Source of the DNA: Clostridia bacterium
Lineage (GTDB): Bacteria > Bacillota > Clostridia > Christensenellales > Borkfalkiaceae
Length of the DNA stretch: 64,000 bases
Direction: 5' to 3'
NCBI GenBank assembly: GCA_017545865.1
Contig: JAFWXO010000005.1
Location: forward strand, 28,281-92,280
The notes beneath the pieces are model-generated. The model saw only the letters and a program-made list of their open reading frames with translations. It was not told the DNA's origin and did not search any database. This document shows, in pieces, positions 1 to 64,000 of this stretch. Positions within the stretch are counted from its first letter, which is position 1. Each line of letters opens with the position of its first letter. Made by a program: the position numbers and the translations under genes.

Positions 1-136
1 TACCAGAGCCAGTTTGAGTCATACCAAACTTGTAAGTCATAAGCATAGGAACGGTTTTATCATACGCTTGCCAGAACGCCGAGATTAAGAAAAACGCAAA
101 ACCTACGAGTATTGTTCTTTTGTAATTGAGTTTCAT
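1..136 (-). CDS. MFS transporter, N-terminal fragment
   Basis: Only the first 45 codons are inside the window; the gene runs off the left edge. The peptide begins MKLNYKRT and continues into a hydrophobic helix and a segment ending TYKFGMTQTGSG, which resembles the first membrane span and loop of major facilitator superfamily carriers of the sugar-transport type. A ribosome binding site (aaggag) precedes the ATG at 136. Substrate cannot be told. Confidence 0.6.
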   Translation of the reverse strand, partial: MKLNYKRTILVGFAFFLISAFWQAYDKTVPMLMTYKFGMTQTGSG

Positions 137-147
137 TTGTTTTCTCC

Positions 148-879
148 TTATTTTTTATTAGGTTCAAATCCGTAAATAAGCCTATGGCAACTTTCACACT
201 CTTTAATTTCGCCAGAGGAAAGATCTTCCATAAAACTTATCGGCATACTCATCATGCAGAAAGGACAATGGTTTGATTTTTTTGATAAATCAAGACCGAA
301 CACTATCGGGAACTTTTTATCTTTCCTTCTTAAAGTGTACTTTTCCATAAGCGTTTTGTCAATACTTTCTTCAAGTTTTTTAAGTTTAGACTTAAGTTCC
401 GTTACTTCGCCCTTTTTAGAATTTTTAAGTTCTTCAAGTTTAGGAGCGTACTCGTTGTATTGAGCCTTCATAGCATTGTTGGACTTTGCAAGTTTACCGT
501 ATTCGTTATAAAGGTCTTGCATTTCCTTAGAAAGAGCGTTTACAGTTTGCTCCATCTTCTCAATTTGAGCGCAAACGTCTAAAAACTTTTTCTTTAAGTA
601 TTCAAGTTCTTCTTCGTTTTCACAAGTTTCAACGGTTTTTTCGTACTCTTTTGCCTTTTCGAGATATTCTTCAAAATCTTTAACGGCTTTATTGTAATTT
701 TCAGTTACCGTTTGCGCTTTTGATTCAAGCTCGGAAAGAGTTTCTTTTACCGTGGATAAGAACTTTCTTGCAGACAAGTATTTTTTCGCTTCTTCGCTAC
801 CGTTTACTTCGTCTTCAATCAATTTTAAGTTCTTGTCAATTTCTTGGTACTCTACGATAAGTTTGATTTGTTCTGACAT
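148..879 (-). CDS. C4-type zinc ribbon coiled-coil protein
   Basis: A 243-residue protein. Residues about 10-190 are a long charged coiled coil and the C-terminus carries two Cys pairs (CPFC and CESC), the layout of the zf-RING_7 family (PF02591), which is usually encoded next to nif3. The ATG at 879 is chosen because aggag lies just upstream; an ORF extension to 912 overlaps nif3 and has no such site. Molecular role is unknown in the family; nucleic-acid binding is an inference. Confidence 0.85.
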   Translation of the reverse strand: MSEQIKLIVEYQEIDKNLKLIEDEVNGSEEAKKYLSARKFLSTVKETLSELESKAQTVTENYNKAVKDFEEYLEKAKEYEKTVETCENEEELEYLKKKFLDVCAQIEKMEQTVNALSKEMQDLYNEYGKLAKSNNAMKAQYNEYAPKLEELKNSKKGEVTELKSKLKKLEESIDKTLMEKYTLRRKDKKFPIVFGLDLSKKSNHCPFCMMSMPISFMEDLSSGEIKECESCHRLIYGFEPNKK

Positions 880-889
880 AATGTTTCTC

Positions 890-1660
890 CTATAACATAT
901 AATCGTTTTCAACGATTACAGTATTTATTTCGCTTAATTTTTTATTTGCCCATTTGAAAAAATGTTTAAACCCATACATTTCGCTCGAATAGTGAGTTAC
1001 TTGCATAACGCTCTTACCGCGCTTTAAAGCGTTTAAGATAACGTGGTGCTTAATATCCGAGGAAACGTATAAATCAACGCCCGAAACCGCTTCGAGTTCG
1101 CCTTCGTCAAGCCCCGAACCGCAAAAAGACGCAACGCGTTCAATTTGTTTTGACGGGCTACCGAAAATCATAACCTTATCGGTTGAGAAAGTTTCAATAT
1201 ATTTTTCTTTAAGGCTTTGCAAAGTAACGTCCGTTTCAAACACCCTTCCGTAACCTTCGCCGTTACCTAAATCGTGCACGATTTGAGTTTTCACCGCGCC
1301 TAAACCTTTTGCCAAATAATAGTCGATACCTTCTTTTGCGCAGTCAAGATTTAAATGCATTGATATAACGCCGATTCCAGCGTTTAAGCACTTTAATAGC
1401 GCGTTGCTATCGTAATCGAGATTTTTAATTGGCGCATAGATTGCGGGATGATGCGTTACTATTAAGTTTGCGCCCGTTTCAATGGCTTTTTGAACGCTAA
1501 TATCGGTAAGGTCAAGCGTGAAAACGATTCCCGTTATATCCCCTTTAACTTGGGCTATAATACCGCTATTATCGTAACCACCCATCTTTTGAACGAGTTT
1601 ATCAGATAGTTCAAGCGGAGCGTACTCTTCAAGCGTTTTTAAAACTTCTTGTAAAGTCAT
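890..1660 (-). CDS. Nif3-like dinuclear metal center protein
   Basis: A 256-residue member of the NIF3/YbgI (DUF34) family. The metal-binding THHP motif is present in VTHHPAIY and a late His lies in QVTHYSSEMYGFKHF. The family has been linked to GTP cyclohydrolase I-like chemistry but its reaction is not settled. The start overlaps the trmK stop by 4 bp, matching the dnaG-rpoD-trmK-nif3 order of Bacillota. Confidence 0.9.
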   Translation of the reverse strand: MTLQEVLKTLEEYAPLELSDKLVQKMGGYDNSGIIAQVKGDITGIVFTLDLTDISVQKAIETGANLIVTHHPAIYAPIKNLDYDSNALLKCLNAGIGVISMHLNLDCAKEGIDYYLAKGLGAVKTQIVHDLGNGEGYGRVFETDVTLQSLKEKYIETFSTDKVMIFGSPSKQIERVASFCGSGLDEGELEAVSGVDLYVSSDIKHHVILNALKRGKSVMQVTHYSSEMYGFKHFFKWANKKLSEINTVIVENDYML

Positions 1661-2304
1661 TTTAATATTTCCCTTATTTCCTTTAATTTTTGCATCGCAA
1701 CCGATTTTGCAGTTTCCGATGCCGTTTTAGTTTGAACCACGCCCTCGTAAAGTTTTTCATCGAGCGTGAGTTTTTCTATAAAATCATCGGGGCGTTCGTT
1801 TAAATTATCTCGCCCGTAAATATATTCTAAGTTTGTGTATTCCTTCGGCTCTATATCCGCTTCAACGGCTGAAATAATATCGTAAAACTTGCCTTTATCT
1901 TTAATGGTAAAATCTTTTAAGATTTTATAACCCAAGTCAAAAAGGAGTTTTCTAACCTTAACGCTATTTTTTTGCGGAGCAAGAACGAGTTTTTTCGGCA
2001 GGCTCATAGCGGAAGATAAAATCTTAACGATTTCTTCACCACCCATACCCGCTATCGCAACTTCATCGGGAAGTTCGGTAAAAGACTCCAAACCGTCACT
2101 GACGACTGCGGTTACCCTATCCCCGTAAGGCTTTAAAAGGTCAACGGCTTTTTGCAAACTGCTTTTTGATATATCGGATATGATAACCCTTTTATAATTG
2201 CCACTTTTTAAAACCATTTCGGCAAGGTAGCCGTGGTCACAACCAACGTCCGCAAACACTTCACCCGTGCCAACTAAACTAAATAGAGTTCGTAACCTAT
2301 CCAT
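1657..2304 (-). CDS. trmK: tRNA (adenine(22)-N1)-methyltransferase
   Basis: A 215-residue class I SAM methyltransferase. The SAM-binding loop is visible as FADVGCDHGYLA near residue 20 and a second motif as AIAGMGGEEI near residue 85, both typical of TrmK, which makes m1A22 in tRNA. It overlaps the rpoD stop codon by one base and nif3 by four, so the three genes are probably translated from one message. Confidence 0.9.
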   Translation of the reverse strand: MDRLRTLFSLVGTGEVFADVGCDHGYLAEMVLKSGNYKRVIISDISKSSLQKAVDLLKPYGDRVTAVVSDGLESFTELPDEVAIAGMGGEEIVKILSSAMSLPKKLVLAPQKNSVKVRKLLFDLGYKILKDFTIKDKGKFYDIISAVEADIEPKEYTNLEYIYGRDNLNERPDDFIEKLTLDEKLYEGVVQTKTASETAKSVAMQKLKEIREILK

Positions 2305-3371
2305 TAGTCTAAGTACTCTTTAAGTTTTTTAGAACGCGACGGGTGGCGGAGTTTTCTAAGCGCCTTTGCTTCAATTTGACGAATTCTTTCACGCGTTACG
2401 TTGAATTCTTTACCAACTTCTTCTAAAGTTCTCGGCTTGCCGTCGTCAATACCGTAACGAAGCCTTAAAACTTTTTCTTCTCTCGGAGTTAAAGTATCAA
2501 GAATAGAAATGAGTTGTTTTTTGAGCATTGCAAATGCAACAACATCACTTGGCGACGCGGATTTTTCATCTTCGATGAAAGTTCCAAGGTTGCTATCTTC
2601 TTCTTCGCCAATAGGAGTTTCTAACGAAACGGGGTCTTGAGCGATAGTTTGAATTTCAACAACCTTTTCAACGGTAATACCCATCGCTTGAGCAATTTCT
2701 TCAGGGGACGGTTCTCTACCGAGTTCTTGAAGAAGTTGACGGGAAATTTTAATGAGTTTGTTGATAGTTTCAACCATGTGAACGGGAATTCTTATTGTTC
2801 TTGCTTGATCGGCGATTGCTCTCGTTATCGCTTGGCGAATCCACCAAGTAGCGTAAGTTGAGAACTTAAAGCCCTTAGTATAGTCGAACTTTTCAACCGC
2901 TTTCATAAGACCTAAGTTACCTTCTTGAATAAGGTCTAAAAGGTGCATACCACGGCCAACGTATCTTTTAGCGATAGAAACAACGAGCCTTAAGTTTGCT
3001 TCGGATAAGCGCTTTTTAGCCGACTCATCGCCTTGCATCATCTTTTCGGCAAGTTCAGATTCTTCTTCGGTTGATAATAAAGCAACTTTACCGATGTCTT
3101 TAAGGTAAACCTTGACGGGATCGTCCATTGAAACTTCTTTTTCAAGTTGATTTAAAAGATCATCGTCACGCGAGGCAACGTCGTCAAACGTGTCGATAAT
3201 TTCAATGTTTTTCTCACTGAAAGCATTGTAGATAATTTCGATTTGTTCGGGAGTTACCTTGTGTTTTTCGATTCTATCCATAAGTTCGTCTGCTTTAACA
3301 AACTTTTTATCTTGATAAAATGCTAATAATTCTTGGGTAAGTTCTGTAAGTTTTTCAGTTGATACGCTCAT
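2304..3371 (-). CDS. rpoD: Primary sigma factor, RNA polymerase sigma-70
   Basis: A 355-residue housekeeping sigma factor. Regions 1.1, 1.2 ([12 protein letters not shown]), 2.1-2.4 ([31 protein letters not shown]), 3 and 4 ([24 protein letters not shown]) occur in order. Its expected promoter type, TTGACA with a 17-bp spacer and TATAAT, is found at several sites in this window. A strong site (ggagag) precedes the ATG. It follows dnaG closely, as in Bacillus. Confidence 0.97.
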
Positions 3372-3383
3372 TTTTCTCTCCGT

Positions 3384-5156
3384 TTAAATTTTTGATAATT
3401 CTATCGTTTTTTCCGCCACCATAACGGCTAAACGACGTTTTTGAGCCTCGTCAATTTCATTTTTGTAAAGCTCGTTGAGTTTTTTAAGATCTTCAGATAA
3501 ATTTGATTTTCTAACCACTTTTAAGCAGTCGGTATAAAAACGACTTTCCTGCTCAATATCGGTTATTTTATCTCCGCTTTGCAAAATAGCGTCAAGTTCC
3601 GTAAGCCCATCTTCCGAAACAACGGTTTGAAGTTTGCTTGCGTCTTTAATGCCGTTAAATACTATCGCTTCGCAAATCTTTTCTCGAACGCTATCTGAAA
3701 AGTAAAGGTTGGAAACAGCCTCAACGTCTGCATACGGTTTTGCGTTTATAACAGACCAAAGTATCGTTCGCTCCGCTATTGAAAGCCTGTCCATCTTAAC
3801 CGTTTTAACTTCAATTTTTTCCGCTTTTTCGTACTTTGGAACAGTAACGCTTCCGCTTTCTAAATCTCTTTTTAGCGACTGGTAACTAATGCCCGTTATT
3901 GCGCTTATTTTGTTTAAAAGTTCTTCTTTTAAATATTCGCCTTTAACCGTTCGTATTAAATCAAGGCTTTCGGATAAATATTTTCTCTTATCCGACTCAT
4001 CGGTTAAATCTTTGCCCCTTTTTATAAGCGCAAGTTTAAAGTCGATTAGCGGTTGAGCCTTGGAAAGCAAGGTTTTATACCCTTCTGCGCCGTACTTTCT
4101 AATAACGTCGTCTGGATCTAAGCCTTCGGGAAGGTTAACGACTTTTACTTCGAAACCTTCGTTTTCGAAAATTTCTAAACTTCTAACGGTTGCCTTTTGC
4201 CCAGCCCCGTCACCATCGTAACTAACCAAAACCTTTTGAGTGTAACGCTTTAAAAGTTTGGCTTGGGATAAAGTTAAACTCGTTCCCATCGACGCTACAA
4301 CGTTTTTAAATCCCGCTGAGTATAGAGAAATTGCATCCATATACCCTTCAACCATAATAACGTAATCAAGGTCGGTTTCTTGGCGAATTTGTTTTAAGTT
4401 GTTAACGTTGTATAAAACGTTTTTCTTGTTAAATAGGCTTGTTTCGGAAGTGTTTTTATACTTGCCAAAGCCCTTATCTTCTAAAATTCTACCGCCAAAG
4501 CCTATAACCTTGCCCATAGAGTTGATAATGGGAACGGTTAGCCTTTCCGCTTGGAAATCGTAAACACCCTTTTTACCTTCCGTGCAAGCGCCAGATTCAA
4601 GCATTTCTTTCTCGGTAAAACCTTTTTGTTTTAAATGATTAACGAGCCCGTAATAATCAAGTGACGCGCCTATTCCAAAGTGGCGCACCGTTTTTGAATC
4701 AAGCCCGCGTTTATGTAAATATTCAAGCCAAACACCCGCCTTTTCATCGCGCAAGTTGTGGGCGTAAAAAAGCGCGGTTTCACGCATTAACTCGTAAAGC
4801 CTATCCTTTTTGCGCTTTGCTTGTTTTGCCTGTTCTTCGCTTTGGAAATCGCTTTCGGGAAGTGGCATTTTAACGCGTTCGGCTAAAATCTTAATCGCGT
4901 CGTAAAAGTCTACCGTTTCAACTTCTTGGATAAACTTTATAACGTCACCACCCTTACCGCAACCGAAACAGTGATAAAACTGCCCCGGCTCGTTTACCGT
5001 AAAAGATGGGGTTTTTTCCGTGTGACCTGGTAGCGGACAACACGCCCAGTAGTTGGTTGAACCTTTTCTAACGAGATTGCAGTACCGACTAACGACGTCT
5101 ACTATGTTGTTTTTACTTTTAAGTTCTTCAATGAACTTCTCGTCAAAAGTCGGCAT
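3384..5156 (-). CDS. dnaG: DNA primase
   Basis: A 590-residue primase. The N-terminal CHC2-type zinc finger (CPLPGHTEKTPSF with CFGCGKGGD) is at residues 38-65, the catalytic core with RLTVPI and the TOPRIM motifs VEGYMDAISL and SYDGDGAGQKA follow, and a helicase-binding domain ends the protein. It synthesises RNA primers at the fork. It heads the dnaG-rpoD-trmK-nif3 unit, with aaggag before the ATG. Confidence 0.97.
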   Translation of the reverse strand: MPTFDEKFIEELKSKNNIVDVVSRYCNLVRKGSTNYWACCPLPGHTEKTPSFTVNEPGQFYHCFGCGKGGDVIKFIQEVETVDFYDAIKILAERVKMPLPESDFQSEEQAKQAKRKKDRLYELMRETALFYAHNLRDEKAGVWLEYLHKRGLDSKTVRHFGIGASLDYYGLVNHLKQKGFTEKEMLESGACTEGKKGVYDFQAERLTVPIINSMGKVIGFGGRILEDKGFGKYKNTSETSLFNKKNVLYNVNNLKQIRQETDLDYVIMVEGYMDAISLYSAGFKNVVASMGTSLTLSQAKLLKRYTQKVLVSYDGDGAGQKATVRSLEIFENEGFEVKVVNLPEGLDPDDVIRKYGAEGYKTLLSKAQPLIDFKLALIKRGKDLTDESDKRKYLSESLDLIRTVKGEYLKEELLNKISAITGISYQSLKRDLESGSVTVPKYEKAEKIEVKTVKMDRLSIAERTILWSVINAKPYADVEAVSNLYFSDSVREKICEAIVFNGIKDASKLQTVVSEDGLTELDAILQSGDKITDIEQESRFYTDCLKVVRKSNLSEDLKKLNELYKNEIDEAQKRRLAVMVAEKTIELSKI

Positions 5157-5165
5157 AACTCTCCT

Positions 5166-6173
5166 TTAGAAACTTTGTGGAATAAAAATTTGATTGAACA
5201 CGTTTACGGCGTATCTATCCGTCATTGAAGATAAATAATCGCAAATAACCGTTTCAAGCGGATAATTTTTAAGTAAATCTTGATAAACTTTTGGGAGTTT
5301 ATCTGGGTTTTTTATAAAATAATCGTAAGTTGCGGAAATCATAAGCCCCGCTCTTTCTTCTTCACGCTTAGCAGTTGGCATCATATAAACGTTATCGAAC
5401 ATAAAGGCTCTAAGTTCCTTCATAGCCCCGTCAACGTCAGATGAAAGAGTGATTTTATCTTTATTTAAACTGTTTTCGTAAGCGGAACTAATCATAACGT
5501 TAATTCTCTCTCTCGAAGTTTTGCCGAGAACGTTTAAAACGCTTTTTGGCAAGTCTTCAACGGAAATAACGCCTGCTCTAACTGCATCGTCAACGTCGTG
5601 ATTTAAATAGGCTATGCGGTCGGAAATGGAAACTACTTGACCTTCAAGGGTTGACGGGCAAGTTCCCGTTTTGTGATTTAAAATACCGTCACGCACTTCA
5701 TAGGTTAAATTTAAACCAAGCCCACCCTTTTCCAAAACGTCAACCACTCGTAAAGATTGTTCGTTGTGCTTAAAGCCGTTTGGCGAAAGTTTATTTAAAA
5801 CCCTTTCGCCCGCATGCCCGAACGGAGTGTGCCCAAGATCGTGCCCAAGCGCAATCGCTTCAGTTAAATCTTCATTGAGCGCAAGCGCGCGGGAGATTGA
5901 ACGGGCAATCTGAGAAACGTCTAACGTGTGCGTGAGCCGTGTCATATAATGGTCGCCTTCGGGGGAAAAGAAAACCTGCGTTTTGTTTTTGAGCCTTATA
6001 AACGCCCTTGAATAAATTATTCTATCCCTATCGCGTTGAAATTCCGTGCGCATAGGGCAAGCAGTTTCTTCTTTAAGCCTGCCTTTCGTTTCGTTTGACT
6101 TTACGGCAAAAGGAGATAAAAACGCTTCTTCTTTTTTGAAAGTTAACTGTTTAACGGATAAAATTTCTGCCAT
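5166..6173 (-). CDS. dgt: dGTPase-like HD-domain nucleotide triphosphohydrolase
   Basis: A 335-residue HD-domain protein. The HD motif is intact (TRLTHTLDVSQIAR followed by ALGHDLGHTPFGHAGE) as is the downstream SISDRIAYLNHDVDD segment, all typical of dGTP triphosphohydrolase-like proteins that split dNTPs to nucleoside and triphosphate. The ATG at 6173 is chosen; an in-frame TTG six bases upstream is possible and neither has a strong ribosome site. Located just upstream of dnaG, a position this family often takes in Clostridia. Confidence 0.88.
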   Translation of the reverse strand: MAEILSVKQLTFKKEEAFLSPFAVKSNETKGRLKEETACPMRTEFQRDRDRIIYSRAFIRLKNKTQVFFSPEGDHYMTRLTHTLDVSQIARSISRALALNEDLTEAIALGHDLGHTPFGHAGERVLNKLSPNGFKHNEQSLRVVDVLEKGGLGLNLTYEVRDGILNHKTGTCPSTLEGQVVSISDRIAYLNHDVDDAVRAGVISVEDLPKSVLNVLGKTSRERINVMISSAYENSLNKDKITLSSDVDGAMKELRAFMFDNVYMMPTAKREEERAGLMISATYDYFIKNPDKLPKVYQDLLKNYPLETVICDYLSSMTDRYAVNVFNQIFIPQSF

Positions 6174-6227
6174 ACTCAATTAAAATATACCTAAAAAAAT
6201 CAAAAATACTTTTTTTAAAAAGAATTT

Positions 6228-6926
6228 TTAACAAAAAACTTTAAAAGTTTTACCATTTACGTTTTTTAAACGTAAAATTTTTAATAATTCTTCGCCAGCA
6301 TCGGTTGGAGTGGGAATTTTACTAAGCCCGTACTCACGAGCAAACTCAAGTTTATCTTCATTTGATAAGTGAGCGTTCATAGGCGTATCAACAAGCCCAA
6401 AGGCAACCGAGCAAACGGAAACGTTACTACCGCTAAGTTCTTCGGATAACGCTCTCGTAAGTCCAATAACGCCAGTTTTGGTTGCGGAGTATAAAACTTC
6501 ACAAGAACCGCCTTCAAGCCCGAACACCGATGAAACGTTTATTATTTTACCACCGCTACTTAGCATTGATTTAACCGCTCTTTTGTTTACGAGCAAAGCG
6601 CCTTTTAGGTTTATATCAACAACCCTATCAATATCTTCAACCGTAACGTCTAAAATGGTTTTTTGTTCGAGAGCAACGCCCGCGCAAGAGATCACGGCGG
6701 AAATATTGCCGTAACGCTTTTCAGCGTATTCAAAAAGATAGTCAACGTCACTTTCAACACTTACGTTACACTTAACCATATCAACGCTGTGAAGCTTAGT
6801 TAACTCGCTTGCGCTATCGCAAGAAGAAAAATAAGTTCCAACAACGCTAACGCCTTGATTTTTAAGTTGTATTGCCGTTGCCCTGCCTATTCCGCTTGAC
6901 GCTCCGGTTATAATTACCACGCTCAT
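6228..6926 (-). CDS. Short-chain dehydrogenase/reductase (FabG-like)
   Basis: A 232-residue Rossmann oxidoreductase with the NAD(P) motif TGASSGIG near residue 7, the SCAGVA segment, the catalytic Ser in NVSSVFG and the YxxxK pair in YSATKTG. It looks like 3-oxoacyl-ACP reductase, but there is no fatty-acid cluster around it, so the substrate is open. The start at 6926 is preferred because the longer reading frame would run through the efp terminator. Confidence 0.85.
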   Translation of the reverse strand: MSVVIITGASSGIGRATAIQLKNQGVSVVGTYFSSCDSASELTKLHSVDMVKCNVSVESDVDYLFEYAEKRYGNISAVISCAGVALEQKTILDVTVEDIDRVVDINLKGALLVNKRAVKSMLSSGGKIINVSSVFGLEGGSCEVLYSATKTGVIGLTRALSEELSGSNVSVCSVAFGLVDTPMNAHLSNEDKLEFAREYGLSKIPTPTDAGEELLKILRLKNVNGKTFKVFC

Positions 6927-6933
6927 ATTAAAT

Positions 6934-6966
6934 GCAAAAACCTGACAGTTAAATTCTGTCAGGTAA
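6934..6966 (-). terminator. Intrinsic terminator of efp
   Basis: A perfect 9-bp inverted repeat (acctgacag / ctgtcaggt) with a 7-nt loop, followed on the minus strand by a T-run. It lies 9 bases after the efp stop and ends 8 bases before the ATG of the reductase gene, so it separates the two units or partly attenuates into the second. Confidence 0.85.
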
Positions 6967-6974
6967 AAAAGCAA

Positions 6975-7535
6975 TTATTTTTTAACTCTTTCCATGTAGT
7001 CGCCAGTTCTAGTGTCAATACGAATAACGTCACCTTCGTTAACGAACATAGGAACTTGAATGTAAAGACCGGTTTCGATCTTAACTTGCTTGGTAGCGTT
7101 AGTTGCAGTGTTACCAGCAACGCTCGGTTCTGCTTCAGTTACCAAGAGTTCAACGAAGTTTTCACATTCAACCGAGAACGCTTTACCCTTGTAGAATTTA
7201 ACGGTTACGGGATCGTTTTCTTTAACGTACTTAAGCGCGTCTTCAACTTGGTCGTAATTGAGCGGTTCCATATTGAATTCTTCGTCCATAAAGTAGTAAA
7301 GTTCACCGTCACTATAAGAATAAGTCATCTTCTTAGTTTCGATAACTGCGTTTTCGAACTTTTCAGTCGGGTTGAAGGTTATTTGTAAAACCTTACCGTC
7401 TACTACGTTTTTAAGGGTTGTTCTAACGAACGCTGCGCCCTTACCCGGCTTAACGTGAAGGAAATCAACAACTGTGAAGATTTTTCCTTCGTATTCGATA
7501 GTTACGCCTTTTCTTAAATCGCCTGCTAATACCAT
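6975..7535 (-). CDS. efp: Elongation factor P
   Basis: A 186-residue protein with three beta domains. The KOW-like N-terminus ([30 protein letters not shown]) carries the loop that is modified in other species; here the loop reads KPGKGA with Lys at the tip. The C-terminal motif [13 protein letters not shown] is typical. EF-P relieves ribosome stalling at polyproline. Strong site (aaggag) before the ATG; own terminator downstream. Confidence 0.96.
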
Positions 7536-7570
7536 ATTAAAATTTTCTCCTTGAAAAATATTTATTATTT

Positions 7571-8590
7571 TTAACCTTTTATCACTAAAAGATTTTTATC
7601 CGTTTTCATAAGTGATAGACACTTGCCGTTTGCAAGAGTTACCGTATCTTCAATTCTAATTCCAAACTCGCCTTCTAAATATACGCCCGGCTCAACTGAG
7701 AACACAGCCCCGTCTTTTAAAACTGCTTGGCATTTTGGGCTAAGAGATGGATATTCGTGAATTTTAACGCCTATGCCGTGCCCTAACGAGTGAGTGAAGA
7801 ATTTATCGTAACCGCCATCTCTAAGCACGCCCCTTGCAATCTCGTCCGCCTGCTTGCAAATTGTGCCAGCCGTTATTTTATCAACCGCCGTTAAGTGAGC
7901 GGTTTTAACGAGATCGTAAACCTTTAAAAATTTATCGGTTGGCTCGCCGAAAAATAAAGTCCTCGTCATATCAGATAAAAAACCTTTGTAAACGCACCCA
8001 AAGTCCATAAGTATAGGAGTGTTAGGCTCAAGTTTTTTATCGCTCGTTTCATAATGCGGAACGGAACTACCCGTCCCGAAAGCAACTATCGTTTTAAAAC
8101 CAACGCCCGCGCCTAAGCGCTTAAAGTTCCTTTCAAGTTCGGCTGAAAGTTCAAGTTCGGTTATACCTTCTTTGATAAAGGGCAAAACGTTTAAAAACGC
8201 TTGCTCGCAAATCTCACACGATTTTTTAATGAGAGTTAACTGCTCGGTTGACTTTACCATAGCAAGTTCGTTATGCTCGCTCGTATAATCGTAAAGCTCA
8301 AAACCGCTCTTTAACAAATTTTCGTATACTTTTGCGCTCGTGTAATCGTATATAAGCCCTATCTTTTTTACGTTTAGCGTTTTTAATAGGTCAAATAGCG
8401 AAGTTTCACTTTGCAAATAACACTCGGCTTTCGCTTGCTTTTTAGCAGACTCTATATACCTGCCGTCAGTTAACAAATGGTTTTTGCCGTTGCAAATAAC
8501 CAAATACCCGTCGTCAACGTAAAAGCCTGAGTAGTAAAAAATAAGGTCACCGTCAGTCAAAACGACTGCGCCGTTACAAAAATTTCGCAT
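7571..8590 (-). CDS. pepP: Xaa-Pro aminopeptidase (M24 family)
   Basis: A 339-residue metallopeptidase. The creatinase-type N-domain (about 1-115) precedes a pita-bread catalytic domain with metal ligands visible in [18 protein letters not shown], the SHGLGHGIG-type motif written here as [21 protein letters not shown] and the late GIRIEDT. It removes N-terminal residues next to proline. No Shine-Dalgarno sequence precedes the ATG, and the predicted promoter places the transcript start almost on the ATG, so it may be leaderless. Confidence 0.93.
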
Positions 8591-8599
8591 TACGTAATA

Positions 8600-8628
8600 A
8601 TATTAACATATTATTTACGTTAAGTCAA
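8600..8628 (-). promoter_or_regulatory. Promoter of pepP
   Basis: Read on the minus strand, TTGACT (8628-8623) and TAATAT (8605-8600) are separated by 17 bp. The expected start point falls within three bases of the pepP ATG at 8590. Confidence 0.6.
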
Positions 8629-8677
8629 CTAAGAGCGCGCTATTTTTTGAATACTTTGATAAAATAAATGCCCCGCA

Positions 8678-10216
8678 TCAAAGTAGCGGAGCAAATATTC
8701 TAACTAAAGAACTTATAAATCGTTTAAAGAGCGTGTTTTTGATATTTGATTTCTTTATCTCAATGCTCTTTTCTAAAACGCTTAAAATGTCGCTCTTAAC
8801 GTCGTTTAAAACGTCTGCTCTATACATCAAAACGCCGTTTTCAAAGTGATGAACGAGCGAGCGGTAATCTAAGTTAACCGTTCCTACCATAGCGTACTCG
8901 TCGTCAACGAGATAAGTTTTGGCGTGGATAAACCCGGGCGAATATTCGTAAATCTTAACGCCTGCGCTAAGAAGCCTTGCATAGTAACTTTTGCTCATAA
9001 CGTTAACAATTTTTTTATCTGGGATAGACGGCAAAATTATCCTCACGTCAACTCCCCTTAAAGCAGTGTTTTCAATATCGGACAAAAGGTCGTTATCCAC
9101 GATTAAATAAGGGGTTGTGATATACGCGTATCGCTTGGCGGAAGATAGCAAATTTTGAATAACAGATTTTGAAACTGCGCGCTCGTAAACGGGCTTTGGC
9201 CCGTCGCCAAACGGCATTATAAAACCGTTACTATTAACGCTTTGCGTTAAAGGATATAAATTTTCAGGGAAATCAGGCTGTTTTTTGCAGTTTAAATAAT
9301 AGTCGGATGCAAACGTTTTAGTAAGTTCGAAAACGGCGTTTCCTTCTAACCTTAAACCACTGTCTTTCCAGTGCCCAAATCGCTCGATTTTGTTAACGTA
9401 CTCATCGGCTAAATTAAACCCGCCGGTGTATCCTATAACCCCATCGATAACCAGAATTTTTCTGTGGTTTCTATTGTTAAACTCCCCGTCTGCATTACCC
9501 CTTAAACGTGAAAATTGAAGGGCTTTTATTCCGAGTTTTTTAAGTTTTCTATCGTAATAAGCAGGGAGCGTTTGCATACAGCCAATATCGTCGTATAAAA
9601 CCCTAACGTCAACGCCTTGGCTTGCTTTTTTAACCAAAATTTCCAAAACGGAATCCCAAAAAACACCCTTTTGTATGATAAAAAACTCTAAAAATATAAA
9701 GTTTTTAGCGTTTTCAAGATCAACGAGCAAATCTTTTCTTAAAAGTTCAATATCGCCGTAATACTTTAAACTCGGATTATCAAATAAGCATGCGCCCGAT
9801 ATTTTTTTAACCATTGAAAACTGGTTATAAGCGGTTAAATCTTGCTCTTTAAGTTTTGAAAAAGAGAAGTCGTCGTTATACCCGTGAGTAGCCGAATAAA
9901 GATCTTTTAATCTCTTTCTATATCTACTGCTAAGTTTTCTTTCAGAAAACATAAAATACGGCATAAACCCCGCTATCGGTATTAGCATTACGATAAAAAG
10001 CCAAGGGACTTTATAATCGGGATTATCGTCTGACGCTATTATTTTTATCACGCACGAAACTTGCGTTAACAGAGCAAGCAAATAAAAATAAGGAACGAAA
10101 TAGCACATTACTACAACTATCCCTATAATTGCTAAAATCTCGGCAATAATCAATAGCATAGCAAAGGTAAATCTTAATGGAATATATTTAATTTTCTTCA
10201 GTATGAACTTCTTCAT
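8678..10216 (-). CDS. cls: Cardiolipin synthase
   Basis: A 512-residue phospholipase-D superfamily enzyme. Two N-terminal membrane helices (about 13-60) are followed by two HKD motifs: NRNHRKILVIDG near residue 250 and IHAKTYLVDDEYAMVG near residue 430. It joins two phosphatidylglycerols into cardiolipin at the membrane. The start overlaps the end of the upstream membrane-protein gene by 29 bp, suggesting coupled translation. Confidence 0.94.
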   Translation of the reverse strand: MKKFILKKIKYIPLRFTFAMLLIIAEILAIIGIVVVMCYFVPYFYLLALLTQVSCVIKIIASDDNPDYKVPWLFIVMLIPIAGFMPYFMFSERKLSSRYRKRLKDLYSATHGYNDDFSFSKLKEQDLTAYNQFSMVKKISGACLFDNPSLKYYGDIELLRKDLLVDLENAKNFIFLEFFIIQKGVFWDSVLEILVKKASQGVDVRVLYDDIGCMQTLPAYYDRKLKKLGIKALQFSRLRGNADGEFNNRNHRKILVIDGVIGYTGGFNLADEYVNKIERFGHWKDSGLRLEGNAVFELTKTFASDYYLNCKKQPDFPENLYPLTQSVNSNGFIMPFGDGPKPVYERAVSKSVIQNLLSSAKRYAYITTPYLIVDNDLLSDIENTALRGVDVRIILPSIPDKKIVNVMSKSYYARLLSAGVKIYEYSPGFIHAKTYLVDDEYAMVGTVNLDYRSLVHHFENGVLMYRADVLNDVKSDILSVLEKSIEIKKSNIKNTLFKRFISSLVRIFAPLL

Positions 10217-10940
10217 TTTTCACCTTGCGTTTACGAGTTATTTTCGCTATAAACTTGTCAAATAAAGCGTTGAGTTTTTCAGAGTAAATTAAAGAGAGAA
10301 TAAGCGCCGTTACGCCTATTGCTACTAACGCTATAACCATTACTAACCCCACCCCTTCGTATGCTATAACTTCACCGGATAAAAATAATAGATTTCCACC
10401 TATCGCTATTATTCTCGTAACGATTTGAGAAAATAGGAAAAAGGCAAAAGTTATAGGGAGAGCGCCTGCTATTGAACACAAAAAATCGTCGGGGAAAAAG
10501 GGAAATAAGAACATATAAAACAAAACCACTTTCTCTCTGCCGTGAAACCTTTTAAACCACCCGTCAAGTTCTTCTTTTCCACCTGCAAACCAAATAAGAT
10601 ACGGTTTTCCTATCAATCTACCCAAGAAAAAGGCTAAAATCGAGCCTATAAGCAAACCGATAAAGGAATATAAATACGCTAGCCACGGCCCGAACAAATA
10701 ATTGCCTAATAGTATCGTTACCGTTGACGGAATAGGAATAAAAGTAACTTGCAAAAAGGTTACGAAAATAAACGTTATAGGAGCAAGCGCGCCCGTGCTT
10801 TCAACGAAGGTTTGAATTTGATCTTTGCTAAGTTCGTTTAAGCCAAACGCTTTTAGTAAGAAATAACCGCCAACTATTACTACCGCTATTACTGCAAGTG
10901 ATATTAAAAGTTTTGGGATAAGTTTCTTTAGTGTTTTCAT
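10188..10940 (-). CDS. TVP38/TMEM64 family membrane protein (VTT domain)
   Basis: A 250-residue protein with about six membrane helices and the VTT/SNARE-associated core (FIPIPSTVTILLGNYLFGPWLAYLYS and FLGRLIG followed by FPFFPDDFLCSIAGAL). DedA-related proteins of this group act in lipid transport or membrane homeostasis, which fits its overlap with cls. The C-terminus is charged and cytoplasmic. Confidence 0.85.
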   Translation of the reverse strand: MKTLKKLIPKLLISLAVIAVVIVGGYFLLKAFGLNELSKDQIQTFVESTGALAPITFIFVTFLQVTFIPIPSTVTILLGNYLFGPWLAYLYSFIGLLIGSILAFFLGRLIGKPYLIWFAGGKEELDGWFKRFHGREKVVLFYMFLFPFFPDDFLCSIAGALPITFAFFLFSQIVTRIIAIGGNLLFLSGEVIAYEGVGLVMVIALVAIGVTALILSLIYSEKLNALFDKFIAKITRKRKVKNEEVHTEEN

Positions 10941-11035
10941 ATTAGTATTTTAACATATATAACGCAAAAATAAGTTAATATTTCGTAAAAATTTTGTAAA
11001 AAATATGAATATTTAGTCTATTTATTAGAAATTCT

Positions 11036-11067
11036 AACAAAAAAAGCCGTGGAATTCCACGGCTTTA
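11036..11067 (-). terminator. Terminator of the endonuclease IV-like gene
   Basis: A 10-bp perfect hairpin (aaagccgtgg / ccacggcttt, loop aatt) with a long T-run on the minus strand. The upstream arm takes in the stop codon of the gene at 11065. Confidence 0.88.
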
Positions 11068-11907
11068 TTTACAATATAATTCTTGCATAATTTTCGCGTC
11101 GATATCTTGAGTTCCTGCGCTTTCAGAAACGATAAAAGGCTCTATTTTTTTAATCTTCAAAGCGGTGATAAAATCTTCGGGGTTTGGGCCGTATTCGGTA
11201 TCTTCAAAGGTAAGGTGCTTAACTTCGCCTTTTCCCGAATACATAATTTTTGAAAAGTGAACGTGCATATTATTGAGTTTATCAAAGCCAAGCCCACTTT
11301 CAATAGTATCAAATATATCGACGTAATCACTCGGAGATTTCAACGCGCCTTGCCAAAGGGAATTAACGTGCCCAAAGTCAACGCAAGGATAATAAAATGG
11401 AGCGATTTTACAAAAATCAACTATTTCTTGAACAGTGCCTATCTGCGCAGATTTACCCATAGTTTCAGGACAAACTATCATATCGTCAAAGCCGTTTTCA
11501 TAAATTTTATCGGCTAAAATTTTAAGGCGTTCTTTCGTTAAGTTAACTGCCGTTTCCCTATCGAGTTTGCCTTGGGCTGCGGGGTGAAAAACCGCCCTTT
11601 TTGCGCCCATAAGTTTGCCTATTTTCAAGGAACTTAAAACGTAACCGTAAGAGTTTTCAACCTTTTGCTCGTCAACGCCGGCAAAGTTTATAAAATATGG
11701 GCAATGAACGCTTATTTCAACGCCGTAATTTTTAAAACTCTCGCCTATTTCTATCGCCTTTTGTTCGGAAACGTTAACTCCACGACCAAACGAATATTCA
11801 AAGGCGTTAAGCCCCATATCTTTAACCCATTTTGCAGAGTTTGAACTGCCTTGATATCCAGCGTTGTGATACGCTTCGCTATTTCCGCTAGGTCCAAATT
11901 TAATCAT
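11065..11907 (-). CDS. Endonuclease IV-like TIM barrel protein
   Basis: A 280-residue AP-endonuclease-2 type barrel. Metal-site segments can be recognised: SVHCPYFINFAG, AVFHPAA, VCPETMGK, CVDFGHVNSL, NMHVHFSK and the terminal PFIVSESAG. These match deoxyribonuclease IV (Nfo), which cuts at abasic sites. A sugar-phosphate isomerase of the same fold cannot be fully excluded. It overlaps ribF by 8 bp. Confidence 0.8.
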   Translation of the reverse strand: MIKFGPSGNSEAYHNAGYQGSSNSAKWVKDMGLNAFEYSFGRGVNVSEQKAIEIGESFKNYGVEISVHCPYFINFAGVDEQKVENSYGYVLSSLKIGKLMGAKRAVFHPAAQGKLDRETAVNLTKERLKILADKIYENGFDDMIVCPETMGKSAQIGTVQEIVDFCKIAPFYYPCVDFGHVNSLWQGALKSPSDYVDIFDTIESGLGFDKLNNMHVHFSKIMYSGKGEVKHLTFEDTEYGPNPEDFITALKIKKIEPFIVSESAGTQDIDAKIMQELYCK

Positions 11908-12772
11908 TTAGCACCCCTTTATCTTTTTTTAGTTGATTAGAAAGTTCGCTAAGAGAAGAAAACTTTTTAATATCTCTTATATAATCTTCAAAATAAACGG
12001 TTAAAGTCTTTCCGTATAAATCGCCGTTAAAACCGCTTATATAAGTTTCTAAAATAACGCTTTCGCCGTTTACGGTTGGTTGCGCGCCAAAGTTAGAAAT
12101 TGCGCCGTAACGCTTACCGCCTATTAAAACGAAAGTTTTGTAAACGCCCTGTTTAATTTTGAGTTTACTATCTTCAATCTTAACGTTTGCAGTTGGAAAA
12201 CCAAGCGTTTTTCCAAGCCCTTTTCCACGCAGTACTTCGCCCTTGATAAAATACTCGTCACCAAGGTAAAAGTTAGCCCTTTTAATATCGCCTTGTAATA
12301 GCGCTTGCTTTACGTTTGAAGACGAGAATTTTTGAGTTCCATCGCCTAAAAGTTTTTCTACAAACACCAAATCTTCGCCGAAAAAATCAATTAGCGTTTG
12401 AACGCTACCTTCGGCGTTTAAGCCAAAGGTAAAATCACTGCCCGAAACAACGCCTTTTATATCGTATAAAGAAGTAATTTCAGTTAAAAATTCCGTTTTG
12501 GTTTTTTGCATAAACGCCCTATCGAGCGATTTTACAATGATATTTTCAATTTGAAGTTTGAAAATTCTATCAAAGCGTTCGGCAAGTGAAAACACGTCGC
12601 AATCAGACTTTCCACCAGTAAAAATAAGCGCAGTCGGGCTTAAATTTTTGCTTTTTGCAATCGCCACCGTTTTATTTAAAACGGCTTTATGCCCAACGTG
12701 AACGGCGTCAAAATAACCGAGCGCAAGTATTAAGTTTTTTGGTAATTTTTCGCCGTAATTTACTATTTTCAT
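11900..12772 (-). CDS. ribF: Bifunctional riboflavin kinase/FAD synthetase
   Basis: A 290-residue enzyme making FMN then FAD. The nucleotidyltransferase part has ALGYFDAVHVGHKAV near residue 17; the kinase part has RGKGLGKTLGFPTANV and the late LETYISGFNGDLYGK. It ends the rimP-to-ribF run in its usual place after truB, overlapping truB by 4 bp. Confidence 0.95.
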   Translation of the reverse strand: MKIVNYGEKLPKNLILALGYFDAVHVGHKAVLNKTVAIAKSKNLSPTALIFTGGKSDCDVFSLAERFDRIFKLQIENIIVKSLDRAFMQKTKTEFLTEITSLYDIKGVVSGSDFTFGLNAEGSVQTLIDFFGEDLVFVEKLLGDGTQKFSSSNVKQALLQGDIKRANFYLGDEYFIKGEVLRGKGLGKTLGFPTANVKIEDSKLKIKQGVYKTFVLIGGKRYGAISNFGAQPTVNGESVILETYISGFNGDLYGKTLTVYFEDYIRDIKKFSSLSELSNQLKKDKGVLND

Positions 12773-13626
12773 AACTCTAAAATAAACGCCTTTATCCTAA
12801 GTTTTCCATCGGTTACGATGCCAACGCCAACAAAATCTCCATTATCTAAATATATAGAATAAGTCCCGTCTAAAAGCCCGTGATTAAAAGGTCTGCCATT
12901 GATAAGTTCAACAGACTGAAAGTGATTTAAAGTAACCTTTTCAAACGTCAAAACGCTATCGGGTTTTGTCAAAAGAGAAGATAAATCTTTTGCATCGTAT
13001 AATTGTTCTTTCGTTAAGGCGGTGTCTAAATTAAACGCTCCACTCTTAGTTCTAAGTAAACTCGTCATCGTGGCAAAAGTTCCAAGGCTTTTTGCCAAAT
13101 CTCTACAAATCGAGCGGATATACGTTCCGCCCTTGCAAGATATTTTAAAAACGCCTTTACTATTTTCGTAAGAAACAAGTTTAATTTCGTCAATTTCAAC
13201 TGTTTTAGCCTTTAACTCAACTTCAACGCCACGCCTTGCAAGAGTGTAACTTCTTGCGCCGTTAACGTTTTTTGCGCTAAACGCTGGGGGCACTTGTTCA
13301 ACAACGCCTATAAGCGACGGTAAAACGGCTAAAATTTCTTCTTTTGAAGGGATTTTACCGCCTTCAAAAACAACGTTTCCGCCACGGTCTAAAGTATCCG
13401 TTTGGTAGCCGAAAGTAAATTCGGCAACGTACTCTTTTTGTTTATCGAGCAAAAAATCGAACAATCTGGTTGCTTTGCCAACGGCGATAGGCAAAACGCC
13501 TTCCGCTAAAGGATCAAGCGTGCCCATATGCCCTATTTTGCAACCTTTAAAGAGTTTTTTTATTCCGTTTATAGCATAAGCCGAGGATACTCCACTCGGC
13601 TTAAAAAAGTTTATAAATCCGTTCAT
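12769..13626 (-). CDS. truB: tRNA pseudouridine(55) synthase
   Basis: A 285-residue TruB. The catalytic motif is present as GHMGTLDPLAEGVLPIAVGKATR with the nucleophilic Asp, followed by YVAEFTFG and KGGTYIRSICRDLA. It converts U55 of the T loop. The ATG at 13626 (MNGFINFFKPSG) is chosen because it matches the family N-terminus; the longer reading frame overlaps nrnA. Confidence 0.95.
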   Translation of the reverse strand: MNGFINFFKPSGVSSAYAINGIKKLFKGCKIGHMGTLDPLAEGVLPIAVGKATRLFDFLLDKQKEYVAEFTFGYQTDTLDRGGNVVFEGGKIPSKEEILAVLPSLIGVVEQVPPAFSAKNVNGARSYTLARRGVEVELKAKTVEIDEIKLVSYENSKGVFKISCKGGTYIRSICRDLAKSLGTFATMTSLLRTKSGAFNLDTALTKEQLYDAKDLSSLLTKPDSVLTFEKVTLNHFQSVELINGRPFNHGLLDGTYSIYLDNGDFVGVGIVTDGKLRIKAFILEL

Positions 13627-13630
13627 AAAA

Positions 13631-14584
13631 TCAAAGTCTTTGCTTAACGTTAAACACGAGTTTGTCAATTATGTCTTCCATAAACCCGTTTAAAACTGCT
13701 CCACTTGCTAAAACGTGGCCACCGCCACCGTAAATGGAAGCAATCTCGTTAACGTTAACCCTGCCTTTACTTCTAAGGCTAATTTTGTATCTATTCTTTC
13801 CCGTTTCAAGGAGAGAAAAGGCAACTTCTACCGACTCAACGCTCATAGGATAATCAATAAAACCTTCCGTCATACTGTCGAGCGCGCCGGAAGATAGGAT
13901 ATCGTCACGCGTGATTATTAAAACGCCGATTTTATCGTCTTCATAAAATCTCATTTTTGAGATAACTTTGCCGTATAAAACCGCTCTTTCTTTAGGTTGG
14001 TCTTTAAAGTTCTTCTTCATTATAAAGTGAAGATCCGCCCCAGCCTTTTTAAGTTCAGACGCAATAAGCAAAGTCCTATCCGTTGCGTTAGAGTGATGAA
14101 AAGCGCCCGTATCGGTAACGATTCCCGTTAAAAGCGAGGTTGCAATCTCGCTATCAATTTCCACGCCCATTTCGTTAATGAGCGCAAAAATGAGTTCGCA
14201 AGTAGCGGAAGCATCTTCAACGTAATTAAATTTTGCGTAGCGACTGTTTGAAACGTGGTGGTCGATATTAAAAGTTACATTGCCCTTACTAAACTTTCCG
14301 TAAAGTTCAGGGAACATAAACTCGTTGGCGCAGTCAACCGCGATAAACGCGTCGTACACCTTTTCTTTATCAACCGACTTTTGATAACTTTCAGTCGATT
14401 TTATATAGCGAAGTTTTTCAGGAATATCGTTATTGCACGCAATATCGGCGGATATGCCCTTTTTTAAAAGGGCAAGGCGGAGCGCAGTTGCGCTACCAAC
14501 CGTATCACCGTCAGGTCTATTGTGGCTAAAAATCAAAACTGACTTCGCTTTTAAAATTTCAGTTGTTATCTCCGCTATCGTCAT
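13631..14584 (-). CDS. nrnA: DHH-family nanoRNase / pAp phosphatase
   Basis: A 317-residue bifunctional oligoribonuclease of the DHH-DHHA1 type. Motifs are SHNRPDGDTVGSA near residue 22, AVDCA, NIDHHVSN and VTDTGAFHHSN, and the C-terminal DHHA1 motif GGGGHVLASGA. It degrades very short RNA and dephosphorylates pAp. The ATG at 14584 has gggg seven bases upstream; an earlier ATG at 14596 is possible. Confidence 0.93.
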   Translation of the reverse strand: MTIAEITTEILKAKSVLIFSHNRPDGDTVGSATALRLALLKKGISADIACNNDIPEKLRYIKSTESYQKSVDKEKVYDAFIAVDCANEFMFPELYGKFSKGNVTFNIDHHVSNSRYAKFNYVEDASATCELIFALINEMGVEIDSEIATSLLTGIVTDTGAFHHSNATDRTLLIASELKKAGADLHFIMKKNFKDQPKERAVLYGKVISKMRFYEDDKIGVLIITRDDILSSGALDSMTEGFIDYPMSVESVEVAFSLLETGKNRYKISLRSKGRVNVNEIASIYGGGGHVLASGAVLNGFMEDIIDKLVFNVKQRL

Positions 14585-14939
14585 TATTTTCCCCATAAGT
14601 AAGCCCGGCTAAGATAGTGTCAATCTTATTGCCGTATTCACTCGCGCCGTCACGGTAAAACCTAAGTTCCGGAACGTAACGAATAGTAGTTAAATGCGAA
14701 AGTTCGCGCCTAATTTCAACGGAAGAACGGGCAATCGCGTCAAAAGTGGCCTTTGCCTTTTCTTCATCGGTAGAATAAACGCTTAAATACACCTTCGCGT
14801 GCTTGAGGTCGGGCGAAACGTCAACTTCCGTTACCGAATACATTTCCGTTGCGCCGTGAATATCAAGCCTATTTTTTATAACGTCGTAAATAAGTTTTCT
14901 AAACTCGCTATTGAGCCTATCAGTTCTTTTTCCTTTCAT
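14559..14939 (-). CDS. rbfA: Ribosome-binding factor A
   Basis: A 126-residue KH-type protein (MKGKRTDRLNSEFRKLIYDVI, VSPDLKHAKVYLSVY, RYVPELRFYRDGASEYGNKID) that binds the 30S subunit during 16S rRNA maturation. It sits between infB and nrnA with 3 bases to infB, the standard order. The C-terminus overlaps the start of nrnA by about 26 bases. Confidence 0.94.
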   Translation of the reverse strand: MKGKRTDRLNSEFRKLIYDVIKNRLDIHGATEMYSVTEVDVSPDLKHAKVYLSVYSTDEEKAKATFDAIARSSVEIRRELSHLTTIRYVPELRFYRDGASEYGNKIDTILAGLTYGENNDDSGDNN

Positions 14940-14942
14940 AGT

Positions 14943-17573
14943 TTACGCCTTTTGTTCTTCTACGATATAGCACTCGATAAAGTCGCCGATCTTAATATCG
15001 TCAAACTTTTCAATGGACATACCGCACTCGAAACCTTGTTGAACTTCCTTAACGTCGTCCTTAAAGCGTTTGAGTTGAAGAACGTTTCCTTCACAAATCA
15101 TAACGTCGTTACGGTAAATTCTAAGTTTGCCGTTGCGTAAAATCTTACCATCGGTAACGTAACAACCTGCAACCGTGCCAACGCCCGTAATCTTGAACGT
15201 TTCACGAACTTCGGCTTTACCCATATAAACGTCACTAAACTTGGGAGCGAGCATACCTTTAAGAGCCTTTTGAACGTCGTCAATCGCTTCGTAGATAACT
15301 CTATATAACTTAATATCAATCTTGTTTTGTTCAGCAAGCGCTTTCGCCTTAGTGTCAGGGCGAACGTTAAAGCCGATGATGATTGAATTTGATGAATCTG
15401 CAAGGTTAACGTCAGTTTCCGAAATAGCGCCAACGGCGGAGTGGATAACGTTAACTTTAACTTCTTCGTTAGAAAGTTCAATCATAGATTGCTTAATTGC
15501 TTCAACCGAGCCTTGAACGTCTGCCTTAACGATAAGATTAAGGTTTTTAAGGTCGCCAGAAGATACTTTAGAGAATAAATCGTCAAGAGAAATCTTTTGT
15601 TGTTCTCTAATCATTTCTTCTCTTTCTCTATTCTTTCTTTCGCTTGCAACGAGCGCGCCGAGTTTTGCTTCTTCAACGGCAAATAAACTGTCGCCCGCGT
15701 TGGGAACTGATTCTAAGCCGAGAATTGAAACGGGCATAGACGGACCTGCAGTCTTTACGTTTCTACCCTTATCGTCAACCATCGCTCTAACTTTACCAGT
15801 GATAGTGCCAGCAACGAGATAATCGCCAACTTTAAGCGTACCCTTTTGAACGAGAACGGTTGCAACCGGACCTTTACCTTTATCAAGTTTGGCTTCAACG
15901 ATAATACCTTTCGCCATACGATCGGGGTTTGCTTTGAGTTCCTTCATTTCAGCGGATAAGATAACCGTTTCTAAAAGCTCGTCAATACCTGCGCCAGTCT
16001 TTGCTGAAACGGGAACGAGAGCAACGTCACCACCCCATTCTTCAACCAAGATTTCTTGATCGGCAAGACCTTTCTTAACCTTTTCAATATCTGCAGTGGG
16101 TTTATCGATTTTGTTTGCAGCAACGATAATAGTAACGCCTGCCGCTTTTGCGTGGTGAATTGCTTCGATAGTTTGAGGCATAATACCATCGTCCGCCGCA
16201 ACAACGATGATTGCAATATCGGTAAGTTGCGCGCCACGGGCTCTCATCGCAGTGAACGCCGCGTGGCCAGGGGTATCTAAGAAGGTAACGGTTTCGCCGT
16301 TAACGGTAACGGTGTAAGCGCCGATGTGTTGAGTAATACCACCCGCTTCGCCTGCGGTTACGTTTGCGTTTCTAATTCTGTCGAGAAGTGAAGTTTTACC
16401 GTGGTCAACGTGGCCCATAACGGTAACGACGGGAGGACGTTTGATAAGTTTTGTTTCGTCTTCGTCTTCATCTTTAAAGCCTTCGCTTAAAACGTCTTCC
16501 GCGGTCTTATCGAGCTTGAGTTCAAGTTCAATGCCAAGTTCAGCGGCGATAAAGCCTGCGGTATCGTAATCGATAGAGTCGTTAATAGTTTTTAAAATGC
16601 CTTCTTTGAATAAGCGCTTGGTAATTTCAACGGCGGTAATACCCAAAAGCTCGGAAAGTTCCTTGACGGGAATAATTTCCTTATTGATAACCGCCCTTTC
16701 GATTTTAACGGTTGCAACCGATTCTTCTTGGCGTTTATCCTTGCTCTTTCTTACCTTTCTGTAACCAGTCTTATCCTCATCGAAATCATCGATAGAAACT
16801 TGACCTTTACTTAAAGACTTTTTGTTGATAGCCTTCTTATCGTCGTAATTATTTCTTTCGTTTTTCTTTTTGCCTTGTTGCTTAGTGCTTTCCTTGGGAA
16901 CGAAAGCAGGAGCGGCAGTCGGCGTTGAAGGTCTTGCGCCACCTTGATTAAAGGGCTTTCTTTCACCCTTGTCGCCAAAGTCTTTCTTGCCAGCGCCACC
17001 TTCAGCATTGTAAGTTCTGCCAACGTTAGAAGGCTTTTTAGCGCCCCTATTTGCGTTGTTGTTATCCGACTTGGGCGTAAACTCACGAACTTTGGGCACG
17101 AAAACTCTCTTACCGTCAATAATAACGATATTTGGGTTATCGGTCTTTTGAATAACGGGCGCTTTGGGCTTTTCGGGCTCGGCTTCAACGGGTTTTTGCT
17201 CTTCAACCTTTTCAGGCGCTAAAGTAGAAGCGGGAGTTTCGGGTTCTTGAGCCACTTCTACCACAGGCTTTTCTTCAACAACCGTTTTTTCTTCTACCAC
17301 GGGCTTAACATCTACCACGGGTTTTTCTTCAACGATCGGTTGAACGGGAGCAAGTTCAACTTGCTTAGCCTTTTCTTCTTCCGCCTTTATTTTAGCGAGT
17401 TCTTCGGCTTTTTGCTTTGCAAAAGACTTTGCCTTTTCCGAAATCTTTTTATCCATAGCCTTAGTAAAACCTTTAAACTCGTTAGATAAAGAGCCAGCCT
17501 TTCCGTCCTTTAATAAATTTCCTAAATTTTTAATAAAACTAAATTCTTTCTTTTCTTCTTTTTTTACTTCCAT
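14943..17573 (-). CDS. infB: Translation initiation factor IF-2
   Basis: An 876-residue initiation factor. A long N-terminal extension (about 30-260) is rich in Glu, Val, Pro and Lys with repeated EEKPVV-type units; then come the IF2_N domain and the GTPase with [31 protein letters not shown] and NKIDKP, followed by domains II to IV. The ATG at 17573 ([11 protein letters not shown]) fits; a longer frame would overlap ylxQ. Confidence 0.97.
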
Positions 17574-17574
17574 A

Positions 17575-17904
17575 TCAGGTGTTATCCCTCCACGAATATT
17601 CTTGAAAATGATTATCCAAATTTTGCAAAATGGCATTTCCAAGCGATTCGTCCTGTATAGCCAAAAGTTTGCAATGTTGTTTTTTTATTATATCTTCTAC
17701 TTTATAAGTCTTGCTAACTACGAGCGGAGCGTTAAACTTAATTGAAAACTTAACCGCTTCGTCAAACGCGTTTTTCGATGCCGTTGAGCAAATAACGAGC
17801 GCGTAAACCCCACCTTTTAGCGTGGCTATCGCATTAGCGCCCGAACGCACCTTTCTTGCCTTGATTGCAAAACCTATAAACGTTAGCGGTTTACTGTTTT
17901 CCAA
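17575..17904 (-). CDS. ylxQ: YlxQ-like ribosomal L7Ae/L30e family protein
   Basis: A 109-residue L7Ae/L30e-fold protein, a class of kink-turn RNA binders. Evidence is the GFAIKARKVRSGANAI start and the place between ylxR and infB. I choose the TTG at 17904 because ggagg lies eight bases upstream; it then overlaps the end of ylxR by 14 bp. A longer frame from 17955 lies inside ylxR. Confidence 0.85.
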   Translation of the reverse strand: MENSKPLTFIGFAIKARKVRSGANAIATLKGGVYALVICSTASKNAFDEAVKFSIKFNAPLVVSKTYKVEDIIKKQHCKLLAIQDESLGNAILQNLDNHFQEYSWRDNT

Positions 17905-18160
17905 AAAAATCCTCCGTAAGTTTAGCGTAAACACTATCGGGAACGTCAACGCCAAACGCAGATTTAAGTAGTTTTTTCTTTATTATTTTTTGCGCGCATG
18001 CAGGATCGCCACAGAGATAAGCCCCTCGACCGTTCATTTTGCCCGTTCTATCAACGGCAAACTCCCCGTCTTTAGTTTTTACTATTCTAATAAGTTCTTT
18101 CTTGGGCTTTTCAGTTCTGCAAGCAATGCAAGTGCGCATAGGAACTTTCTTTTCCGCCAT
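17891..18160 (-). CDS. ylxR: YlxR family RNA-binding protein (DUF448)
   Basis: An 89-residue protein with the family signature PMRTCIACRTEKPKKELIRIV and DRTGKMNGRGAYLCGDPACAQKI. In several species YlxR acts on RNase P or on transcription; its role here is inferred from synteny between nusA and ylxQ-infB. Confidence 0.92.
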   Translation of the reverse strand: MAEKKVPMRTCIACRTEKPKKELIRIVKTKDGEFAVDRTGKMNGRGAYLCGDPACAQKIIKKKLLKSAFGVDVPDSVYAKLTEDFFGKQ

Positions 18161-18171
18161 AATACCCTCTA

Positions 18172-19266
18172 TTATTCTTCAATATTAGCGTCGGCTAAAA
18201 GGCGTTCAACTTGAGCAAGTTCTTCAGCGGCTTTAGATTCACTCTTAACGTCAATCTTCCAACCGGTAAGGCGAGCCACTAAACGAGCGTTTTGACCATC
18301 TCTACCGATCGCAAGAGAAAGTTTATCGTCGGGAACTACAACGCGAGCAGACTTTTCATCAATAGCAGTAACTCTTAAAACCTTTGCAGGAGCAAGCGCT
18401 TTTGCAATAAATTCAAGCGGATCTTCACTCCAAGGAATAATATCAATCTTTTCACCGCCAAGTTGTTCGATAACGGCGTTAACGCGCATACCCTTGTTGC
18501 CTACGCAAGCGCCTACCGCATCGATTTGCGGATCGATAGAGTGAATTGCAATCTTAGTTCTTTGACCTGCTTCACGAGAAACGGACTTGATAACAACGAT
18601 ACCTTGCTTGATTTCGGGAACTTCGTTTTCAAAAAATCTCTTAACTAAACCGCTAGCGGTTCGAGAAACGAGTATTTGAGTATTTTTGCCAATTTGACGA
18701 ATTCTCTTAACGTAAACGCTAATTTTATCGTTTAAATTGTAAGATTCGCCCGGAACTTGGTCTTGAGGAAGCATAACGCCTTCAAGTTGACCGCCTGAAA
18801 GTTCAACGTAAACGTTGCCCCCGTCAATCTTTCTAACGATAGCCGATTGAATTTCGTTTTCCTTATCTTCAAATTCAGAAATGGTGTTATTTCTTTCGGC
18901 TTCTCTAATTTTTTGCATAACCACTTGCTTTGCAGTTTGAGCGGCAATTCTACCAAAATCTTTGGGAGTGAACTCTTTTTCAAAAGTATCGCCAACCTTG
19001 TAAGACTTTTTGTATTCTTTTGCTTCTTCAACGGTGATTTGCTTGTCTGGATCTTCAACAACGTCAACTATCTCTTTGATAGCGAAAAATCTAATAGAAC
19101 ATTTTTCATCGTTAAGTCTAACCACAACGTCACTCGCATCGCCCTTAGCGTATCTCTTGTACGCCGAAGTGAGCGCCGATTGCAAAGTTTCTATAAAAGA
19201 ATCTCTTTCAATGCCCTTGCTCGCGCAAAGTTCGTCAAGCGCGGCAAAAAAATCTTTGTTTACCAT
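18172..19266 (-). CDS. nusA: Transcription termination/antitermination protein NusA
   Basis: A 364-residue NusA with N-terminal RNA-polymerase binding domain, S1 domain (GGNVYVELSGGQLEGVML) and two KH domains (GACVGNKGMRVNAVIEQLGGEKIDII, LAIGRDGQNARLVARLTGWKIDV). It lacks the acidic repeats of proteobacterial NusA, as normal for Bacillota. Site aaggag precedes the ATG. Confidence 0.96.
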   Translation of the reverse strand: MVNKDFFAALDELCASKGIERDSFIETLQSALTSAYKRYAKGDASDVVVRLNDEKCSIRFFAIKEIVDVVEDPDKQITVEEAKEYKKSYKVGDTFEKEFTPKDFGRIAAQTAKQVVMQKIREAERNNTISEFEDKENEIQSAIVRKIDGGNVYVELSGGQLEGVMLPQDQVPGESYNLNDKISVYVKRIRQIGKNTQILVSRTASGLVKRFFENEVPEIKQGIVVIKSVSREAGQRTKIAIHSIDPQIDAVGACVGNKGMRVNAVIEQLGGEKIDIIPWSEDPLEFIAKALAPAKVLRVTAIDEKSARVVVPDDKLSLAIGRDGQNARLVARLTGWKIDVKSESKAAEELAQVERLLADANIEE

Positions 19267-19289
19267 AAATTTCTCCTTATTTTAAAATC

Positions 19290-19748
19290 CTAATCGAATT
19301 TTATTGCTTTGTTTATTTTTGCTATTTTGGAAAGTGGGAAAACTTCTTCCTTTCCATTATATAAAACGGTTATTTCTGTTCCGTTATATTTAAGTAAAGT
19401 GCCCTCTATTACCTTAATACCCTTTTTAAGCGGAGCGTAAAACTTAATTTCAATTTCTTTATTTAAGTTGCGCTCGAAATCCCTATCCGTTTTAAACGCT
19501 CTGTCAAGACCTGGGCTTGAAACGTTTAAAGTGTACTTATCTCCAAACGGTTCAAACTCGTCAAGCGGTAAATTGATAAGGTTGTGAAACTTTTCTAAAG
19601 TGTTAAGATCAATGCCCTGTTCCGTTTCCGCGTATACGGTGAGCGACGGGGGCTTTATTTTAGTTTCAACTTCAACGATTTCAATCGAAAGAGAATCAGC
19701 GAACGGTTTTAAAAACTCAGTTATCTCTTCAATCGGTTTAAAGTTCAT
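19290..19748 (-). CDS. rimP: Ribosome maturation factor RimP
   Basis: A 152-residue RimP, first gene of the nusA-infB operon. The segment LNVSSPGLDRAFKTDRDFERN is the family signature. It assists 30S assembly. The ATG at 19748 is favoured by aaggag directly upstream. Confidence 0.93.
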   Translation of the reverse strand: MNFKPIEEITEFLKPFADSLSIEIVEVETKIKPPSLTVYAETEQGIDLNTLEKFHNLINLPLDEFEPFGDKYTLNVSSPGLDRAFKTDRDFERNLNKEIEIKFYAPLKKGIKVIEGTLLKYNGTEITVLYNGKEEVFPLSKIAKINKAIKFD

Positions 19749-19770
19749 TAAAAATCTCCTTATAAACAAA

Positions 19771-19798
19771 TTTGTGAGTGCCGATTGGCACTCACAAA
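19771..19798 (-). terminator. Perfect inverted repeat between the lipoprotein gene and rimP
   Basis: Eleven base pairs (ttgtgagtgcc / ggcactcacaa) with loop gatt, directly ahead of the rimP ribosome site. There is no strong T-run after it, and it lies about 80 bases past the end of the neighbouring converging-free gene, so it may be a structured leader of the rimP-nusA message rather than a terminator. Confidence 0.5.
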
Positions 19799-19878
19799 CT
19801 AAAGTAACATCTTAAGTTCAGTTATATGTTAACACATATAATCAATTTTGGCAAGCGTTTTTCAACACTTTTTTTATT

Positions 19879-21924
19879 TTAGTCCTTGTAAGGAGTATAA
19901 GTTACGTTGTTATACGATTTTCTTGCTTCGGGAACGTCAACGTAAGTATTACCATAAATGTTAGACCAGTTAATCTTGGTGTACATATGTTTTTCAAACG
20001 TTGCGTAAAGGCCGTTTTTACGAAGGTATTCGTAACCGTTAACTGTACCGCCAACACCGAACGCGCCGGAAGAATAACCTCTCGTATACCAACCGCTTTG
20101 AGTGCGGCAGTTAATATGAAGATCCATATTACCGATAGGATAGGTGATTCTTGAACGAAGGTTACTACTAATCTTTCTAAGTTGAGAGAAGTGATATTGA
20201 TTATAGTAGTTTTCTTGTAAACCAAGTTCGTTTAAGATTGATTGATACTGAGGGTTTGCAACAACTGAGTCGTAATCGGCAAGCATTGCGGGCATAAAGT
20301 GAGTTGCCCAGTAGTCGTATGCCATGATGGGTTCAGTTGCTCTAAATTGTAACCAAAGTTTGCAGTAAGCAAGTTTGTCAGGATCAGATTCAACCTTTTT
20401 GTTAATTACGGTTTTAGAAACGCCGTTGGTACAGAAGGTATTTAAGTCGCCTTCGCCTTCAAGAACGGGTTCGTGAATATTAACGGGCATTGAAACGAAT
20501 TCAGTTCTTCTATTTACCGCGCTATCGTCAGCCATGTAAAGCTTTTGATATGCGTTAACGTCAGAACGGTTTGCTTCCATTGACCAGTGCGCCATTTCAA
20601 GAAGGAAAGCGCTCGGTTCACGGTATTCTTCATCAGAATAACCGCCGTAAAGGAAGTTGGTTTGCGCTTCGGTGTGAGAAACGTCGTTTCTTTCAGAATA
20701 GCCGAAAAATCCTTCGTCTTTAACGATTTTTAACGCTGCTTCAGCGTAGAATTTCTCTTCCATCCAAGTTGCATAGTAACCAGTTTCAGGAGTAACTATA
20801 ACCTTTTCAATAATGGGCTTTTTAATGTAGTTGATACCAGGATACAAGTTTTCGTTAGTATAACCCGTAACAACGTTGATTTCTCTACCTTCAGAGTCGA
20901 AGCAATAAACAACGTCTTCATAGTTTTCGCCTGCTAAGGACGCATACATACCTTCAAGGAAGAAGTTGCCGTGAGCATCTCTATAAGTACCGGAAACGGT
21001 GATGGGAGAAAAGAAGTTAGTTCTTGCATTTGCAGCAAATTGAGGTGAACGGATATAATCGCAAAGAGCAAGGAATTCAACTAAAGATGAAGGAATACCA
21101 TCGTCCATAGTGCCGAATTCGCCGTCAGGTCCGCAACAGATATAACCTTCTTCCCAAACTTCTTCTCTAGCGCAAGTGTAACCGTTTTGACCATTGTCTT
21201 GCGCTTTACCACCGGAAACACCGTATTTACCTTGACCATCGCCATCGTAATCAGAGAAGTACAAAGTGATACCAAACTTGTTACTATCGTATCTTGCGTT
21301 AACACCTGCGCCGATATAAGAATCGTATTCAGCGCACTTAGTAGCGTATTCAGGATCGGAATATAAGAAAGCAGCAGCGATATATAAGCACTCTCTTTCC
21401 CACATTTCAGTATCGATAGAATAACTTGGGAAGTTGGTATAATAAGGCATTGCATACCATCTATCGCCTGCAACGTTAGTAAATTGAGATCTAAGATTTT
21501 CAGGTGTTTTATCAACGATGCTTTGGTCTTCACCGGGGATTTCAGCGGTTACAATATCGGTAATATCAACGATGTAAGACATCATTTCAAGAGTGCCACC
21601 AGAACGAGTTGATTCAATAATATCGCCACCGTGAGTGGGGATTGCAGCGGGAGTCGTTGGAACGTCTGACTCGATAATGGTTAACTTACAACCGTTATAT
21701 TTACCGATCTTTTGGTTACCCCACTCCGGGCTTTCGTTAAAGTAGTTCATAAGGGTTTGAAGGTGATCAGTACCTGCGCCACCGCCCCAGCCCTTTGGAA
21801 CGTTAATTACTACTTTGTTATCAGCGGTAACGTTCAAGTCATCGCCTTCATCACCGCCACCACCGCAAGCAACGGAGAAGAGCGAGATCATAAGACAAAG
21901 TAACATTGATAAAAACTTCTTCAT
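19879..21924 (-). CDS. Orphan extracellular solute-binding lipoprotein
   Basis: A 681-residue secreted lipoprotein. The signal peptide MKKFLSMLLCLMISLFSVAC ends in a lipobox with Cys20, followed by a Gly/Asp-rich linker. The body resembles family 1 sugar-binding proteins of ABC importers. Inserted loops such as DYDGDGQGKYG and CGPDGEFGTMDDG look like EF-hand or thrombospondin-type calcium loops. No permease or ATPase gene is adjacent, so it must work with a transporter encoded elsewhere or have another role. Confidence 0.75.
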   Translation of the reverse strand: MKKFLSMLLCLMISLFSVACGGGGDEGDDLNVTADNKVVINVPKGWGGGAGTDHLQTLMNYFNESPEWGNQKIGKYNGCKLTIIESDVPTTPAAIPTHGGDIIESTRSGGTLEMMSYIVDITDIVTAEIPGEDQSIVDKTPENLRSQFTNVAGDRWYAMPYYTNFPSYSIDTEMWERECLYIAAAFLYSDPEYATKCAEYDSYIGAGVNARYDSNKFGITLYFSDYDGDGQGKYGVSGGKAQDNGQNGYTCAREEVWEEGYICCGPDGEFGTMDDGIPSSLVEFLALCDYIRSPQFAANARTNFFSPITVSGTYRDAHGNFFLEGMYASLAGENYEDVVYCFDSEGREINVVTGYTNENLYPGINYIKKPIIEKVIVTPETGYYATWMEEKFYAEAALKIVKDEGFFGYSERNDVSHTEAQTNFLYGGYSDEEYREPSAFLLEMAHWSMEANRSDVNAYQKLYMADDSAVNRRTEFVSMPVNIHEPVLEGEGDLNTFCTNGVSKTVINKKVESDPDKLAYCKLWLQFRATEPIMAYDYWATHFMPAMLADYDSVVANPQYQSILNELGLQENYYNQYHFSQLRKISSNLRSRITYPIGNMDLHINCRTQSGWYTRGYSSGAFGVGGTVNGYEYLRKNGLYATFEKHMYTKINWSNIYGNTYVDVPEARKSYNNVTYTPYKD

Positions 21925-22172
21925 AATAATTCTCCTATGGAATTTATTTAGCGCTAAGAGTATTCCCCAAGCGAAAGTTTACAACAAAATTTTAACAATA
22001 AACGGCATTTTTGAAAAATGAAAATTTAAGCCGTTGTTATGAAAAGTGTTTAAAACGCTAATCGGTATGCAATATGCATTTTTTTACACTATCCATTTAA
22101 TATTTTATCATAAATAGTTTAAATGTATTTAGACTATTGTAAAAAGTTTTTGTAAAATCGTAAACAATTTTA

Positions 22173-23705
22173 TTAAATTGTGAGGTTTTTTGATTTAGCA
22201 AGTTTATGAAGTTCAATAAAAGCTTCAGCAGTTGCAAAGGCATCGCTAAGCGCTCTATGGTGGCGGAATTCAATATTAAAGTGGGCGCAAACGGTGTTTA
22301 ACTTATGGTTTGGAAGCGACGGAATAACTTTTCTTGATATAATCAAGGTATCTTCATACTCGTTTTCCAAGTAGTATCCAAGGTCTTTACCTGCGTTTTT
22401 TAAGAATCGGTAGTCAAAGTCAGCGTTGTGAGCAACGAAGATTGCATTTCCTAAGAACTTGATAAAGTCGGGATAAACTTCTTGAATTTTGGGTTGACCA
22501 ACGAGCATTTCATCGGTAATTCCCGTAAGTTCAATAATTTTTTTAGAAAGCATAACTTCGGGATCGATAAGCGTTTGAAAACTTTCAATAATAACTCCGT
22601 TTTTAATCCTAACCGCGCCGATTTCAGTTATCTTATCGCTTGCAACGTCAGTTCCCGTGGTTTCGATATCAACAACCACGAATTCCTTTCCTAAAAGAGT
22701 TTCGGGAAGTTTCGTTCCTACGGTGAAAAAGTCTTCTTGCTTAGAAGTTTCACACGGGGTTGGGAAAGCGAAAGTATACTTTTCGGGCGGTTTTTTGCTC
22801 GGTTTTTTCATAGGAACGTAACCGCTTGGGAATTCGCAAAAATGGTAGCCTTTAATTAAGAAACTCGGTCTACCGCCAAAAACTTCCATTTCGCCACGAA
22901 CGATAACAACGCTACCCACTTGCAACTTTTCAAGTTTTGAAAGTTTGTTTTTATCGGTAGTGAAATAACTGCCTGAAATCTTTCCGCTCTTATCGTCAAG
23001 CGTGATTCTATAATAAGTATTACCTTTCTTACTTTGGCGTTCTTCCTTTTCAATAACAGTGCCTGCAAAATAGCACTTGCCTAAAAGTTCTTCCCCGTCG
23101 GCTATGTAGGTTGCGGTATCATAAATCTCGTCGTCTGAATACCTAACAACGTCACACATCTTTACGGTTCTTAACTGAAGGTCGGATAAATCTTCTTCTT
23201 TAACGCTCATATCTTCATAAACGGGCTTTTCTTCATCTTTAGATGAAACCCTAAGTTCGCCATCGAACACGTTTGAATATTCACGCTCTAAAGCCGATTT
23301 TATTCCATTTAAAACGTCAGTGCGTTCAAGGTATTCTAAAACGCTATCTAACACGTTTATAACGTAAACGATTTTCTTACCACCGCTGATTATTGAAACG
23401 GAATTTTCGTTTATGGCGTGCGCAACTGAAAAAGCGTGAGTTTGAAGGTAATTATATATCGCCCTTTTAGCAATCTCACAGTCAGCAAAAGACTTTTGGC
23501 AGTTAATTTCTACCAAAAGCCCCGAAAGTTCCTTTTCAAAAGACGATTTAATAAAGTCAATATCTTCTTTTGAAACGGTAACGTCACTTATTAAATTTAC
23601 TTTTACTTTTCCGCTTTCGTATTCCGCGCATTTTAGGCGCATATCGCCAAGCGACGGCGAAAAACTTTTAAGCGTTTCAATGAGTTGATCACAAGGACTT
23701 CGCAA
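22173..23705 (-). CDS. PolC-derived exonuclease without PHP and polymerase domains
   Basis: A 510-residue protein. Residues about 1-200 resemble the N-terminal region of Gram-positive PolC, about 205-295 an OB fold, and 341-505 a DEDD 3'-5' exonuclease with intact DIETTG (Asp346, Glu348), HNADFD and HRALSD. The PHP segment that interrupts PolC is absent between OB and exonuclease (only a Pro/Lys-rich 45-residue linker) and the reading frame ends right after the exonuclease. Starts at TTG 23705, overlapping ispG by 17 bp; an ATG at residue 22 is an alternative. Adjacent ispG is the usual neighbour of polC. Confidence 0.75.
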   Translation of the reverse strand: MRSPCDQLIETLKSFSPSLGDMRLKCAEYESGKVKVNLISDVTVSKEDIDFIKSSFEKELSGLLVEINCQKSFADCEIAKRAIYNYLQTHAFSVAHAINENSVSIISGGKKIVYVINVLDSVLEYLERTDVLNGIKSALEREYSNVFDGELRVSSKDEEKPVYEDMSVKEEDLSDLQLRTVKMCDVVRYSDDEIYDTATYIADGEELLGKCYFAGTVIEKEERQSKKGNTYYRITLDDKSGKISGSYFTTDKNKLSKLEKLQVGSVVIVRGEMEVFGGRPSFLIKGYHFCEFPSGYVPMKKPSKKPPEKYTFAFPTPCETSKQEDFFTVGTKLPETLLGKEFVVVDIETTGTDVASDKITEIGAVRIKNGVIIESFQTLIDPEVMLSKKIIELTGITDEMLVGQPKIQEVYPDFIKFLGNAIFVAHNADFDYRFLKNAGKDLGYYLENEYEDTLIISRKVIPSLPNHKLNTVCAHFNIEFRHHRALSDAFATAEAFIELHKLAKSKNLTI

Positions 23706-24729
23706 TTTCTTCTATCTCTCTTATAAATTCTTTTTCTGCGCCACAAAACGCAACTTTTTTGTAAACTTCGCCCTTTTTGAAGATTACACAGTAATCTTTA
23801 GAGCCAGCAATTCCTATATCGCAATCTTTGGCTTCGCCCGGGCCGTTAACAACGCAACCCATAACCGCCACCTTAAGCGGAACGTTTAGGTTTGCCGTTA
23901 AATTTTCAACTTTTAAAGCAAGGCCTGCGCTATCCCACTCCGTTCTACCGCAAGTTGGGCAAGCGATAACTTCAACGTAATTTTTATCAAGCCCACACGC
24001 CCTTATTATCTTTTTGGCAATAAGCGGTTCGGGGAGCGGATCGCCTGCTAAACTTACCCTTATGGTATCGCCTATCCCATCAAGAAGTAACGCGCCTATG
24101 CCTGCGCTTGACTTGATAATTCCACTCTCGTAAGTGCCAGCCTCCGTCACGCCTAAGTGAAGGGGGTAATCTGTTTTTGACTTTAAGTATCTATACGCTT
24201 TTACGGTGAGCGGAACTGACGACGCTTTTGCCGATATAACTATATTTGAAACGCCGTATTTTTCAAGCGCGTAAACGTTTTTTAACGCGCTTTCAACGAG
24301 GGAAATTTCGTTCTTGCCGTACTTTGATAAAAATTCCTTTTCAATACTACCCGTGTTAGAGCCAACGCGAACGGGAATATCGTGCGCCTTTAAACAGTCC
24401 GCCACCCTTTTGATATTTTCTTCACTGCCGATATTGCCGGGGTTTATGCGAACTTTATCCGCGCCGTTTTCAATAGAACTTATAGCGAGTTTATAATCAA
24501 AATGAATATCGCAAACGATGGGAACGCTAACCTTTTCTTTTAAAGATTTGATGGAAAGCGCGTCCCTTTCGTCTTTCACGGCAACGCGAACGATATCGCA
24601 ACCGTTTCGCTGTAAAGCGTTAATTTGTTCGGCAACGAGTTCAACGTTTTCCGTTTTTATATTCGCCATTGATTGAACGGCAATTTTATTACCGCCACCT
24701 ATCAAGGTGTTACCTATCTTTACTATCAT
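23689..24729 (-). CDS. ispG: 4-hydroxy-3-methylbut-2-enyl diphosphate synthase
   Basis: A 346-residue IspG/GcpE of the non-mevalonate isoprenoid pathway. The barrel part has MANIKTENVE and RINPGNIGS; iron-sulfur Cys ligands are in ACPTCGRTEWD and VMGCVVNGPGEAKDCDIGIAG. It reduces MEcPP to HMBPP. It overlaps coaX by 4 bp. Confidence 0.96.
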   Translation of the reverse strand: MIVKIGNTLIGGGNKIAVQSMANIKTENVELVAEQINALQRNGCDIVRVAVKDERDALSIKSLKEKVSVPIVCDIHFDYKLAISSIENGADKVRINPGNIGSEENIKRVADCLKAHDIPVRVGSNTGSIEKEFLSKYGKNEISLVESALKNVYALEKYGVSNIVISAKASSVPLTVKAYRYLKSKTDYPLHLGVTEAGTYESGIIKSSAGIGALLLDGIGDTIRVSLAGDPLPEPLIAKKIIRACGLDKNYVEVIACPTCGRTEWDSAGLALKVENLTANLNVPLKVAVMGCVVNGPGEAKDCDIGIAGSKDYCVIFKKGEVYKKVAFCGAEKEFIREIEEIAKSL

Positions 24730-25499
24730 GCGTTCATTTCGTATAACTTTTTAAGACCTTCTAAGGTTAAAAGCCTATCAATTTTAGTGATGCAAGAAAC
24801 TTCTTTTGCAATAATTTCACCCATACCGCCCGTTGCAACAACGGTTATAGTTTCAACGCCGAGTTCGGCTTTAATTTTTCTAACGATATTTTCAACTAAG
24901 CCAGCAACGCCGAAAATAATACCTGCGCGCATAGCGTCCTTAGTGTTTTTGGGAATAGCGCTCTTTGGCGCTTCAAGTTCAATCATAGGAAGTTGAGCGG
25001 TGTTAGATACTAAACCTTCAAGCGAAGTTTTAATACCCGGCGCTATAACAACGCCGATAAGTTCGCCCTTTCCAGTCAACACGTCAAAGGTGGTTGCCGT
25101 GCCAAAGTCGATAACTATCATAGGCTTGCCGTTACCGTATTTCGTGAACGCGCCCACGCAGTTTGCGATAATATCCGCGCCAACTTCTTTAGGGTTATCA
25201 GCCTTAACGTTAAGCCCAGTCTTTATCCCTGCGCCAACAACTTTTGGCGTTACGCCGAAGAAATATTCGCACATGTGGCTTATCGTATAGTTAAGCGAAG
25301 GGATAACGGAACTCATAATAATGCCCGTTATATCCTTTCTATCAATCTCTTTGCTTTGCAAAAGGTTCATAAGCGTTGCGCCGTATTCATCAGCCGTTCT
25401 ACTGTGGCGGGAAGAAACTCTGAACGAGCCTTTTATCTCGCTACCGTCCCAAACGGCGTATTTAATGTTGGCATTGCCAACGTCAATACATAAAATCAT
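24726..25499 (-). CDS. coaX: Type III pantothenate kinase
   Basis: A 257-residue ASKHA-fold kinase. Signatures are MILCIDVGNANIKYAVWDG at the N-terminus, MIVIDFGTATTFDVL, GVVIAPGIKTSLEGL and VVATGGMGEIIA. It makes 4'-phosphopantothenate for CoA. It follows an ECF transporter gene by 5 bases, so uptake and phosphorylation of the vitamin are probably coexpressed. Confidence 0.94.
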   Translation of the reverse strand: MILCIDVGNANIKYAVWDGSEIKGSFRVSSRHSRTADEYGATLMNLLQSKEIDRKDITGIIMSSVIPSLNYTISHMCEYFFGVTPKVVGAGIKTGLNVKADNPKEVGADIIANCVGAFTKYGNGKPMIVIDFGTATTFDVLTGKGELIGVVIAPGIKTSLEGLVSNTAQLPMIELEAPKSAIPKNTKDAMRAGIIFGVAGLVENIVRKIKAELGVETITVVATGGMGEIIAKEVSCITKIDRLLTLEGLKKLYEMNA

Positions 25500-25504
25500 A
25501 ATTT

Positions 25505-26095
25505 TTACCTTTTAATAATTTTGATAATTCTGTTTATCGCAGGAGCGAAAACCATATTGATTGCAAGTTCGATAAAGAAGTTGAAAGTTACGAGCCCAAC
25601 GAGAATAAACACGAGCAAGTTTTGCCCGCTTACTGCCGATAAGGTGTGAACGGAATCAAACATGAACAAGCAACCAACGATAAATAAACCCGTGTTTACT
25701 ATCGGAACGATTGCCGACGCAACGAATACCGCTACTATCGGTTGCTTCTTTTTAAGAAGGGTATAACTCAACCCACCAAGATAGCCTGCAACTGAACTTT
25801 TAACCAAGCAAGTAAGCGTTGTAACAACGGGGTCGTTAGCCCAAATAAGAGTGTAAAAGGGGCTACCGCCAAGCATAACTTGAATCAAAACCACCACACC
25901 GCACGCTAAACCTAAAATAAGCCCTGCAACGCTACCGAATAAAATACCGCCAAGCACTATCGGGATAAGCGTGAAGTTAAGCGTTACAGCGCCGATGGTG
26001 ATTGAACCGAGCGCCACTTGCAAAACTACTACCAACGCAAGTAAAACTGCTATGCCCGTGATTTGCTTTGCGGTAAAGTCTAATCTCTTTTCCAT
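25505..26095 (-). CDS. ECF transporter S component, probably pantothenate
   Basis: A 196-residue membrane protein with about six helices, of the BioY/PanT/FolT class of substrate-capture subunits. The N-terminal Ala/Val-rich helix contains the AxxxA-type motif region used for docking to EcfT. The ATG at 26095 has ggagg upstream. Pantothenate is inferred only from coaX directly downstream. Confidence 0.75.
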   Translation of the reverse strand: MEKRLDFTAKQITGIAVLLALVVVLQVALGSITIGAVTLNFTLIPIVLGGILFGSVAGLILGLACGVVVLIQVMLGGSPFYTLIWANDPVVTTLTCLVKSSVAGYLGGLSYTLLKKKQPIVAVFVASAIVPIVNTGLFIVGCLFMFDSVHTLSAVSGQNLLVFILVGLVTFNFFIELAINMVFAPAINRIIKIIKR

Positions 26096-26179
26096 AAATG
26101 CCTCCAATCGAGTTCCTAAAGGATACCCGTAAGAAAAAATAAAAAACAATAAAGTCAAGCCCGAAAAGGTGCTTGCTAT

Positions 26180-26197
26180 AATTATGTTAACATAATT
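26180..26197. promoter_or_regulatory. 18-bp perfect palindrome upstream of the ECF gene
   Basis: aattatgttaacataatt reads the same on both strands. It lies about 85 bases upstream of the ECF-coaX operon and about 95 bases upstream of the Cys-rich gene on the other strand, so it is a candidate operator in a divergent promoter region. Confidence 0.4.
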
Positions 26198-26292
26198 TTA
26201 AAAAAAACACAACTAACGCGTAACAATTTTTATATTTTTTTAATACTATGTAGTGATAGCGATACTGCTAAATATATTTTGGAGTGAAAACT

Positions 26293-26505
26293 ATGAACAA
26301 TTTCTTTGGCTTAGGCAGTGATAACTGCTGTTTATACATACTTATACTTTTACTCGTTCTCTGCTCTTGCGGTAACGGTTGCTTAAACGGTATTTTAGAT
26401 AAGATTTGCAACTGCGGTTGCTTACTTCCTATCTTGCTCGTTTTACTTTGTTGCTGTAACAAAGGCGGATGCGGTAAACCTTACGGTATAGGTTGTTGCA
26501 AATAA
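26293..26505 (+). CDS. Small Cys-rich membrane protein
   Basis: A 70-residue protein beginning MNNFFGLGSDNCC. One or two Leu/Cys-rich hydrophobic stretches alternate with Cys/Gly motifs (CSCGNGC, CNCGC, LCCC, GGCG, GCCK); it has 17 cysteines. Similar short proteins occur in Clostridia without known function. Start chosen at the ATG with ggagtg upstream. Metal binding or cross-linking is an inference. Confidence 0.7.
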   Translation: MNNFFGLGSDNCCLYILILLLVLCSCGNGCLNGILDKICNCGCLLPILLVLLCCCNKGGCGKPYGIGCCK

Positions 26506-26518
26506 AACTAAATAAAAA

Positions 26519-26550
26519 ACACGGCGGATACATTTCCGCCGTTTTCATTT
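26519..26550. terminator. Bidirectional terminator
   Basis: Hairpin acggcgga / tccgccgt with a T-run on the plus strand and A-rich flank giving a T-run on the minus strand. It lies between the converging Cys-rich gene and arsR-type gene. Confidence 0.8.
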
Positions 26551-26557
26551 TTTTGAT

Positions 26558-26905
26558 TTAATGGCCTAAAAATTCCACGCCTTTTAACAACACTTCGTTA
26601 ACCACGTCGTTCTTTAAAGAATACAGAATAATTTTTCCTACTCTACGGTACTTTACCGCGCCTATATCTCTAAGCGTTTTTAACTGGTGTGAAACGGTGG
26701 TTTGATTAAAACCTAAAAGAGTTGATAGGTCGGTTACGCACATCTCAGAGATTGCAAGCGCCGATATCATTTTTATTCGAGTTAGGTCTGAAAACAAACT
26801 AAAAAAACTTACTAATTCTTCAAGTATTTCGTCTGACGGGATATAGTTTTCAACGAGCCCCGCCGTTCTTTTATCTAAGAGTAAAACGGACTTTGCATTT
26901 ACCAT
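26558..26905 (-). CDS. ArsR-family transcriptional regulator
   Basis: A 115-residue winged-helix repressor (SLFSDLTRIKMISAL, DLSTLLGFNQTTVSHQLKTLRDIGAVKYRRVGKIILYSL). The alpha-3 position where metal sensors carry CxC has only one Cys (EMCVTDL), so a classic arsenic or cadmium site is incomplete. Site gggggaac precedes the ATG; TTGACA at 26965-26960 on the minus strand is a likely -35. It lies between two small Cys-rich genes. Confidence 0.88.
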   Translation of the reverse strand: MVNAKSVLLLDKRTAGLVENYIPSDEILEELVSFFSLFSDLTRIKMISALAISEMCVTDLSTLLGFNQTTVSHQLKTLRDIGAVKYRRVGKIILYSLKNDVVNEVLLKGVEFLGH

Positions 26906-27033
26906 TACCGTTCCCCCTTTAAAATTTTATATATTTATGGTAACTAACGATGGAAAATATGTCAACTTTAACATACTAACGGAAAAAGTCGCATATTGTA
27001 ATAATATAAAAATTTTTGTAAAAGGAGTAAATT

Positions 27034-27174
27034 ATGAACACTACCAACCTAGTTTTTTTAGGTCTTTTATTTTTACTTACCACTAATTCGACGATATCGT
27101 CAACCCAAGCGCTACTGCTTCTTACTCTCTTAACTACTACTTCTTGCGGTTGCAACTGTAATTCGTCGAATTAA
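27034..27174 (+). CDS. Small hydrophobic protein with CGCNC tail
   Basis: A 46-residue peptide starting MNTTNLVFLG with a hydrophobic, Thr/Leu-rich body and a C-terminal CGCNCNSSN. A strong site (aaaggag) lies seven bases before the ATG. It is the second small Cys-motif protein around the ArsR gene and is unlike it in the rest of the sequence. Function unknown. Confidence 0.6.
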   Translation: MNTTNLVFLGLLFLLTTNSTISSTQALLLLTLLTTTSCGCNCNSSN

Positions 27175-27227
27175 ATACTTGCAAAACGAAAATCCATAGT
27201 GTATACTTTTAAAAAAGGAGTTGCGCT

Positions 27228-28016
27228 ATGGATTTTGAAATTATTGACTTTCACACTCACCCATATAAAAATGTGCTACAATGCACTTGTATTCATCAAT
27301 CTGCAATCAAAATTTCCATTGATGAAACGTTAAAAGTTATGGATAATAGCGGTGTTTCACTCTTTTGCGGTTCGGTTATAACTCGCGAACTACCAAAAAC
27401 CCCAGAAGAAGCGTGGGAAATTTTAAAAGGTTATAATAAAGACGCTTTAATACTCGCAGATTATTATAAAGGAAGATATTTGCCCGGTATTCACGTTCAC
27501 CCTTATTTTGCAAAAGAATCAATAAGCGAAATTGAAAAATACCAAAATCATGGCGTTAAAATTATCGGCGAACTCGTGCCGTGGAGATATTGTCATAATA
27601 ATCTTTATTGCACGGGCGGTATGGATGAAATACTTGATTTTGCTTCTTCTAAAAAGATGGTTTTAAGTATTCACCCAACCGCGCCTGACGATATGGACAA
27701 ACTTTGTGAAAACCACCCCAATTTAATTATCGTTGGCGCGCACCCAGGCGAAGGAGAACAGTTTGAACGCCACGTTTTAAGAGCGAAAAAATATAAAAAT
27801 TATTACGTTGACTTATCGGGAAGCGGAATTCATCGCTACGGCGCAACTAAGCGTTTAATTGATGAAATAGGCGTTGATAAGGTGATTTTCGGCTCGGATT
27901 ATGCTATTGCAAACCTTCAAATGTACGTTGACGGCGTTTTAAACGATCACCTTTTAACAGCGGAAGAAAAACGCTTAATCTTTGCAGATAACGCAAAAAG
28001 GATACTTGATATTTGA
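27228..28016 (+). CDS. Amidohydrolase-family protein, copy 1
   Basis: A 262-residue metal-dependent hydrolase of the amidohydrolase 2 / TIM-barrel type. Metal ligand motifs: IDFHTHPY at the N-terminus, VGAHPGEGE and FGSDYAI. The next gene is a close paralogue, arranged head to tail with a TGA/TTG overlap. Substrate unknown; family members decarboxylate or hydrolyse small molecules. Confidence 0.8.
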   Translation: MDFEIIDFHTHPYKNVLQCTCIHQSAIKISIDETLKVMDNSGVSLFCGSVITRELPKTPEEAWEILKGYNKDALILADYYKGRYLPGIHVHPYFAKESISEIEKYQNHGVKIIGELVPWRYCHNNLYCTGGMDEILDFASSKKMVLSIHPTAPDDMDKLCENHPNLIIVGAHPGEGEQFERHVLRAKKYKNYYVDLSGSGIHRYGATKRLIDEIGVDKVIFGSDYAIANLQMYVDGVLNDHLLTAEEKRLIFADNAKRILDI

Positions 28017-28804
28017 TTATGGAATACGAAATTATTGACTTTCACACCCACCCATATTACGATGAAAACGATTGCATTTGCATCCACCCAACTTCTATTA
28101 AACGTTCGCCAAGCGAATTTTTAAGCGATATAAAAAGAGCGGGCGTTTCAAAATTTTGCGGTTCGGTTATAACCCTTAATAAAAAAGATGAAAATCAATC
28201 GTGGTGGGATATTATTAAAAAACTCAACGACGATGCTCTTGAACTTAAAAAACTCTACGGCAACGCTTTTATCCCCGGTTGCACTATTCACCCAGATTTC
28301 GTTGCGGAATCTAAAAGGGAAATCGATAGGTTTAAAGCAAACGGAATTAACCTTATAGGCGAACTCGTTTGGTATATTCAAGGCTATAATTCATACTGCT
28401 CGGAAAATATGAAGGAAATTTTAGATTACGCAAGCGAGCAAGATATGATTTTATCCGTTCACTTAACTAATAACGACGATATGGATTTGCTTTGTGAAAG
28501 CCACCCAAACTTAAAAATAGTTTGCGCTCACCCTTGCGAAGGGGAATTGTTTGAACGCCATATTTTAAGGGCTAAAAAGAATAAAAATTACTATCTTGAC
28601 CTTTCGGGTGGCGGAATTTACCGCTACGGTATGACGAGAAGGCTTATTGACGAGATAGGAATTGATAAAATTCTTTTCGGCTCGGACTACCCTATTTGCA
28701 ATCTTCAAATGTACGTTGACGGGGTTAGAAACGACCATCTTTTAAGTAACGAAGAAAAACGCTTAATCTTAGCCGAAAACGCTAAACGAATTTTAAAAAT
28801 ATAA
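28013..28804 (+). CDS. Amidohydrolase-family protein, copy 2
   Basis: A paralogue of the preceding gene: IDFHTHPYYD, VCAHPCEGE and FGSDYPICNLQMYVDGV match in order and the C-terminal 80 residues are nearly the same. A TTG at 28013 overlaps the upstream stop, with aagga about ten bases before it; an ATG at 28019 is the alternative. Together they look like a local duplication. Confidence 0.8.
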   Translation: MIMEYEIIDFHTHPYYDENDCICIHPTSIKRSPSEFLSDIKRAGVSKFCGSVITLNKKDENQSWWDIIKKLNDDALELKKLYGNAFIPGCTIHPDFVAESKREIDRFKANGINLIGELVWYIQGYNSYCSENMKEILDYASEQDMILSVHLTNNDDMDLLCESHPNLKIVCAHPCEGELFERHILRAKKNKNYYLDLSGGGIYRYGMTRRLIDEIGIDKILFGSDYPICNLQMYVDGVRNDHLLSNEEKRLILAENAKRILKI

Positions 28805-28806
28805 AA

Positions 28807-28838
28807 TGAAAAAGACGCTTTGACGCGTCTTTTTTTAT
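28807..28838. terminator. Bidirectional terminator
   Basis: Hairpin aaagacgc / gcgtcttt with T-run on the plus strand, between the amidohydrolase pair and the converging M16 peptidase gene. Confidence 0.8.
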
Positions 28839-30070
28839 TGCAATTTTTCAACGGTTTTACCAACAACCGCAGTTGCCATTTGATTTGTAGATAATAAATT
28901 AAACTCTTCGTTTACTTTGTCTACCGTAACGCTTTCGATTTGGGAAAGCCTTTGTTCAAAATCGTAAATTTCGCCAGTCTTTAAAAAGTGCGAAGCGTAA
29001 AATTGAGCAAGAGTTAAAGGCTTTTCTTGAGAATACACGGTTGACGCTTTAAGTTGAGTTTTAACCTTTTGAACTTCAGCGCCCGTTACGCCGTTTTTCT
29101 TAATATCTTCAATCAAAGTTAAGATTGCGTCGTAAGCGTTTTTATATTCGCTAGCGTTAACGCCAGCGTAAATATTTAAGTTGCCTGCCGTTTTATATCT
29201 TGAAGCGTAAGAGTAAACGGAATAAGCAAGCCCCATTTCTTCACGGATTTTTCTAAACAGTCTACTGCTCATACCACCGCCCAAAACTCCGCTTGCAATC
29301 TCAGAGATAACTCTATCTTTATCCCCGTATGCGCGAGTTGGGAAAGCAAGGGATATATGCGCTTGCTCAATATCTTTATTTTTAACGAGTTTTTGGTTTA
29401 AGCAAATTGTATTATGCGCGGGTGTTTTCGCCTTATTGCTTGATTTTATTACGGGAAGAATATATTTTTGAACGAGTTCGTCAGCGCGCTCTAAGGTAAC
29501 GTTACCCGCAAAAGATACAACGACGTTTTCAGCAACGTAAAAGTCGCTAAGATAACTTAAAACATCGTTTTTAGTAAATGCCGAAACGTTCTCGGCAGGG
29601 CCTAAAATAGTTCTGCCGTAACCGTCTTCCCCGTAAAACGCCTTTAACAAAAGGTCGTAACAAACGTCGTCTGGCGAGTCTTCGCTCATATTGATTTCTT
29701 CGATTATAACGGCCTTTTCCTTTTCCGCCTCTTCGTCAAGATAAAGGGAATTAAAAACCGACTCGGATAGAACGGAAAAAGTCTTTTCCAAACTATCAAC
29801 TATCGTTTGAGCGTAAAAACAAGTTGTTTCAACGGACGTGTAAGCGTTGAAATTCGCCCCGTTTGATTCCATAATATCCGAAATATCGTAAGACGAATAA
29901 GTTTTATTTCCTTTAAAGTTCATGTGTTCAATGTAGTGTGAAATGCCGTTTCTACTTGCCGTTTCGTTAACGCTACCCGTTCCAACCATTATTGAAAAGG
30001 AACAAGAAATTGCCCCGCCTTCGCACACTATTAAATTAAGCCCGTTATCGTAAATTTTTCTCTTTAACAT
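28835..30070 (-). CDS. mlpA: M16-family zinc peptidase
   Basis: A 411-residue insulinase-type peptidase. The inverted zinc motif HYIEH is at residues about 45-49, with the downstream Glu in EEINMSEDSPDD, and the C-terminal half has the typical GGGMSSRLFRKIREEMGLAYSVYSY. The ATG at 30070 has aggag upstream. It follows a YlxY-like gene as mlpA does in Bacillus, which supports the symbol. Confidence 0.85.
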   Translation of the reverse strand: MLKRKIYDNGLNLIVCEGGAISCSFSIMVGTGSVNETASRNGISHYIEHMNFKGNKTYSSYDISDIMESNGANFNAYTSVETTCFYAQTIVDSLEKTFSVLSESVFNSLYLDEEAEKEKAVIIEEINMSEDSPDDVCYDLLLKAFYGEDGYGRTILGPAENVSAFTKNDVLSYLSDFYVAENVVVSFAGNVTLERADELVQKYILPVIKSSNKAKTPAHNTICLNQKLVKNKDIEQAHISLAFPTRAYGDKDRVISEIASGVLGGGMSSRLFRKIREEMGLAYSVYSYASRYKTAGNLNIYAGVNASEYKNAYDAILTLIEDIKKNGVTGAEVQKVKTQLKASTVYSQEKPLTLAQFYASHFLKTGEIYDFEQRLSQIESVTVDKVNEEFNLLSTNQMATAVVGKTVEKLQ

Positions 30071-30774
30071 ATTTCTCCTAAGCACTCTGAAACGGTTAAA
30101 AGTTCTAAGTTTTTAGATTTAGCGTCTAATATAATTCTTTCAAGCGTTTCAAGAGTGTGTTTTTTTGGGTGCATAAGTATTATGTCGCCACTTACTAAGT
30201 TTTTGGTTGCGCGATTGAAAATAACTTCTTTATCGCTATCGCGCCTGTCAATCGTGTCTTTCGTCCACATAATTGTTTGCATACCGAGTTTTTCGGCTAC
30301 TTTTAAGGTGTTTTTACCATACGAGCCAGACGGCGGAGCAAACAGTTTAACTCTATAACCAGTTAGCGAATATATAATTTTATTGCAATCGTTTATTTCA
30401 TTATAGTTTTGGCTTTCGCTAAGCGTTTTATGGTCTTTGTGAAAATAACCGTGATTGCCAAGTTCAAACCCACTCTCTATTATGAGTTTTAAAACTTCTT
30501 GATTATCGTCCGCCCAGCATCCTCCAACGAAAAAGGTGGCTTTTGCTCCGTTTTTAACTAAAACGTTTATCATTTCGGTAACGATTTCACTATTTTCATA
30601 AACGTTTATGGTTAGGGCTACTCCGCCACTATTTTTATCGCCACCGTATCTTACTTGATAACCGCCCTCGCCTGAAATGGTAACGCTTTTTTCGGGCGCA
30701 AAACCGATAAGCGCAATAACGCTGACTACGACTACTAATATTAAGTTTGAAATTACCTTTGCTTTTTTATTCAA
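30064..30774 (-). CDS. ylxY: YlxY-like polysaccharide deacetylase homologue, degenerate active site
   Basis: A 236-residue NodB-fold protein with an N-terminal membrane anchor (about 8-25). The first catalytic motif, TFDDG in active enzymes, reads TINVY (residues 55-59), so the metal and base aspartates are missing; the RPP motif reads FAPPSGSYG. The HxxxH pair (NHGYFH) remains. B. subtilis YlxY next to mlpA is degenerate in a similar way, which fits the neighbour. Confidence 0.8.
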   Translation of the reverse strand: MNKKAKVISNLILVVVVSVIALIGFAPEKSVTISGEGGYQVRYGGDKNSGGVALTINVYENSEIVTEMINVLVKNGAKATFFVGGCWADDNQEVLKLIIESGFELGNHGYFHKDHKTLSESQNYNEINDCNKIIYSLTGYRVKLFAPPSGSYGKNTLKVAEKLGMQTIMWTKDTIDRRDSDKEVIFNRATKNLVSGDIILMHPKKHTLETLERIILDAKSKNLELLTVSECLGEIC

Positions 30775-30782
30775 AATAAAAC

Positions 30783-30815
30783 TCTCCGAATTATTGTATT
30801 CGGAAAAGTTTTTTA
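30783..30815 (-). terminator. Weak terminator-like hairpin
   Basis: Stem ccgaat / attcgg with six-base loop and flanking A/T pairing, between the YcxB-like gene and ylxY on the minus strand. Confidence 0.5.
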
Positions 30816-30818
30816 TTA

Positions 30819-31343
30819 TTACTTGCCTACTTTTACGTTTAATTTAGTAAATATGCGAACAAGTTCTTCGCGCGTGCCTTGAACGATTTCCTCGTTGAAG
30901 ATATAATACATATCCGAGCCTATGTAAATTGCAACGCCCTTTGCGTTTAATCTTACTTTAGAAACGTTTCTAAGTAGCACCGTTTCTTCCGTGGTTTCAC
31001 CGCATTGAGAAGTTGTTATCTCCATCCTTTTTTCTCTAAAAGTTATATCGATAACGAGTTCGCCCTTATCAAGTTGCATCGCCTTAACCGTGTCTTTATG
31101 GTTTTTAGTTTGCGCGCGCAAAGTTGAAATTATAGGATACCCAGATCCAAGCGTTACTATTCCACCCAAAACAACTGAAATCCAGTTAATATCCGCTTGT
31201 TTAAGAGCAAAAACCGTGATAAGTATACCCGAAATTAAAAAGAGCGCCGAAAGGAATATTGCCGTTGCAAAAGCCTTTTTCATAAAGGTTTTGCTCATTT
31301 GATTGATTTTTTGTGTGTCGTATTTACTAATTGCTCTAACCAT
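30819..31343 (-). CDS. Membrane protein with YcxB-like domain
   Basis: A 174-residue protein: two membrane helices at about 24-75, then a beta-rich cytoplasmic domain (residues 85-170) that resembles the YcxB-like PH-type fold. It lies in the same strand run as mtnN. Function unknown. Confidence 0.55.
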   Translation of the reverse strand: MVRAISKYDTQKINQMSKTFMKKAFATAIFLSALFLISGILITVFALKQADINWISVVLGGIVTLGSGYPIISTLRAQTKNHKDTVKAMQLDKGELVIDITFREKRMEITTSQCGETTEETVLLRNVSKVRLNAKGVAIYIGSDMYYIFNEEIVQGTREELVRIFTKLNVKVGK

Positions 31344-31344
31344 A

Positions 31345-32037
31345 TTAAAATTCCTTAATAATTTCCTTTAAAGCGCTAATGTATTGCTCGCTAGCGGAAC
31401 GCACCATAGCGTTAAATTCTTCAGCGCCACCTTCTCCATCGGAAACGGCTTTAATCGCTACAAAAGGTATGCCGTAACCCTTTGCGGTAAGAAGAACGCC
31501 TGCGCTTTCCATATCGCAAACTTTTGCGCCAAAATCGGCATATAGCCTTTCTTTTATCGATTTTTCACTAACGAACTTATCGGCGGAAGCGCATATAACG
31601 ACTTCGCTTTTTACCATTACTTTTTTGCAAAGTTCAATGAGTTCTTCATCGGTTTTTAAAACAACCGACTCTTCGTTTGGATACTGCCCAACGGCAACGT
31701 TATCAATGCCAGATAAGTCAAAATCGTAATGAACGATTCCACCGACGATAACGGTATCTAAAACGCCAACTTCTTTTGTTAAACTACCGCAAACGCCAAA
31801 GTTTAAAATGAGTTCAACCCCATATTCGCTAATGAGCATTTGCGTTGCAGAAGACGCAAAAATTTCGCCTATACCGCTTCTAACGAGATAAACTTTTTTG
31901 CCGTAAAGTTCATAGCCAAACACTAAGAACGGGCCTTTTTTTTCTTGTAAAAAACATTTGCCTGCCGTTGCCATAAAAGGAGTGATTTCCTTATCCATAG
32001 CAACGACCATACCTATAACGTTAACCTTTTTTCTCAT
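31345..32037 (-). CDS. mtnN: 5'-methylthioadenosine/S-adenosylhomocysteine nucleosidase
   Basis: A 230-residue nucleosidase. GMVVAMDKEI carries the catalytic Glu, FGVCGSL the ribose loop, and CDMESAGVLLTAKGYGIPFVAIKAVSD the substrate-binding Met-Glu and catalytic Asp. It recycles MTA and SAH. The ATG overlaps the rho stop by 4 bp. Confidence 0.93.
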   Translation of the reverse strand: MRKKVNVIGMVVAMDKEITPFMATAGKCFLQEKKGPFLVFGYELYGKKVYLVRSGIGEIFASSATQMLISEYGVELILNFGVCGSLTKEVGVLDTVIVGGIVHYDFDLSGIDNVAVGQYPNEESVVLKTDEELIELCKKVMVKSEVVICASADKFVSEKSIKERLYADFGAKVCDMESAGVLLTAKGYGIPFVAIKAVSDGEGGAEEFNAMVRSASEQYISALKEIIKEF

Positions 32038-33422
32038 AAATCTTTACCGTAATTTTCTATAAATTTAGCGTTTGAATGGTATTTTGCCATTTCATTTAAA
32101 ATATCGCGTTCGGCAAGTTTTTTACCAAAAGCCTTTCTTCTTATGGAATTTGCAACCGAAATTTCACTTTCGCTAAGCAAAAGTTCATCTTTTCTCGTTC
32201 CCGAACGATAAAGTTCGATTGCGGGGAAAATTCTCATTTCGGAAAGTTCTCTTGAAAGGTATAATTCTAAATTGCCAGTGCCTTTAAATTCTTCGTAAAT
32301 AACGTCGTCCATCTTAGAGCCCGTTTCAACGAGAGCCGTTGCAATAACGGTTAAACTACCTTGCCCGTCAACGTTTCTTGCCGAGCCAAACAAAGATTTT
32401 GGTTCTTGAAAAGCAACGGGATCAATACCGCCCGTGAGCGTTTTTCCGCTTGACGGCATAGTTTCGTTGCAAGCCCTAACGAGCCTCGTTATAGAATCGA
32501 AGAGTACAACAACGTCTTTCCCAAGTTCAACGAGCCTTTTTGCCTTTTCAATAGCAATCTTTGAAATTCTAACGTGGTTTTTAGCCTTATCGTCAAAAGT
32601 GGAATAAACTATATCGCAGTTAACCGAACGCTTAAAGTCGGTTACTTCTTCGGGGCGTTCGCCAATCAAAACGACTAAAACGTAAACGTCCTTATGATTT
32701 TTGATTATTGATGACGCTATCTTTTTAATAAGAGTGGTCTTCCCCGCTTTTGGCGAAGAAACGATTAACCCGCGTTGACCTTTACCTATCGGGCACAATA
32801 AATCAATAACTCTAAGCGACAAGTCCCCGTCACTTTCCAAAGTTATTCTCTCGTTTGGAAATATCGGCTCTAAAGAGTTAAAATCTCTGCGAATTTCGCT
32901 TGTGAACTCTTTGCCGTTTAACTTATCGATACGGCTAAGGGTTGGCGCGCCAACTTCTCTTGACTTGGTTGCAACGCCTTCAATATAATCTCCACACCTA
33001 AGAGCGAAATTTCTAACGGCGTTTGCGGAAACGTGCACGTCACTTTCAGGGCTGATTTTAAAATTGCTTCCACGCAAAAAGCCGTGCTCATTAAGTTCTG
33101 ACTTTTCAAACGTTCCCGAAACTTTAAAAGAATCGCCAAAGTAACTTTGAACGTAATCGTCGCCGTTGGGTTTATTTTCAAACTTAACGTCGTCAAACTC
33201 GTCTTCTATATACTCGATAGCCTCAAACTCTTTAAACTTCTCGCGATTGCTCTTTCTTCCCTTTACTTTTGCTTCGGGAATTTTGCCCGCTTGAATTTCT
33301 AAAATTTCATTGATGAGCGTTTGCTTGTTCTTATCGCTCGGAACACCGCCCATATCTTGAAGTATAATTCTTAAATCGCGAATATTATAACCTTTATCTA
33401 AATTTTCTCTCGTATATTTCAT
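32034..33422 (-). CDS. rho: Transcription termination factor Rho
   Basis: A 462-residue hexameric helicase. N-terminal SAP-like domain, RNA-binding cold-shock domain (GFLRG...SPESDVHVSANAVRNFALRCGD split), Walker A SSPKAGKTTLIKKI, Walker B VVLFDSITRLVRA, Q-loop and R-loop (GTGNLELYLSRELSEMRIFPAI) are in order. A short charged linker follows residue 55. Confidence 0.96.
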   Translation of the reverse strand: MKYTRENLDKGYNIRDLRIILQDMGGVPSDKNKQTLINEILEIQAGKIPEAKVKGRKSNREKFKEFEAIEYIEDEFDDVKFENKPNGDDYVQSYFGDSFKVSGTFEKSELNEHGFLRGSNFKISPESDVHVSANAVRNFALRCGDYIEGVATKSREVGAPTLSRIDKLNGKEFTSEIRRDFNSLEPIFPNERITLESDGDLSLRVIDLLCPIGKGQRGLIVSSPKAGKTTLIKKIASSIIKNHKDVYVLVVLIGERPEEVTDFKRSVNCDIVYSTFDDKAKNHVRISKIAIEKAKRLVELGKDVVVLFDSITRLVRACNETMPSSGKTLTGGIDPVAFQEPKSLFGSARNVDGQGSLTVIATALVETGSKMDDVIYEEFKGTGNLELYLSRELSEMRIFPAIELYRSGTRKDELLLSESEISVANSIRRKAFGKKLAERDILNEMAKYHSNAKFIENYGKDL

Positions 33423-33426
33423 ACCG

Positions 33427-34026
33427 TTACTCTCCTTGTTTAGAAGTTAAGTATATAACGCCCGTTTGACCGTTAAATTCAAACGGCGATTTCTCCATTT
33501 TAAAACTTTCAAACTCGTTTAAAAAGGGTTCAACCCTATCAATATCAACCGTTGAGTTTAATATGTGATAATGCATAGGAATAACCGCTTTTGGCTTTAT
33601 ATTTTTAACGTAATAGCAAGCGCCTTTATAGTCGATAGTATACGTTCCGCCAACTGGAATAAGCAATAAATCAACACCGCTTAACTTTTTTGCAAGTTTG
33701 CTATTATCGTACTCACCAAGATCGCCTAAAAACGCTACCTTAAACCCGTCAAGCTCGAAAAGCAAAACGGAGTTTTTTCCACGCAAAGTTCCACCCTTTT
33801 CATCGTGAAATGTATCAATTATAGTAAACGGGTAGCCGTTTTTAATACGTTTTGCCCCTTTTACAAGGGAAAAATTTGAGTGGTCGTAGTGGGAGTGAGA
33901 ACAAAAAACGTAGTCGCTTTCCGTTTCAAACTCTTTAAGCCCAACGTTTGAAAAAGGATCTAACGTTATGGAATACTCCGCCCCTTCTATTAAAAAATGC
34001 GAGTGGCCAAAATAAGTTATTTTCAT
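33427..34026 (-). CDS. Metallo-beta-lactamase-fold hydrolase (UPF0173-like)
   Basis: A 199-residue hydrolase with HSHYDHSN (zinc ligands), FLGDLGEYD and PMHYHIL. Short MBL proteins of this kind are common in Clostridia; substrate unknown. The gene overlaps the next upstream gene by 4 bp. Confidence 0.85.
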   Translation of the reverse strand: MKITYFGHSHFLIEGAEYSITLDPFSNVGLKEFETESDYVFCSHSHYDHSNFSLVKGAKRIKNGYPFTIIDTFHDEKGGTLRGKNSVLLFELDGFKVAFLGDLGEYDNSKLAKKLSGVDLLLIPVGGTYTIDYKGACYYVKNIKPKAVIPMHYHILNSTVDIDRVEPFLNEFESFKMEKSPFEFNGQTGVIYLTSKQGE

Positions 34027-34412
34027 AAAAGTTCCACCTTTAAAGAAAGTTTGCTTTTTGATAAATTACCGCCTGCATCCAAAGTGTAAACGGCGTTTAT
34101 ATAAATTTGATTTTCGCTTGTTAAAACGGTTAAATCTTCGCAACTAACTTTGCAGTGAATAGGCGCGCCGAAAGTTTCAAGCATAAAGAAAAAATCTTCC
34201 CCTTTTTTAAGGGTGAAAGTATAAGAAATTTCGCCTTTCGTTGCAATGGTTACCTTGCCTTTAAAAACTGAAAAAACATAAGATAAACCGCTTTCTTGCA
34301 AACTAAAACCAACGCGGTATTGATTACCACGCTTTTCAATATTACCTTGTGAATTAAAATTTGAAAACTGCCCGTCTAAATTGACGGAAAAAAACACGTT
34401 ACAAACGCTCAT
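34023..34412 (-). CDS. DUF1934-like beta-barrel protein
   Basis: A 129-residue, almost all-beta protein (KRGNQYRVGFSLQESGLSYVF, TIATKGEISYTFTLKKGEDFFF, YINAVYTLDAGGNLSKSKLSLKV) that resembles the YwiB/DUF1934 calycin-like family. Function unknown. Confidence 0.6.
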   Translation of the reverse strand: MSVCNVFFSVNLDGQFSNFNSQGNIEKRGNQYRVGFSLQESGLSYVFSVFKGKVTIATKGEISYTFTLKKGEDFFFMLETFGAPIHCKVSCEDLTVLTSENQIYINAVYTLDAGGNLSKSKLSLKVELL

Positions 34413-34511
34413 AAAAAAATAAAAAAACGGAAAATTCCAAAAAAAATAAAAGATGTTAAGATAATTTTAACACCTTTTTATAATTTTGTAAAGTTAATTT
34501 TTTAATTTCGT

Positions 34512-36047
34512 TCAAAATTTTAAACCATACTTAACGGCAAGCGCTTTTGCAACCTTCTTACCGTCTGCCCCTGCGCTCGTTATACCACCAGCATAACCGC
34601 AACCTTCCCCACAGGGATATAAGTTTTTAAAAGTTATACTTTTAAAAGTTTCGTCACGAACAACCCTTATCGGCGAAGAAGTTCTACTTTCAACGCCCGT
34701 TAAAACAGCGTCAAAACAATCAAAGCCTTTGATTTTTTTGCCAAAATCAACAAGCGCGCCTTTTATTGCCGAGTTTATTTCGTTTGAAAAAAGTTCGTTA
34801 AGGTTTGCGCCTTGAACGCCCATAGAGTATGACGGGATAACCCTATTGAATTTTTTGCTTTTATTACCACTTAGATAATCGCCAACGAGTGAATACGGGG
34901 CTTTATAATCGCCACCACCCAAGCTAAAAGCTGTTTTTTCTAAGTTTTCTTGGAATTTTATTCCACCGAACAATTCATCGCCGAAATCGGCTTTAGTTAC
35001 TTGACAAATAATTGCGGAGTTGGCGTTTTCCCCGTCACGAGCAAAGTTGCTCATACCGTTTGTAACGATAGTTTCCTTTTCCGATGCAGACGGCATAACA
35101 AAACCCCCTGGGCACATACAAAAAGAGAAAACTCCCCTACCGTTTTGGTTGGTAACGAGTTTATAGTCGGCAACGGGCATACCCTTAGTTCCCGCAAAAC
35201 AACCAAACTGAGCAATATCGATATCCTTTTGCAAATGTTCAATTCTTAGCCCGACCGCAAAATCTTTGCTTTCAAGCATAACGCCTTTTTTATAAAGAAG
35301 GGAATAAACGTCCCTTGCGCTATGACCTACCGCTAAAACAACTTCATCAAACTCGTGCTTTTTGCCATTTATGGAAACGGAAACGATTTTATCGCCAACA
35401 AACTCAAAATCATCAAACTTACTCGAAAATAACACTTCGCCACCAAGTTTGATAATCTCGTTTCTAATATTTTTAACAACAGTTTTTAACTTATCGCTCC
35501 CGATATGCGGTTTTTGAAGGTAATCAATCTCACTCGGCGCGCCGAAAAGCAAGAAATCATCTATAACTTCCCTTGCAAACGCTCCGCCAACGCCAGTATT
35601 CAACTTCCCGTCTGAAAAAGCGCCTGCGCCACCTTCGCCAAACTGAATATTAGAGTTTTCATCTAAAACTTTCGTTGAAATAAAATTATCAACCGATTTT
35701 ACTCGCTCGTCAACTGGTTTTCCCCTTTCGATTAAAGTTACATGAAAACCGTATCTTAAAAGATCAAGCGCGCAAAAAAGCCCGGCGGGGCCCATGCCTA
35801 CCACCAAAACTCGCGCGCCAGCGTTTATCTTGCCGTAAACTCTTTCAGGCTTTTTGTAAGCCAAGGGAGATATTTCAACCGAACACGTGTAGAATATATT
35901 TGATTTATCCCTTGCGTCAAGCGACTTTTTAACGAGCTTAAAATACTTAACGTCTTCCACTTTAAGCCCCGCTTTTTTAGCGGACTTATTAAGCAGAACT
36001 CGCTCGTCTTCAAAAGGGCGAATTTTTACATTTGAAATCTTTATCAT
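34512..36047 (-). CDS. FAD-dependent dehydrogenase, COG2509 type
   Basis: A 511-residue flavoprotein. An N-terminal ferredoxin-like domain (about 1-75) precedes the dinucleotide motif VVGMGPAGLFCALDLLRYG, then NIQFGEGGAGAFSDGKLNTG, and the C-terminal YPCGEGCGYAGGITSAGADG. This is the layout of the uncharacterised COG2509 family. It overlaps the next flavoprotein gene by 4 bp. Confidence 0.85.
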   Translation of the reverse strand: MIKISNVKIRPFEDERVLLNKSAKKAGLKVEDVKYFKLVKKSLDARDKSNIFYTCSVEISPLAYKKPERVYGKINAGARVLVVGMGPAGLFCALDLLRYGFHVTLIERGKPVDERVKSVDNFISTKVLDENSNIQFGEGGAGAFSDGKLNTGVGGAFAREVIDDFLLFGAPSEIDYLQKPHIGSDKLKTVVKNIRNEIIKLGGEVLFSSKFDDFEFVGDKIVSVSINGKKHEFDEVVLAVGHSARDVYSLLYKKGVMLESKDFAVGLRIEHLQKDIDIAQFGCFAGTKGMPVADYKLVTNQNGRGVFSFCMCPGGFVMPSASEKETIVTNGMSNFARDGENANSAIICQVTKADFGDELFGGIKFQENLEKTAFSLGGGDYKAPYSLVGDYLSGNKSKKFNRVIPSYSMGVQGANLNELFSNEINSAIKGALVDFGKKIKGFDCFDAVLTGVESRTSSPIRVVRDETFKSITFKNLYPCGEGCGYAGGITSAGADGKKVAKALAVKYGLKF

Positions 36048-37267
36048 AAAATATTATTAGAAACTGCGAAAGCCGAAGCAAACGCCCATTTTAAATTGAA
36101 ACCACCGCAGTCCCCGTCAACGTCTAACACTTCACCGCACGCGTAAAGGTTTTTAACGAGTTTACTTTCAAGCGTTTCATCGTTAAATTCACTCGTTTTA
36201 ATTCCGCCTTTTGTAACTTGCGAAGAATCAAAATCTAAAACGCCTTTAACAGCCATTTTGTAACCTTTAACAGCCTTTGCAACTTCCTTTGCCGAAAAAT
36301 CTTTTATAGGAGCGGAAAGATTAGTAAAGCCTGAATTTCTAAGAACGGAACTTGCTATCTTGCCGTTCATAATTCCTAAGAGCAAATGTTCGCCCGTGAG
36401 ATACGGACAATTTTTTTGTTTTGCTAAAATTAAACTTTCAATTTCCTCGTTGGAAAGGGCTGGGCAAAAATCAATTACCAACTCTCCACTTTTTTTATCT
36501 GAAAGGTATGAAGAAAGATAGAAACTAACGTTTCCACTAACGCCGTAATCAGTAAATAAAATATCGCCTTGCGTTTCCGCTAAAACTTTACCGCTCTCAA
36601 CCGCTTTTGCGCTTACTTTTTGCTTTAAGCCTTTTAAGCCTTTAATTTTTGAAGTGTCCGTTTTAAGAGCGACGATTGACGGATAAAGGTTTGTTAAAGT
36701 GTGGTTAAAACTTGTTAAAATTGAATAACCGCTACCGTCAGTACCCAAATGTTTTTGGCTTTTACCGCCAACGCAAACTACCAAATTTTCCCCAATCGTT
36801 CTTATTCCGTTTTTTGATTCAACAACGAATAAATTACCCTGTTTTTTCACAAAAGAAACTTCGGAAGAAAGGTTTAAAACAGCGCCTAAACTTTCAAGCT
36901 TGAAACGGAGCGCGTCAACCACCGAAGACGCTTGCTTAGAAAGGGGATAAATCTTATCGTTATCACTTGTAAAAGGAATACCAAGCGAGTTGAAAAACGG
37001 CTCTATATTTTTAGAATACTTATTTAAAACGCTTGATGGGAAAAATGCATTTTCGCCGTGATAATGGGCAATTTTTTCGCTATTATTCGACAAATTACAC
37101 TGACCGTTACCCGTTTGAAGCAACTTTTTACCAACTCTATCAAGCCTATCGAAAACGGCAACCGAGCCTTTGCCAAACTTCTTTAAAAGTTCTATCGAAG
37201 CAACCAGCCCAGACGCGCCTGCGCCTATAACAATCGCTTTAAAAACGCCTTGATTTTCCCTATTCAT
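36044..37267 (-). CDS. HI0933/BaiN-type flavoprotein
   Basis: A 407-residue NAD(P)/FAD oxidoreductase. The FAD motif IVIGAGASGLVASIEL is at about residue 12, with the family signatures LLQTGNGQCNLSNN and the C-terminal EVLDVDGDCGGFNLKWAFASA. Family members reduce cyclic enones or steroids in gut Clostridia, but the substrate here is open. ATG 37267 is preceded by aaggag. Confidence 0.9.
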   Translation of the reverse strand: MNRENQGVFKAIVIGAGASGLVASIELLKKFGKGSVAVFDRLDRVGKKLLQTGNGQCNLSNNSEKIAHYHGENAFFPSSVLNKYSKNIEPFFNSLGIPFTSDNDKIYPLSKQASSVVDALRFKLESLGAVLNLSSEVSFVKKQGNLFVVESKNGIRTIGENLVVCVGGKSQKHLGTDGSGYSILTSFNHTLTNLYPSIVALKTDTSKIKGLKGLKQKVSAKAVESGKVLAETQGDILFTDYGVSGNVSFYLSSYLSDKKSGELVIDFCPALSNEEIESLILAKQKNCPYLTGEHLLLGIMNGKIASSVLRNSGFTNLSAPIKDFSAKEVAKAVKGYKMAVKGVLDFDSSQVTKGGIKTSEFNDETLESKLVKNLYACGEVLDVDGDCGGFNLKWAFASAFAVSNNIL

Positions 37268-37411
37268 TCCCCATTTCTCCTTTATCGTTCTAATTATAAC
37301 ATTTTCACATAAATTTTGCAATATTTCCATTGACTATTTTATAAAAAAGTATTATCATAAAATTGTAGATAAACTAATAATATACTTAAATAGTGAAATC
37401 AAGGTGAAATT

Positions 37412-38227
37412 ATGTTGCAATTTTTTAAAAACTTTTTCGACGCTATGTTTAACGAGTGGATTTACCTTACCCTTTCTATCATTTTGTTCTTAGTGGTTTT
37501 GGTAACGTTACTCATAGTTCGCCATATGAGAAAAAAGAAGGAAAACGCTAAGAAAATTCAAGCGGAATTTAAAGAAAAATCAGTTTTGTCGTTAACCCCT
37601 GAAGAGATTGATAATATTTCTAAAAACTCCGCAAACCCAACTGAAGTTAAACAATACTTAACCGATGAAGTTGAACTTGTTAAACGCGAATCGGCTAAGA
37701 GCAAAGAAGAAACCGCTAAAAAACAAGCGGTAAAAAAACCAAAGAACGCGCAACCTAAAAAGGCTAAAGAACAGCCTAAAACTGAAGCAAAGAAACAACA
37801 AAAACCAAAAGCCGAAGCTCAAGACGTTAAAAATGAAGCGCAAGTAAAAACCGAAGCTCCAACCCCAAAACCCACCGCAAAGCCTACTAAAAAACAATAT
37901 ACCGGCAAGTGGAAAATCGTTCAAGAAAACGATGGGTTTATTGCAATACTTACCGCATCTAACGGTGGAACGTTACTTAAAACTGAAAAGTATAAAACGG
38001 TTAGCAACGTTAAAAGCGGTATTGAAACTATCAAGAAGAATATTAACGGTGGCAATTTTGCAATCAGCGTTGATAAATACGGGCACTACCGCTTTAAACT
38101 TTATAACCTTTCAAACCGCTTAATTTGTATGAGTGAAGACTATTCAAGCAAAGCAAAATGCGAAAGCGGAATTGAATCGGTTAAACGTTTTGCTCAAACC
38201 GCAAGCGTTATTCAAGAAGAAATGTAA
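37412..38227 (+). CDS. Membrane-anchored protein with paired YegP/DUF1508 repeats
   Basis: A 271-residue protein: membrane helix at about 16-36, a 100-residue Lys/Ala/Pro-rich low-complexity linker, then two DUF1508-like units (WKIVQENDGFIAILTASNGG and YGHYRFKLYNLSNRLICMSE). The repeats are thought to bind other macromolecules; no function is established. Spacer composition resembles surface or DNA-contact tethers. Confidence 0.7.
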   Translation: MLQFFKNFFDAMFNEWIYLTLSIILFLVVLVTLLIVRHMRKKKENAKKIQAEFKEKSVLSLTPEEIDNISKNSANPTEVKQYLTDEVELVKRESAKSKEETAKKQAVKKPKNAQPKKAKEQPKTEAKKQQKPKAEAQDVKNEAQVKTEAPTPKPTAKPTKKQYTGKWKIVQENDGFIAILTASNGGTLLKTEKYKTVSNVKSGIETIKKNINGGNFAISVDKYGHYRFKLYNLSNRLICMSEDYSSKAKCESGIESVKRFAQTASVIQEEM

Positions 38228-38230
38228 TTT

Positions 38231-38260
38231 AAAACGCCTTCAAACGAAGGCGTTTTTTAT
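38231..38260. terminator. Bidirectional terminator
   Basis: An 11-bp hairpin (aaaacgccttc / gaaggcgtttt, loop aaac) with T-runs both ways, between the DUF1508 gene and the converging nadE. Confidence 0.88.
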
Positions 38261-40326
38261 TAGTCTATTTTAATTTCTTCAATTTCTTTTAGCCACTCTA
38301 AGCGATAAGCATCGCTCGGCATAGAGAAATCTCCCCTTGGCGATAAACTTACGCTACCCACCTTTACCCCGTCAGGCACGCAAGAGCGTTTGAACTGTTG
38401 AGTAAAGAAGCGGTTATAGAAATTTTTAAGCCACTTAAATAACGTTTTTTCATCGTATTCGCCCTTAAAGGTGTTTTTAGCGATGAAAAATATCTTCTTA
38501 GGGCCATAAGAACGCCTTATAGCGTAATAAAGGTAAAAATCATGCAAAGTGTAAGGTCCAACGATATCTTCCGTTTTTTGAGCGATTTCACCTTCCTTTG
38601 GCGGAACGAGTTCGGGAGAAACGGGAGTGTCTAAAATATCGTCTAAAGTCTTTTTCATAAGACCTTTTGATTTGGAACTTTCAAAACCCACTAAATACCT
38701 AAGGAGCGTTTTGGGAACGGTGGCGTTAACGCCGTACATACTCATGTGGTCGCCGTTATAGGTTGCCCAACCGAGCGCAAGTTCGCTCAAATCGCCCGTT
38801 CCAACTACGATACCGCCCGTTCTATTAGCGTAATCCATTAAAACTTGCGTTCTTTCACGGGCTTGAGAATTTTCGTAAGTAACGTCCGTGAGCGTTGGAT
38901 CTTGACCGATATCTTCAAAGTGGGAAAGCACGGATTTTTTAATATTTATCTCTTTTAAAGTAACGCCTAAACCGTTTGCCAAGTTTACGGCGTTATTTTT
39001 AGTTCTACCCGTCGTTCCAAAACACGGCATAGTAACGGCGATAATATCTTTTAAGTTTCTACCCAAAAGTTTCATCGCTCTAACGGCAACGATTAAGGCA
39101 AGCGTGCTATCAAGCCCACCCGAAACGCCGATAACAACCGTTTTGGCGTTAACGTGTTCAATTCTTCTTTTTAAACCGTTTGCTTGAATATCCAAGATAA
39201 GTTCCGCCCTATCTTGCATTTTACCCTTTTCAGACGGAACGAAGGGGAATTTTTCAAAAGCGCGAGTAAGCGCAAAATTGCAAGTTTTTAAAGAAAACTC
39301 AATTACTTGCGAAAGACTACTATCCATTTTATTTTTAGCCTTTTCGCTAAGCAAATACTCACAGTCAATATCGCTAATCGTTACGCCAGAGCTAAACTTT
39401 TCGCCTTCTAATAAAACCTTGCCGTTTTCAACGATAAACCTGCGCCCTGCGTAAACGCAATCGGTGGTCGACTCGCCGTAACCCGCGCCAGCGTAAACGA
39501 TAGCCGATTTATTTATAAAGGAAGAAGATTTTGCAAGTTCTAACACCCTTTCGTAACTGCCAACCGTTTCAGGAAGAGAAGAAAGCATAGCCGTTACGGT
39601 AACTGGGGCGTTACAAGTTGAAACCAACCCTTCGTCAAACCTAACGTCAAAAGTAAGCTCGGGTGTTTCTTTGCACTTAAAGCAAAGGTTGCCAAACGGA
39701 TACTCAATTCCGCCTATAACGATAGTTTTAACGCCGTTAAACGATGAAAATTGCCTATCTTGAACGAGGCTTGGAACAAAGCCCAAAACCCTGCCTTTAC
39801 AAATTACAGCGCCAACGTTATACAAGTTGCCGTCAACCATAAGCGGAAGTCCAACAATCGAGATAACGTTTGCATTATGAGTTTTGCTTGCAATTTCAAA
39901 TAGCATAGCCTTAGCGGAAGATAAAAGTGTTGGTTGATAGAAAATATCCCCCATCGTGCTACCCGTTAAGCAAAGTTTAGGGAAAACTAAAAGTTTAACA
40001 CCTTGTTTATTTGCCTTATCTATTGCCGAAATAATAAATTTTGCATTTTCGGAAGGCGCGCCAAGCTTAACGTCAAAAACGCAAGAGCCAACTTTTGAAA
40101 AACCAAAACTTTCACACCCCACGTCTTCAATCGCATCACCACAAGTTAGCGCCGAGTAAAGTTTAGAAAGGGTTTCTAATTTTAAGTTTTTTGTTTGCCC
40201 ACACAAAATCTTGTTTACCGTGCCAAGCGGAACACCGCTTAGCGCTGATAATTCTAAGTTGGTAATTTTTTTGCTTTGTTTTACCATTTTTACAGTTGTT
40301 AATAAGTCATTTGCATTGTTTATCAT
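38260..40326 (-). CDS. nadE: NAD+ synthetase fused to XRE DNA-binding domain; glutaminase domain inactive
   Basis: A 688-residue protein with three parts. Residues 1-60 are an XRE helix-turn-helix (NLELSALSGVPLGTVNKIL). Residues about 80-330 are the nitrilase-type glutaminase domain, but the catalytic Glu-Lys-Cys are replaced: FPKLCLTG has Lys117 for Glu, VPSLVQD has Ser186 for Lys, VRFDEGLV has Asp231 for Cys. Residues 390-688 are an intact synthetase with SGGLDST, GTGDLSELALGW and NGDHMSMYGVN. It should amidate NaAD with free ammonia. The ATG at 40326 is supported by a TTTACA-17-TAAAAT promoter ten bases upstream and by gggtgat. Confidence 0.88.
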   Translation of the reverse strand: MINNANDLLTTVKMVKQSKKITNLELSALSGVPLGTVNKILCGQTKNLKLETLSKLYSALTCGDAIEDVGCESFGFSKVGSCVFDVKLGAPSENAKFIISAIDKANKQGVKLLVFPKLCLTGSTMGDIFYQPTLLSSAKAMLFEIASKTHNANVISIVGLPLMVDGNLYNVGAVICKGRVLGFVPSLVQDRQFSSFNGVKTIVIGGIEYPFGNLCFKCKETPELTFDVRFDEGLVSTCNAPVTVTAMLSSLPETVGSYERVLELAKSSSFINKSAIVYAGAGYGESTTDCVYAGRRFIVENGKVLLEGEKFSSGVTISDIDCEYLLSEKAKNKMDSSLSQVIEFSLKTCNFALTRAFEKFPFVPSEKGKMQDRAELILDIQANGLKRRIEHVNAKTVVIGVSGGLDSTLALIVAVRAMKLLGRNLKDIIAVTMPCFGTTGRTKNNAVNLANGLGVTLKEINIKKSVLSHFEDIGQDPTLTDVTYENSQARERTQVLMDYANRTGGIVVGTGDLSELALGWATYNGDHMSMYGVNATVPKTLLRYLVGFESSKSKGLMKKTLDDILDTPVSPELVPPKEGEIAQKTEDIVGPYTLHDFYLYYAIRRSYGPKKIFFIAKNTFKGEYDEKTLFKWLKNFYNRFFTQQFKRSCVPDGVKVGSVSLSPRGDFSMPSDAYRLEWLKEIEEIKID

Positions 40327-40342
40327 AATATCACCCGATAAT

Positions 40343-40371
40343 ATTTTACCTTTTCTTATAATATTTGTAAA
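40343..40371 (-). promoter_or_regulatory. Promoter of nadE
   Basis: On the minus strand TTTACA (40371-40366) and TAAAAT (40348-40343) are separated by 17 bp; the start point falls about ten bases before the nadE ATG. The repeat agcgttt occurs at 40371-40377 and at 40411-40417, exactly 40 bp apart. Confidence 0.55.
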
Positions 40372-40423
40372 GCGTTTGATAAAAATTTTTTTAATTTTTT
40401 TGAAAAAACAAGCGTTTATCGTG

Positions 40424-40452
40424 TTGACCTTTTTCAAGTTATTTGATATTAT
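40424..40452 (+). promoter_or_regulatory. Promoter of the sodium symporter gene
   Basis: TTGACC (40424-40429), a 17-bp spacer and TATTAT (40447-40452), diverging from the nadE promoter. The ribosome site aggag follows before the ATG at 40486. Confidence 0.6.
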
Positions 40453-40485
40453 ATTAAAGTTAATGCTATTTATATAGGAGACTTT

Positions 40486-41985
40486 ATGGAAAACACTCAA
40501 AAGAAAGGCGGATTTGCAGGCGGTATAGGTTTCGTTCTCGCTGCGGCAGGTTCTGCGGTAGGTCTTGGCAATTTATGGGGCTTCCCCTATAAAACTGCTA
40601 ACAACGGTGGCGCAGCGTTCGTATTTTTATATATAGCGTGCGTTCTCTTTATCGGGCTTACGATTATGATTTGTGAAATCTTCTTAGGAAGGCGCTCACA
40701 AGCAAACCCCGTAACTGCGTTTAAGAAAATCAACAAGAAAATCGGTTGGTTTGGCTTACTTGCAATTTTAGTTCCGTTCATTATAACTTGGTACTACTCC
40801 GTTCTCGGTGGTTACACCGTTAAGTTTGCCGTTAACTCTTTCTGGGGAAACGACGGTAATCTTGCAAACTTTGCAGGCAACGGTTGGGAAGTTATTTTAT
40901 TTAGCGCAATTTTCTTAGGCTTTGCCCTTTTCGTTGTTATGATGGGCGTTAAAAGCGGTATTGAAAAAGCGTCTAAAATCTTAATGCCCGCTTTATTTAT
41001 CTTGCTTGTTTTAGTCGTTATTTTCGTTCTTTTCCTTGGCGATGGCGTTGGTGACGGTTTGAAATTCTATCTCGTGCCGGACTTTTCTAAGATAACTTGG
41101 TCAAGCGTTCTTGCAGCTATGGGCCAAGCGTTCTACTCCCTTTCACTCGGTATGGGCGCAATGATCGTTTACGGCTCTTATACTGGCAAAGAAATCAATA
41201 TCGTAAAGTCAACCGGTATGATTTGTATTTTCGATACTTTCGTTGCTCTCCTTGCAGGTATGGCAATCTTCCCCGCCGTTTTCCACTTCGCAGCAGTTGA
41301 AGGTATTGCGGCAACCGATCTTCAATTAAACGGCTTAATGCTTATGTTTAACACCTTACCTAAGGTTTTTGAAAGCATCGGGTATTTTGGTAATATTATT
41401 GAATTCTTCTTCTTTGCTATGGTTATTATCGCCGCAGTTACGAGCGTTATTTCCATTATGGAAGTTTCAACTCAATTTATTATTCAAAAGTTTAGGATAA
41501 AAAGAAAGAAAGCAACTTTATTCGTTGCAATAGTAACGTTTGCCATCTCTATCCCCATTGCCCTTTCGCTCGGCCACTTATTAAACGGAACGGGCAAAAT
41601 GGAAATATTCGGGCTTGATTTCCTTTCCTTCTTAGATACCGTTACTAACACCGTTATTATGCCCGTGTGCGCGTTGTTCTCGTGCTTGGCTGTCGGTTGG
41701 TTTATTACTCCGAAAAAGGCTATTGAAGAACTTAAACTTGACGGAAACAAATTCGGCATATTTGAAAAACCGCTTATGTTTATGATGAAATTCGTTGTGC
41801 CCGTTTTAATTATCGCTATTGAAGTGTTCGGTATTAAAGACCTTATCTTCCCAGGAAACGTATTCAGTTCAGACGGGCTTGGCGTTGCAATCGTTTCGCT
41901 TGCAATTATCGCGGTTGCGATGGGCGTTTACTTCTTGCTTTTGAAAAACACTGAAACTGGCACTAACGCAGACGAAATCGGCTAA
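40486..41985 (+). CDS. Neurotransmitter:sodium symporter family transporter
   Basis: A 499-residue, roughly 12-helix carrier. The N-terminal signature GFVLAAAGSAVGLGNLWGFPYKTANNGGAAF is that of bacterial SNF/NSS sodium-dependent amino acid transporters such as LeuT and MhsT. Substrate probably an amino acid. It is transcribed away from nadE. Confidence 0.92.
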   Translation: MENTQKKGGFAGGIGFVLAAAGSAVGLGNLWGFPYKTANNGGAAFVFLYIACVLFIGLTIMICEIFLGRRSQANPVTAFKKINKKIGWFGLLAILVPFIITWYYSVLGGYTVKFAVNSFWGNDGNLANFAGNGWEVILFSAIFLGFALFVVMMGVKSGIEKASKILMPALFILLVLVVIFVLFLGDGVGDGLKFYLVPDFSKITWSSVLAAMGQAFYSLSLGMGAMIVYGSYTGKEINIVKSTGMICIFDTFVALLAGMAIFPAVFHFAAVEGIAATDLQLNGLMLMFNTLPKVFESIGYFGNIIEFFFFAMVIIAAVTSVISIMEVSTQFIIQKFRIKRKKATLFVAIVTFAISIPIALSLGHLLNGTGKMEIFGLDFLSFLDTVTNTVIMPVCALFSCLAVGWFITPKKAIEELKLDGNKFGIFEKPLMFMMKFVVPVLIIAIEVFGIKDLIFPGNVFSSDGLGVAIVSLAIIAVAMGVYFLLLKNTETGTNADEIG

Positions 41986-42009
41986 TTTAAATCTCAATAG
42001 AAATTTTAA

Positions 42010-42044
42010 CAAAAAAAGCGTTTGGCTATTGCCAAACGCTTTCG
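42010..42044. terminator. Bidirectional terminator
   Basis: A 10-bp hairpin (agcgtttggc / gccaaacgct, loop tatt) with A-run before and T-rich tract after. It ends the symporter gene on the plus strand and the micro-ORF transcript on the minus strand. Confidence 0.85.
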
Positions 42045-42129
42045 TTATATTATTAAATTGTATTCAGCGTTTTCCGCAATTTGATTTTATCACTTACTTG
42101 CTTTCGCCTTATACTCTTGCGGATACTTG

Positions 42130-42156
42130 CTACTTAATAAAAGTTAAGTAGTTCAT
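42130..42156 (-). CDS. 8-residue micro-ORF
   Basis: Reads MNYLTFIK then stop, with aggaga six bases before the ATG, directly after the 13-residue frame. Confidence 0.3.
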   Translation of the reverse strand: MNYLTFIK

Positions 42157-42174
42157 TGGTCTTCTCCTAATAAG

Positions 42175-42216
42175 TTATTTCTTAATTGAACAAATGTTTT
42201 TAATGTGGTACGTCAT
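42175..42216 (-). CDS. 13-residue micro-ORF
   Basis: Reads MTYHIKNICSIKK then stop. A full aggagg Shine-Dalgarno lies six bases before the ATG, stronger than for most genes in the window. No match is known to me. Confidence 0.4.
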   Translation of the reverse strand: MTYHIKNICSIKK

Positions 42217-42284
42217 TTAAAACCTCCTGAATTTAAGGTTTTTAGATTTTAGTACATCGGTTTGTTCCTCCCTTTTGTACTTTA

Positions 42285-42313
42285 ATTATAAAATACAATC
42301 ACCCCTTAGTCAA
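42285..42313 (-). promoter_or_regulatory. Strong promoter of the micro-ORF transcript
   Basis: On the minus strand TTGACT (42313-42308), 17 bp, TATAAT (42290-42285), almost full consensus. It points away from the lipoprotein gene at 42481. Confidence 0.65.
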
Positions 42314-42439
42314 TACTTTTTTTAAAAATTTTACCTAACTTTATTTTTCAAAAACCCCTTTACAATCGCAAAAAATCGTGTTATTATGAAAGAGTGGGAA
42401 GTCTAAAAACCTATGGCTATCCGTTTAATAATAAACTAA

Positions 42440-42465
42440 AAGGCTATGCTTTAAAGCATAGCCTT
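42440..42465 (-). terminator. Terminator of lipoprotein gene 1
   Basis: Hairpin aggctatgct / agcatagcct, loop ttaa, 16 bases after the stop of the gene at 42481; T-rich tail on the minus strand. Confidence 0.8.
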
Positions 42466-42480
42466 TAATCTTTAATTTAA

Positions 42481-42849
42481 TTATTCTTCAAAATCTTCAA
42501 TAGCGTCAGCCGTGCCGATATAAACGCACTTGCCTTTTATCTTCTTGATAGTAGAAGAAGTTTCTTCAAGTTCTTCATAGTATTTTTTAGCAGCCTTTTT
42601 AGATTCAAACCAATAAGCCGTTACGTTATCTGCGTTAAAATTAGACAAACTAATTTCAATATCAGTTGCGATGATACCTTCTTCGCAATCATCGGGGAGA
42701 TAATCTTTTTCAATCATTTCAACTGAATAACCTTCTTCTTTCATTTTAGAAACTGCTTTTTCAGCATTAGCAGGAATACAACCAACGAGTAAAACAGCAA
42801 TCATCATAGAGAGCATACAAGCCGACAAAAGTTTAGTAAATTTTTTCAT
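42481..42849 (-). CDS. Small lipoprotein, paralogue 1
   Basis: A 122-residue lipoprotein. Signal peptide to a lipobox (LLVGC, Cys24), then a roughly 95-residue domain with the pattern AEKAVSKMKEEGYSV, AYWFESKKAAKKYYEEL, KCVYIGTADAIEDFEE. Two paralogues follow in tandem, each with its own terminator. No known family recognised; surface location is inferred from the lipobox. Confidence 0.75.
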   Translation of the reverse strand: MKKFTKLLSACMLSMMIAVLLVGCIPANAEKAVSKMKEEGYSVEMIEKDYLPDDCEEGIIATDIEISLSNFNADNVTAYWFESKKAAKKYYEELEETSSTIKKIKGKCVYIGTADAIEDFEE

Positions 42850-42913
42850 AAATATAACTCCTTTTTTCTTTTAATATAATATGAAATTTTCAACTTGTCA
42901 ATACACTTTTTTA

Positions 42914-42942
42914 AAAAACTATCGCTATTAGCGATAGTTTTT
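42914..42942 (-). terminator. Terminator of lipoprotein gene 2
   Basis: A 12-bp hairpin (aaaaactatcgc / gcgatagttttt, loop tatta). Confidence 0.8.
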
Positions 42943-42945
42943 ATT

Positions 42946-43299
42946 TTATCTTTTAAAATCTTTTATAGCCTTTTTAGTGCCGGCATAAACGCATAAACCC
43001 TTTATGCCCTTTTCATCATACATACTGTCAGTCCACGTTTCTAAATACGCTTTTGCTTCTTTTTTGCTATTAAACCAGTAAGCAGTCATCCCTTGTTTTT
43101 CAGAAACGTTATACGCCTTAAAGCCGATAACCGCGCCTTCGGTCAATAAATAGTCTTGGTCGATTAAAGTTACCGTATAACCCTTTTCTTCCATTTTAAC
43201 CATAGCGTCTTCCGCTGATTTTGGAACGCAAGCGGTTAAAATAAAACTGAACGAAATAACAACTAATATCAATGATAAAACTTTTACTAACTTTTTCAT
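42946..43299 (-). CDS. Small lipoprotein, paralogue 2
   Basis: A 117-residue lipoprotein with signal peptide and lipobox LTAC (Cys24). The core follows paralogue 1: AEDAMVKMEEKGYTV, AYWFNSKKEAKAYLE, GLCVYAGTKKAIKDF. Upstream site is weak (an A/T stretch before the ATG). Confidence 0.75.
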   Translation of the reverse strand: MKKLVKVLSLILVVISFSFILTACVPKSAEDAMVKMEEKGYTVTLIDQDYLLTEGAVIGFKAYNVSEKQGMTAYWFNSKKEAKAYLETWTDSMYDEKGIKGLCVYAGTKKAIKDFKR

Positions 43300-43335
43300 A
43301 AGGTTATTGTAATTTAAAACTAATGTTTTGTCAAG

Positions 43336-43364
43336 AAAAAAGGCTATGCGATTGCATAGCCTTA
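43336..43364 (-). terminator. Terminator of lipoprotein gene 3
   Basis: Hairpin aaggctatgc / gcatagcctt, loop gatt, with a T-run on the minus strand. Its arm (aggctatgc) repeats the one at 42440, supporting a duplication that included the terminator. Confidence 0.82.
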
Positions 43365-43375
43365 ATAAAAATATA

Positions 43376-43759
43376 TTATTCTAAATCTTTGATTGCTTGC
43401 GCCGTGCCCCAGTAAACTATTTTGCCTTTACATTTAGCCGACACACCATCTTCAGGATCGTTAACCTCATCTATATATTCATCATACCACGCTTTAGCGT
43501 TGTCTTTAGAATCAAAATAGATAACGTAAACGCCTTCTGCAACATCATCAGTTTCATCAAATTTCATAGCAACAACTTGATATAAAGCGCCTTCACCATC
43601 AACGCCTTCTGCAACAAGGTCTACAACTTCAACGGTATAACCTGCTTTTTCAAGCTTTTTTGCTGCTTTTTCGGGGTTGTTAGGAACGCATGCGGTCATA
43701 ACGAGAACTGTCATAACCATAAGTAACGATGCAGTTAAAATTTTGATAAATTTTTTCAT
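43376..43759 (-). CDS. Small lipoprotein, paralogue 3
   Basis: A 127-residue lipoprotein, lipobox MTAC (Cys24), with PEKAAKKLEKAGYTV, IYFDSKDNAKAWYDEY and GKIVYWGTAQAIKDLE in the same order as the two copies downstream. It is the most divergent, with more acidic residues in the middle. aggag lies before the ATG. Confidence 0.75.
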   Translation of the reverse strand: MKKFIKILTASLLMVMTVLVMTACVPNNPEKAAKKLEKAGYTVEVVDLVAEGVDGEGALYQVVAMKFDETDDVAEGVYVIYFDSKDNAKAWYDEYIDEVNDPEDGVSAKCKGKIVYWGTAQAIKDLE

Positions 43760-43977
43760 AATGTATCTCCTTTAAAAAACGAATTTTTCTCGTTTCTTAA
43801 CAAAATTATACAATCAATAAACCTTCAAGTCAATAGGTTTTAGAAAAAAAGTTCACACAGTTTTCACAGTAAACACTATTCCATTTTGATTTAGACAAAA
43901 ATAATTATTTTTTAAAAAGCATATTAAAAAGATATACAAAAATAAAAAAATATGTTAAAATAATCTTAATTTGATAT

Positions 43978-44066
43978 GGAAGTGTATCGAAGAGGTCATA
44001 ACGGCCCTGACTCGAAATCAGGTATACGGCAACGTATCGTGGGTTCGAATCCCACCGCTTCCGCCA
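43978..44066 (+). tRNA. tRNA-Ser (CGA)
   Basis: An 89-nt tRNA with acceptor ggaagtg / cgcttcc, anticodon arm cctga-ctCGAaa-tcagg, a long variable arm (tatacggcaacgta) as in serine tRNAs, T arm gtggg-ttcgaat-cccac, and an encoded CCA end. Its 3' end is the integration site of the prophage; the natural terminator of the tRNA now lies beyond the far end of the prophage at 57819. Confidence 0.95.
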
Positions 44067-44067
44067 A
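44040..44067. repeat. attL: left 28-bp attachment repeat
   Basis: Identical over 28 bases to 57789-57816, starting tgggttcgaatcccaccg. It covers the 3' half of the T arm, the acceptor strand and CCA of tRNA-Ser, so integration leaves the tRNA intact. Just inside are two ggggaa repeats at 44145 and 44157, and two similar ones lie inside attR, possible integrase arm sites. Confidence 0.92.
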
Positions 44068-44165
44068 AAACCGCTAAAATTGTGGCAAAAACCACCGTTT
44101 TGGCGGTCTTTTTATGCCGTTTTTCAAATTTTTTCTTAATTTTTGGGGAAAGTTTTGGGGAAACG

Positions 44166-45326
44166 TTAATAAATAATCTTCTGCGATTGCTCAATTTGAT
44201 ATTCTATATCAAAATGAGTATATACGCTTGCCGTAATGTTTTTTAACGTGTGGCCTTGCCAAATCGAAACGAGTTCATTGTCAACGAACTTCCTGCAGTA
44301 CGTCGCAAACGTGTGCCGTAAGTCTTTTAAGTTTCCGCCGGTTAAACGGTGGAACGCTCGTTGAATATTCTGAAGTTGAAAGTTCTTGGAAAGTGCATCG
44401 TGTATCTCGTTACGGTAATTTAAAAGCGGTTTAAGTATTGGAATTTCTCGCGTCGTTTGCCGTGTTCCGCTTTTTACTTTGCCGTTTAAAACGATTGCAA
44501 CGCCCTTTTCAAAATCAAACTTCAACGTTGGATATTCGCACGCTCTTATCCCGGTATAAAGGAATATTAAAAACGGTATTTCAAACTCAGTTCCTTTAAT
44601 ACGTGACTTAAAGTCCGCAATTTGCGCCGGCGAAAGCGCGTTTCCGTTAACTCTGATATGCTTAACTAACCGTATGAAAGACGTTGGATTCCGCGAAATA
44701 ATGTTGCAACCGATTGCAAAATCTAAACATTGATTAAAAATTGACTTTACGTCTTCCTTGTTACGTGGTGACGCGTCGTTTAAAGCGCGTTGAATAGTTT
44801 CCGCGGTTATATCTTCAACGTTAACGTTAACTAAAAACGGTCTAATTGCGATTCTATACTTTTTAAACAACGTATCGTACGTTATAGGCTTAACTTGGTG
44901 GCGTTTAACGGTATCAAACCATTTATCAAAAAAGTCAAGCGCATTATTTCGTTTATAGTTAGGCGCGTTGATATTTGGGTTAATCGATTTTAAAAATTCT
45001 CTTGCCTTTTCGTTTGCCTTAGTTTTTGTTTTCGCCCAAAAAGACTTGTTGTAACCGCCTTTTCTGAAGCGAACTTCAAAACCGCCTTTGTGTTCTCTTA
45101 TGGTAGTATCTTTTAAAGTGTACATTTCTTCAATCTCCTTTGATTGAGATACCACCGAAGTTTTAGCGTTTTCCCATAAACCACCACGAACAACTTTAAA
45201 TGAAGATTTATATTCGTCGTGTTCGTTGAGCAGTTTTACAATATCGCGTGATAACCCTAAAACCTTTGCGTTTATATCGTTGAGTGTTTTTAAATATTCT
45301 TCAAGTTCAGCGTAAACGTTCTTCAT
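44166..45326 (-). CDS. int: Tyrosine-recombinase integrase
   Basis: A 386-residue integrase. An AP2-like arm-binding segment (EHKGGFEVRFRKGGYNKSFWAKTKTKANEKAREF) is near residue 78, a core-binding SAM-like domain at about 125-215, and the catalytic domain at about 220-375 with Arg in TGIRACEYP, DLRHTFATY (Arg337), WQGH and nucleophile Tyr369 in VYTHF. The usual His of the HxLR box is Lys (KDLR), which some members share. It ends about 100 bases from attL. Confidence 0.93.
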   Translation of the reverse strand: MKNVYAELEEYLKTLNDINAKVLGLSRDIVKLLNEHDEYKSSFKVVRGGLWENAKTSVVSQSKEIEEMYTLKDTTIREHKGGFEVRFRKGGYNKSFWAKTKTKANEKAREFLKSINPNINAPNYKRNNALDFFDKWFDTVKRHQVKPITYDTLFKKYRIAIRPFLVNVNVEDITAETIQRALNDASPRNKEDVKSIFNQCLDFAIGCNIISRNPTSFIRLVKHIRVNGNALSPAQIADFKSRIKGTEFEIPFLIFLYTGIRACEYPTLKFDFEKGVAIVLNGKVKSGTRQTTREIPILKPLLNYRNEIHDALSKNFQLQNIQRAFHRLTGGNLKDLRHTFATYCRKFVDNELVSIWQGHTLKNITASVYTHFDIEYQIEQSQKIIY

Positions 45327-45351
45327 AAGTTCGATTATACGCTAATTATAG

Positions 45352-45612
45352 GCTTTAAGATTATTACGTTACCTAAAAATTTTAATCGCAGGCGAATAAA
45401 ATTTTTACAAAATAAATATCAAAAAGCAGTTGCTATGCGCGACTGCTCTTTTTAGTTTCCGCCTTATCGTCAAACGAGTTTACGAGATTATCAAATATCT
45501 CTCTTTCACGTTCAGATAAACCACGATAAATTGATATTATTCGTTTTTCTGAAGAAGTGTAATCTTCCCCGGTTGTTTGAATAAACCCGAAGTCGTCTTC
45601 GTTTCCGACAAG
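45352..45612. repeat. Repressor-tail repeat, copy 1
   Basis: From 45352 the sequence gctttaagattattacg and onward through the 3' part of the repressor gene is nearly identical to 46169-46430, including about 80 bases of noncoding sequence. The coding part occurs a third time at about 46627-46845. Confidence 0.85.
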
Positions 45613-45789
45613 ATAGTCAATAGAGCAATTAAAGATACCGCTTAATTTTATAAGTGTTTCAATAGTAGGTTGAGAGCGCCCTTTCTCGTATTCGCAAATA
45701 ATATTTGGCGATAAATTTATTTTTAGCGCTAACTCTTTTTGAGAAAAATTACTAATCAACCTTAGATTCTTTAGTCGTTCATTAAACAT
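45433..45789 (-). CDS. XRE-family repressor 1
   Basis: A 118-residue regulator. Helix-turn-helix at about 12-32 (NFSQKELALKINLSPNIICEYEKG), then a tail beginning NCSIDYLVGNEDDFGF that is nearly identical to the tails of the repressors at 46249 and 46652. Translated in the same leftward unit as the integrase. Site agggg-type (aaggggtg) before the ATG. Confidence 0.88.
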   Translation of the reverse strand: MFNERLKNLRLISNFSQKELALKINLSPNIICEYEKGRSQPTIETLIKLSGIFNCSIDYLVGNEDDFGFIQTTGEDYTSSEKRIISIYRGLSEREREIFDNLVNSFDDKAETKKSSRA

Positions 45790-45804
45790 AAAAACACCCC
45801 TTTT

Positions 45805-46137
45805 TTAGAGAGCAAGGGCTTTAACGAAACCGATTGCTTCACGTTGCAAGTCGGCGGATAACAACTTAAAATATGAAAGCATTTCACTTTCATTACTCGT
45901 TAGCGCTAAGTTAGAGTTCCCGGCAATAACGCCGAAGTCGTCTTCACGACCGAGTAAATAGTCTACCGAGCAATTAAATATATCTGCAAGACTATTTAGC
46001 ATTTTTAAGTCAGGTTCATTTTGACCGTTTATCCAACGGCTAACGGTTTGTTGAGTTGTATTTAGTTTATTTGCTATTGACTGTTGGGTAAAACCTTGTT
46101 CAGACAATAAACTTCTAAAAATGGACGAAAATTTCAT
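45805..46137 (-). CDS. XRE-family repressor 2
   Basis: A 110-residue regulator with helix-turn-helix GFTQQSIANKLNTTQQTVSRWINGQ and the shared NCSVDYLLGREDDFG joint, after which the sequence departs from the other three copies (a different C-terminal 45 residues with SADLQREAIGFVKAL). Site aaaggggg upstream. Confidence 0.88.
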   Translation of the reverse strand: MKFSSIFRSLLSEQGFTQQSIANKLNTTQQTVSRWINGQNEPDLKMLNSLADIFNCSVDYLLGREDDFGVIAGNSNLALTSNESEMLSYFKLLSADLQREAIGFVKALAL

Positions 46138-46168
46138 ATAATACCCCCTTTTACAAAAAATTTTACAC

Positions 46169-46430
46169 GCTTTAAGATTATTACGTTACCTAAAAATTTT
46201 AATCGCAGGCGAATAAATTTTTACAAAATAAATATCAAAAAGCAGTTGCTATGCGCGACTGCTCTTTTTAGTTTCCGCCTTATCGTCAAACGAGTTTACA
46301 AGATTATCAAATATCTCTCTTTCACGTTCAGATAAACCGCGATAAATTGATATAATGCGCTTTTCAGCGGAAGTATAATCTTCCCCGGTTGTTTGAATAA
46401 ACCCAAAATCATCTTCACGACCGAGTAAAT
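46169..46430. repeat. Repressor-tail repeat, copy 2
   Basis: Second copy of the repeat at 45352, offset 817 bases, with one single-base deletion in the noncoding part and a few substitutions in the coding part. Confidence 0.85.
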
Positions 46431-46599
46431 AATCTATCGAACAGTTAAAGAAATTTGCTAATTTTATAATAAAACTACTGGTTGGTTCGTTTGCTCCACT
46501 CTCCCAACGCCCTATATTACGTTGACTTGTTTCGACACCTTTCGCAACTTCTAATTGTGAAAGGTTTTTTTCTTCTCTCAACTCTTTAATTCGATTCAT
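46249..46599 (-). CDS. XRE-family repressor 3
   Basis: A 116-residue regulator with helix-turn-helix NLSQLEVAKGVETSQRNIGRWESGA and the shared tail (GREDDFGFIQTTGEDYTS and ERE-rich helix ending KKSSRA). ATG 46599 has agggtgg upstream; a GTG nine bases earlier is possible. Confidence 0.85.
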   Translation of the reverse strand: MNRIKELREEKNLSQLEVAKGVETSQRNIGRWESGANEPTSSFIIKLANFFNCSIDYLLGREDDFGFIQTTGEDYTSAEKRIISIYRGLSEREREIFDNLVNSFDDKAETKKSSRA

Positions 46600-46626
46600 G
46601 GTAACCACCCTATAATGATTTTAAGC

Positions 46627-46845
46627 CCATATAAATATCAAAAGGCAGTTGCTATGCGCGACTGCTCTTTTTAATTTCCGCTTTATCGTCAAACGAGTTT
46701 ACGAGATTATCAAATATCTCTCTTTCACGTTCAGATAAACCACGATAAATTGATATTATTCGTTTTTCTGAAGAAGTGTAATCTTCCCCGGTTATTTGAA
46801 TAAACCCGAAATCGTCTTCGCGACCGAGTAAATAGTCTATCGAAC
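46627..46845. repeat. Repressor-tail repeat, copy 3
   Basis: Third copy, beginning at ataaatatcaaaaggcagtt; it lacks the first 50 noncoding bases of the other two and differs from them at scattered positions. Confidence 0.8.
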
Positions 46846-47008
46846 AGTTAAAGAAATTTGCAAATTTAATTAAGGTTTCAAAATTCATTTCAACAATTTC
46901 ACACTCGTATTTGCTAACCATTCTTTGCGTAAGCCCAATTTGCTTTGCAACTTCTGTTTGAGTTAATTTTCGTTCTTCTCTTAAAGATTTCAATATCGCA
47001 CCGTACAT
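46652..47008 (-). CDS. XRE-family repressor 4, nearest the early promoter
   Basis: A 118-residue regulator with helix-turn-helix KLTQTEVAKQIGLTQRMVSKYECE and the shared tail, here ending AEIKKSSRA. The ATG at 47008 (MYGAILKSL) has aaaggagac directly upstream; an ORF extension to 47101 would run through the promoter region. It faces the rightward promoter and operators and is the best candidate for the lysogeny repressor. Confidence 0.88.
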   Translation of the reverse strand: MYGAILKSLREERKLTQTEVAKQIGLTQRMVSKYECEIVEMNFETLIKFANFFNCSIDYLLGREDDFGFIQITGEDYTSSEKRIISIYRGLSEREREIFDNLVNSFDDKAEIKKSSRA

Positions 47009-47064
47009 TTTAGTCTCCTTTTTATTATTTTTAGCAAATTTTACTAAATTTTTGCGTAAATATA

Positions 47065-47117
47065 TTGACAATCGCAAATATTGCGTATATAATTGTGTCA
47101 AATTCGCAAATATTGCG
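47065..47117 (+). promoter_or_regulatory. Rightward early promoter with two operators
   Basis: TTGACA (47065-47070), 17 bp, TATAAT (47088-47093): full consensus. The sequence cgcaaatattgcg occurs twice, at 47073-47085 inside the spacer and at 47105-47117 just past the start point, 32 bp apart, about three helical turns. Each is a 5-bp inverted repeat (cgcaa / ttgcg) around ata. A half-site ttgcg also lies at 47052-47056. Confidence 0.85.
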
Positions 47118-47136
47118 TAATAAAAGGGGAAAAATT

Positions 47137-47199
47137 ATGGGAAAAGACTTTAACAAGCAAATTGAAGAAATGAAGATTGTTAAAGGAGTGAAACTATGA
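47137..47199 (+). CDS. 20-residue leader ORF
   Basis: MGKDFNKQIEEMKIVKGVKL, preceded by aaaagggg and overlapping the methylase ATG in an ATGA junction. It is the first reading frame behind the early promoter. It may couple translation of the methylase; no independent function can be claimed. Confidence 0.5.
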   Translation: MGKDFNKQIEEMKIVKGVKL

Positions 47200-47750
47200 A
47201 AGTAGATATATTTAATACAAATAAAAAGTACAGTATTATTTATGCTGATCCACCATGGCAGTATAAAGTGTGGTCAAAGGATACAGGGTTAAAAAGAAGT
47301 GCGGAATCTCACTATAACACCATGCAAAAAGAAGAAATACAAGGACTACCAATTCGTGAATTAACAGATAAAAATGCAGTGCTTTTTCTATGGGTAACAT
47401 ATCCATGTTTGCAAGAAGGAATAGAACTTATAACAAAATGGGGATTTACATATAAGACTTGCGCATTTTCTTGGGTGAAATTAAACAAAAAAAGCAATAC
47501 ACCTTTTACTGGTATGGGATATTACACAAGGGCTAATAATGAAATATGCTTATTAGCAACAAAAGGTAAGGTGTTGCCGAGAAAATCAAAAACAGTTAAA
47601 CAGATTGTTATGACAAAAATTGAAGAACACAGCAAGAAACCGTCAATAGTTAGAGACAGAATAACAAATTTATTCGGTGATTTACCTCGTTTAGAACTTT
47701 TTGCAAGACAACACGCTGACGGTTGGGATTGTTGGGGAAATGAGGTGTAA
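47196..47750 (+). CDS. MT-A70 family DNA adenine methyltransferase
   Basis: A 184-residue methylase with catalytic DPPW at residues 18-21 (IIYADPPWQYK), the family segment LFLWVTYPCLQEG, and GYYTRANNEICLLATKG. Phage members methylate N6 of adenine, probably against host restriction. Codon use (ATA, AGA, GGA, TTA) is clearly unlike the surrounding genes, which suggests a recent separate origin. Confidence 0.92.
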   Translation: MKVDIFNTNKKYSIIYADPPWQYKVWSKDTGLKRSAESHYNTMQKEEIQGLPIRELTDKNAVLFLWVTYPCLQEGIELITKWGFTYKTCAFSWVKLNKKSNTPFTGMGYYTRANNEICLLATKGKVLPRKSKTVKQIVMTKIEEHSKKPSIVRDRITNLFGDLPRLELFARQHADGWDCWGNEV

Positions 47751-47753
47751 CTT

Positions 47754-47798
47754 ATGCATAAAGTAATTCTTCAAGATAAAACTAATCCTGATAAATAA
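47754..47798 (+). CDS. 14-residue ORF after the methylase
   Basis: MHKVILQDKTNPDK, three bases after the methylase stop, with a weak gaggtg upstream. It may be a remnant or a coupling peptide. Confidence 0.25.
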   Translation: MHKVILQDKTNPDK

Positions 47799-47818
47799 AC
47801 AAACAAGGGGAAAGATAA

Positions 47819-48190
47819 ATGAAACGAAACCGTTCGATAAGGGTTCTTATTAAAGAGCCGGGAAAAGAGTTTAGAACTGAATATATCGACTTGACGTTTG
47901 AAAAGTACGTTGAACTTTTCGGCGTTGAGCCCAAAGATACATACCAAATGCAAGTTTTGCCTTGCTATAACGCGCTCGTTGTGTTCACTTACGAAAGCGA
48001 AAAAGAAAACTGCAGGGTTTTCGATACCGTGTTTAACGGAACGATTATGTTTGTTGGTCAAAAAATGCGTGGAGAGTTTTGCGATATTTCTTCAAAAGAT
48101 ATTGAGATAATTAAACGATTCACGCGAACTCCGTCCGATTACAACCCTAAAAAAAAACGCGCGTGGTGTAAATGGCTATGGCAGATTTAA
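47819..48190 (+). CDS. DUF3846-like small phage protein
   Basis: A 123-residue protein. SIRVLIKEPGKEFRTEYIDLTFEKYVELFG followed by VFDTVFNGTIMFVG and FCDISSKDIEIIKRF resembles the DUF3846 pattern found in phages and conjugative elements of Bacillota. Function unknown. Site aagggg before the ATG; overlaps the next gene by 19 bp. Confidence 0.6.
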   Translation: MKRNRSIRVLIKEPGKEFRTEYIDLTFEKYVELFGVEPKDTYQMQVLPCYNALVVFTYESEKENCRVFDTVFNGTIMFVGQKMRGEFCDISSKDIEIIKRFTRTPSDYNPKKKRAWCKWLWQI

Positions 48191-48561
48191 AGGTTAGCGC
48201 AGATAAGCGCGTTTCGCTTGGAAAGTTAAAAATACCGCAAAGCCCTTGCGTTCAAAAGTTTGAGCATAACGACGGTTCGTTTAGTTGCCGTGTTTGGGAT
48301 AAAGTTATATCTGAATTAAAACTTGAACTTAAAAATGCTAATTTAAACGCGTGGCAAAACAATTATAGCATTTACGGAACGAAGTGCATCGTGCCGAGCA
48401 TAAACGAACGAGAACTACTGTTTAACGTTGTTATTATCAAAAATTCAGCGCACGTTTTCACGGTTATTATATCGTCAAAAGACGGTACGACGTACGCAAA
48501 ATGCAAAAATTACGACGAAGTTAATGCGGTGCTTGCGCCGATAATTAAAAAAATAAAATAG
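48172..48561 (+). CDS. Uncharacterised prophage protein
   Basis: A 129-residue mixed alpha/beta protein (IPQSPCVQKFEHNDGSFSCRVWDK, NVVIIKNSAHVFTVIISSKDG). I do not recognise it. Its TAG stop is the first three bases of structured element A. Confidence 0.6.
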   Translation: MAMADLKVSADKRVSLGKLKIPQSPCVQKFEHNDGSFSCRVWDKVISELKLELKNANLNAWQNNYSIYGTKCIVPSINERELLFNVVIIKNSAHVFTVIISSKDGTTYAKCKNYDEVNAVLAPIIKKIK

Positions 48562-48647
48562 TCCGAAAACGTCTTCCTGGTATCGAACCTGGAGAGATAA
48601 AACGGACGGAAACTGTCCGTTTTTACTAAAATTCGGCGCTAACGTTA
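48559..48647 (+). repeat. Four-copy structured element, copy A
   Basis: Copy A of a roughly 90-nt element. It starts TAGtccgaaaacgtcttcct, with the TAG being the stop of the preceding gene. A perfect 9-bp hairpin (aaaacggac, loop ggaaact, gtccgtttt) is at 48599-48623, followed by ttcggcgctaacgtt. The 5' gtccg at 48561-48565 can pair with the cggac arm instead of the hairpin. It stands in front of the structural gene block. Confidence 0.85.
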
Positions 48648-48678
48648 GAAGATAAAAGACTTAAAAAGGGGAAAAGAA

Positions 48679-48762
48679 ATGTTAAGTTTTGTAATAGGCG
48701 CGCTCGTTGGCGCAACTATCTCAATCACCGTTCTTGCTATAATTCGCATTAACAAAAACTAA
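48679..48762 (+). CDS. 27-residue hydrophobic peptide, candidate small virion protein
   Basis: MLSFVIGALVGATISITVLAI and then a basic tail (IRINKN). One membrane span with GxxxG-type spacing and a positively charged end, the layout of the very small filamentous phage proteins pVII and pIX or the C-terminal half of pVIII. Preceded by aggggaaaag. No homology can be claimed at this length. Confidence 0.5.
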   Translation: MLSFVIGALVGATISITVLAIIRINKN

Positions 48763-48779
48763 AGATTAAACGTTATAGA

Positions 48780-48872
48780 ATCGTTTCGTTTAAAACGGTT
48801 CTTCCATAAGGGTTTGTTTCAGCCCTATTTTTCCCCGGGCTTATGCCCCGCGCTGGCAACAGTCCAGCGCGT
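48780..48872 (+). promoter_or_regulatory. Cluster of three hairpins ahead of the structural genes
   Basis: In order: aggg / ccct with a T-tract (about 48809-48832), gggc-ttat-gccc (about 48838-48848), and an 8-bp GC-rich hairpin cgcgctgg / ccagcgcg with a 7-nt loop at 48849-48871. Filamentous phages carry hairpin clusters as replication origin and packaging signal in noncoding regions; this is a candidate. Confidence 0.4.
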
Positions 48873-48900
48873 AAAAGGGGATAAAAAGAAAGGATATATT

Positions 48901-49047
48901 ATGAAAAGAGATAAAATGACTACCGTCCGCATCAACTCTGAGTTGTTTGAAAAATTCAAACAAACGGTTAGCGCGAATAACGAAGATATTACCCTTGCTG
49001 ATTTAATTGAAATCGCAATGAAAAATTATATTAAAAGCAAAGTTTAA
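48901..49047 (+). CDS. Ribbon-helix-helix protein
   Basis: A 48-residue protein (MTTVRINSELFEKFKQTVSANN, then ADLIEIAMKNYIKSK), matching the Arc/CopG ribbon-helix-helix pattern: a beta strand TTVRI and two helices. The ATG at 48901 has aaagga upstream; a longer reading frame from 48814 runs through the hairpins. Probably a DNA-binding regulator of the prophage. Confidence 0.75.
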   Translation: MKRDKMTTVRINSELFEKFKQTVSANNEDITLADLIEIAMKNYIKSKV

Positions 49048-49078
49048 CTGTTTCATTTTTTTCTCATTTACGTGTTTG

Positions 49079-49097
49079 CCGGGGGTAAATCCCCCGG
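49079..49097 (+). promoter_or_regulatory. GC-rich hairpin ccggggg/cccccgg
   Basis: A perfect 7-bp G/C stem with loop taaat in an AT-rich region and no T-run after it, so it is not a normal terminator. It lies between the ribbon-helix-helix and zinc-ribbon genes. Confidence 0.5.
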
Positions 49098-49135
49098 TTA
49101 TAACGTAACGAGAAAATTACAAAAAGGAGATTTTT

Positions 49136-49246
49136 ATGGAAAGCAAATGCGTTTATTGTGGCTGTGACGTGCCCGAAGGCGTTTATATATGCCCTAATTG
49201 TGAATATAAACTGCTTAACGGAACGGTTAAAGGCTCTTTAATTTAA
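49136..49246 (+). CDS. 36-residue zinc-ribbon protein
   Basis: Two Cys pairs, CVYCGC and CPNC, spaced eleven residues, form a small zinc ribbon; the tail is neutral. A strong site (aaggag) lies eight bases before the ATG. Unknown role. Confidence 0.6.
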   Translation: MESKCVYCGCDVPEGVYICPNCEYKLLNGTVKGSLI

Positions 49247-49287
49247 AATAAAACGTTGCTCCCAGCGATAAGGGAAAAGGTTATTTT

Positions 49288-49662
49288 ATGGCGACAATGG
49301 CTTTAAAATCTAACGTAAGAACTACAACTAAGACGAAAACACCGTCTAAACCTAAGCAAAAAGGCAAGGTAAAAACCGCCGTTAAGAAAGGTGCAAGCGC
49401 GGTTAAAAACACCGTTAAGAAAGGTGCAAGCGCAGTTAAATCTACTGCAAAAAAGGCAACCACAAAAGCAAAAAACTACACTATAACCCTAAAAGAAGCC
49501 TACAATGCCGGTTACAAAAGTGGCGTTCAAGACGCTCAAAACATTAAAAAGAGTTCTGCAGGCGCACGAATTTCCGCTAAAACGGGCTATGGTAACGCTT
49601 TAAAAAATCAAAATAAAGTTGAAAAATTAACAAATAAAGCATCTAAATCTACTAAAAAATAG
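49288..49662 (+). CDS. Histone-like Lys/Ala-rich prophage protein
   Basis: A 124-residue very basic protein. The N-terminal 60 residues resemble histone H1 tails, with a direct repeat KKGASAVKNTV / KKGASAVKSTA, followed by a helical part (LKEAYNAGYKSGVQDAQNI). It may bind the phage DNA, but this is inferred from composition only. It starts the structural run. Confidence 0.65.
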   Translation: MATMALKSNVRTTTKTKTPSKPKQKGKVKTAVKKGASAVKNTVKKGASAVKSTAKKATTKAKNYTITLKEAYNAGYKSGVQDAQNIKKSSAGARISAKTGYGNALKNQNKVEKLTNKASKSTKK

Positions 49663-49673
49663 GAGAAATAATT

Positions 49674-50294
49674 ATGAAGAAAATTTTTGTAGGCGTTGTT
49701 GCAATTGCAATAGTAGCCTTTAGTTCTTGGTTTGCCACGTCTTATCATTTAGGTGGTATTGCTAAGAGTTGGACGGAATCTAAAGATGTTCAAATTGAAC
49801 AAGAAATTCCGGGCGATGAAGAATTGCCCGGTGATGTTGAAGAACCCGGTGACGTAGAACAACCCGGTGATGTTGAAGAACCTGGTGACGTTGAAGAACC
49901 TGGTGACGTTGAAGAAGTTAACACTGCTGAAGTTAAATTATTTAATAACAATTCAGTTATTGGAGAGTTAAATACAACTACTGTAATTTCATTTTTAAAT
50001 GAAGACGGCTCTATTTATAACGGCTCTATTGAAATTAATATTTCAGACTCAACCGCTCTTATGAGTATTTACGACGTATCTACCGGTGATCCTGTAGCAA
50101 CTGAGATCTCTATTAATTCAATGCCTGATTTTTCTTTTGACGTTATTGTGAAAGATTCAACTATTGAAGTTAAATTATGCGCTGAAAAGGAATTGATTAC
50201 AGATTCATATAGGTACGTTATTTTAGATAATACGTTAACATTTGAAATCTTTGTTAATGATAATACGTCTATATTATATGAGTGTGAATTATGA
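49674..50294 (+). CDS. Secreted protein with PGDVEE repeats
   Basis: A 206-residue protein with an N-terminal signal or anchor helix (IFVGVVAIAIVAFSSWFA), then an acidic linker of six PGDVEE-type repeats (residues about 43-80), then a beta-rich domain. The linker recalls the glycine-rich linkers of filamentous phage adsorption protein pIII. aggag lies before the ATG; the stop overlaps the next start. Confidence 0.65.
   Translation: MKKIFVGVVAIAIVAFSSWFATSYHLGGIAKSWTESKDVQIEQEIPGDEELPGDVEEPGDVEQPGDVEEPGDVEEPGDVEEVNTAEVKLFNNNSVIGELNTTTVISFLNEDGSIYNGSIEINISDSTALMSIYDVSTGDPVATEISINSMPDFSFDVIVKDSTIEVKLCAEKELITDSYRYVILDNTLTFEIFVNDNTSILYECEL
49806..49917 (+). repeat. 18-bp tandem repeat coding PGDVEE
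   Basis: About six head-to-tail units of 18 bases such as cccggtgatgttgaagaa, with wobble differences between units. Such arrays change length by slippage. Confidence 0.8.
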
Positions 50295-51277
50295 AAAAAT
50301 TGTTAGTATTATTGCTTAGCCTAACATTATGTTTAGGCTTAACGTCGTCTTTAGGTTGTTCAAAAACTCCTGAAACTTTACAAGAAGATAATTTTGTTGT
50401 TGGGTCTATAACTGAAAACGGTTTAGGCTTAAAAATGTTAACGTCTGAAACGGTTGTAACTGAAACCGACAAATATTTAGAAAAGACGTTGCAAGTAACC
50501 GTTAATGGGTCTATTGCAAATGCAAAGCCTATTGATTTAGAGTGGTACGTTACTTGGTACAATAGCGCTGCAACTGAAGATATAGACGATTATTTAAAGA
50601 TTGAAACTTCTGAAGAAAACACAGTTTGCGCAGTTAGGCTTTATCAACCGCTTAATGACGTTGCAGTTATTGTCGTTCAATGCAAAAACAACGGAATTAG
50701 CGCAAGTTGTTTAGTTGAATATTGCCCTAAGGCTCATTCAACTGATTTTGTAATTAACGGGGATTATGCCGTAAGTAAATATGATACTTTAGATGGTCTT
50801 CCTGCTTTAGAACTTATTCCTGGTCAAGTATTTGAATGTTATGTTGGTTCTTATGATTTCTTTGGAAATGAAATAGGCGTTTCAAAAACATTAAACGTTG
50901 ACGATGATTTTTCATGCGGTTCAATAAATATGACTTCTATGGGGTTGCCGGGTACTGAAACTGAACATAGTTTATCTGAGTTTGTTAATCCTACTAATAT
51001 TTACGTTACACCTTATGTATTATGGAGTTTCAATGAAGAAACGTGCATTTTGAGAATTGAAGCGGTTACTGCATTAGAAGATCTTAAAATAGAAACTGTT
51101 AGTCCTACTATGTATGACGGTTTTTATTCGGTTGAAAGCACGTTGATTCCTTATTTTGAAATTCATTTAAATGATTATGAAATTGTTGGTAATGAACCTT
51201 TACAATTATCAGTAAAAGTTCGTGTTGTTAGATCAGTTCATTTAAGTCTTAATAATTCAAATATTACGTTTGAATAA
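50291..51277 (+). CDS. Prophage-encoded lipoprotein
   Basis: A 328-residue protein with signal peptide and lipobox (SSLGC, Cys23), then beta-rich domains with few Cys. It overlaps the preceding gene in an ATGA junction. A lipoprotein on the host surface could act in superinfection exclusion, or the protein may be a virion component. No family recognised. Confidence 0.6.
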   Translation: MKKLLVLLLSLTLCLGLTSSLGCSKTPETLQEDNFVVGSITENGLGLKMLTSETVVTETDKYLEKTLQVTVNGSIANAKPIDLEWYVTWYNSAATEDIDDYLKIETSEENTVCAVRLYQPLNDVAVIVVQCKNNGISASCLVEYCPKAHSTDFVINGDYAVSKYDTLDGLPALELIPGQVFECYVGSYDFFGNEIGVSKTLNVDDDFSCGSINMTSMGLPGTETEHSLSEFVNPTNIYVTPYVLWSFNEETCILRIEAVTALEDLKIETVSPTMYDGFYSVESTLIPYFEIHLNDYEIVGNEPLQLSVKVRVVRSVHLSLNNSNITFE

Positions 51278-51291
51278 AGCGTAGGTGCGTT

Positions 51292-51456
51292 ATGAAAAAG
51301 TTTATTTTAATACTTTTATTGCTAGTTATAACAGTTGTTTTAGTTATAGTTGTTATTAAAGGTATTAACGGTAATAGCGTTCAAGCGCCTATAATTCCTG
51401 CACCGAACACCGATTTAATGTTGGTATTAAGTGAAAAATATATACTGTTTGAATAA
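51292..51456 (+). CDS. 54-residue single-span membrane protein
   Basis: MKKFILILLL with one membrane span to about residue 23, then a Pro-containing outer part ending LSEKYILFE. Its size fits a minor or major coat protein precursor of a filamentous phage, but charge pattern does not clearly match. The start codon has only a weak upstream site (taggtgcg). Confidence 0.5.
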   Translation: MKKFILILLLLVITVVLVIVVIKGINGNSVQAPIIPAPNTDLMLVLSEKYILFE

Positions 51457-51484
51457 AAAAAGCGGATAAATGTCCGCTTTTTAT
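51457..51484 (+). terminator. Terminator inside the structural block
   Basis: Hairpin aaagcgga / tccgcttt with a T-run directly after, two bases past the stop of the 54-residue gene. It probably lowers read-through into the large surface-protein gene. Confidence 0.78.
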
Positions 51485-51497
51485 TAAAGGTAAAAGT

Positions 51498-53186
51498 ATG
51501 AAAAAGTTAATTTTAAGTGTAATTTTAGCGTTCTCATTATGTTTAAGTGGCTTAGGTAGTATACCGGTAAAGGCTGAAACTATTAAACTGGGAGAAGATA
51601 TTCAAAAGGAACTTGAAGACGTTGATTTAACACCGTTTGAACTTGCCGGCAAAACTGACGTTATAACTGTTTCAGAAGTCGGTTTTGGAACGGAAGATTA
51701 TAAGGTTATTATTTACATTTATAACGCTGGAAAGATTAAGTTTAGTAAAGGCAGTCCGTCTAACGTAGTTAACCTTGCGGTAAGATTTGACGATGATTTA
51801 AACGCTGAAGTTTATTCGAATTTCAAACTTGAATACATTTCTTCAACTGAAGATGAGAGTATTTATAAGTTCGCCGTAAACGACGAATACAGCACGTTAA
51901 AACTCCTTTCCGAAGAATTGAACGAAAAACATAATAAGCGCCGTTACAACGTTGCAGGTGTTCAGTTAATCGAATTAGGTGCAAGAACTGCGGTTGATTA
52001 TAAGGTTGCAAAATCTTATGATTTTAAGGGAAAAGATTCAACTCTTACTATAAACGAATTTGAAACAATCGAATTAGAAGTTTATCCGCTCTGGTATCGT
52101 ACGGAATCTGGCGCAGCTGTAGGTCACCAAAATCAATTAAACGGCGTTTATTTTTCAGTCCCTGACACTTATTCTAATGACGGTTATAAATTAACCAAAA
52201 TTAAGGCTGAGTGGTATGAATATAAAACGGAAGCAGTTGTTGTATTAGACAGCGATAGTTTACTTAATAAAGTAACTCCTTATATTGGACGAAAAATAGA
52301 CGGTTATGATGCTTCATTGCCTACTTTGAGCGTTATGGAAGCTCATATGTATGATAAAGATCTTTTATATTGGTCTTACAATGCGGATTTGGGCGATTTT
52401 TTCAATTCAATTTATACCAGTGATAATTTAGTTTACGCGTTTACTAAAGACGAAAATGGAAAAGTTTCTTCAGAGCGATTGACTGATTATATTTATAGTT
52501 ATAATTCAAGTGCTTATAAAGGTTATTTGCCTATTAAAAACGGACAAGTTTCGGCTGATTTGTTTTTAGATAACGTAGACGAAGGTCGAACTCGTGGTTA
52601 TAACTGTGTTGAAATTTCTGCTGACGATAGTTATGATTTGTTAAGTTATGATGATACTCATAATTGGTTTGAAACTGTTTGGGATTATGGTCTTTGGGAT
52701 ACGTTGTTGGGTAGAGTTCCCACCGATAGCAGTAAAATAGGTGTTAAAGCGATTGAACTCATAAGCGACGAGCAAGTGAAAAACAAAGGTTCTATATCTT
52801 CTGAACTTCTTATGGATTACGAATTGGTTGACGATTTTAAAACTTTTTATGACAATTCAAAGAAAGCAGAAAAAGATACATATATATTTAGATTTGCTTC
52901 AACTGATTATGCTAGTGGCGATCTTTTAGGTTCTTCGGGTGGCACTTCTTTAACTGGATACGCGGCGTGGGAAACGGTATTTTTAGATTTTGATATTATT
53001 CAACTTGAATTTGATAATGGAAATCATAATCTTGTTATTCCTGTTGTGGCTAGTCCTGTTGATATTATTCCAACAATTACTCCCCCACCCGTTTATGGTA
53101 ATAATTGGTTTTGGTATCTTGTTGCAACAATGCTTTTTTGTGTTGGTGGAATAGTAGTTTATAAACTCATAAAGGAGAATAAATAA
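51498..53186 (+). CDS. Candidate adsorption protein (pIII-like)
   Basis: A 562-residue protein with signal peptide (cleavage likely after PVKAE), a large beta-rich exterior, a Pro-rich stretch (ITPPPV) and a C-terminal membrane anchor (NWFWYLVATMLFCVGGIVVYKLI) with a basic end. This topology, and its place before a small membrane protein and the Zot ATPase, is that of pIII in filamentous phages. No sequence-level family is recognised, as usual for this fast-changing protein. Confidence 0.65.
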   Translation: MKKLILSVILAFSLCLSGLGSIPVKAETIKLGEDIQKELEDVDLTPFELAGKTDVITVSEVGFGTEDYKVIIYIYNAGKIKFSKGSPSNVVNLAVRFDDDLNAEVYSNFKLEYISSTEDESIYKFAVNDEYSTLKLLSEELNEKHNKRRYNVAGVQLIELGARTAVDYKVAKSYDFKGKDSTLTINEFETIELEVYPLWYRTESGAAVGHQNQLNGVYFSVPDTYSNDGYKLTKIKAEWYEYKTEAVVVLDSDSLLNKVTPYIGRKIDGYDASLPTLSVMEAHMYDKDLLYWSYNADLGDFFNSIYTSDNLVYAFTKDENGKVSSERLTDYIYSYNSSAYKGYLPIKNGQVSADLFLDNVDEGRTRGYNCVEISADDSYDLLSYDDTHNWFETVWDYGLWDTLLGRVPTDSSKIGVKAIELISDEQVKNKGSISSELLMDYELVDDFKTFYDNSKKAEKDTYIFRFASTDYASGDLLGSSGGTSLTGYAAWETVFLDFDIIQLEFDNGNHNLVIPVVASPVDIIPTITPPPVYGNNWFWYLVATMLFCVGGIVVYKLIKENK

Positions 53187-53368
53187 TGTTAGTTTCGTTT
53201 TTTATATTTATAATTTCGGTTTGTTTTATGTTTATCGCTAAACGTTTAGCGATAAAGTGGGTTTTTTTGACTCTTATGGCTGAAATAAGTATATACTTAT
53301 TAGTTGCTTGTGCGGTGTTATTCGTTACAATGGGTGTTGTAACGATAGTTAAAGCTATTAAGAAATGA
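53186..53368 (+). CDS. Small two-span membrane protein (pVI-like position)
   Basis: A 60-residue protein with two membrane helices. The ATG overlaps the preceding stop (TAATG) and its own stop overlaps the Zot start. In filamentous phages the minor coat protein pVI sits here. aaggag precedes it. Confidence 0.6.
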   Translation: MLVSFFIFIISVCFMFIAKRLAIKWVFLTLMAEISIYLLVACAVLFVTMGVVTIVKAIKK

Positions 53369-54171
53369 TTACTGTTGTATACGGCGCGCCGGGCGCAGGC
53401 AAAGGCGCGCTGATGACTCACTTTATAAAGGATATTTATAAATCTGAAGGGCGAAAAATTCTTAATAATTGCATAGGAAAAATTCAAGAATACAACGTGG
53501 AGTTTGACAAAGTGCTAAACGCACCGGAAAGAGTGCCTATTTTTAGTGATTACAAGGTTAAATTCCGCGTTGGTTACGAAAAATTCTATGAAACGTATTT
53601 TTTAAACGGTTATTATTTCGGTTTAGAGAACGAAAACGTGCCAGTAATTCACGTTCCGCCGTTCTCAAAGGTGTTTTTAACCGAAGTTCAACGTTATTAT
53701 GACTCGCGAAAGAGTTCAACGCTAAAAGATTTTGTTAGCAGGCTCTACGAAATGCACCGTCACAATAACATTGATATTTTTCTTGACTTGCAACGTCTAA
53801 GCCTTTTAGATCTAAATATCCGTGACCTTGCAAAACGCGTTATTTATATTGAAGAACTTACTCATGAGCTTGACGGCAATAAAATATTGTCGTCAACGTG
53901 GAAATGTAAAGAATTTGCCAGCGCTTCAGATGCCGACCGTTTCTTTAATGACGGCGCTGAAACGTACACTAACGTTGAATACAAGCATTTGGGCAACATA
54001 TTTAACGCTTACGACAGTTTTTCGAATAAAGATAAGTTTATCCCTAAAGGAAAATACACCTATCTTGAACACGATAGAGTGATTGAAGAAAACAAAGAAT
54101 ATTTTAACTTTGCTATGCCTGAGTTTTACCGCAAGGATAAGCCTAAAGACAAAAAGGAGAAAGCATCTTGA
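53365..54171 (+). CDS. Zot-domain ATPase, filamentous phage assembly protein (pI-like)
   Basis: A 268-residue ATPase. Walker A GAPGAGKG at residues 7-14, Walker B FLTEVQRYYDSR at about 104-115, and DIFLDLQRLSLLDLNIRDL further on match the Zot (PF05707) family that drives extrusion of filamentous phages. Unlike Ff pI, no C-terminal membrane span is seen; the tail is charged and Lys-rich. This is the marker gene of inoviruses. Confidence 0.88.
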   Translation: MITVVYGAPGAGKGALMTHFIKDIYKSEGRKILNNCIGKIQEYNVEFDKVLNAPERVPIFSDYKVKFRVGYEKFYETYFLNGYYFGLENENVPVIHVPPFSKVFLTEVQRYYDSRKSSTLKDFVSRLYEMHRHNNIDIFLDLQRLSLLDLNIRDLAKRVIYIEELTHELDGNKILSSTWKCKEFASASDADRFFNDGAETYTNVEYKHLGNIFNAYDSFSNKDKFIPKGKYTYLEHDRVIEENKEYFNFAMPEFYRKDKPKDKKEKAS

Positions 54172-54605
54172 AAGAAATTTACGATTTAAACGAACAATTT
54201 TTCGAACTTTATGCTCGAATTAATGAATACTCTTCAGATATGACAAAACGTCAAACAGATGCAATGACTTCTCGTTTACTTAAACAGTATGAAGTTGAGT
54301 TTAAAAAACTTGAAACTCAAAAGCTTATACGTGATAAGCGTGAAATTTATGAAATTAAGACTCAAAAAGGTTATTATCTTCCAAAACGAAAGTTATTTTT
54401 GTTTAAAAATAAACTTGCAAAACTTATATCTCAAGATATAAAAAACACCGCTAAAGAATATTACGAAAAGTATTTCAATAAAAAAATTGAGTTGCTATCG
54501 CAAGACGGAGAAGAAGTCGAAGACGAAAACGTTATGCAAACTCAAACTGAAGAACAAGAGAACGAGCCGGGCGAAAAAGAAGAAATACCTTTATCAGAAA
54601 CATAA
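54168..54605 (+). CDS. Coiled-coil protein downstream of zot
   Basis: A 145-residue highly charged, largely helical protein with a Glu-rich C-terminus. It starts at a TTG that overlaps the zot stop, with aaaaaggag directly before it, so it is translated together with the ATPase and may work with it. Not recognised. Confidence 0.65.
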   Translation: MKEIYDLNEQFFELYARINEYSSDMTKRQTDAMTSRLLKQYEVEFKKLETQKLIRDKREIYEIKTQKGYYLPKRKLFLFKNKLAKLISQDIKNTAKEYYEKYFNKKIELLSQDGEEVEDENVMQTQTEEQENEPGEKEEIPLSET

Positions 54606-54625
54606 AACTGTTTTGATAAACTTAT

Positions 54626-54668
54626 ACCGGCGCAGAAATTCGAGAAGTATGCCGAATTTCGCGCCGGT
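54626..54668 (+). promoter_or_regulatory. Long stable hairpin after the zot operon
   Basis: Sixteen base pairs with one bulged A: accggcgc-a-gaaattcg pairs with cgaatttc-gcgccggt, loop ten bases. No T-run follows. It may be a terminator of the operon, or part of the replication or packaging region of the phage. Confidence 0.65.
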
Positions 54669-54705
54669 GTTGTTATAGTTACAAATAAAGCTTAATCCTT
54701 TTTTC

Positions 54706-54729
54706 TCGAAAATGGCTTGCCATTTTCGA
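54706..54729 (+). promoter_or_regulatory. Second stable hairpin
   Basis: A perfect 10-bp stem tcgaaaatgg / ccattttcga with loop cttg, 37 bases after the previous one and ahead of the gene at 54760. Confidence 0.6.
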
Positions 54730-54759
54730 AAAATTGTATATACAAATACGGAGAATTTT

Positions 54760-55215
54760 ATGTCAATTTTTAATATTTTCAAACGAAAAAAAACCGCCAA
54801 ACGTGGCGATTTTTATAAAACTACCGATAGTTTTCTCCGTGGTAAAGAAAACGTCGGAAAAAAAAGAACTGTAGTCGTTTACGATAAGCGTAAAGACGAT
54901 GGCGCTCTTGCTGTAAGTAAAATATATTCTAAAGAAGACAAAAACCCTAAAAATTTAATCGATGATTTAACTCTCACACCAAAAAAGCATAAATCTTTAA
55001 AGGAAGAGTCTGCAATAGGAACGAGAGTTCTTTGGGGGGCTAAAAGCGGTAAAGATTTTAAACCTATTTATTCAAGCGATATGCAAAAAGTTAATGACAA
55101 ACTCACACGTTCTGAAAAGAAGAAGTACATAAAAAATGCCGGGGGAAAGGAAGAAAAGCACAAACAAACTTTACGTACTACCGCCGGCAAATGGAAAAAA
55201 CATTTTAAAGAATAA
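54760..55215 (+). CDS. Basic prophage protein of unknown function
   Basis: A 151-residue Lys-rich protein (FNIFKRKKTAKRGDFYK at the start). The ATG at 54760 with acggag upstream is chosen; a longer frame from 54712 would begin inside the hairpin. Separate from the zot operon by two strong hairpins. Not recognised; charge suggests nucleic-acid binding. Confidence 0.6.
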   Translation: MSIFNIFKRKKTAKRGDFYKTTDSFLRGKENVGKKRTVVVYDKRKDDGALAVSKIYSKEDKNPKNLIDDLTLTPKKHKSLKEESAIGTRVLWGAKSGKDFKPIYSSDMQKVNDKLTRSEKKKYIKNAGGKEEKHKQTLRTTAGKWKKHFKE

Positions 55216-55282
55216 AAAAACCGCACCCCCTTTCGGCTGATGCGGGTTGGAACGTGCTCGAGTCAACGTTCCCGCCTAACTA
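55216..55282 (+). terminator. Folded region ending the rightward operon
   Basis: Starts directly after the stop codon. Possible stems are ccgca / tgcgg, gcggg / cccgc and ggaacgt / acgttcc (loop ten bases); the first two exclude each other. Termination is plausible but there is no T-run. Confidence 0.4.
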
Positions 55283-55342
55283 GCAATATTATTATATGCT
55301 ATTTTAATAATTTTGTCAACTATTTATGCAAATTTAATTTAA

Positions 55343-55442
55343 ATGGCTGTTTTAGTCCGAAAATGTCTTCCTGGTATCGATTGCGCCGAGCAAAAACGGA
55401 CGGAAACTGTCCGTTTTGATATTCAGAACGGCGCTAACGTCA
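55343..55442 (+). repeat. Four-copy structured element, copy B
   Basis: Copy B lies between the rightward structural block and the converging repressor gene at 55456. It shares ggctgttttagtccgaaaa with copy C, the hairpin (55393-55417) with all copies, and cggcgctaacgtc with copies A and D. A TAG triplet again starts the core, though no clear gene ends there. The middle stretch (ttgcgccgagc) differs from A and C. Confidence 0.82.
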
Positions 55443-55455
55443 AATAAAAACGGAC

Positions 55456-55665
55456 TTATATCTTCGTACCGTCGGGAAACTCGAAGCCAAAAACGTATTT
55501 ACCGCCGAGAACTTCTGCTATTTTAGATAATTCTTCAGGCGAAAACTTACAAACCTTTAACCTTGAATTAAACGTGGCTGGCGTAACTTCCAAAGCACGT
55601 GCTAACGTTGCTTGAGATATTCCAGCGTATGTGCAAGCCATTTCTATTTTTTTTCGTAAATCCAT
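55456..55665 (-). CDS. Small XRE-family regulator A
   Basis: A 69-residue protein with helix-turn-helix GISQATLARALEVTPATFNSRL and a C-terminal strand YVFGFEFPDGTKI shared with its neighbour. Site aaggatg before the ATG. The pair share about half of their residues and probably arose by duplication. Confidence 0.8.
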   Translation of the reverse strand: MDLRKKIEMACTYAGISQATLARALEVTPATFNSRLKVCKFSPEELSKIAEVLGGKYVFGFEFPDGTKI

Positions 55666-55686
55666 AACACAACATCCTTATAAAAA

Positions 55687-55896
55687 CTAAATCTCCGTAC
55701 CGTCAGGAAACTTAAAACCGTAAACATATTCTCCGCCGAGAATATTAGCAATCAATGATAGTTCATCATTTGTTAAAGTTTCACGTTTAATTTTATTATT
55801 AAGGTTTGAGGCAGTTTGCCCCATTTGTCTTGCTAATTCACGTTGACTAATCCCTTTGTAAGATAAAGCCATTTTAATTTTTTGTTCAATTGTCAT
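55687..55896 (-). CDS. Small XRE-family regulator B
   Basis: A 69-residue protein with GISQRELARQMGQTASNLNNKI and the same C-terminal EYVYGFKFPDGTEI. The ATG at 55896 is fixed by aggagg upstream. It is the first gene behind the leftward promoter of the second switch and likely represses both promoters there. Confidence 0.85.
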   Translation of the reverse strand: MTIEQKIKMALSYKGISQRELARQMGQTASNLNNKIKRETLTNDELSLIANILGGEYVYGFKFPDGTEI

Positions 55897-55917
55897 ATAA
55901 ATATTCCTCCTATATTT

Positions 55918-55946
55918 AATATACATTAAAAAGTGTATTATGTCAA
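55918..55946 (-). promoter_or_regulatory. Leftward promoter of the second switch, with operator
   Basis: On the minus strand TTGACA (55946-55941), 17 bp, TATATT (55923-55918). The spacer and -10 hold the operator atacattaaaaagtgtat at 55921-55938, an imperfect inverted repeat (tacattn / gtgta). Confidence 0.75.
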
Positions 55947-56008
55947 CTTAAAAATATATACTATACACGAAATAGTAAAAAATTTTTATTAAAAAATCAA
56001 TTAAACAG

Positions 56009-56037
56009 TTGACAATGTACATTAAACGGTGTATATT
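56009..56037 (+). promoter_or_regulatory. Rightward promoter of the second switch, with operator
   Basis: TTGACA (56009-56014), 17 bp, TATATT (56032-56037), the same boxes and spacing as the leftward promoter. The operator gtacattaaacggtgtat lies at 56017-56034 and shares the tacattaaa and gtgtat ends with the left one. Confidence 0.8.
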
Positions 56038-56093
56038 GTATTTGTAATCAAGTTGCAACGGTATTACAAAAATACAATTTTAGGAGTAGGAAA

Positions 56094-56237
56094 ATGACAA
56101 AGTACGAGAAAGATTTTGAAGAAGTTGTCGCATTACTTAATACGTTAATTAGCGATTTAGTACACGTTGTCAGAGTTGTAAGTATCAAATTAGATGATTA
56201 TGAGAATTATAAAAAAAATTTCAAGGTAATTAAATGA
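56094..56237 (+). CDS. 47-residue helical protein behind the second switch
   Basis: MTKYEKDFEEVVALLNTLIS and further helix with many Val and Leu; probably a short coiled coil. Ribosome site taggag before the ATG; the stop overlaps the next small frame in an ATGA junction. Function unknown. Confidence 0.55.
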   Translation: MTKYEKDFEEVVALLNTLISDLVHVVRVVSIKLDDYENYKKNFKVIK

Positions 56238-56296
56238 AAAAATCAAATTCTAAACAATCTAATATTTTGCAAATTTTATTCAAAGGGCTGTTTTAG
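56234..56296 (+). CDS. 20-residue ORF ending in element C
   Basis: MKKSNSKQSNILQILFKGLF, coupled to the previous frame by ATGA overlap. Its last codons and TAG stop are ggctgttttag, the 5' edge shared by elements B and C, so the element has supplied the stop. Confidence 0.4.
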   Translation: MKKSNSKQSNILQILFKGLF

Positions 56297-56375
56297 TCCG
56301 AAAACGTCTTCCTGGTATCGAAGCTGCAGAGATAAAACGGACGGAAACTGTCCGTTTTTCCTTAAGGACGGCAAA
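56285..56375 (+). repeat. Four-copy structured element, copy C
   Basis: Almost identical to copy A over the first 65 bases. The hairpin is at 56334-56358 and the 5' gtccg at 56296-56300. It lacks the gctaacgt end of the other copies and runs into aaaattactaaaggaaaatt. It lies 34 bases before the tandem winged-helix gene, so it forms the leader of that gene. Confidence 0.85.
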
Positions 56376-56408
56376 ATTACTAAAGGAAAATTAAAGGGAA
56401 AAATAAAA

Positions 56409-57233
56409 ATGAAATACTTAAAATCTGAACTTAATGAAACGAGAAACTTTAAAAACCTATTAGTTGAATACGTTCCGTATCCGCTTGGGTTTTCTCTCAA
56501 ACATAATTTATCGCATACTCAAACGTTGTTGTATGCGATAATTTCGCATTATTCGAAATTTGAATACGGAGCGTTCACCGGTTCTATAAGGACTTTGCAA
56601 GTAATGCTCAACGCTTCACGTTCTGCAGTTGAAACAAATCTTAAGGTTCTTATTGATCGTAAATTCATAGATAAAAAAGACGTTAACGGTCGCGCTTATT
56701 ACAAAGACAACGTAAGCGAAAAACCGTCTAAACGCGCCTTATACGTCGCTTATCCGTTAAGTTTTGCTGTTAAATTTAATTTATCTCATACACAGACGTT
56801 ATTGTATGCGATTATTGCGCATTATAGCCGTTCAAAATATAAGGCATACACTGGCTCGCTAAATACTCTGCAAGACTATCTTAACTGCTCGCGCGGAAAC
56901 GTAAATAATAACCTTATAACGCTTATTAAACGGGGGTTTATACTCAAGTATAAAGACGAGTCGGCAAACGTTACTTTCGTTGATGGCCTGAGCCATAAAC
57001 CCGGCAAAACCGAGAAAGAACTTGAGATTAACGCGCTTTGGGTTTCCGAACACAGTCTCACGCGTGAGAAAACGGGGCGTTCAGCGCGTAAAAAGGGTTT
57101 AACGGTACTTAGTTCAACAACACCCCAAAACGAGCGTTTAGGGGCGCATTTTGCAAACGAGCGACCACACGACCCGAAACAAAGAGAAAAACTTATTGAA
57201 CATTTTAATAATTATAAGGTTGACGACGAATAA
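56409..57233 (+). CDS. Tandem winged-helix protein, candidate replication initiator
   Basis: A 274-residue protein made of two copies of a winged-helix module: residues 24-87 and 115-178 share YPL-F, NLSHTQTLLYAII-HYS, TGS--TLQ--LN-SR and N--LI-R-FI. The module resembles HTH_36-type domains of plasmid and phage replication proteins. The C-terminal 90 residues are basic and low-complexity. No HUH nuclease motif is present. It follows the second switch and is bracketed by elements C and D. Confidence 0.65.
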   Translation: MKYLKSELNETRNFKNLLVEYVPYPLGFSLKHNLSHTQTLLYAIISHYSKFEYGAFTGSIRTLQVMLNASRSAVETNLKVLIDRKFIDKKDVNGRAYYKDNVSEKPSKRALYVAYPLSFAVKFNLSHTQTLLYAIIAHYSRSKYKAYTGSLNTLQDYLNCSRGNVNNNLITLIKRGFILKYKDESANVTFVDGLSHKPGKTEKELEINALWVSEHSLTREKTGRSARKKGLTVLSSTTPQNERLGAHFANERPHDPKQREKLIEHFNNYKVDDE

Positions 57234-57324
57234 TAAGTCCGTTACAGCCCGACGTTGCCGGGAATCGAAGACGAAAAACGGACGGAAACTGTCCGTTTTT
57301 GCTTAAGTTCGGCGCTAACGTCAA
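57234..57324 (+). repeat. Four-copy structured element, copy D
   Basis: Starts one base after the TAA stop of the winged-helix gene. It has gtccgtt at 57237-57243, the hairpin at 57275-57299, and ttcggcgctaacgtc at the end. The 5' part is the most divergent (cccgacgttgccggg, itself a small hairpin), yet gtccgtt can pair over 7 bp with aacggac of the hairpin arm. gacgtt (57251-57256) can also pair with aacgtc (57318-57323). Confidence 0.82.
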
Positions 57325-57338
57325 AAATTATTGTACTA

Positions 57339-57368
57339 AAAAAGGCGAAATTTACAATTCGCCTTTTT
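57339..57368 (+). terminator. Terminator of the winged-helix operon
   Basis: An 11-bp hairpin (aaaaaggcgaa / ttcgccttttt) with a short T-run. Confidence 0.82.
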
Positions 57369-57409
57369 AAATTGCGGAAAATTTTCGATAACTGCTTATA
57401 TTTTTGAAA

Positions 57410-57485
57410 ATTTACTGTACAAATAAAAACATTATTTGTTAAAAAAACGGTATTACGCGTAGTTCGTTGATTTTGTACAGTAAAT
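57410..57485. repeat. 14-bp perfect inverted repeat near attR
   Basis: atttactgtacaaa at 57410-57423 and its exact complement tttgtacagtaaat at 57472-57485, 48 bases apart, in a noncoding AT-rich stretch. Candidate replication-initiator or integrase/excisionase binding sites. Confidence 0.6.
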
Positions 57486-57788
57486 ACAAAAGGTTAATAA
57501 GATTTTAAGATATTATTATCACGCGCGAGCGCGTGTGAAAAGGGCGCGAATAAACTTTAAATGAAAATAACCGTACGGCTCGCGTTACGGTTTCCTTTTT
57601 GAATTATAATTGGGCGCGACGTGCTTAACGTCGTATACGTACGTATAGCACGCGAAACGGTTCATATTTTAACTCAGATAAAGGGAATTTATACAATAAA
57701 CTTGCAGTTTTTAAAACAAAATTGGGGAATAAATAAGGGGAAAAACGCTAAAAAAACGGCTTAATCTCGAATATTTTAAATTTACTAT
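57486..57788. other. Noncoding dyad-rich arm before attR
   Basis: No gene is seen. It holds a hairpin cacgcgc-ga-gcgcgtg (57529-57544), a terminator-like hairpin aaccgta / tacggtt followed by tccttttt (57569-57600), a 14-bp palindrome tatacgtacgtata (57634-57647) enclosed by cgtgct / agcacg, and two gggga repeats at 57724 and 57737 that resemble those inside attL. Confidence 0.5.
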
Positions 57789-57816
57789 TGGGTTCGAATC
57801 CCACCGCTTCCGCCAA
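57789..57816. repeat. attR: right 28-bp attachment repeat
   Basis: The second copy of the 28-bp core, 13749 bases from attL. The flanking bases differ on both sides (t versus g before, g versus a after), which sets the limits of the core. Confidence 0.92.
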
Positions 57817-57818
57817 GC

Positions 57819-57851
57819 AAAAGTCTATACCATTTAGGTATGGGCTTTTTG
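57819..57851 (+). terminator. Displaced terminator of tRNA-Ser
   Basis: A 13-bp stem with two G-T pairs (aaaagtctatacc / ggtatgggctttt) starting two bases after attR. In the unintegrated chromosome it would follow the tRNA directly. Confidence 0.75.
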
Positions 57852-57860
57852 CTTGCACGG

Positions 57861-57940
57861 TGGGTTCGAACGGTTCGGCGCTTGCGTCAGCCGAGGGCTC
57901 ACACTTGTGGGAAACGGCTGTATCCCACCGCTTCCGCCAA
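57861..57940. repeat. Split third copy of the attachment core
   Basis: tgggttcgaa at 57861-57870 and tcccaccgcttccgccaa at 57923-57940 are the two parts of the 28-bp core, separated by about 52 bases. The outer cggtggg and cccaccg can pair, and cagccg / cggctg inside the insert can pair. It lacks the rest of a tRNA, so it is read as a scar of an earlier integration event. Confidence 0.6.
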
Positions 57941-57946
57941 AAAAAA

Positions 57947-57973
57947 AGAGATAGGCGAAATCCTATCTCTTTC
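57947..57973 (+). terminator. Terminator after the att scar
   Basis: Hairpin agagatagg / cctatctct, loop cgaaat, with t-rich tail. It would be the tRNA-like terminator of the older att copy. Confidence 0.7.
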
Positions 57974-57982
57974 TTGTTATAG

Positions 57983-58009
57983 AAAACCGCTCGAAAATCG
58001 AGCGGTTTT
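57983..58009. terminator. Terminator of the chromosomal XRE gene
   Basis: A 12-bp hairpin aaaaccgctcga / tcgagcggtttt, loop aaa, with T-runs in both directions. Confidence 0.85.
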
Positions 58010-58214
58010 AAAATTTTATATCTTCAATCAATTCTTCAAAAGTTATATCAAAAACTTTGAGCATCTTTATAATGTTGTATAGCGACGGCTCTACTTTGTT
58101 GCACTCCCACTCGCTTACCCTTTGCTGAGTGGTTTGCATTTTCCCAGCAAATTCACTTTGGCTTAAATTCTTTTGCCGTCTTAATAATTTTAAATTATCT
58201 CCAAACGTTTTCAT
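58008..58214 (-). CDS. XRE-family repressor outside the prophage
   Basis: A 68-residue repressor with helix-turn-helix NLSQSEFAGKMQTTQQRVSEWEC. It lies beyond attR, so it is chromosomal or left from another element. The only thing it faces is a promoter with matching operators that makes a short untranslated RNA. Confidence 0.85.
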   Translation of the reverse strand: MKTFGDNLKLLRRQKNLSQSEFAGKMQTTQQRVSEWECNKVEPSLYNIIKMLKVFDITFEELIEDIKF

Positions 58215-58225
58215 AATTTAATGTT

Positions 58226-58276
58226 ACACTAAATTAAGTGTTTTTATTTGACTTACACTAAAATTAGTGTTATAAT
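58226..58276 (+). promoter_or_regulatory. Promoter with two operators, facing the XRE gene
   Basis: TTGACT (58248-58253), 17 bp, TATAAT (58271-58276). The spacer is exactly filled by acactaaaattagtgt (58255-58270, perfect palindrome); a second near-palindrome acactaaattaagtgt is at 58226-58241, 29 bp away and next to the XRE start. Occupancy of the right site would block the promoter. Confidence 0.8.
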
Positions 58277-58282
58277 CAACAT

Positions 58283-58396
58283 GCGGAGCGCCAACCGTTT
58301 TTTCTCTTGTAACGTTACTTTTTAATCTTTTTTTGCAATTTTGCATTTTCGCGAACTTTGGCGCGGGTTGGTATTAAACCAGCCCTTTTTTATTTT
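58283..58396 (+). ncRNA. Candidate XRE-controlled small RNA
   Basis: From the predicted start (about 58283) to the terminator at 58365-58396 the transcript is about 110 nt. It has a long-range stem gcgccaa (58288-58294) with ttggcgc (58358-58364), then the terminator gggttggt / accagccc with a T-run. The region between is U-rich and unpaired. A 14-codon frame from 58281 has no ribosome site, so it is read as noncoding. Confidence 0.55.
58365..58396 (+). terminator. Terminator of the candidate small RNA
   Basis: 8-bp stem with one G-T pair, loop attaa, T6 tract after it. Confidence 0.82.
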
Positions 58397-58441
58397 AAAT
58401 TTTCTATTGACTTTAATATAATTAAAGTTTAAACTAAACGT

Positions 58442-59590
58442 ATGGAAAAAATTGAGTTGTTTAATGAGATTGATAAACTTTTACCAAAGTACGTTGAAGT
58501 CTTAAAAGAAATCACGGAAATTGAAAGCCCCACAAATTGTAAAGAAGGGGTTGACAAGGTTTTAGACTGCATTTTTGATAAAGCAAAAGACCTTTCACTT
58601 GAAACGGAAAGATGCAAGCAAGAAATATCGGGCGACGTTGGCTCGGTTATTCTTAACCCTACCGCCAAGTTAGAGCCCGTTGTTTTTTCGGCGCACATGG
58701 ATACCGTGCACCCTATCGGCACGATTAACGTTAACCCCGTTAGAATTGTTGGAGATTTGATTTACGGCCCCGGCGTTTACGATTGCAAAGGCGGAATAGT
58801 TTCTTCCCTACTTGCAATAGAAGCGCTTAAAAACGTTGGATACACTAAAAGACCTATAAAACTCGTTTTGCAAAGCGATGAAGAAAACAGTAGCGTTTTC
58901 TCAAACAAGAAAACGGTTGAATATATGGCAAAGGCTTCAAAAGGCGCAATCGCTTTTTTAAATGCGGAAGGATACGTTAAAGGTCACGTTACGACCGAGA
59001 GAAAAGGAATTATTCGTTACGAGTTTAAAGTTAGCGGTGTTGCGGCGCACTCGGCTTACGCTTATAACGGGGCAAACGCCATTGAAGAAGCATCGTATAA
59101 AATTTGTAAACTTCAAAAGTTTAAAGATAAAGAAGGCATTACTTGCAACGTTGGAGTTATCAACGGTGGAACTGTTGCAAACACCGTGCCCGACACTTGC
59201 GTTTTCGTTGCGGATATTCGCTTTAAAACTCAAGCGGAACTTGAAAAGGTTAAGCGTGAAGTTCAAAAGATTAACGATGAAATTACCGTAGAAAACACTT
59301 CTTCCACGATAAAAATAGTAAGTTTTAGACCTTCAATGGAAAAACTTGATAGAAACTATCAACTTTTTGATAAAGCAAACGCTATTTTTGAAAAGAACGG
59401 GCTTGAAAGACTAAAACCGAGATGCGCCTTAGGCGGATCTGACGCGGCAGATATGTCAACTTACGGCATCCCCACTTTAGATAGCCTTGGCATTATGGGC
59501 GAAGGCATGCACGCCGTTGACGAGCGCGCCTACGTTAGTTCGCTTGTAACTTCTGCTAAAATGCTTGCTATTATCGCTATGAAAATATAA
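58442..59590 (+). CDS. M20-family metallopeptidase
   Basis: A 382-residue dizinc peptidase/deacylase. Metal motifs: FSAHMDTVHPIG, GPGVYDCKGG and SDEENSS; the lid domain begins TTERKGIIRYEFKVSGVAAHSAY; LGGSDAADMS follows. Typical substrates are dipeptides or acylated amino acids. A TTGACT-17-TAAACT promoter (58407-58435) would start the message at the ATG, and there is no Shine-Dalgarno sequence, so it may be leaderless. Confidence 0.88.
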   Translation: MEKIELFNEIDKLLPKYVEVLKEITEIESPTNCKEGVDKVLDCIFDKAKDLSLETERCKQEISGDVGSVILNPTAKLEPVVFSAHMDTVHPIGTINVNPVRIVGDLIYGPGVYDCKGGIVSSLLAIEALKNVGYTKRPIKLVLQSDEENSSVFSNKKTVEYMAKASKGAIAFLNAEGYVKGHVTTERKGIIRYEFKVSGVAAHSAYAYNGANAIEEASYKICKLQKFKDKEGITCNVGVINGGTVANTVPDTCVFVADIRFKTQAELEKVKREVQKINDEITVENTSSTIKIVSFRPSMEKLDRNYQLFDKANAIFEKNGLERLKPRCALGGSDAADMSTYGIPTLDSLGIMGEGMHAVDERAYVSSLVTSAKMLAIIAMKI

Positions 59591-59604
59591 CGATACAAAA
59601 TTAT

Positions 59605-59636
59605 AAAAGCCAACCGTTTCGGTTGGCTTTTTTTAT
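59605..59636. terminator. Bidirectional terminator
   Basis: A 12-bp hairpin aaaagccaaccg / cggttggctttt, loop ttt, T-run both ways, between the M20 peptidase and the converging acetyltransferase. Confidence 0.9.
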
Positions 59637-60163
59637 AGCTTGATTAAGTATTTTTGCGGTGTTGCTACCCCTTTAATTTCTTCAACCAACACACCGCCCG
59701 CGCCCGTGATAACTTTTCTTGAGCCGACGTTTTCCTTATAGCAACAAAGGTAAACGTCACGGCTGACGGGGTTTAGTTTTTTATATTCTTCTATCGCGAG
59801 AGAAAGCGCGATTTTTGCGTAACCTTTGCCACGCTCTAAGGGAGAAATAGCGTAACCGATATTTCCTTCGTAATCTTCAAAAAGCGTTTTGTTAAGGCGT
59901 GGGCGCACAACAACCGCGCCAACGATTTTATTATCTTCTTTGCGGACTAAAACGAACTGATAAGACGGATAATCGGCTTGTTCGTACGAAATAAAAGGAA
60001 TATCTTCATACTCTTTAAGTTTTGATAAAAATGCTTTAAAGTCGTAACCGTCTTCAATTCTAACGCCCTTGATTGCACCGCTATGAGCAATTTGTTCACT
60101 TACAAAATTGCAAAACTCGTTTTCATCGTCTAAGGTCAATTTTCTCAAAAATAATTCGTTCAT
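59633..60163 (-). CDS. GNAT acetyltransferase
   Basis: A 176-residue N-acetyltransferase. The acetyl-CoA loop is GNIGYAISPLERGKGYAKIALSLAIEEYKK and the late VYLCCYKENVGSRKVITGAGGVL fits the fold. Substrate unknown. It overlaps the AraC gene by 4 bp. Confidence 0.88.
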   Translation of the reverse strand: MNELFLRKLTLDDENEFCNFVSEQIAHSGAIKGVRIEDGYDFKAFLSKLKEYEDIPFISYEQADYPSYQFVLVRKEDNKIVGAVVVRPRLNKTLFEDYEGNIGYAISPLERGKGYAKIALSLAIEEYKKLNPVSRDVYLCCYKENVGSRKVITGAGGVLVEEIKGVATPQKYLIKL

Positions 60164-60966
60164 GCCTTTTCCCCTTTTCTATACTCAATCGGCGTTACCC
60201 CGTAAACTTTTTTAAAATACTGAACGAAGTAAGACGGGTTTGAAAAATTGCACCGCTCGGAAATTTGCGCCACCGTCATACTCGAAATTTTAAGCCAGTT
60301 TTTGCTTTCTTGCAAACGCTTTTTGATAACGTAATCATAAACGCCTATTCCAACGCTTTTTTTGAAAGCGTGCATAAGCGTAGTTTTATTTATAAAGAAC
60401 TTTTCAGATAAAGATTTTACTGAAATATCTTCCAAAAAATGCCCGTCTAAATACTTTTTAACGGAGTTTATAAGTTCGTTACTGCCCCGCTTTACGTTGG
60501 GAACGGGAATTGCGCTTGATAGAAACAAAACTTCGTTTATTATAAGCGAGAACAAAAGATTTGCGTTATCAACAAACATTTTCCCCTTACTTTCGTAATC
60601 TTTAACGATTTGCTCGGCGTAAAAACCAACTCTTTCGCCACCGGCGTATGCTTTAAACTCGTCTTGCGCGCCAAGAAGGTAATTTTCTATTCCGATAATA
60701 TAAACGCCAAAGTCGGATGATAAACTTTCTTCGTTGTGAACGGTATCGGGGTTAACGATAAACAAATCGCCTTTTTTAACTTCAAACCGCTCCCCGTCTG
60801 CATTGAAAACACCCTTTCCACTAACAACAACCATAATCTCGGTAATGTTGTGCGAAACGAAATCTTGGCGTGCGGTTTTAGCAAGCTCTAAATACGCAAC
60901 GTATGAAAGCATAACGCCCAAGTTGTTTTGAATATTAAATTCTCTAAACTCGGTTAGATTAAACAT
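60160..60966 (-). CDS. AraC-family regulator with cupin domain
   Basis: A 268-residue regulator. The N-terminal cupin (about 20-140) has EIMVVVSGKGVFNADGERFEVKKGDLFIVNPDTVH; the C-terminal AraC domain has two helix-turn-helix units ending AQISERCNFSNPSYFVQYFKKVYGVTPIEYRKG. It is divergent from fucI and probably controls it. Confidence 0.9.
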   Translation of the reverse strand: MFNLTEFREFNIQNNLGVMLSYVAYLELAKTARQDFVSHNITEIMVVVSGKGVFNADGERFEVKKGDLFIVNPDTVHNEESLSSDFGVYIIGIENYLLGAQDEFKAYAGGERVGFYAEQIVKDYESKGKMFVDNANLLFSLIINEVLFLSSAIPVPNVKRGSNELINSVKKYLDGHFLEDISVKSLSEKFFINKTTLMHAFKKSVGIGVYDYVIKKRLQESKNWLKISSMTVAQISERCNFSNPSYFVQYFKKVYGVTPIEYRKGEKA

Positions 60967-61123
60967 AGTTTAATTTTACAACTATATATTAAAACTGTCA
61001 AGAAAATAGCATTATTTTGATATAAAAAGGCATTTTTATTACTTTAATAGCGTGAGTTATAATTATATAATATAATTAAGAAAGAAAATTTCTTTAAATT
61101 TTTCTTATAAAGGAGAATATATT

Positions 61124-62956
61124 ATGGCAAAATCAAGATACGTTGGCGGTTATCCCGTTATCGGTATTAGACCTTGTATTGACGGTCGTCGTGGACCGAT
61201 GATGCTTCGTGAATCTCTCGAACCTACCGTTTGGGCGATGGCAAACGCTGCTAAAAAATTGTTTGAAGACAATCTTTTTTATTCAAACGGCGAACCCGTT
61301 AAAGTTGTTTTAGCGGATACTTGTATCGGCCGTGTTGCAGAAGCGGCTGCTTGCGCTGAAAAATTTAAAAAGGAAGGCGTTGATATTACTTTATCAGTAA
61401 CTTCTTGCTGGTGCTACGGTTCAGAAACTATGGATATGGACCCCAACACTATCAAAGCAGTTTGGGGCTTTAACGGTACTGAAAGACCGGGCGCAGTTTA
61501 CCTTGCTGCCGTTCTTGCAGGTCACGCTCAAAAAGGCTTACCTGCTTTTGGTATTTACGGCCACGAAGTTCAAGACTTAGATCAAGTTAGCGAAATCCCT
61601 GAAGACGTTAAGGAAAAACTCCTTCGCTTTGGTCGCGCGGCGGTTGCAGTTGCTACTATGCGCGGTAAATCTTACCTTCAAATCGGTTCTCAATGTATGG
61701 GTATTGCAGGCTCGATTATCGACCAAGATATGATGGAAAGTTATTTCGGCATGCGCGTTGAATCGGTTGACGAAGTTGAAATCCTTCGCCGTATGGAAGA
61801 AGGCATTTACAATGAAGAAGAATACCAAAAAGCGCTTGCTTGGACTAAAGAACACTGCAAAGAAGGTTGGGACGATAACCCTGACACCGTTCCTTTCTTA
61901 GGCAAAGAACACAAGATTAAGTTTACCCGTGAAGAAAAGGATAAACAATGGGAATTCACGGTTAAAATGTACTGCATTATCAAAGATTTAATGGCAGGCA
62001 ACCAAAACCTTCCCGATGCGTTCATTGAAGAAAGAGCCGGCCACAACGCTATTGCAGGTGGTTTCCAAGGTCAACGCCAATGGACTGACCACTGGCCCAA
62101 CTGTGACTACCCTGAAGCCCTTTTAAGTTCAACCTTTGACTATGAAGGCGCAAGAGAACCGTTCACCTTAGCAACCGAGAACGACGTTTTAAACGGTATG
62201 GGCATGCTTATGATGCGTCTTTTAACTCACCGCGCTCAAATCTTTGCCGACGTTAGAACTTACTGGTCTGGCGACGCTACTGAAAGAGTTACCGGCTATA
62301 AACTCGAAGGTAAAGCAAAAGAATCTGACGGTATTATTCACCTTTTAAATTCGGGCGCTGCTTGTCTTGACGCGAGCGGTGTTTGCACCGATGAAAACGG
62401 CAACGCCGTTATGAAAAAATGGTGGGAAGTAACCGATGAAGATATCAAGAAAATGACTGACGCTACCGTTTGGTGCGAAGCAGGTTTTGATAACTTCCGT
62501 GGCGGTGGTTTCTCAAGCCATTTCGACACCTACGCTGAAATGCCCGTTACTATGATTAGACTTAACCTTGTTAAAGGTTTAGGCCCCGTTCTTCAAATTG
62601 CTGAAGGTTGGACGGTAAATCTTCCTAAAGATGTTAACGATAAGCTTATGAAGAGAACTAACCCCACTTGGCCTTGCACTTGGTTTGCTCCTCGTTGTGA
62701 CGGCAAGGAAGGTAGCCCGTTCAGAACTGCTTACGAAGTAATGCAAAACTGGGGCGCTAACCACGGCGCAATTTCTTACGGACATATCGGCGCGGACCTT
62801 ATTACTATGTGTTCAATGCTCCGTATCCCCGTATGCATGCACAACGTTCCCGAAAAAGACATTTATCGCCCTGCTTGCTGGAACGCGTTCGGCATGGACA
62901 GAGAAGGTCAAGATTACAGAGCTTGTAAGACTTACGGACCTGTTTACAAGAAATAA
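61124..62956 (+). CDS. fucI: L-fucose isomerase
   Basis: A 610-residue aldose-ketose isomerase, of usual length. The N-terminal part (RYVGGYPVIGIRPCIDGRRGPM) and catalytic segment (TWPCTWFAPRCDGKEGSPFRTAYEVMQNWGANHGAISYGHIGADL) are typical. It turns L-fucose into L-fuculose; D-arabinose is a common second substrate. aaaggag precedes the ATG. No fuculokinase or aldolase gene is near. Confidence 0.93.
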   Translation: MAKSRYVGGYPVIGIRPCIDGRRGPMMLRESLEPTVWAMANAAKKLFEDNLFYSNGEPVKVVLADTCIGRVAEAAACAEKFKKEGVDITLSVTSCWCYGSETMDMDPNTIKAVWGFNGTERPGAVYLAAVLAGHAQKGLPAFGIYGHEVQDLDQVSEIPEDVKEKLLRFGRAAVAVATMRGKSYLQIGSQCMGIAGSIIDQDMMESYFGMRVESVDEVEILRRMEEGIYNEEEYQKALAWTKEHCKEGWDDNPDTVPFLGKEHKIKFTREEKDKQWEFTVKMYCIIKDLMAGNQNLPDAFIEERAGHNAIAGGFQGQRQWTDHWPNCDYPEALLSSTFDYEGAREPFTLATENDVLNGMGMLMMRLLTHRAQIFADVRTYWSGDATERVTGYKLEGKAKESDGIIHLLNSGAACLDASGVCTDENGNAVMKKWWEVTDEDIKKMTDATVWCEAGFDNFRGGGFSSHFDTYAEMPVTMIRLNLVKGLGPVLQIAEGWTVNLPKDVNDKLMKRTNPTWPCTWFAPRCDGKEGSPFRTAYEVMQNWGANHGAISYGHIGADLITMCSMLRIPVCMHNVPEKDIYRPACWNAFGMDREGQDYRACKTYGPVYKK

Positions 62957-62960
62957 TAAT

Positions 62961-62993
62961 TTAACTGCCGAGAAACTCTCGGCAGTTTTTTAT
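62961..62993 (+). terminator. Terminator of fucI
   Basis: A 10-bp hairpin aactgccgag / ctcggcagtt, loop aaact, T-run. Confidence 0.88.
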
Positions 62994-63027
62994 TGTCAAA
63001 AATTTAAACGTGTGTTAAAATGAAAAT

Positions 63028-63768
63028 ATGTATAACTTTTTTGTTGATGAAAACGCTAAAACTTTAGACGGTTACTTGATAACGGGTAAAGACTATAACC
63101 ATATTAAAAACGTTCTCCGCATGAAAACGGGCGAAGATTTGCTCGTTACTTTCGGCGGGAAAAGCGACCTTTGCTGTGTTTGTGATTTTACCCAAAGCGA
63201 AGTTGTGGTTAAAATTATAAAACCCGATTATCAAAGCACGGAACTCCCCGTAGAAATTACCCTTTTTCAAGGAATTGCAAAGGGCGAGAAAATGGAACTT
63301 ATTATTCAAAAAGCCGTTGAACTTGGCGTTAGTGAAATTGTTCCAACGGAGATGAAACGTTGTATTGCCAAGATTGAAAAGAACAAAGCAAAGCAAAAAA
63401 CGGAAAGGTTTAACCTTATATCCGAGAGCGCGTCAAAACAATCAAAGCGAAACGTTATTCCAAAGGTTTTAGAGCCGATGAGTTACGATAGCGCTCTATC
63501 ATACCTTGAAAGTTTTGATTTGGTTATTATCCCCTACGAGTGCGCGGAAGGTATGACGGCTACTACTCAAACGCTTGATGAAATTAAGCGCGGTATGAAA
63601 ATAGGCGTTATTATCGGATCGGAAGGTGGGTTTGACGACGGCGAGATTGAAAAGGCAAAACAACTTAAAAACGCCAAAATTATTTCGCTTGGAAAACGCA
63701 TTTTAAGAACGGAAACGGCATCGATAACCGCCCTATCGCTTATTATGCTTAAAGCCGAAACAATTTAA
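63028..63768 (+). CDS. rsmE: 16S rRNA (uracil(1498)-N3)-methyltransferase
   Basis: A 246-residue SPOUT methyltransferase. An N-terminal PUA-like part (NHIKNVLRMKTGEDLLVT) is followed by the knotted domain with GIAKGEKMELIIQKAVELGVSEIVP, IGSEGGFDDGEIE and SLGKRILRTETASI. It methylates U1498 of 16S rRNA. The ATG at 63028 has no clear Shine-Dalgarno sequence. Confidence 0.95.
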   Translation: MYNFFVDENAKTLDGYLITGKDYNHIKNVLRMKTGEDLLVTFGGKSDLCCVCDFTQSEVVVKIIKPDYQSTELPVEITLFQGIAKGEKMELIIQKAVELGVSEIVPTEMKRCIAKIEKNKAKQKTERFNLISESASKQSKRNVIPKVLEPMSYDSALSYLESFDLVIIPYECAEGMTATTQTLDEIKRGMKIGVIIGSEGGFDDGEIEKAKQLKNAKIISLGKRILRTETASITALSLIMLKAETI

Positions 63769-63775
63769 AAGCACT

Positions 63776-63808
63776 AAAAAACGACGGAACGTTCCGTCGT
63801 TTTTTTTA
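63776..63808. terminator. Bidirectional terminator
   Basis: The palindrome acgacggaacgttccgtcgt (63781-63800) with A-run before and T-run after, between rsmE and the converging nagA. Confidence 0.9.
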
Positions 63809-63813
63809 TTTGT

Positions 63814-64000
63814 TTAATATACTTTTTCGCCTTGAAGGTAAACTGATTTAACTTTAAAGGTGCTATCAACTAAAAGTAAATCGGCAACCTTGCCAGCTTC
63901 TACTGAGCCGTAATCTTTATCAATACCCAAAAGTTTTGCAGGGTTTAAGCTTGCAAATCTAACGGCGTGAGATAAACCGTAGCCCGCGTAACTCATAACG
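63814..64000 (-). CDS. nagA: N-acetylglucosamine-6-phosphate deacetylase, C-terminal fragment
   Basis: Only the last 61 codons are inside the window; the gene continues past the right edge. LNPAKLLGIDKDYGSVEAGKVADLLLVD is the closing motif of the amidohydrolase fold, and the preceding SHAVRFASLNPA is typical of NagA. Another amidohydrolase such as a dihydroorotase relative is possible. Confidence 0.7.
   Translation of the reverse strand, partial: VMSYAGYGLSHAVRFASLNPAKLLGIDKDYGSVEAGKVADLLLVDSTFKVKSVYLQGEKVY

Follow-up and report, generated by a model that had tools for sequence, protein, structure and literature searches.

The window (the whole stretch of 64,000 nucleotides that was analysed) contains a small, inovirus-like prophage integrated at a tRNA-Ser gene, and within this prophage a hairpin occurs in four copies, A to D, each with a short outer box, GTCCG, on its left. 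The genes and element parts are listed below.

44040..57816, no strand: prophage, its limits a 28-bp direct repeat (44040-44067 / 57789-57816) at the tRNA-Ser 3' end
44166-45326, minus strand: integrase of the tRNA-Ser-integrated prophage
48172-48561, plus strand: ORF with TAG stop 48559-48561, whose last base is the first G of the copy A box
48561..48565, plus strand: copy A GTCCG box
48599..48623, plus strand: copy A terminator-like hairpin, T-tract of 5 on plus and 4 on minus
48634..48645, plus strand: copy A right-arm motif CGGCGCTAACGT, 45 nt upstream of the start codon at 48679
ATG at 48679: small ORF after copy A
53365-54171: Zot-domain ORF within the prophage
55355..55359, plus strand: copy B left GTCCG box
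55393..55417, no strand: copy B hairpin, T-tract of 5 on minus (TTTTTGC) and 4 on plus (TTTTGAT)
55429..55440, plus strand: copy B right-arm motif CGGCGCTAACGT
55451..55455, minus strand: copy B second outer box, GTCCGTTTT, 37 nt to CGGAC
55456-55665, minus strand: XRE-type ORF, its TAA stop abutted by the copy B minus-strand box
56234..56296, plus strand: putative 20-aa ORF, MKKSNSKQSNILQILFKGLF, in ATGA overlap with ORF 56094-56237
56296..56300, plus strand: copy C GTCCG box, its G provided by the TAG of the putative 20-aa ORF
56334..56358, plus strand: copy C hairpin, T-tract of 5 on plus and 4 on minus
56409-57233, plus strand: replication-initiator-like ORF between copies C and D
57237..57241, plus strand: copy D GTCCG box, right behind TAATAA, of which the first TAA is the stop of ORF 56409-57233
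57275..57299, plus strand: copy D hairpin, T-tract of 5 on each strand
57310..57321, plus strand: copy D right-arm motif CGGCGCTAACGT

The hairpin, AAAACGGAC-GGAAACT-GTCCGTTTT, is present in the prophage as four exact copies (plus-strand starts 48599, 55393, 56334 and 57275), in agreement with a preliminary description that had claimed a four-copy folded repeat here; the starts it gave for the copies (48559, 55343, 56285 and 57234) proved approximate, the GTCCG boxes beginning at 48561, 55355, 56296 and 57237. Searching the window for AAAACGGACN7GTCCGTTTT with up to 3 mismatches returned five matches, four exact and a fifth at 52537 with 3 mismatches (shuffle expectation 0.08). When up to 2 mismatches were allowed, the 17-base core was found at five places across the whole genome, namely the four exact copies and one 2-mismatch site, and no further exact copy was found anywhere in the genome. 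The 2-mismatch site is on another contig, in DNA judged coding by eye. The stem has five inner pairs, four of them GC, plus four AU pairs, and is lengthened by a GU pair in plus-strand RNA only. As had also been claimed, a 12-base motif, CGGCGCTAACGT, recurs in three of the four copies (A at 48634, B at 55429 and D at 57310). Same-strand ORFs lie downstream of copies A and C, with 50 bases from the copy C hairpin to the ATG of the replication-initiator-like ORF; none is nearby for copy D or for copy B on the minus strand.

Geometry of box, spacer and stop codon

The pattern GTCCG-N37-CGGAC-N7-GTCCG, searched with up to 2 mismatches, matched the window six times: five matches were exact (one in each copy on the plus strand and one more in copy B on the minus strand), and the sixth, with 2 mismatches, lay on the minus strand within copy C (shuffle expectation for all, 0.05). 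The gap from box to CGGAC is 37 nt in all five intact arms. A count of GTCCG..CGGAC pairs lying 20-60 nt apart, made over 767,824 bases of 50 clade sequences with the window among them, gave five in the window, all at 37 nt, and 25 in the remaining sequence, none at 37 nt. Only the box and the stem are constant; of the 33 interior columns, 1 is the same in all arms. The left arms of A, B and C are near copies of each other, so that there are at most three independent arms. The preliminary description had reported a shared atcga block; it is present, at a different offset in D, whose ungapped spacer matches that of A at 10/33 positions, not above chance (1526/5000 shuffles as good). The copy D left arm and the copy B right arm may be related, judging by their base matches (13/33; 77/5000 shuffles as good).

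At four gene ends the box directly adjoins a stop codon or overlaps it; these are the ends of ORF 48172 (A), the 20-aa ORF (C), ORF 56409 (D) and, on the minus strand, the XRE-type ORF (B). Among 75 ORF/terminator pairs (ORFs of at least 80 aa, A and D among them), three had a stop-adjacent copy of the 3' arm, two of these being A and D, compared with 15/600 background windows. A wider scan found seven stop-abutting arms, five of them from the element; control triplets gave 14, of which eight belong to one tandem repeat. On the right of copies A and D no gene ends, and the outer boxes there are degenerate (AGTCTT in A, AGTACA in D); copy C has no right box. In copy B the plus-strand box is retained though the upstream frame has decayed: the 30 nt before it, read by hand, resemble the last part of the copy C 20-aa ORF, with an in-frame stop. 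The copy B minus-strand arm, the stop-codon adjacency and the T-tract direction had been missed in the preliminary description.

Probable terminator character and alternative folds

The element ends genes with a GC-containing stem and a T-tract of 4-5 inside and after that stem, and intrinsic terminators of the clade share its A-tract/stem/T-tract design. We infer that the hairpin likely acts as a transcription terminator. The T-tract is longer on the plus strand in A and C, and on the minus strand in B. Hairpins resembling AAAAACGGACGG occurred in 6 of 19 family loci read after copy B matches, these loci having been chosen by likeness to the hairpin. A terminator scan of the four sites listed no plus-strand copy, just short minus-strand variants. 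The stem has a short GC part compared with other terminators in the window. The distance from stop codon to hairpin is 37-41 nt in the element; the median over 78 pairs, A and D included, is 12 nt. Li et al. 2015 (PMC4824070) report that termination in their E. coli system is maximal once the stop codon is more than 27 nt away.

Two mutually exclusive folds that share the CGGAC strand exist in every copy, as previously proposed. The pre-empting pairing spans 5-9 bp: only 5 bp in A, C and B on the plus strand, 7 bp in D, where the box reads GTCCGTT (a pairing described correctly before), and 9 bp in B on the minus strand, the longest complement to the 5' arm. The antiterminator energies of isolated segments were -15.2 (A), -9.0 (B, plus), -10.1 (C), -13.7 (D) and -13.1 kcal/mol (B, minus), with terminator energies of -12.8 (plus) and -10.2 kcal/mol (minus). 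At equilibrium the antiterminator probability was at most 0.005 on the plus strand, and the antiterminator was dominant on the B minus strand alone (0.80). Since the antiterminator is nearly absent at equilibrium on the plus strand, a switch would require kinetics or a helper. Some pre-empting 5-mer within 60 nt accompanied 42 of 205 terminator-like hairpins, the element included. The preliminary description had named a lack of compensatory changes in homologues as an outcome that would refute it, and this outcome was obtained as far as the searches reached: no covariation between box and stem was demonstrable. The interior folds of the copies are unlike.

Relatives of the element and competing explanations

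The core within 2 mismatches was found in 23 of 61 relative genomes (own included) and exactly in its own genome only; the places scored from those relatives (L010-L016) were partial matches in 7 of 7 cases. Absence from all related elements had been the second refuting outcome named, and it too was obtained within the scope covered, no full copy appearing in the family, genus and species-genome searches that were run. Of 57 other Zot places in 301 host-family genomes, 40 were covered, and none of these 40 had a full copy; a DNA search of 301 family genomes, scoring at most two candidates per genome, gave none among the matches listed, the best listed match beyond its own genome having E 1e-4 over 29 nt. 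With a covariance model applied to nine genus genomes, the four true copies scored 92-107 bits and the rest at most 26.5 bits; 150 of several hundred candidates per genome were scored, and some low scorers were the copies' own minus strand. Inspection of 11 loci from this search showed generic hairpins or none. Exact geometry was matched twice in 84,980 species genomes, in a planctomycete and in Catenulispora, both from unrelated phyla, with about two matches estimated by chance.

Viral contigs gave no match to the geometry pattern, four matches to the 17-mer core, all scoring over just 17-30 nt at the hairpin (nhmmer), and seven to a left-arm 16-mer, with the hairpin core in none of their loci; viral matches L006 and L009 lay in other sequence without the element flanks. 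The Zot and initiator proteins had no relatives among viral contigs, the initiator had none in phage records, and copy A had no match in phage DNA. A literature search yielded no description of such an element among the matches listed.

The right-arm leader is the only part of the element that recurs in a same-genus prophage (L134), where CGGCGCTAACGT follows the ORF 48172 homologue, likewise 45 nt before an ATG. Without mismatch, CGGCGCTAACGTYA occurs at nine places in the nine genus genomes: three are the elements, one is an intergenic G004 site, and the other five have an open frame through the motif, four as Gly-Ala-Asn-Val. The G004 prophage encodes a related initiator, showed no element copy, and has after its initiator gene, at the position of copy D, what by eye is an ordinary-looking terminator.

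We tentatively favour the explanation that the element is a terminator and that its box influences termination in one way or another. It is rather doubtful that the copies are plain, partly bidirectional intrinsic terminators, an ancestral gene-end segment having recombined to three more ends with the box as its inert edge. The ordinary clade design of the hairpin and the strongly favoured terminator fold on the plus strand agree with that history, as do the terminator at the position of D in the G004 prophage, the copy A right arm, an old leader common to that prophage, and the copy B left flank, a decayed copy of C's. However, it leaves unexplained the constant 37-nt spacing with dissimilar spacers and the abutment of the box on unrelated stop codons on both strands, and it is further weakened by the degeneration of the outer boxes right of A and D, where no gene ends.

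Alternatively, box and stem arms could be four half-sites in DNA for a phage protein of replication, repression, packaging or recombination, which we consider quite unlikely. Exact spacing with unconserved filler would suit such a site, as would the dyad GTCCG-37-CGGAC-7-GTCCG-37-CGGAC in copy B and the 42 bp from box centre to stem-arm centre, arithmetically four helical turns and hence the same face; three copies are near the initiator gene, and exact copies are confined to the phage. Yet stop-codon abutment and T-tract direction are left without reason, the right box is degenerate in A and D and absent from C, the stem-extending GU pair exists in plus-strand RNA only, and the G004 prophage has a related initiator and shows no copy.

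A MITE-like, short non-autonomous mobile element with AGTCCG ends, inserting at the TA of stop codons, is very improbable: the copy B outer ends (AGTCCG/CGGACT) and the TA at each left edge fit, but no copy was found outside the prophage (own genome and the covariance search of nine genus genomes), right ends are degenerate or absent in A, C and D, the arms differ in kind, and target duplication was not seen by eye. Integron attC sites have outer core sites RYYYAAC/GTTRRRY, and this identity was rejected for outer boxes that read AGTCCG/CGGACT.

The earlier interpretation is thus supported in part: among the functions it offered, terminator plus antiterminator is best supported. An aptamer-type switch fared poorly; despite the mutually exclusive folds, a small-molecule riboswitch, or another structured RNA that is conserved and has a defined binding pocket, is hardly credible, since the interiors are unconserved and fold differently between copies, and an Rfam search of the prophage gave the element no match up to E 5. 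Equally remote is a remnant of a repeated small coding sequence, for which the frame from the box (VR..LPGI(E/D)..KRTETVRF) is present in 4/4 copies, with an in-frame ATG in B, and the spacers of A and D agree at 11/15 positions over their best-matching 15 nt (22/1000 shuffles as good), but for which A/B/C differences spread over codon positions (3,3,3; 1,1,0; 3,2,3), the copy A frame stops directly past the hairpin, no start signal was seen by eye, Pfam had no match for 3/4 peptides tested and the copy B peptide had no phage match.

Proposed mechanism and comparison with known systems

As a terminator whose box affects termination, the element would be a portable gene-end cassette: an intrinsic terminator 37 to 41 nt past a stop codon, with a GTCCG box touching or overlapping that stop (in D a second TAA lies between). 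The box has the sequence of the terminator 3' arm and could pair with CGGAC, the 5' arm, while the 3' arm is still to be transcribed; box:CGGAC would then be the antiterminator and CGGAC:GTCCG the terminator, each excluding the other. Switching by such pairing is plausible. For its direction, we infer that a ribosome at the stop codon would mask the box and not the hairpin, so that the terminator would form behind a translated gene, and that a free box would pair first and let polymerase read through. Each copy would serve the gene ending at its box, on the plus strand for A, C and D and on the minus strand for B; A would tune the structural operon and C the replication initiator, both downstream, and the main role of D and B would be to close their units. 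This ribosome-gated form, taken alone, is somewhat doubtful, and a phage-wide sensor of translation termination, in which the terminating ribosome sets stop or read-on at several gene ends, one on the opposite strand, is unlikely.

If the box works, the presence or absence of a ribosome at the stop codon would set termination at several phage gene ends, and neither ligands nor dedicated proteins would be needed. The cassette would then tie the end of transcription to the end of translation in a compact, portable form, and would be a convenient part with which to test how ribosomes and polymerase are coupled in a bacterial clade that has been little studied. Should the box do nothing, the copies are an ordinary family of repeated terminators.

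The element is probably an unusual form of known gene-end control. It shares build and gene-end position with intrinsic terminators of the host clade and differs from them in its shorter GC part, greater stop distance, repeated flanks and stop-adjacent 3'-arm copy. In trp-type attenuators, segments 2:3 and 3:4 are mutually exclusive. The element likewise has three mutually complementary segments, its pre-emptor:arm and terminator pairings excluding each other, with a stop codon at the pre-empting segment, and at copy C a putative 20-aa ORF before the initiator gene. Unlike those attenuators, it has no regulatory codon run in that ORF, its boxes also lie at the ends of full-length genes (A, D and B on the minus strand), and copies B and D have no nearby downstream gene to control on the served strand. 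Rep genes of the pIP501/pT181 type are controlled by antisense-RNA attenuation; copy C similarly sets a pre-emptor and terminator ahead of a replication initiator, whereas the nearest antisense candidate here has no complementarity above shuffles (52/300 as good for D, 161-194 for the others), and antisense control was not supported. Polymerase may run ahead of the ribosomes in hosts like B. subtilis, which counts against a ribosome-gated switch. The system of Li et al. 2015 (PMC4824070) also couples translation termination with intrinsic termination, but there the ribosome blocks the hairpin itself, whereas in the element it would sit over a separate box and thereby favour the hairpin.

Geometry of the repeated hairpin and its outer box

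The 25-nt hairpin AAAACGGAC-GGAAACT-GTCCGTTTT was found by pattern search of the window in four exact copies, all within the prophage, with hairpin starts as follows:

48599, plus strand, copy A
55393, plus strand, copy B
56334, plus strand, copy C
57275, plus strand, copy D

Besides these, a whole-genome search with the 17-base core (up to two mismatches) returned one place, read as coding. An outer GTCCG box, identical to the terminator 3' arm and able to pair with the CGGAC 5' arm as a putative antiterminator, lies 37 nt upstream of CGGAC in 4/4 copies, and a fifth intact arm (box, spacer and stem) on the minus strand of copy B, AAGTCCGTTTTT, has the same gap. In a set of 50 host-clade sequences that includes the window (767,824 bases in all), GTCCG..CGGAC pairs with gaps of 20-60 nt numbered five in the window, all at 37 nt, and 25 elsewhere, none at 37 nt. 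Only box and stem are constant across the five arms, with 1 of 33 interior columns invariant. Spacers of A, B and C are alike, and the five arms together hold different kinds: neither D (10/33 identical; shuffles as good in 1526/5000) nor the minus-strand arm of B (5/33; 4695/5000) resembled A above chance, and these two showed a weak likeness to each other (13/33; 77/5000).

The boxes abut or overlap stop codons. Those of A and C share their G with the TAG of ORF 48172-48561 and of a 20-aa ORF, respectively, the latter overlapping the stop of ORF 56094-56237 as ATGA. The D box directly follows the TAATAA ending the initiator-like ORF, and the minus-strand box of B directly follows the TAA of XRE ORF 55456-55665; its plus-strand box also follows a TAG, but within a decayed copy of the segment upstream of C. 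Where no gene ends, right-hand outer boxes are degenerate in A (AGTCTT) and D (AGTACA), and C has no such box. Stop-to-hairpin distances are 37 nt (A, C), 38 nt (B, minus strand) and 41 nt (D, from the first TAA); the median in 78 clade ORF/terminator pairs (A and D included) is 12 nt, and the element hairpins therefore stand far back from the stop. As a control, a stop-adjacent copy of the terminator 3' arm was counted in 3/75 ORF/terminator pairs, two of them A and D. A looser scan gave seven cases, five being element arms, and 14 for control triplets, eight of these from one tandem repeat in L049, another sequence. Many terminator-like hairpins have a 5-mer within 60 nt that could pre-empt them (42/205, elements included), whereas the fixed spacing and the stop adjacency are uncommon.

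Probable termination and a possible role of the box

The A-tract/stem/T-tract build is common to the element hairpins and host-clade terminators. The longer T-tract follows the gene served, on the plus strand in A and C and the minus strand in B, and is equal on both strands in D. With copy B as query against 301 family genomes, at least 253 (its own included) contained a match with E no higher than 1, and among the matches listed those outside its own genome were all short; AAAAACGGACGG-like hairpins stood in 6 of 19 matched loci, which were picked for likeness. A simple terminator scan recovered no plus-strand copy and, at the four sites, only short minus-strand variants. Termination at these sites is likely when the two leading explanations, a terminator whose box affects termination and a plain terminator, are taken together.

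Antiterminator energies for isolated segments were -15.2 (A), -9.0 (B, plus), -10.1 (C), -13.7 (D) and -13.1 kcal/mol (B, minus), and terminator energies -12.8 (plus) and -10.2 kcal/mol (minus). The predicted equilibrium favours the terminator on the plus strand and the antiterminator on the minus strand of B. During transcription the box emerges ahead of the hairpin, and kinetics could therefore favour its pairing. No base pair of either fold covaried, and the element, whose folds were likened to those of attenuators and riboswitches in the preliminary description, had none of the riboswitch features tested. We tentatively prefer, at somewhat less than even confidence, a terminator on which the box has some effect; a ribosome-gated form of it is less probable. 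Coding from a frame starting at the box gained no support from added peptide searches (Pfam, phage).

Prophage setting and origin of the element

A tRNA-Ser gene carries the prophage (~13.7 kb) at its 3' end, where 28-bp direct repeats flank it. Its Zot domain is the reason for terming it inovirus-like, a provisional name. Its features include:

Tyrosine integrase
Zot-domain ORF (E 9e-8)
MT-A70 methyltransferase
ORF with HTH_36, also weakly matching replication initiators
45433-47008, minus strand, four regulator-like ORFs in tandem
48780-49100 and 51457-51482, strong hairpins of different sequence at other gene junctions (e.g. 48849-48871, 51457-51482)
55319-55217, minus strand, perfect 12/12 promoter TTGACA-17-TATAAT, then two hairpins, GGAACGT..ACGTTCC and one resembling a terminator
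57411-57484, inverted repeat with perfectly matching 13-bp arms TTTACTGTACAAA / TTTGTACAGTAAA, 48 nt apart

HTH_3 was tested and found in two regulator-like ORFs (45433, 46652), the others being alike by sequence; in three of the four the C-terminal halves are nearly the same (255 nt at 87-88% DNA identity). The segment at 55319-55217, beside copy B, may encode a small RNA (about 70 nt), with complementarity to the elements not above shuffles. The inverted repeat, in the AT-rich stretch lying between copy D and attR, possibly represents integrase arm sites or a replication origin.

A same-genus prophage (genome G004, locus L134) carries a homologue of ORF 48172 (about 30% identity, E 6e-9) with a different hairpin, GTTAGCGC..GCGCTAAC, at its 3' side. 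Because CGGCGCTAACGTTA of copy A recurs there, 45 nt upstream of the next ATG in both, beside that different hairpin, the right arm of copy A is, judged by sequence, an older leader. With the left side of B apparently copied from C, and the right arm also carried by B and D, we think that the element spread inside this phage. Homologues of ORF 48172 occur in 1/300 other family genomes (E up to 0.001) and of the initiator in 3/300 (E up to 1e-5).

The inovirus-like contig L048 (genome G005) holds two copies of a structured-looking repeat (minus strand, about 1061-1350 and 151-440), 77% identical over 184 nt, with a stem kept, by eye, through changes on both sides; a search of Rfam gave nothing at E 0.5 or below. 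Replication genes of the related prophages seem to differ: the window (ORF 56409-57233) and G004 have a double winged-helix initiator, and L048 has a larger ORF (13540-12410, minus strand) that is a putative rolling-circle Rep.
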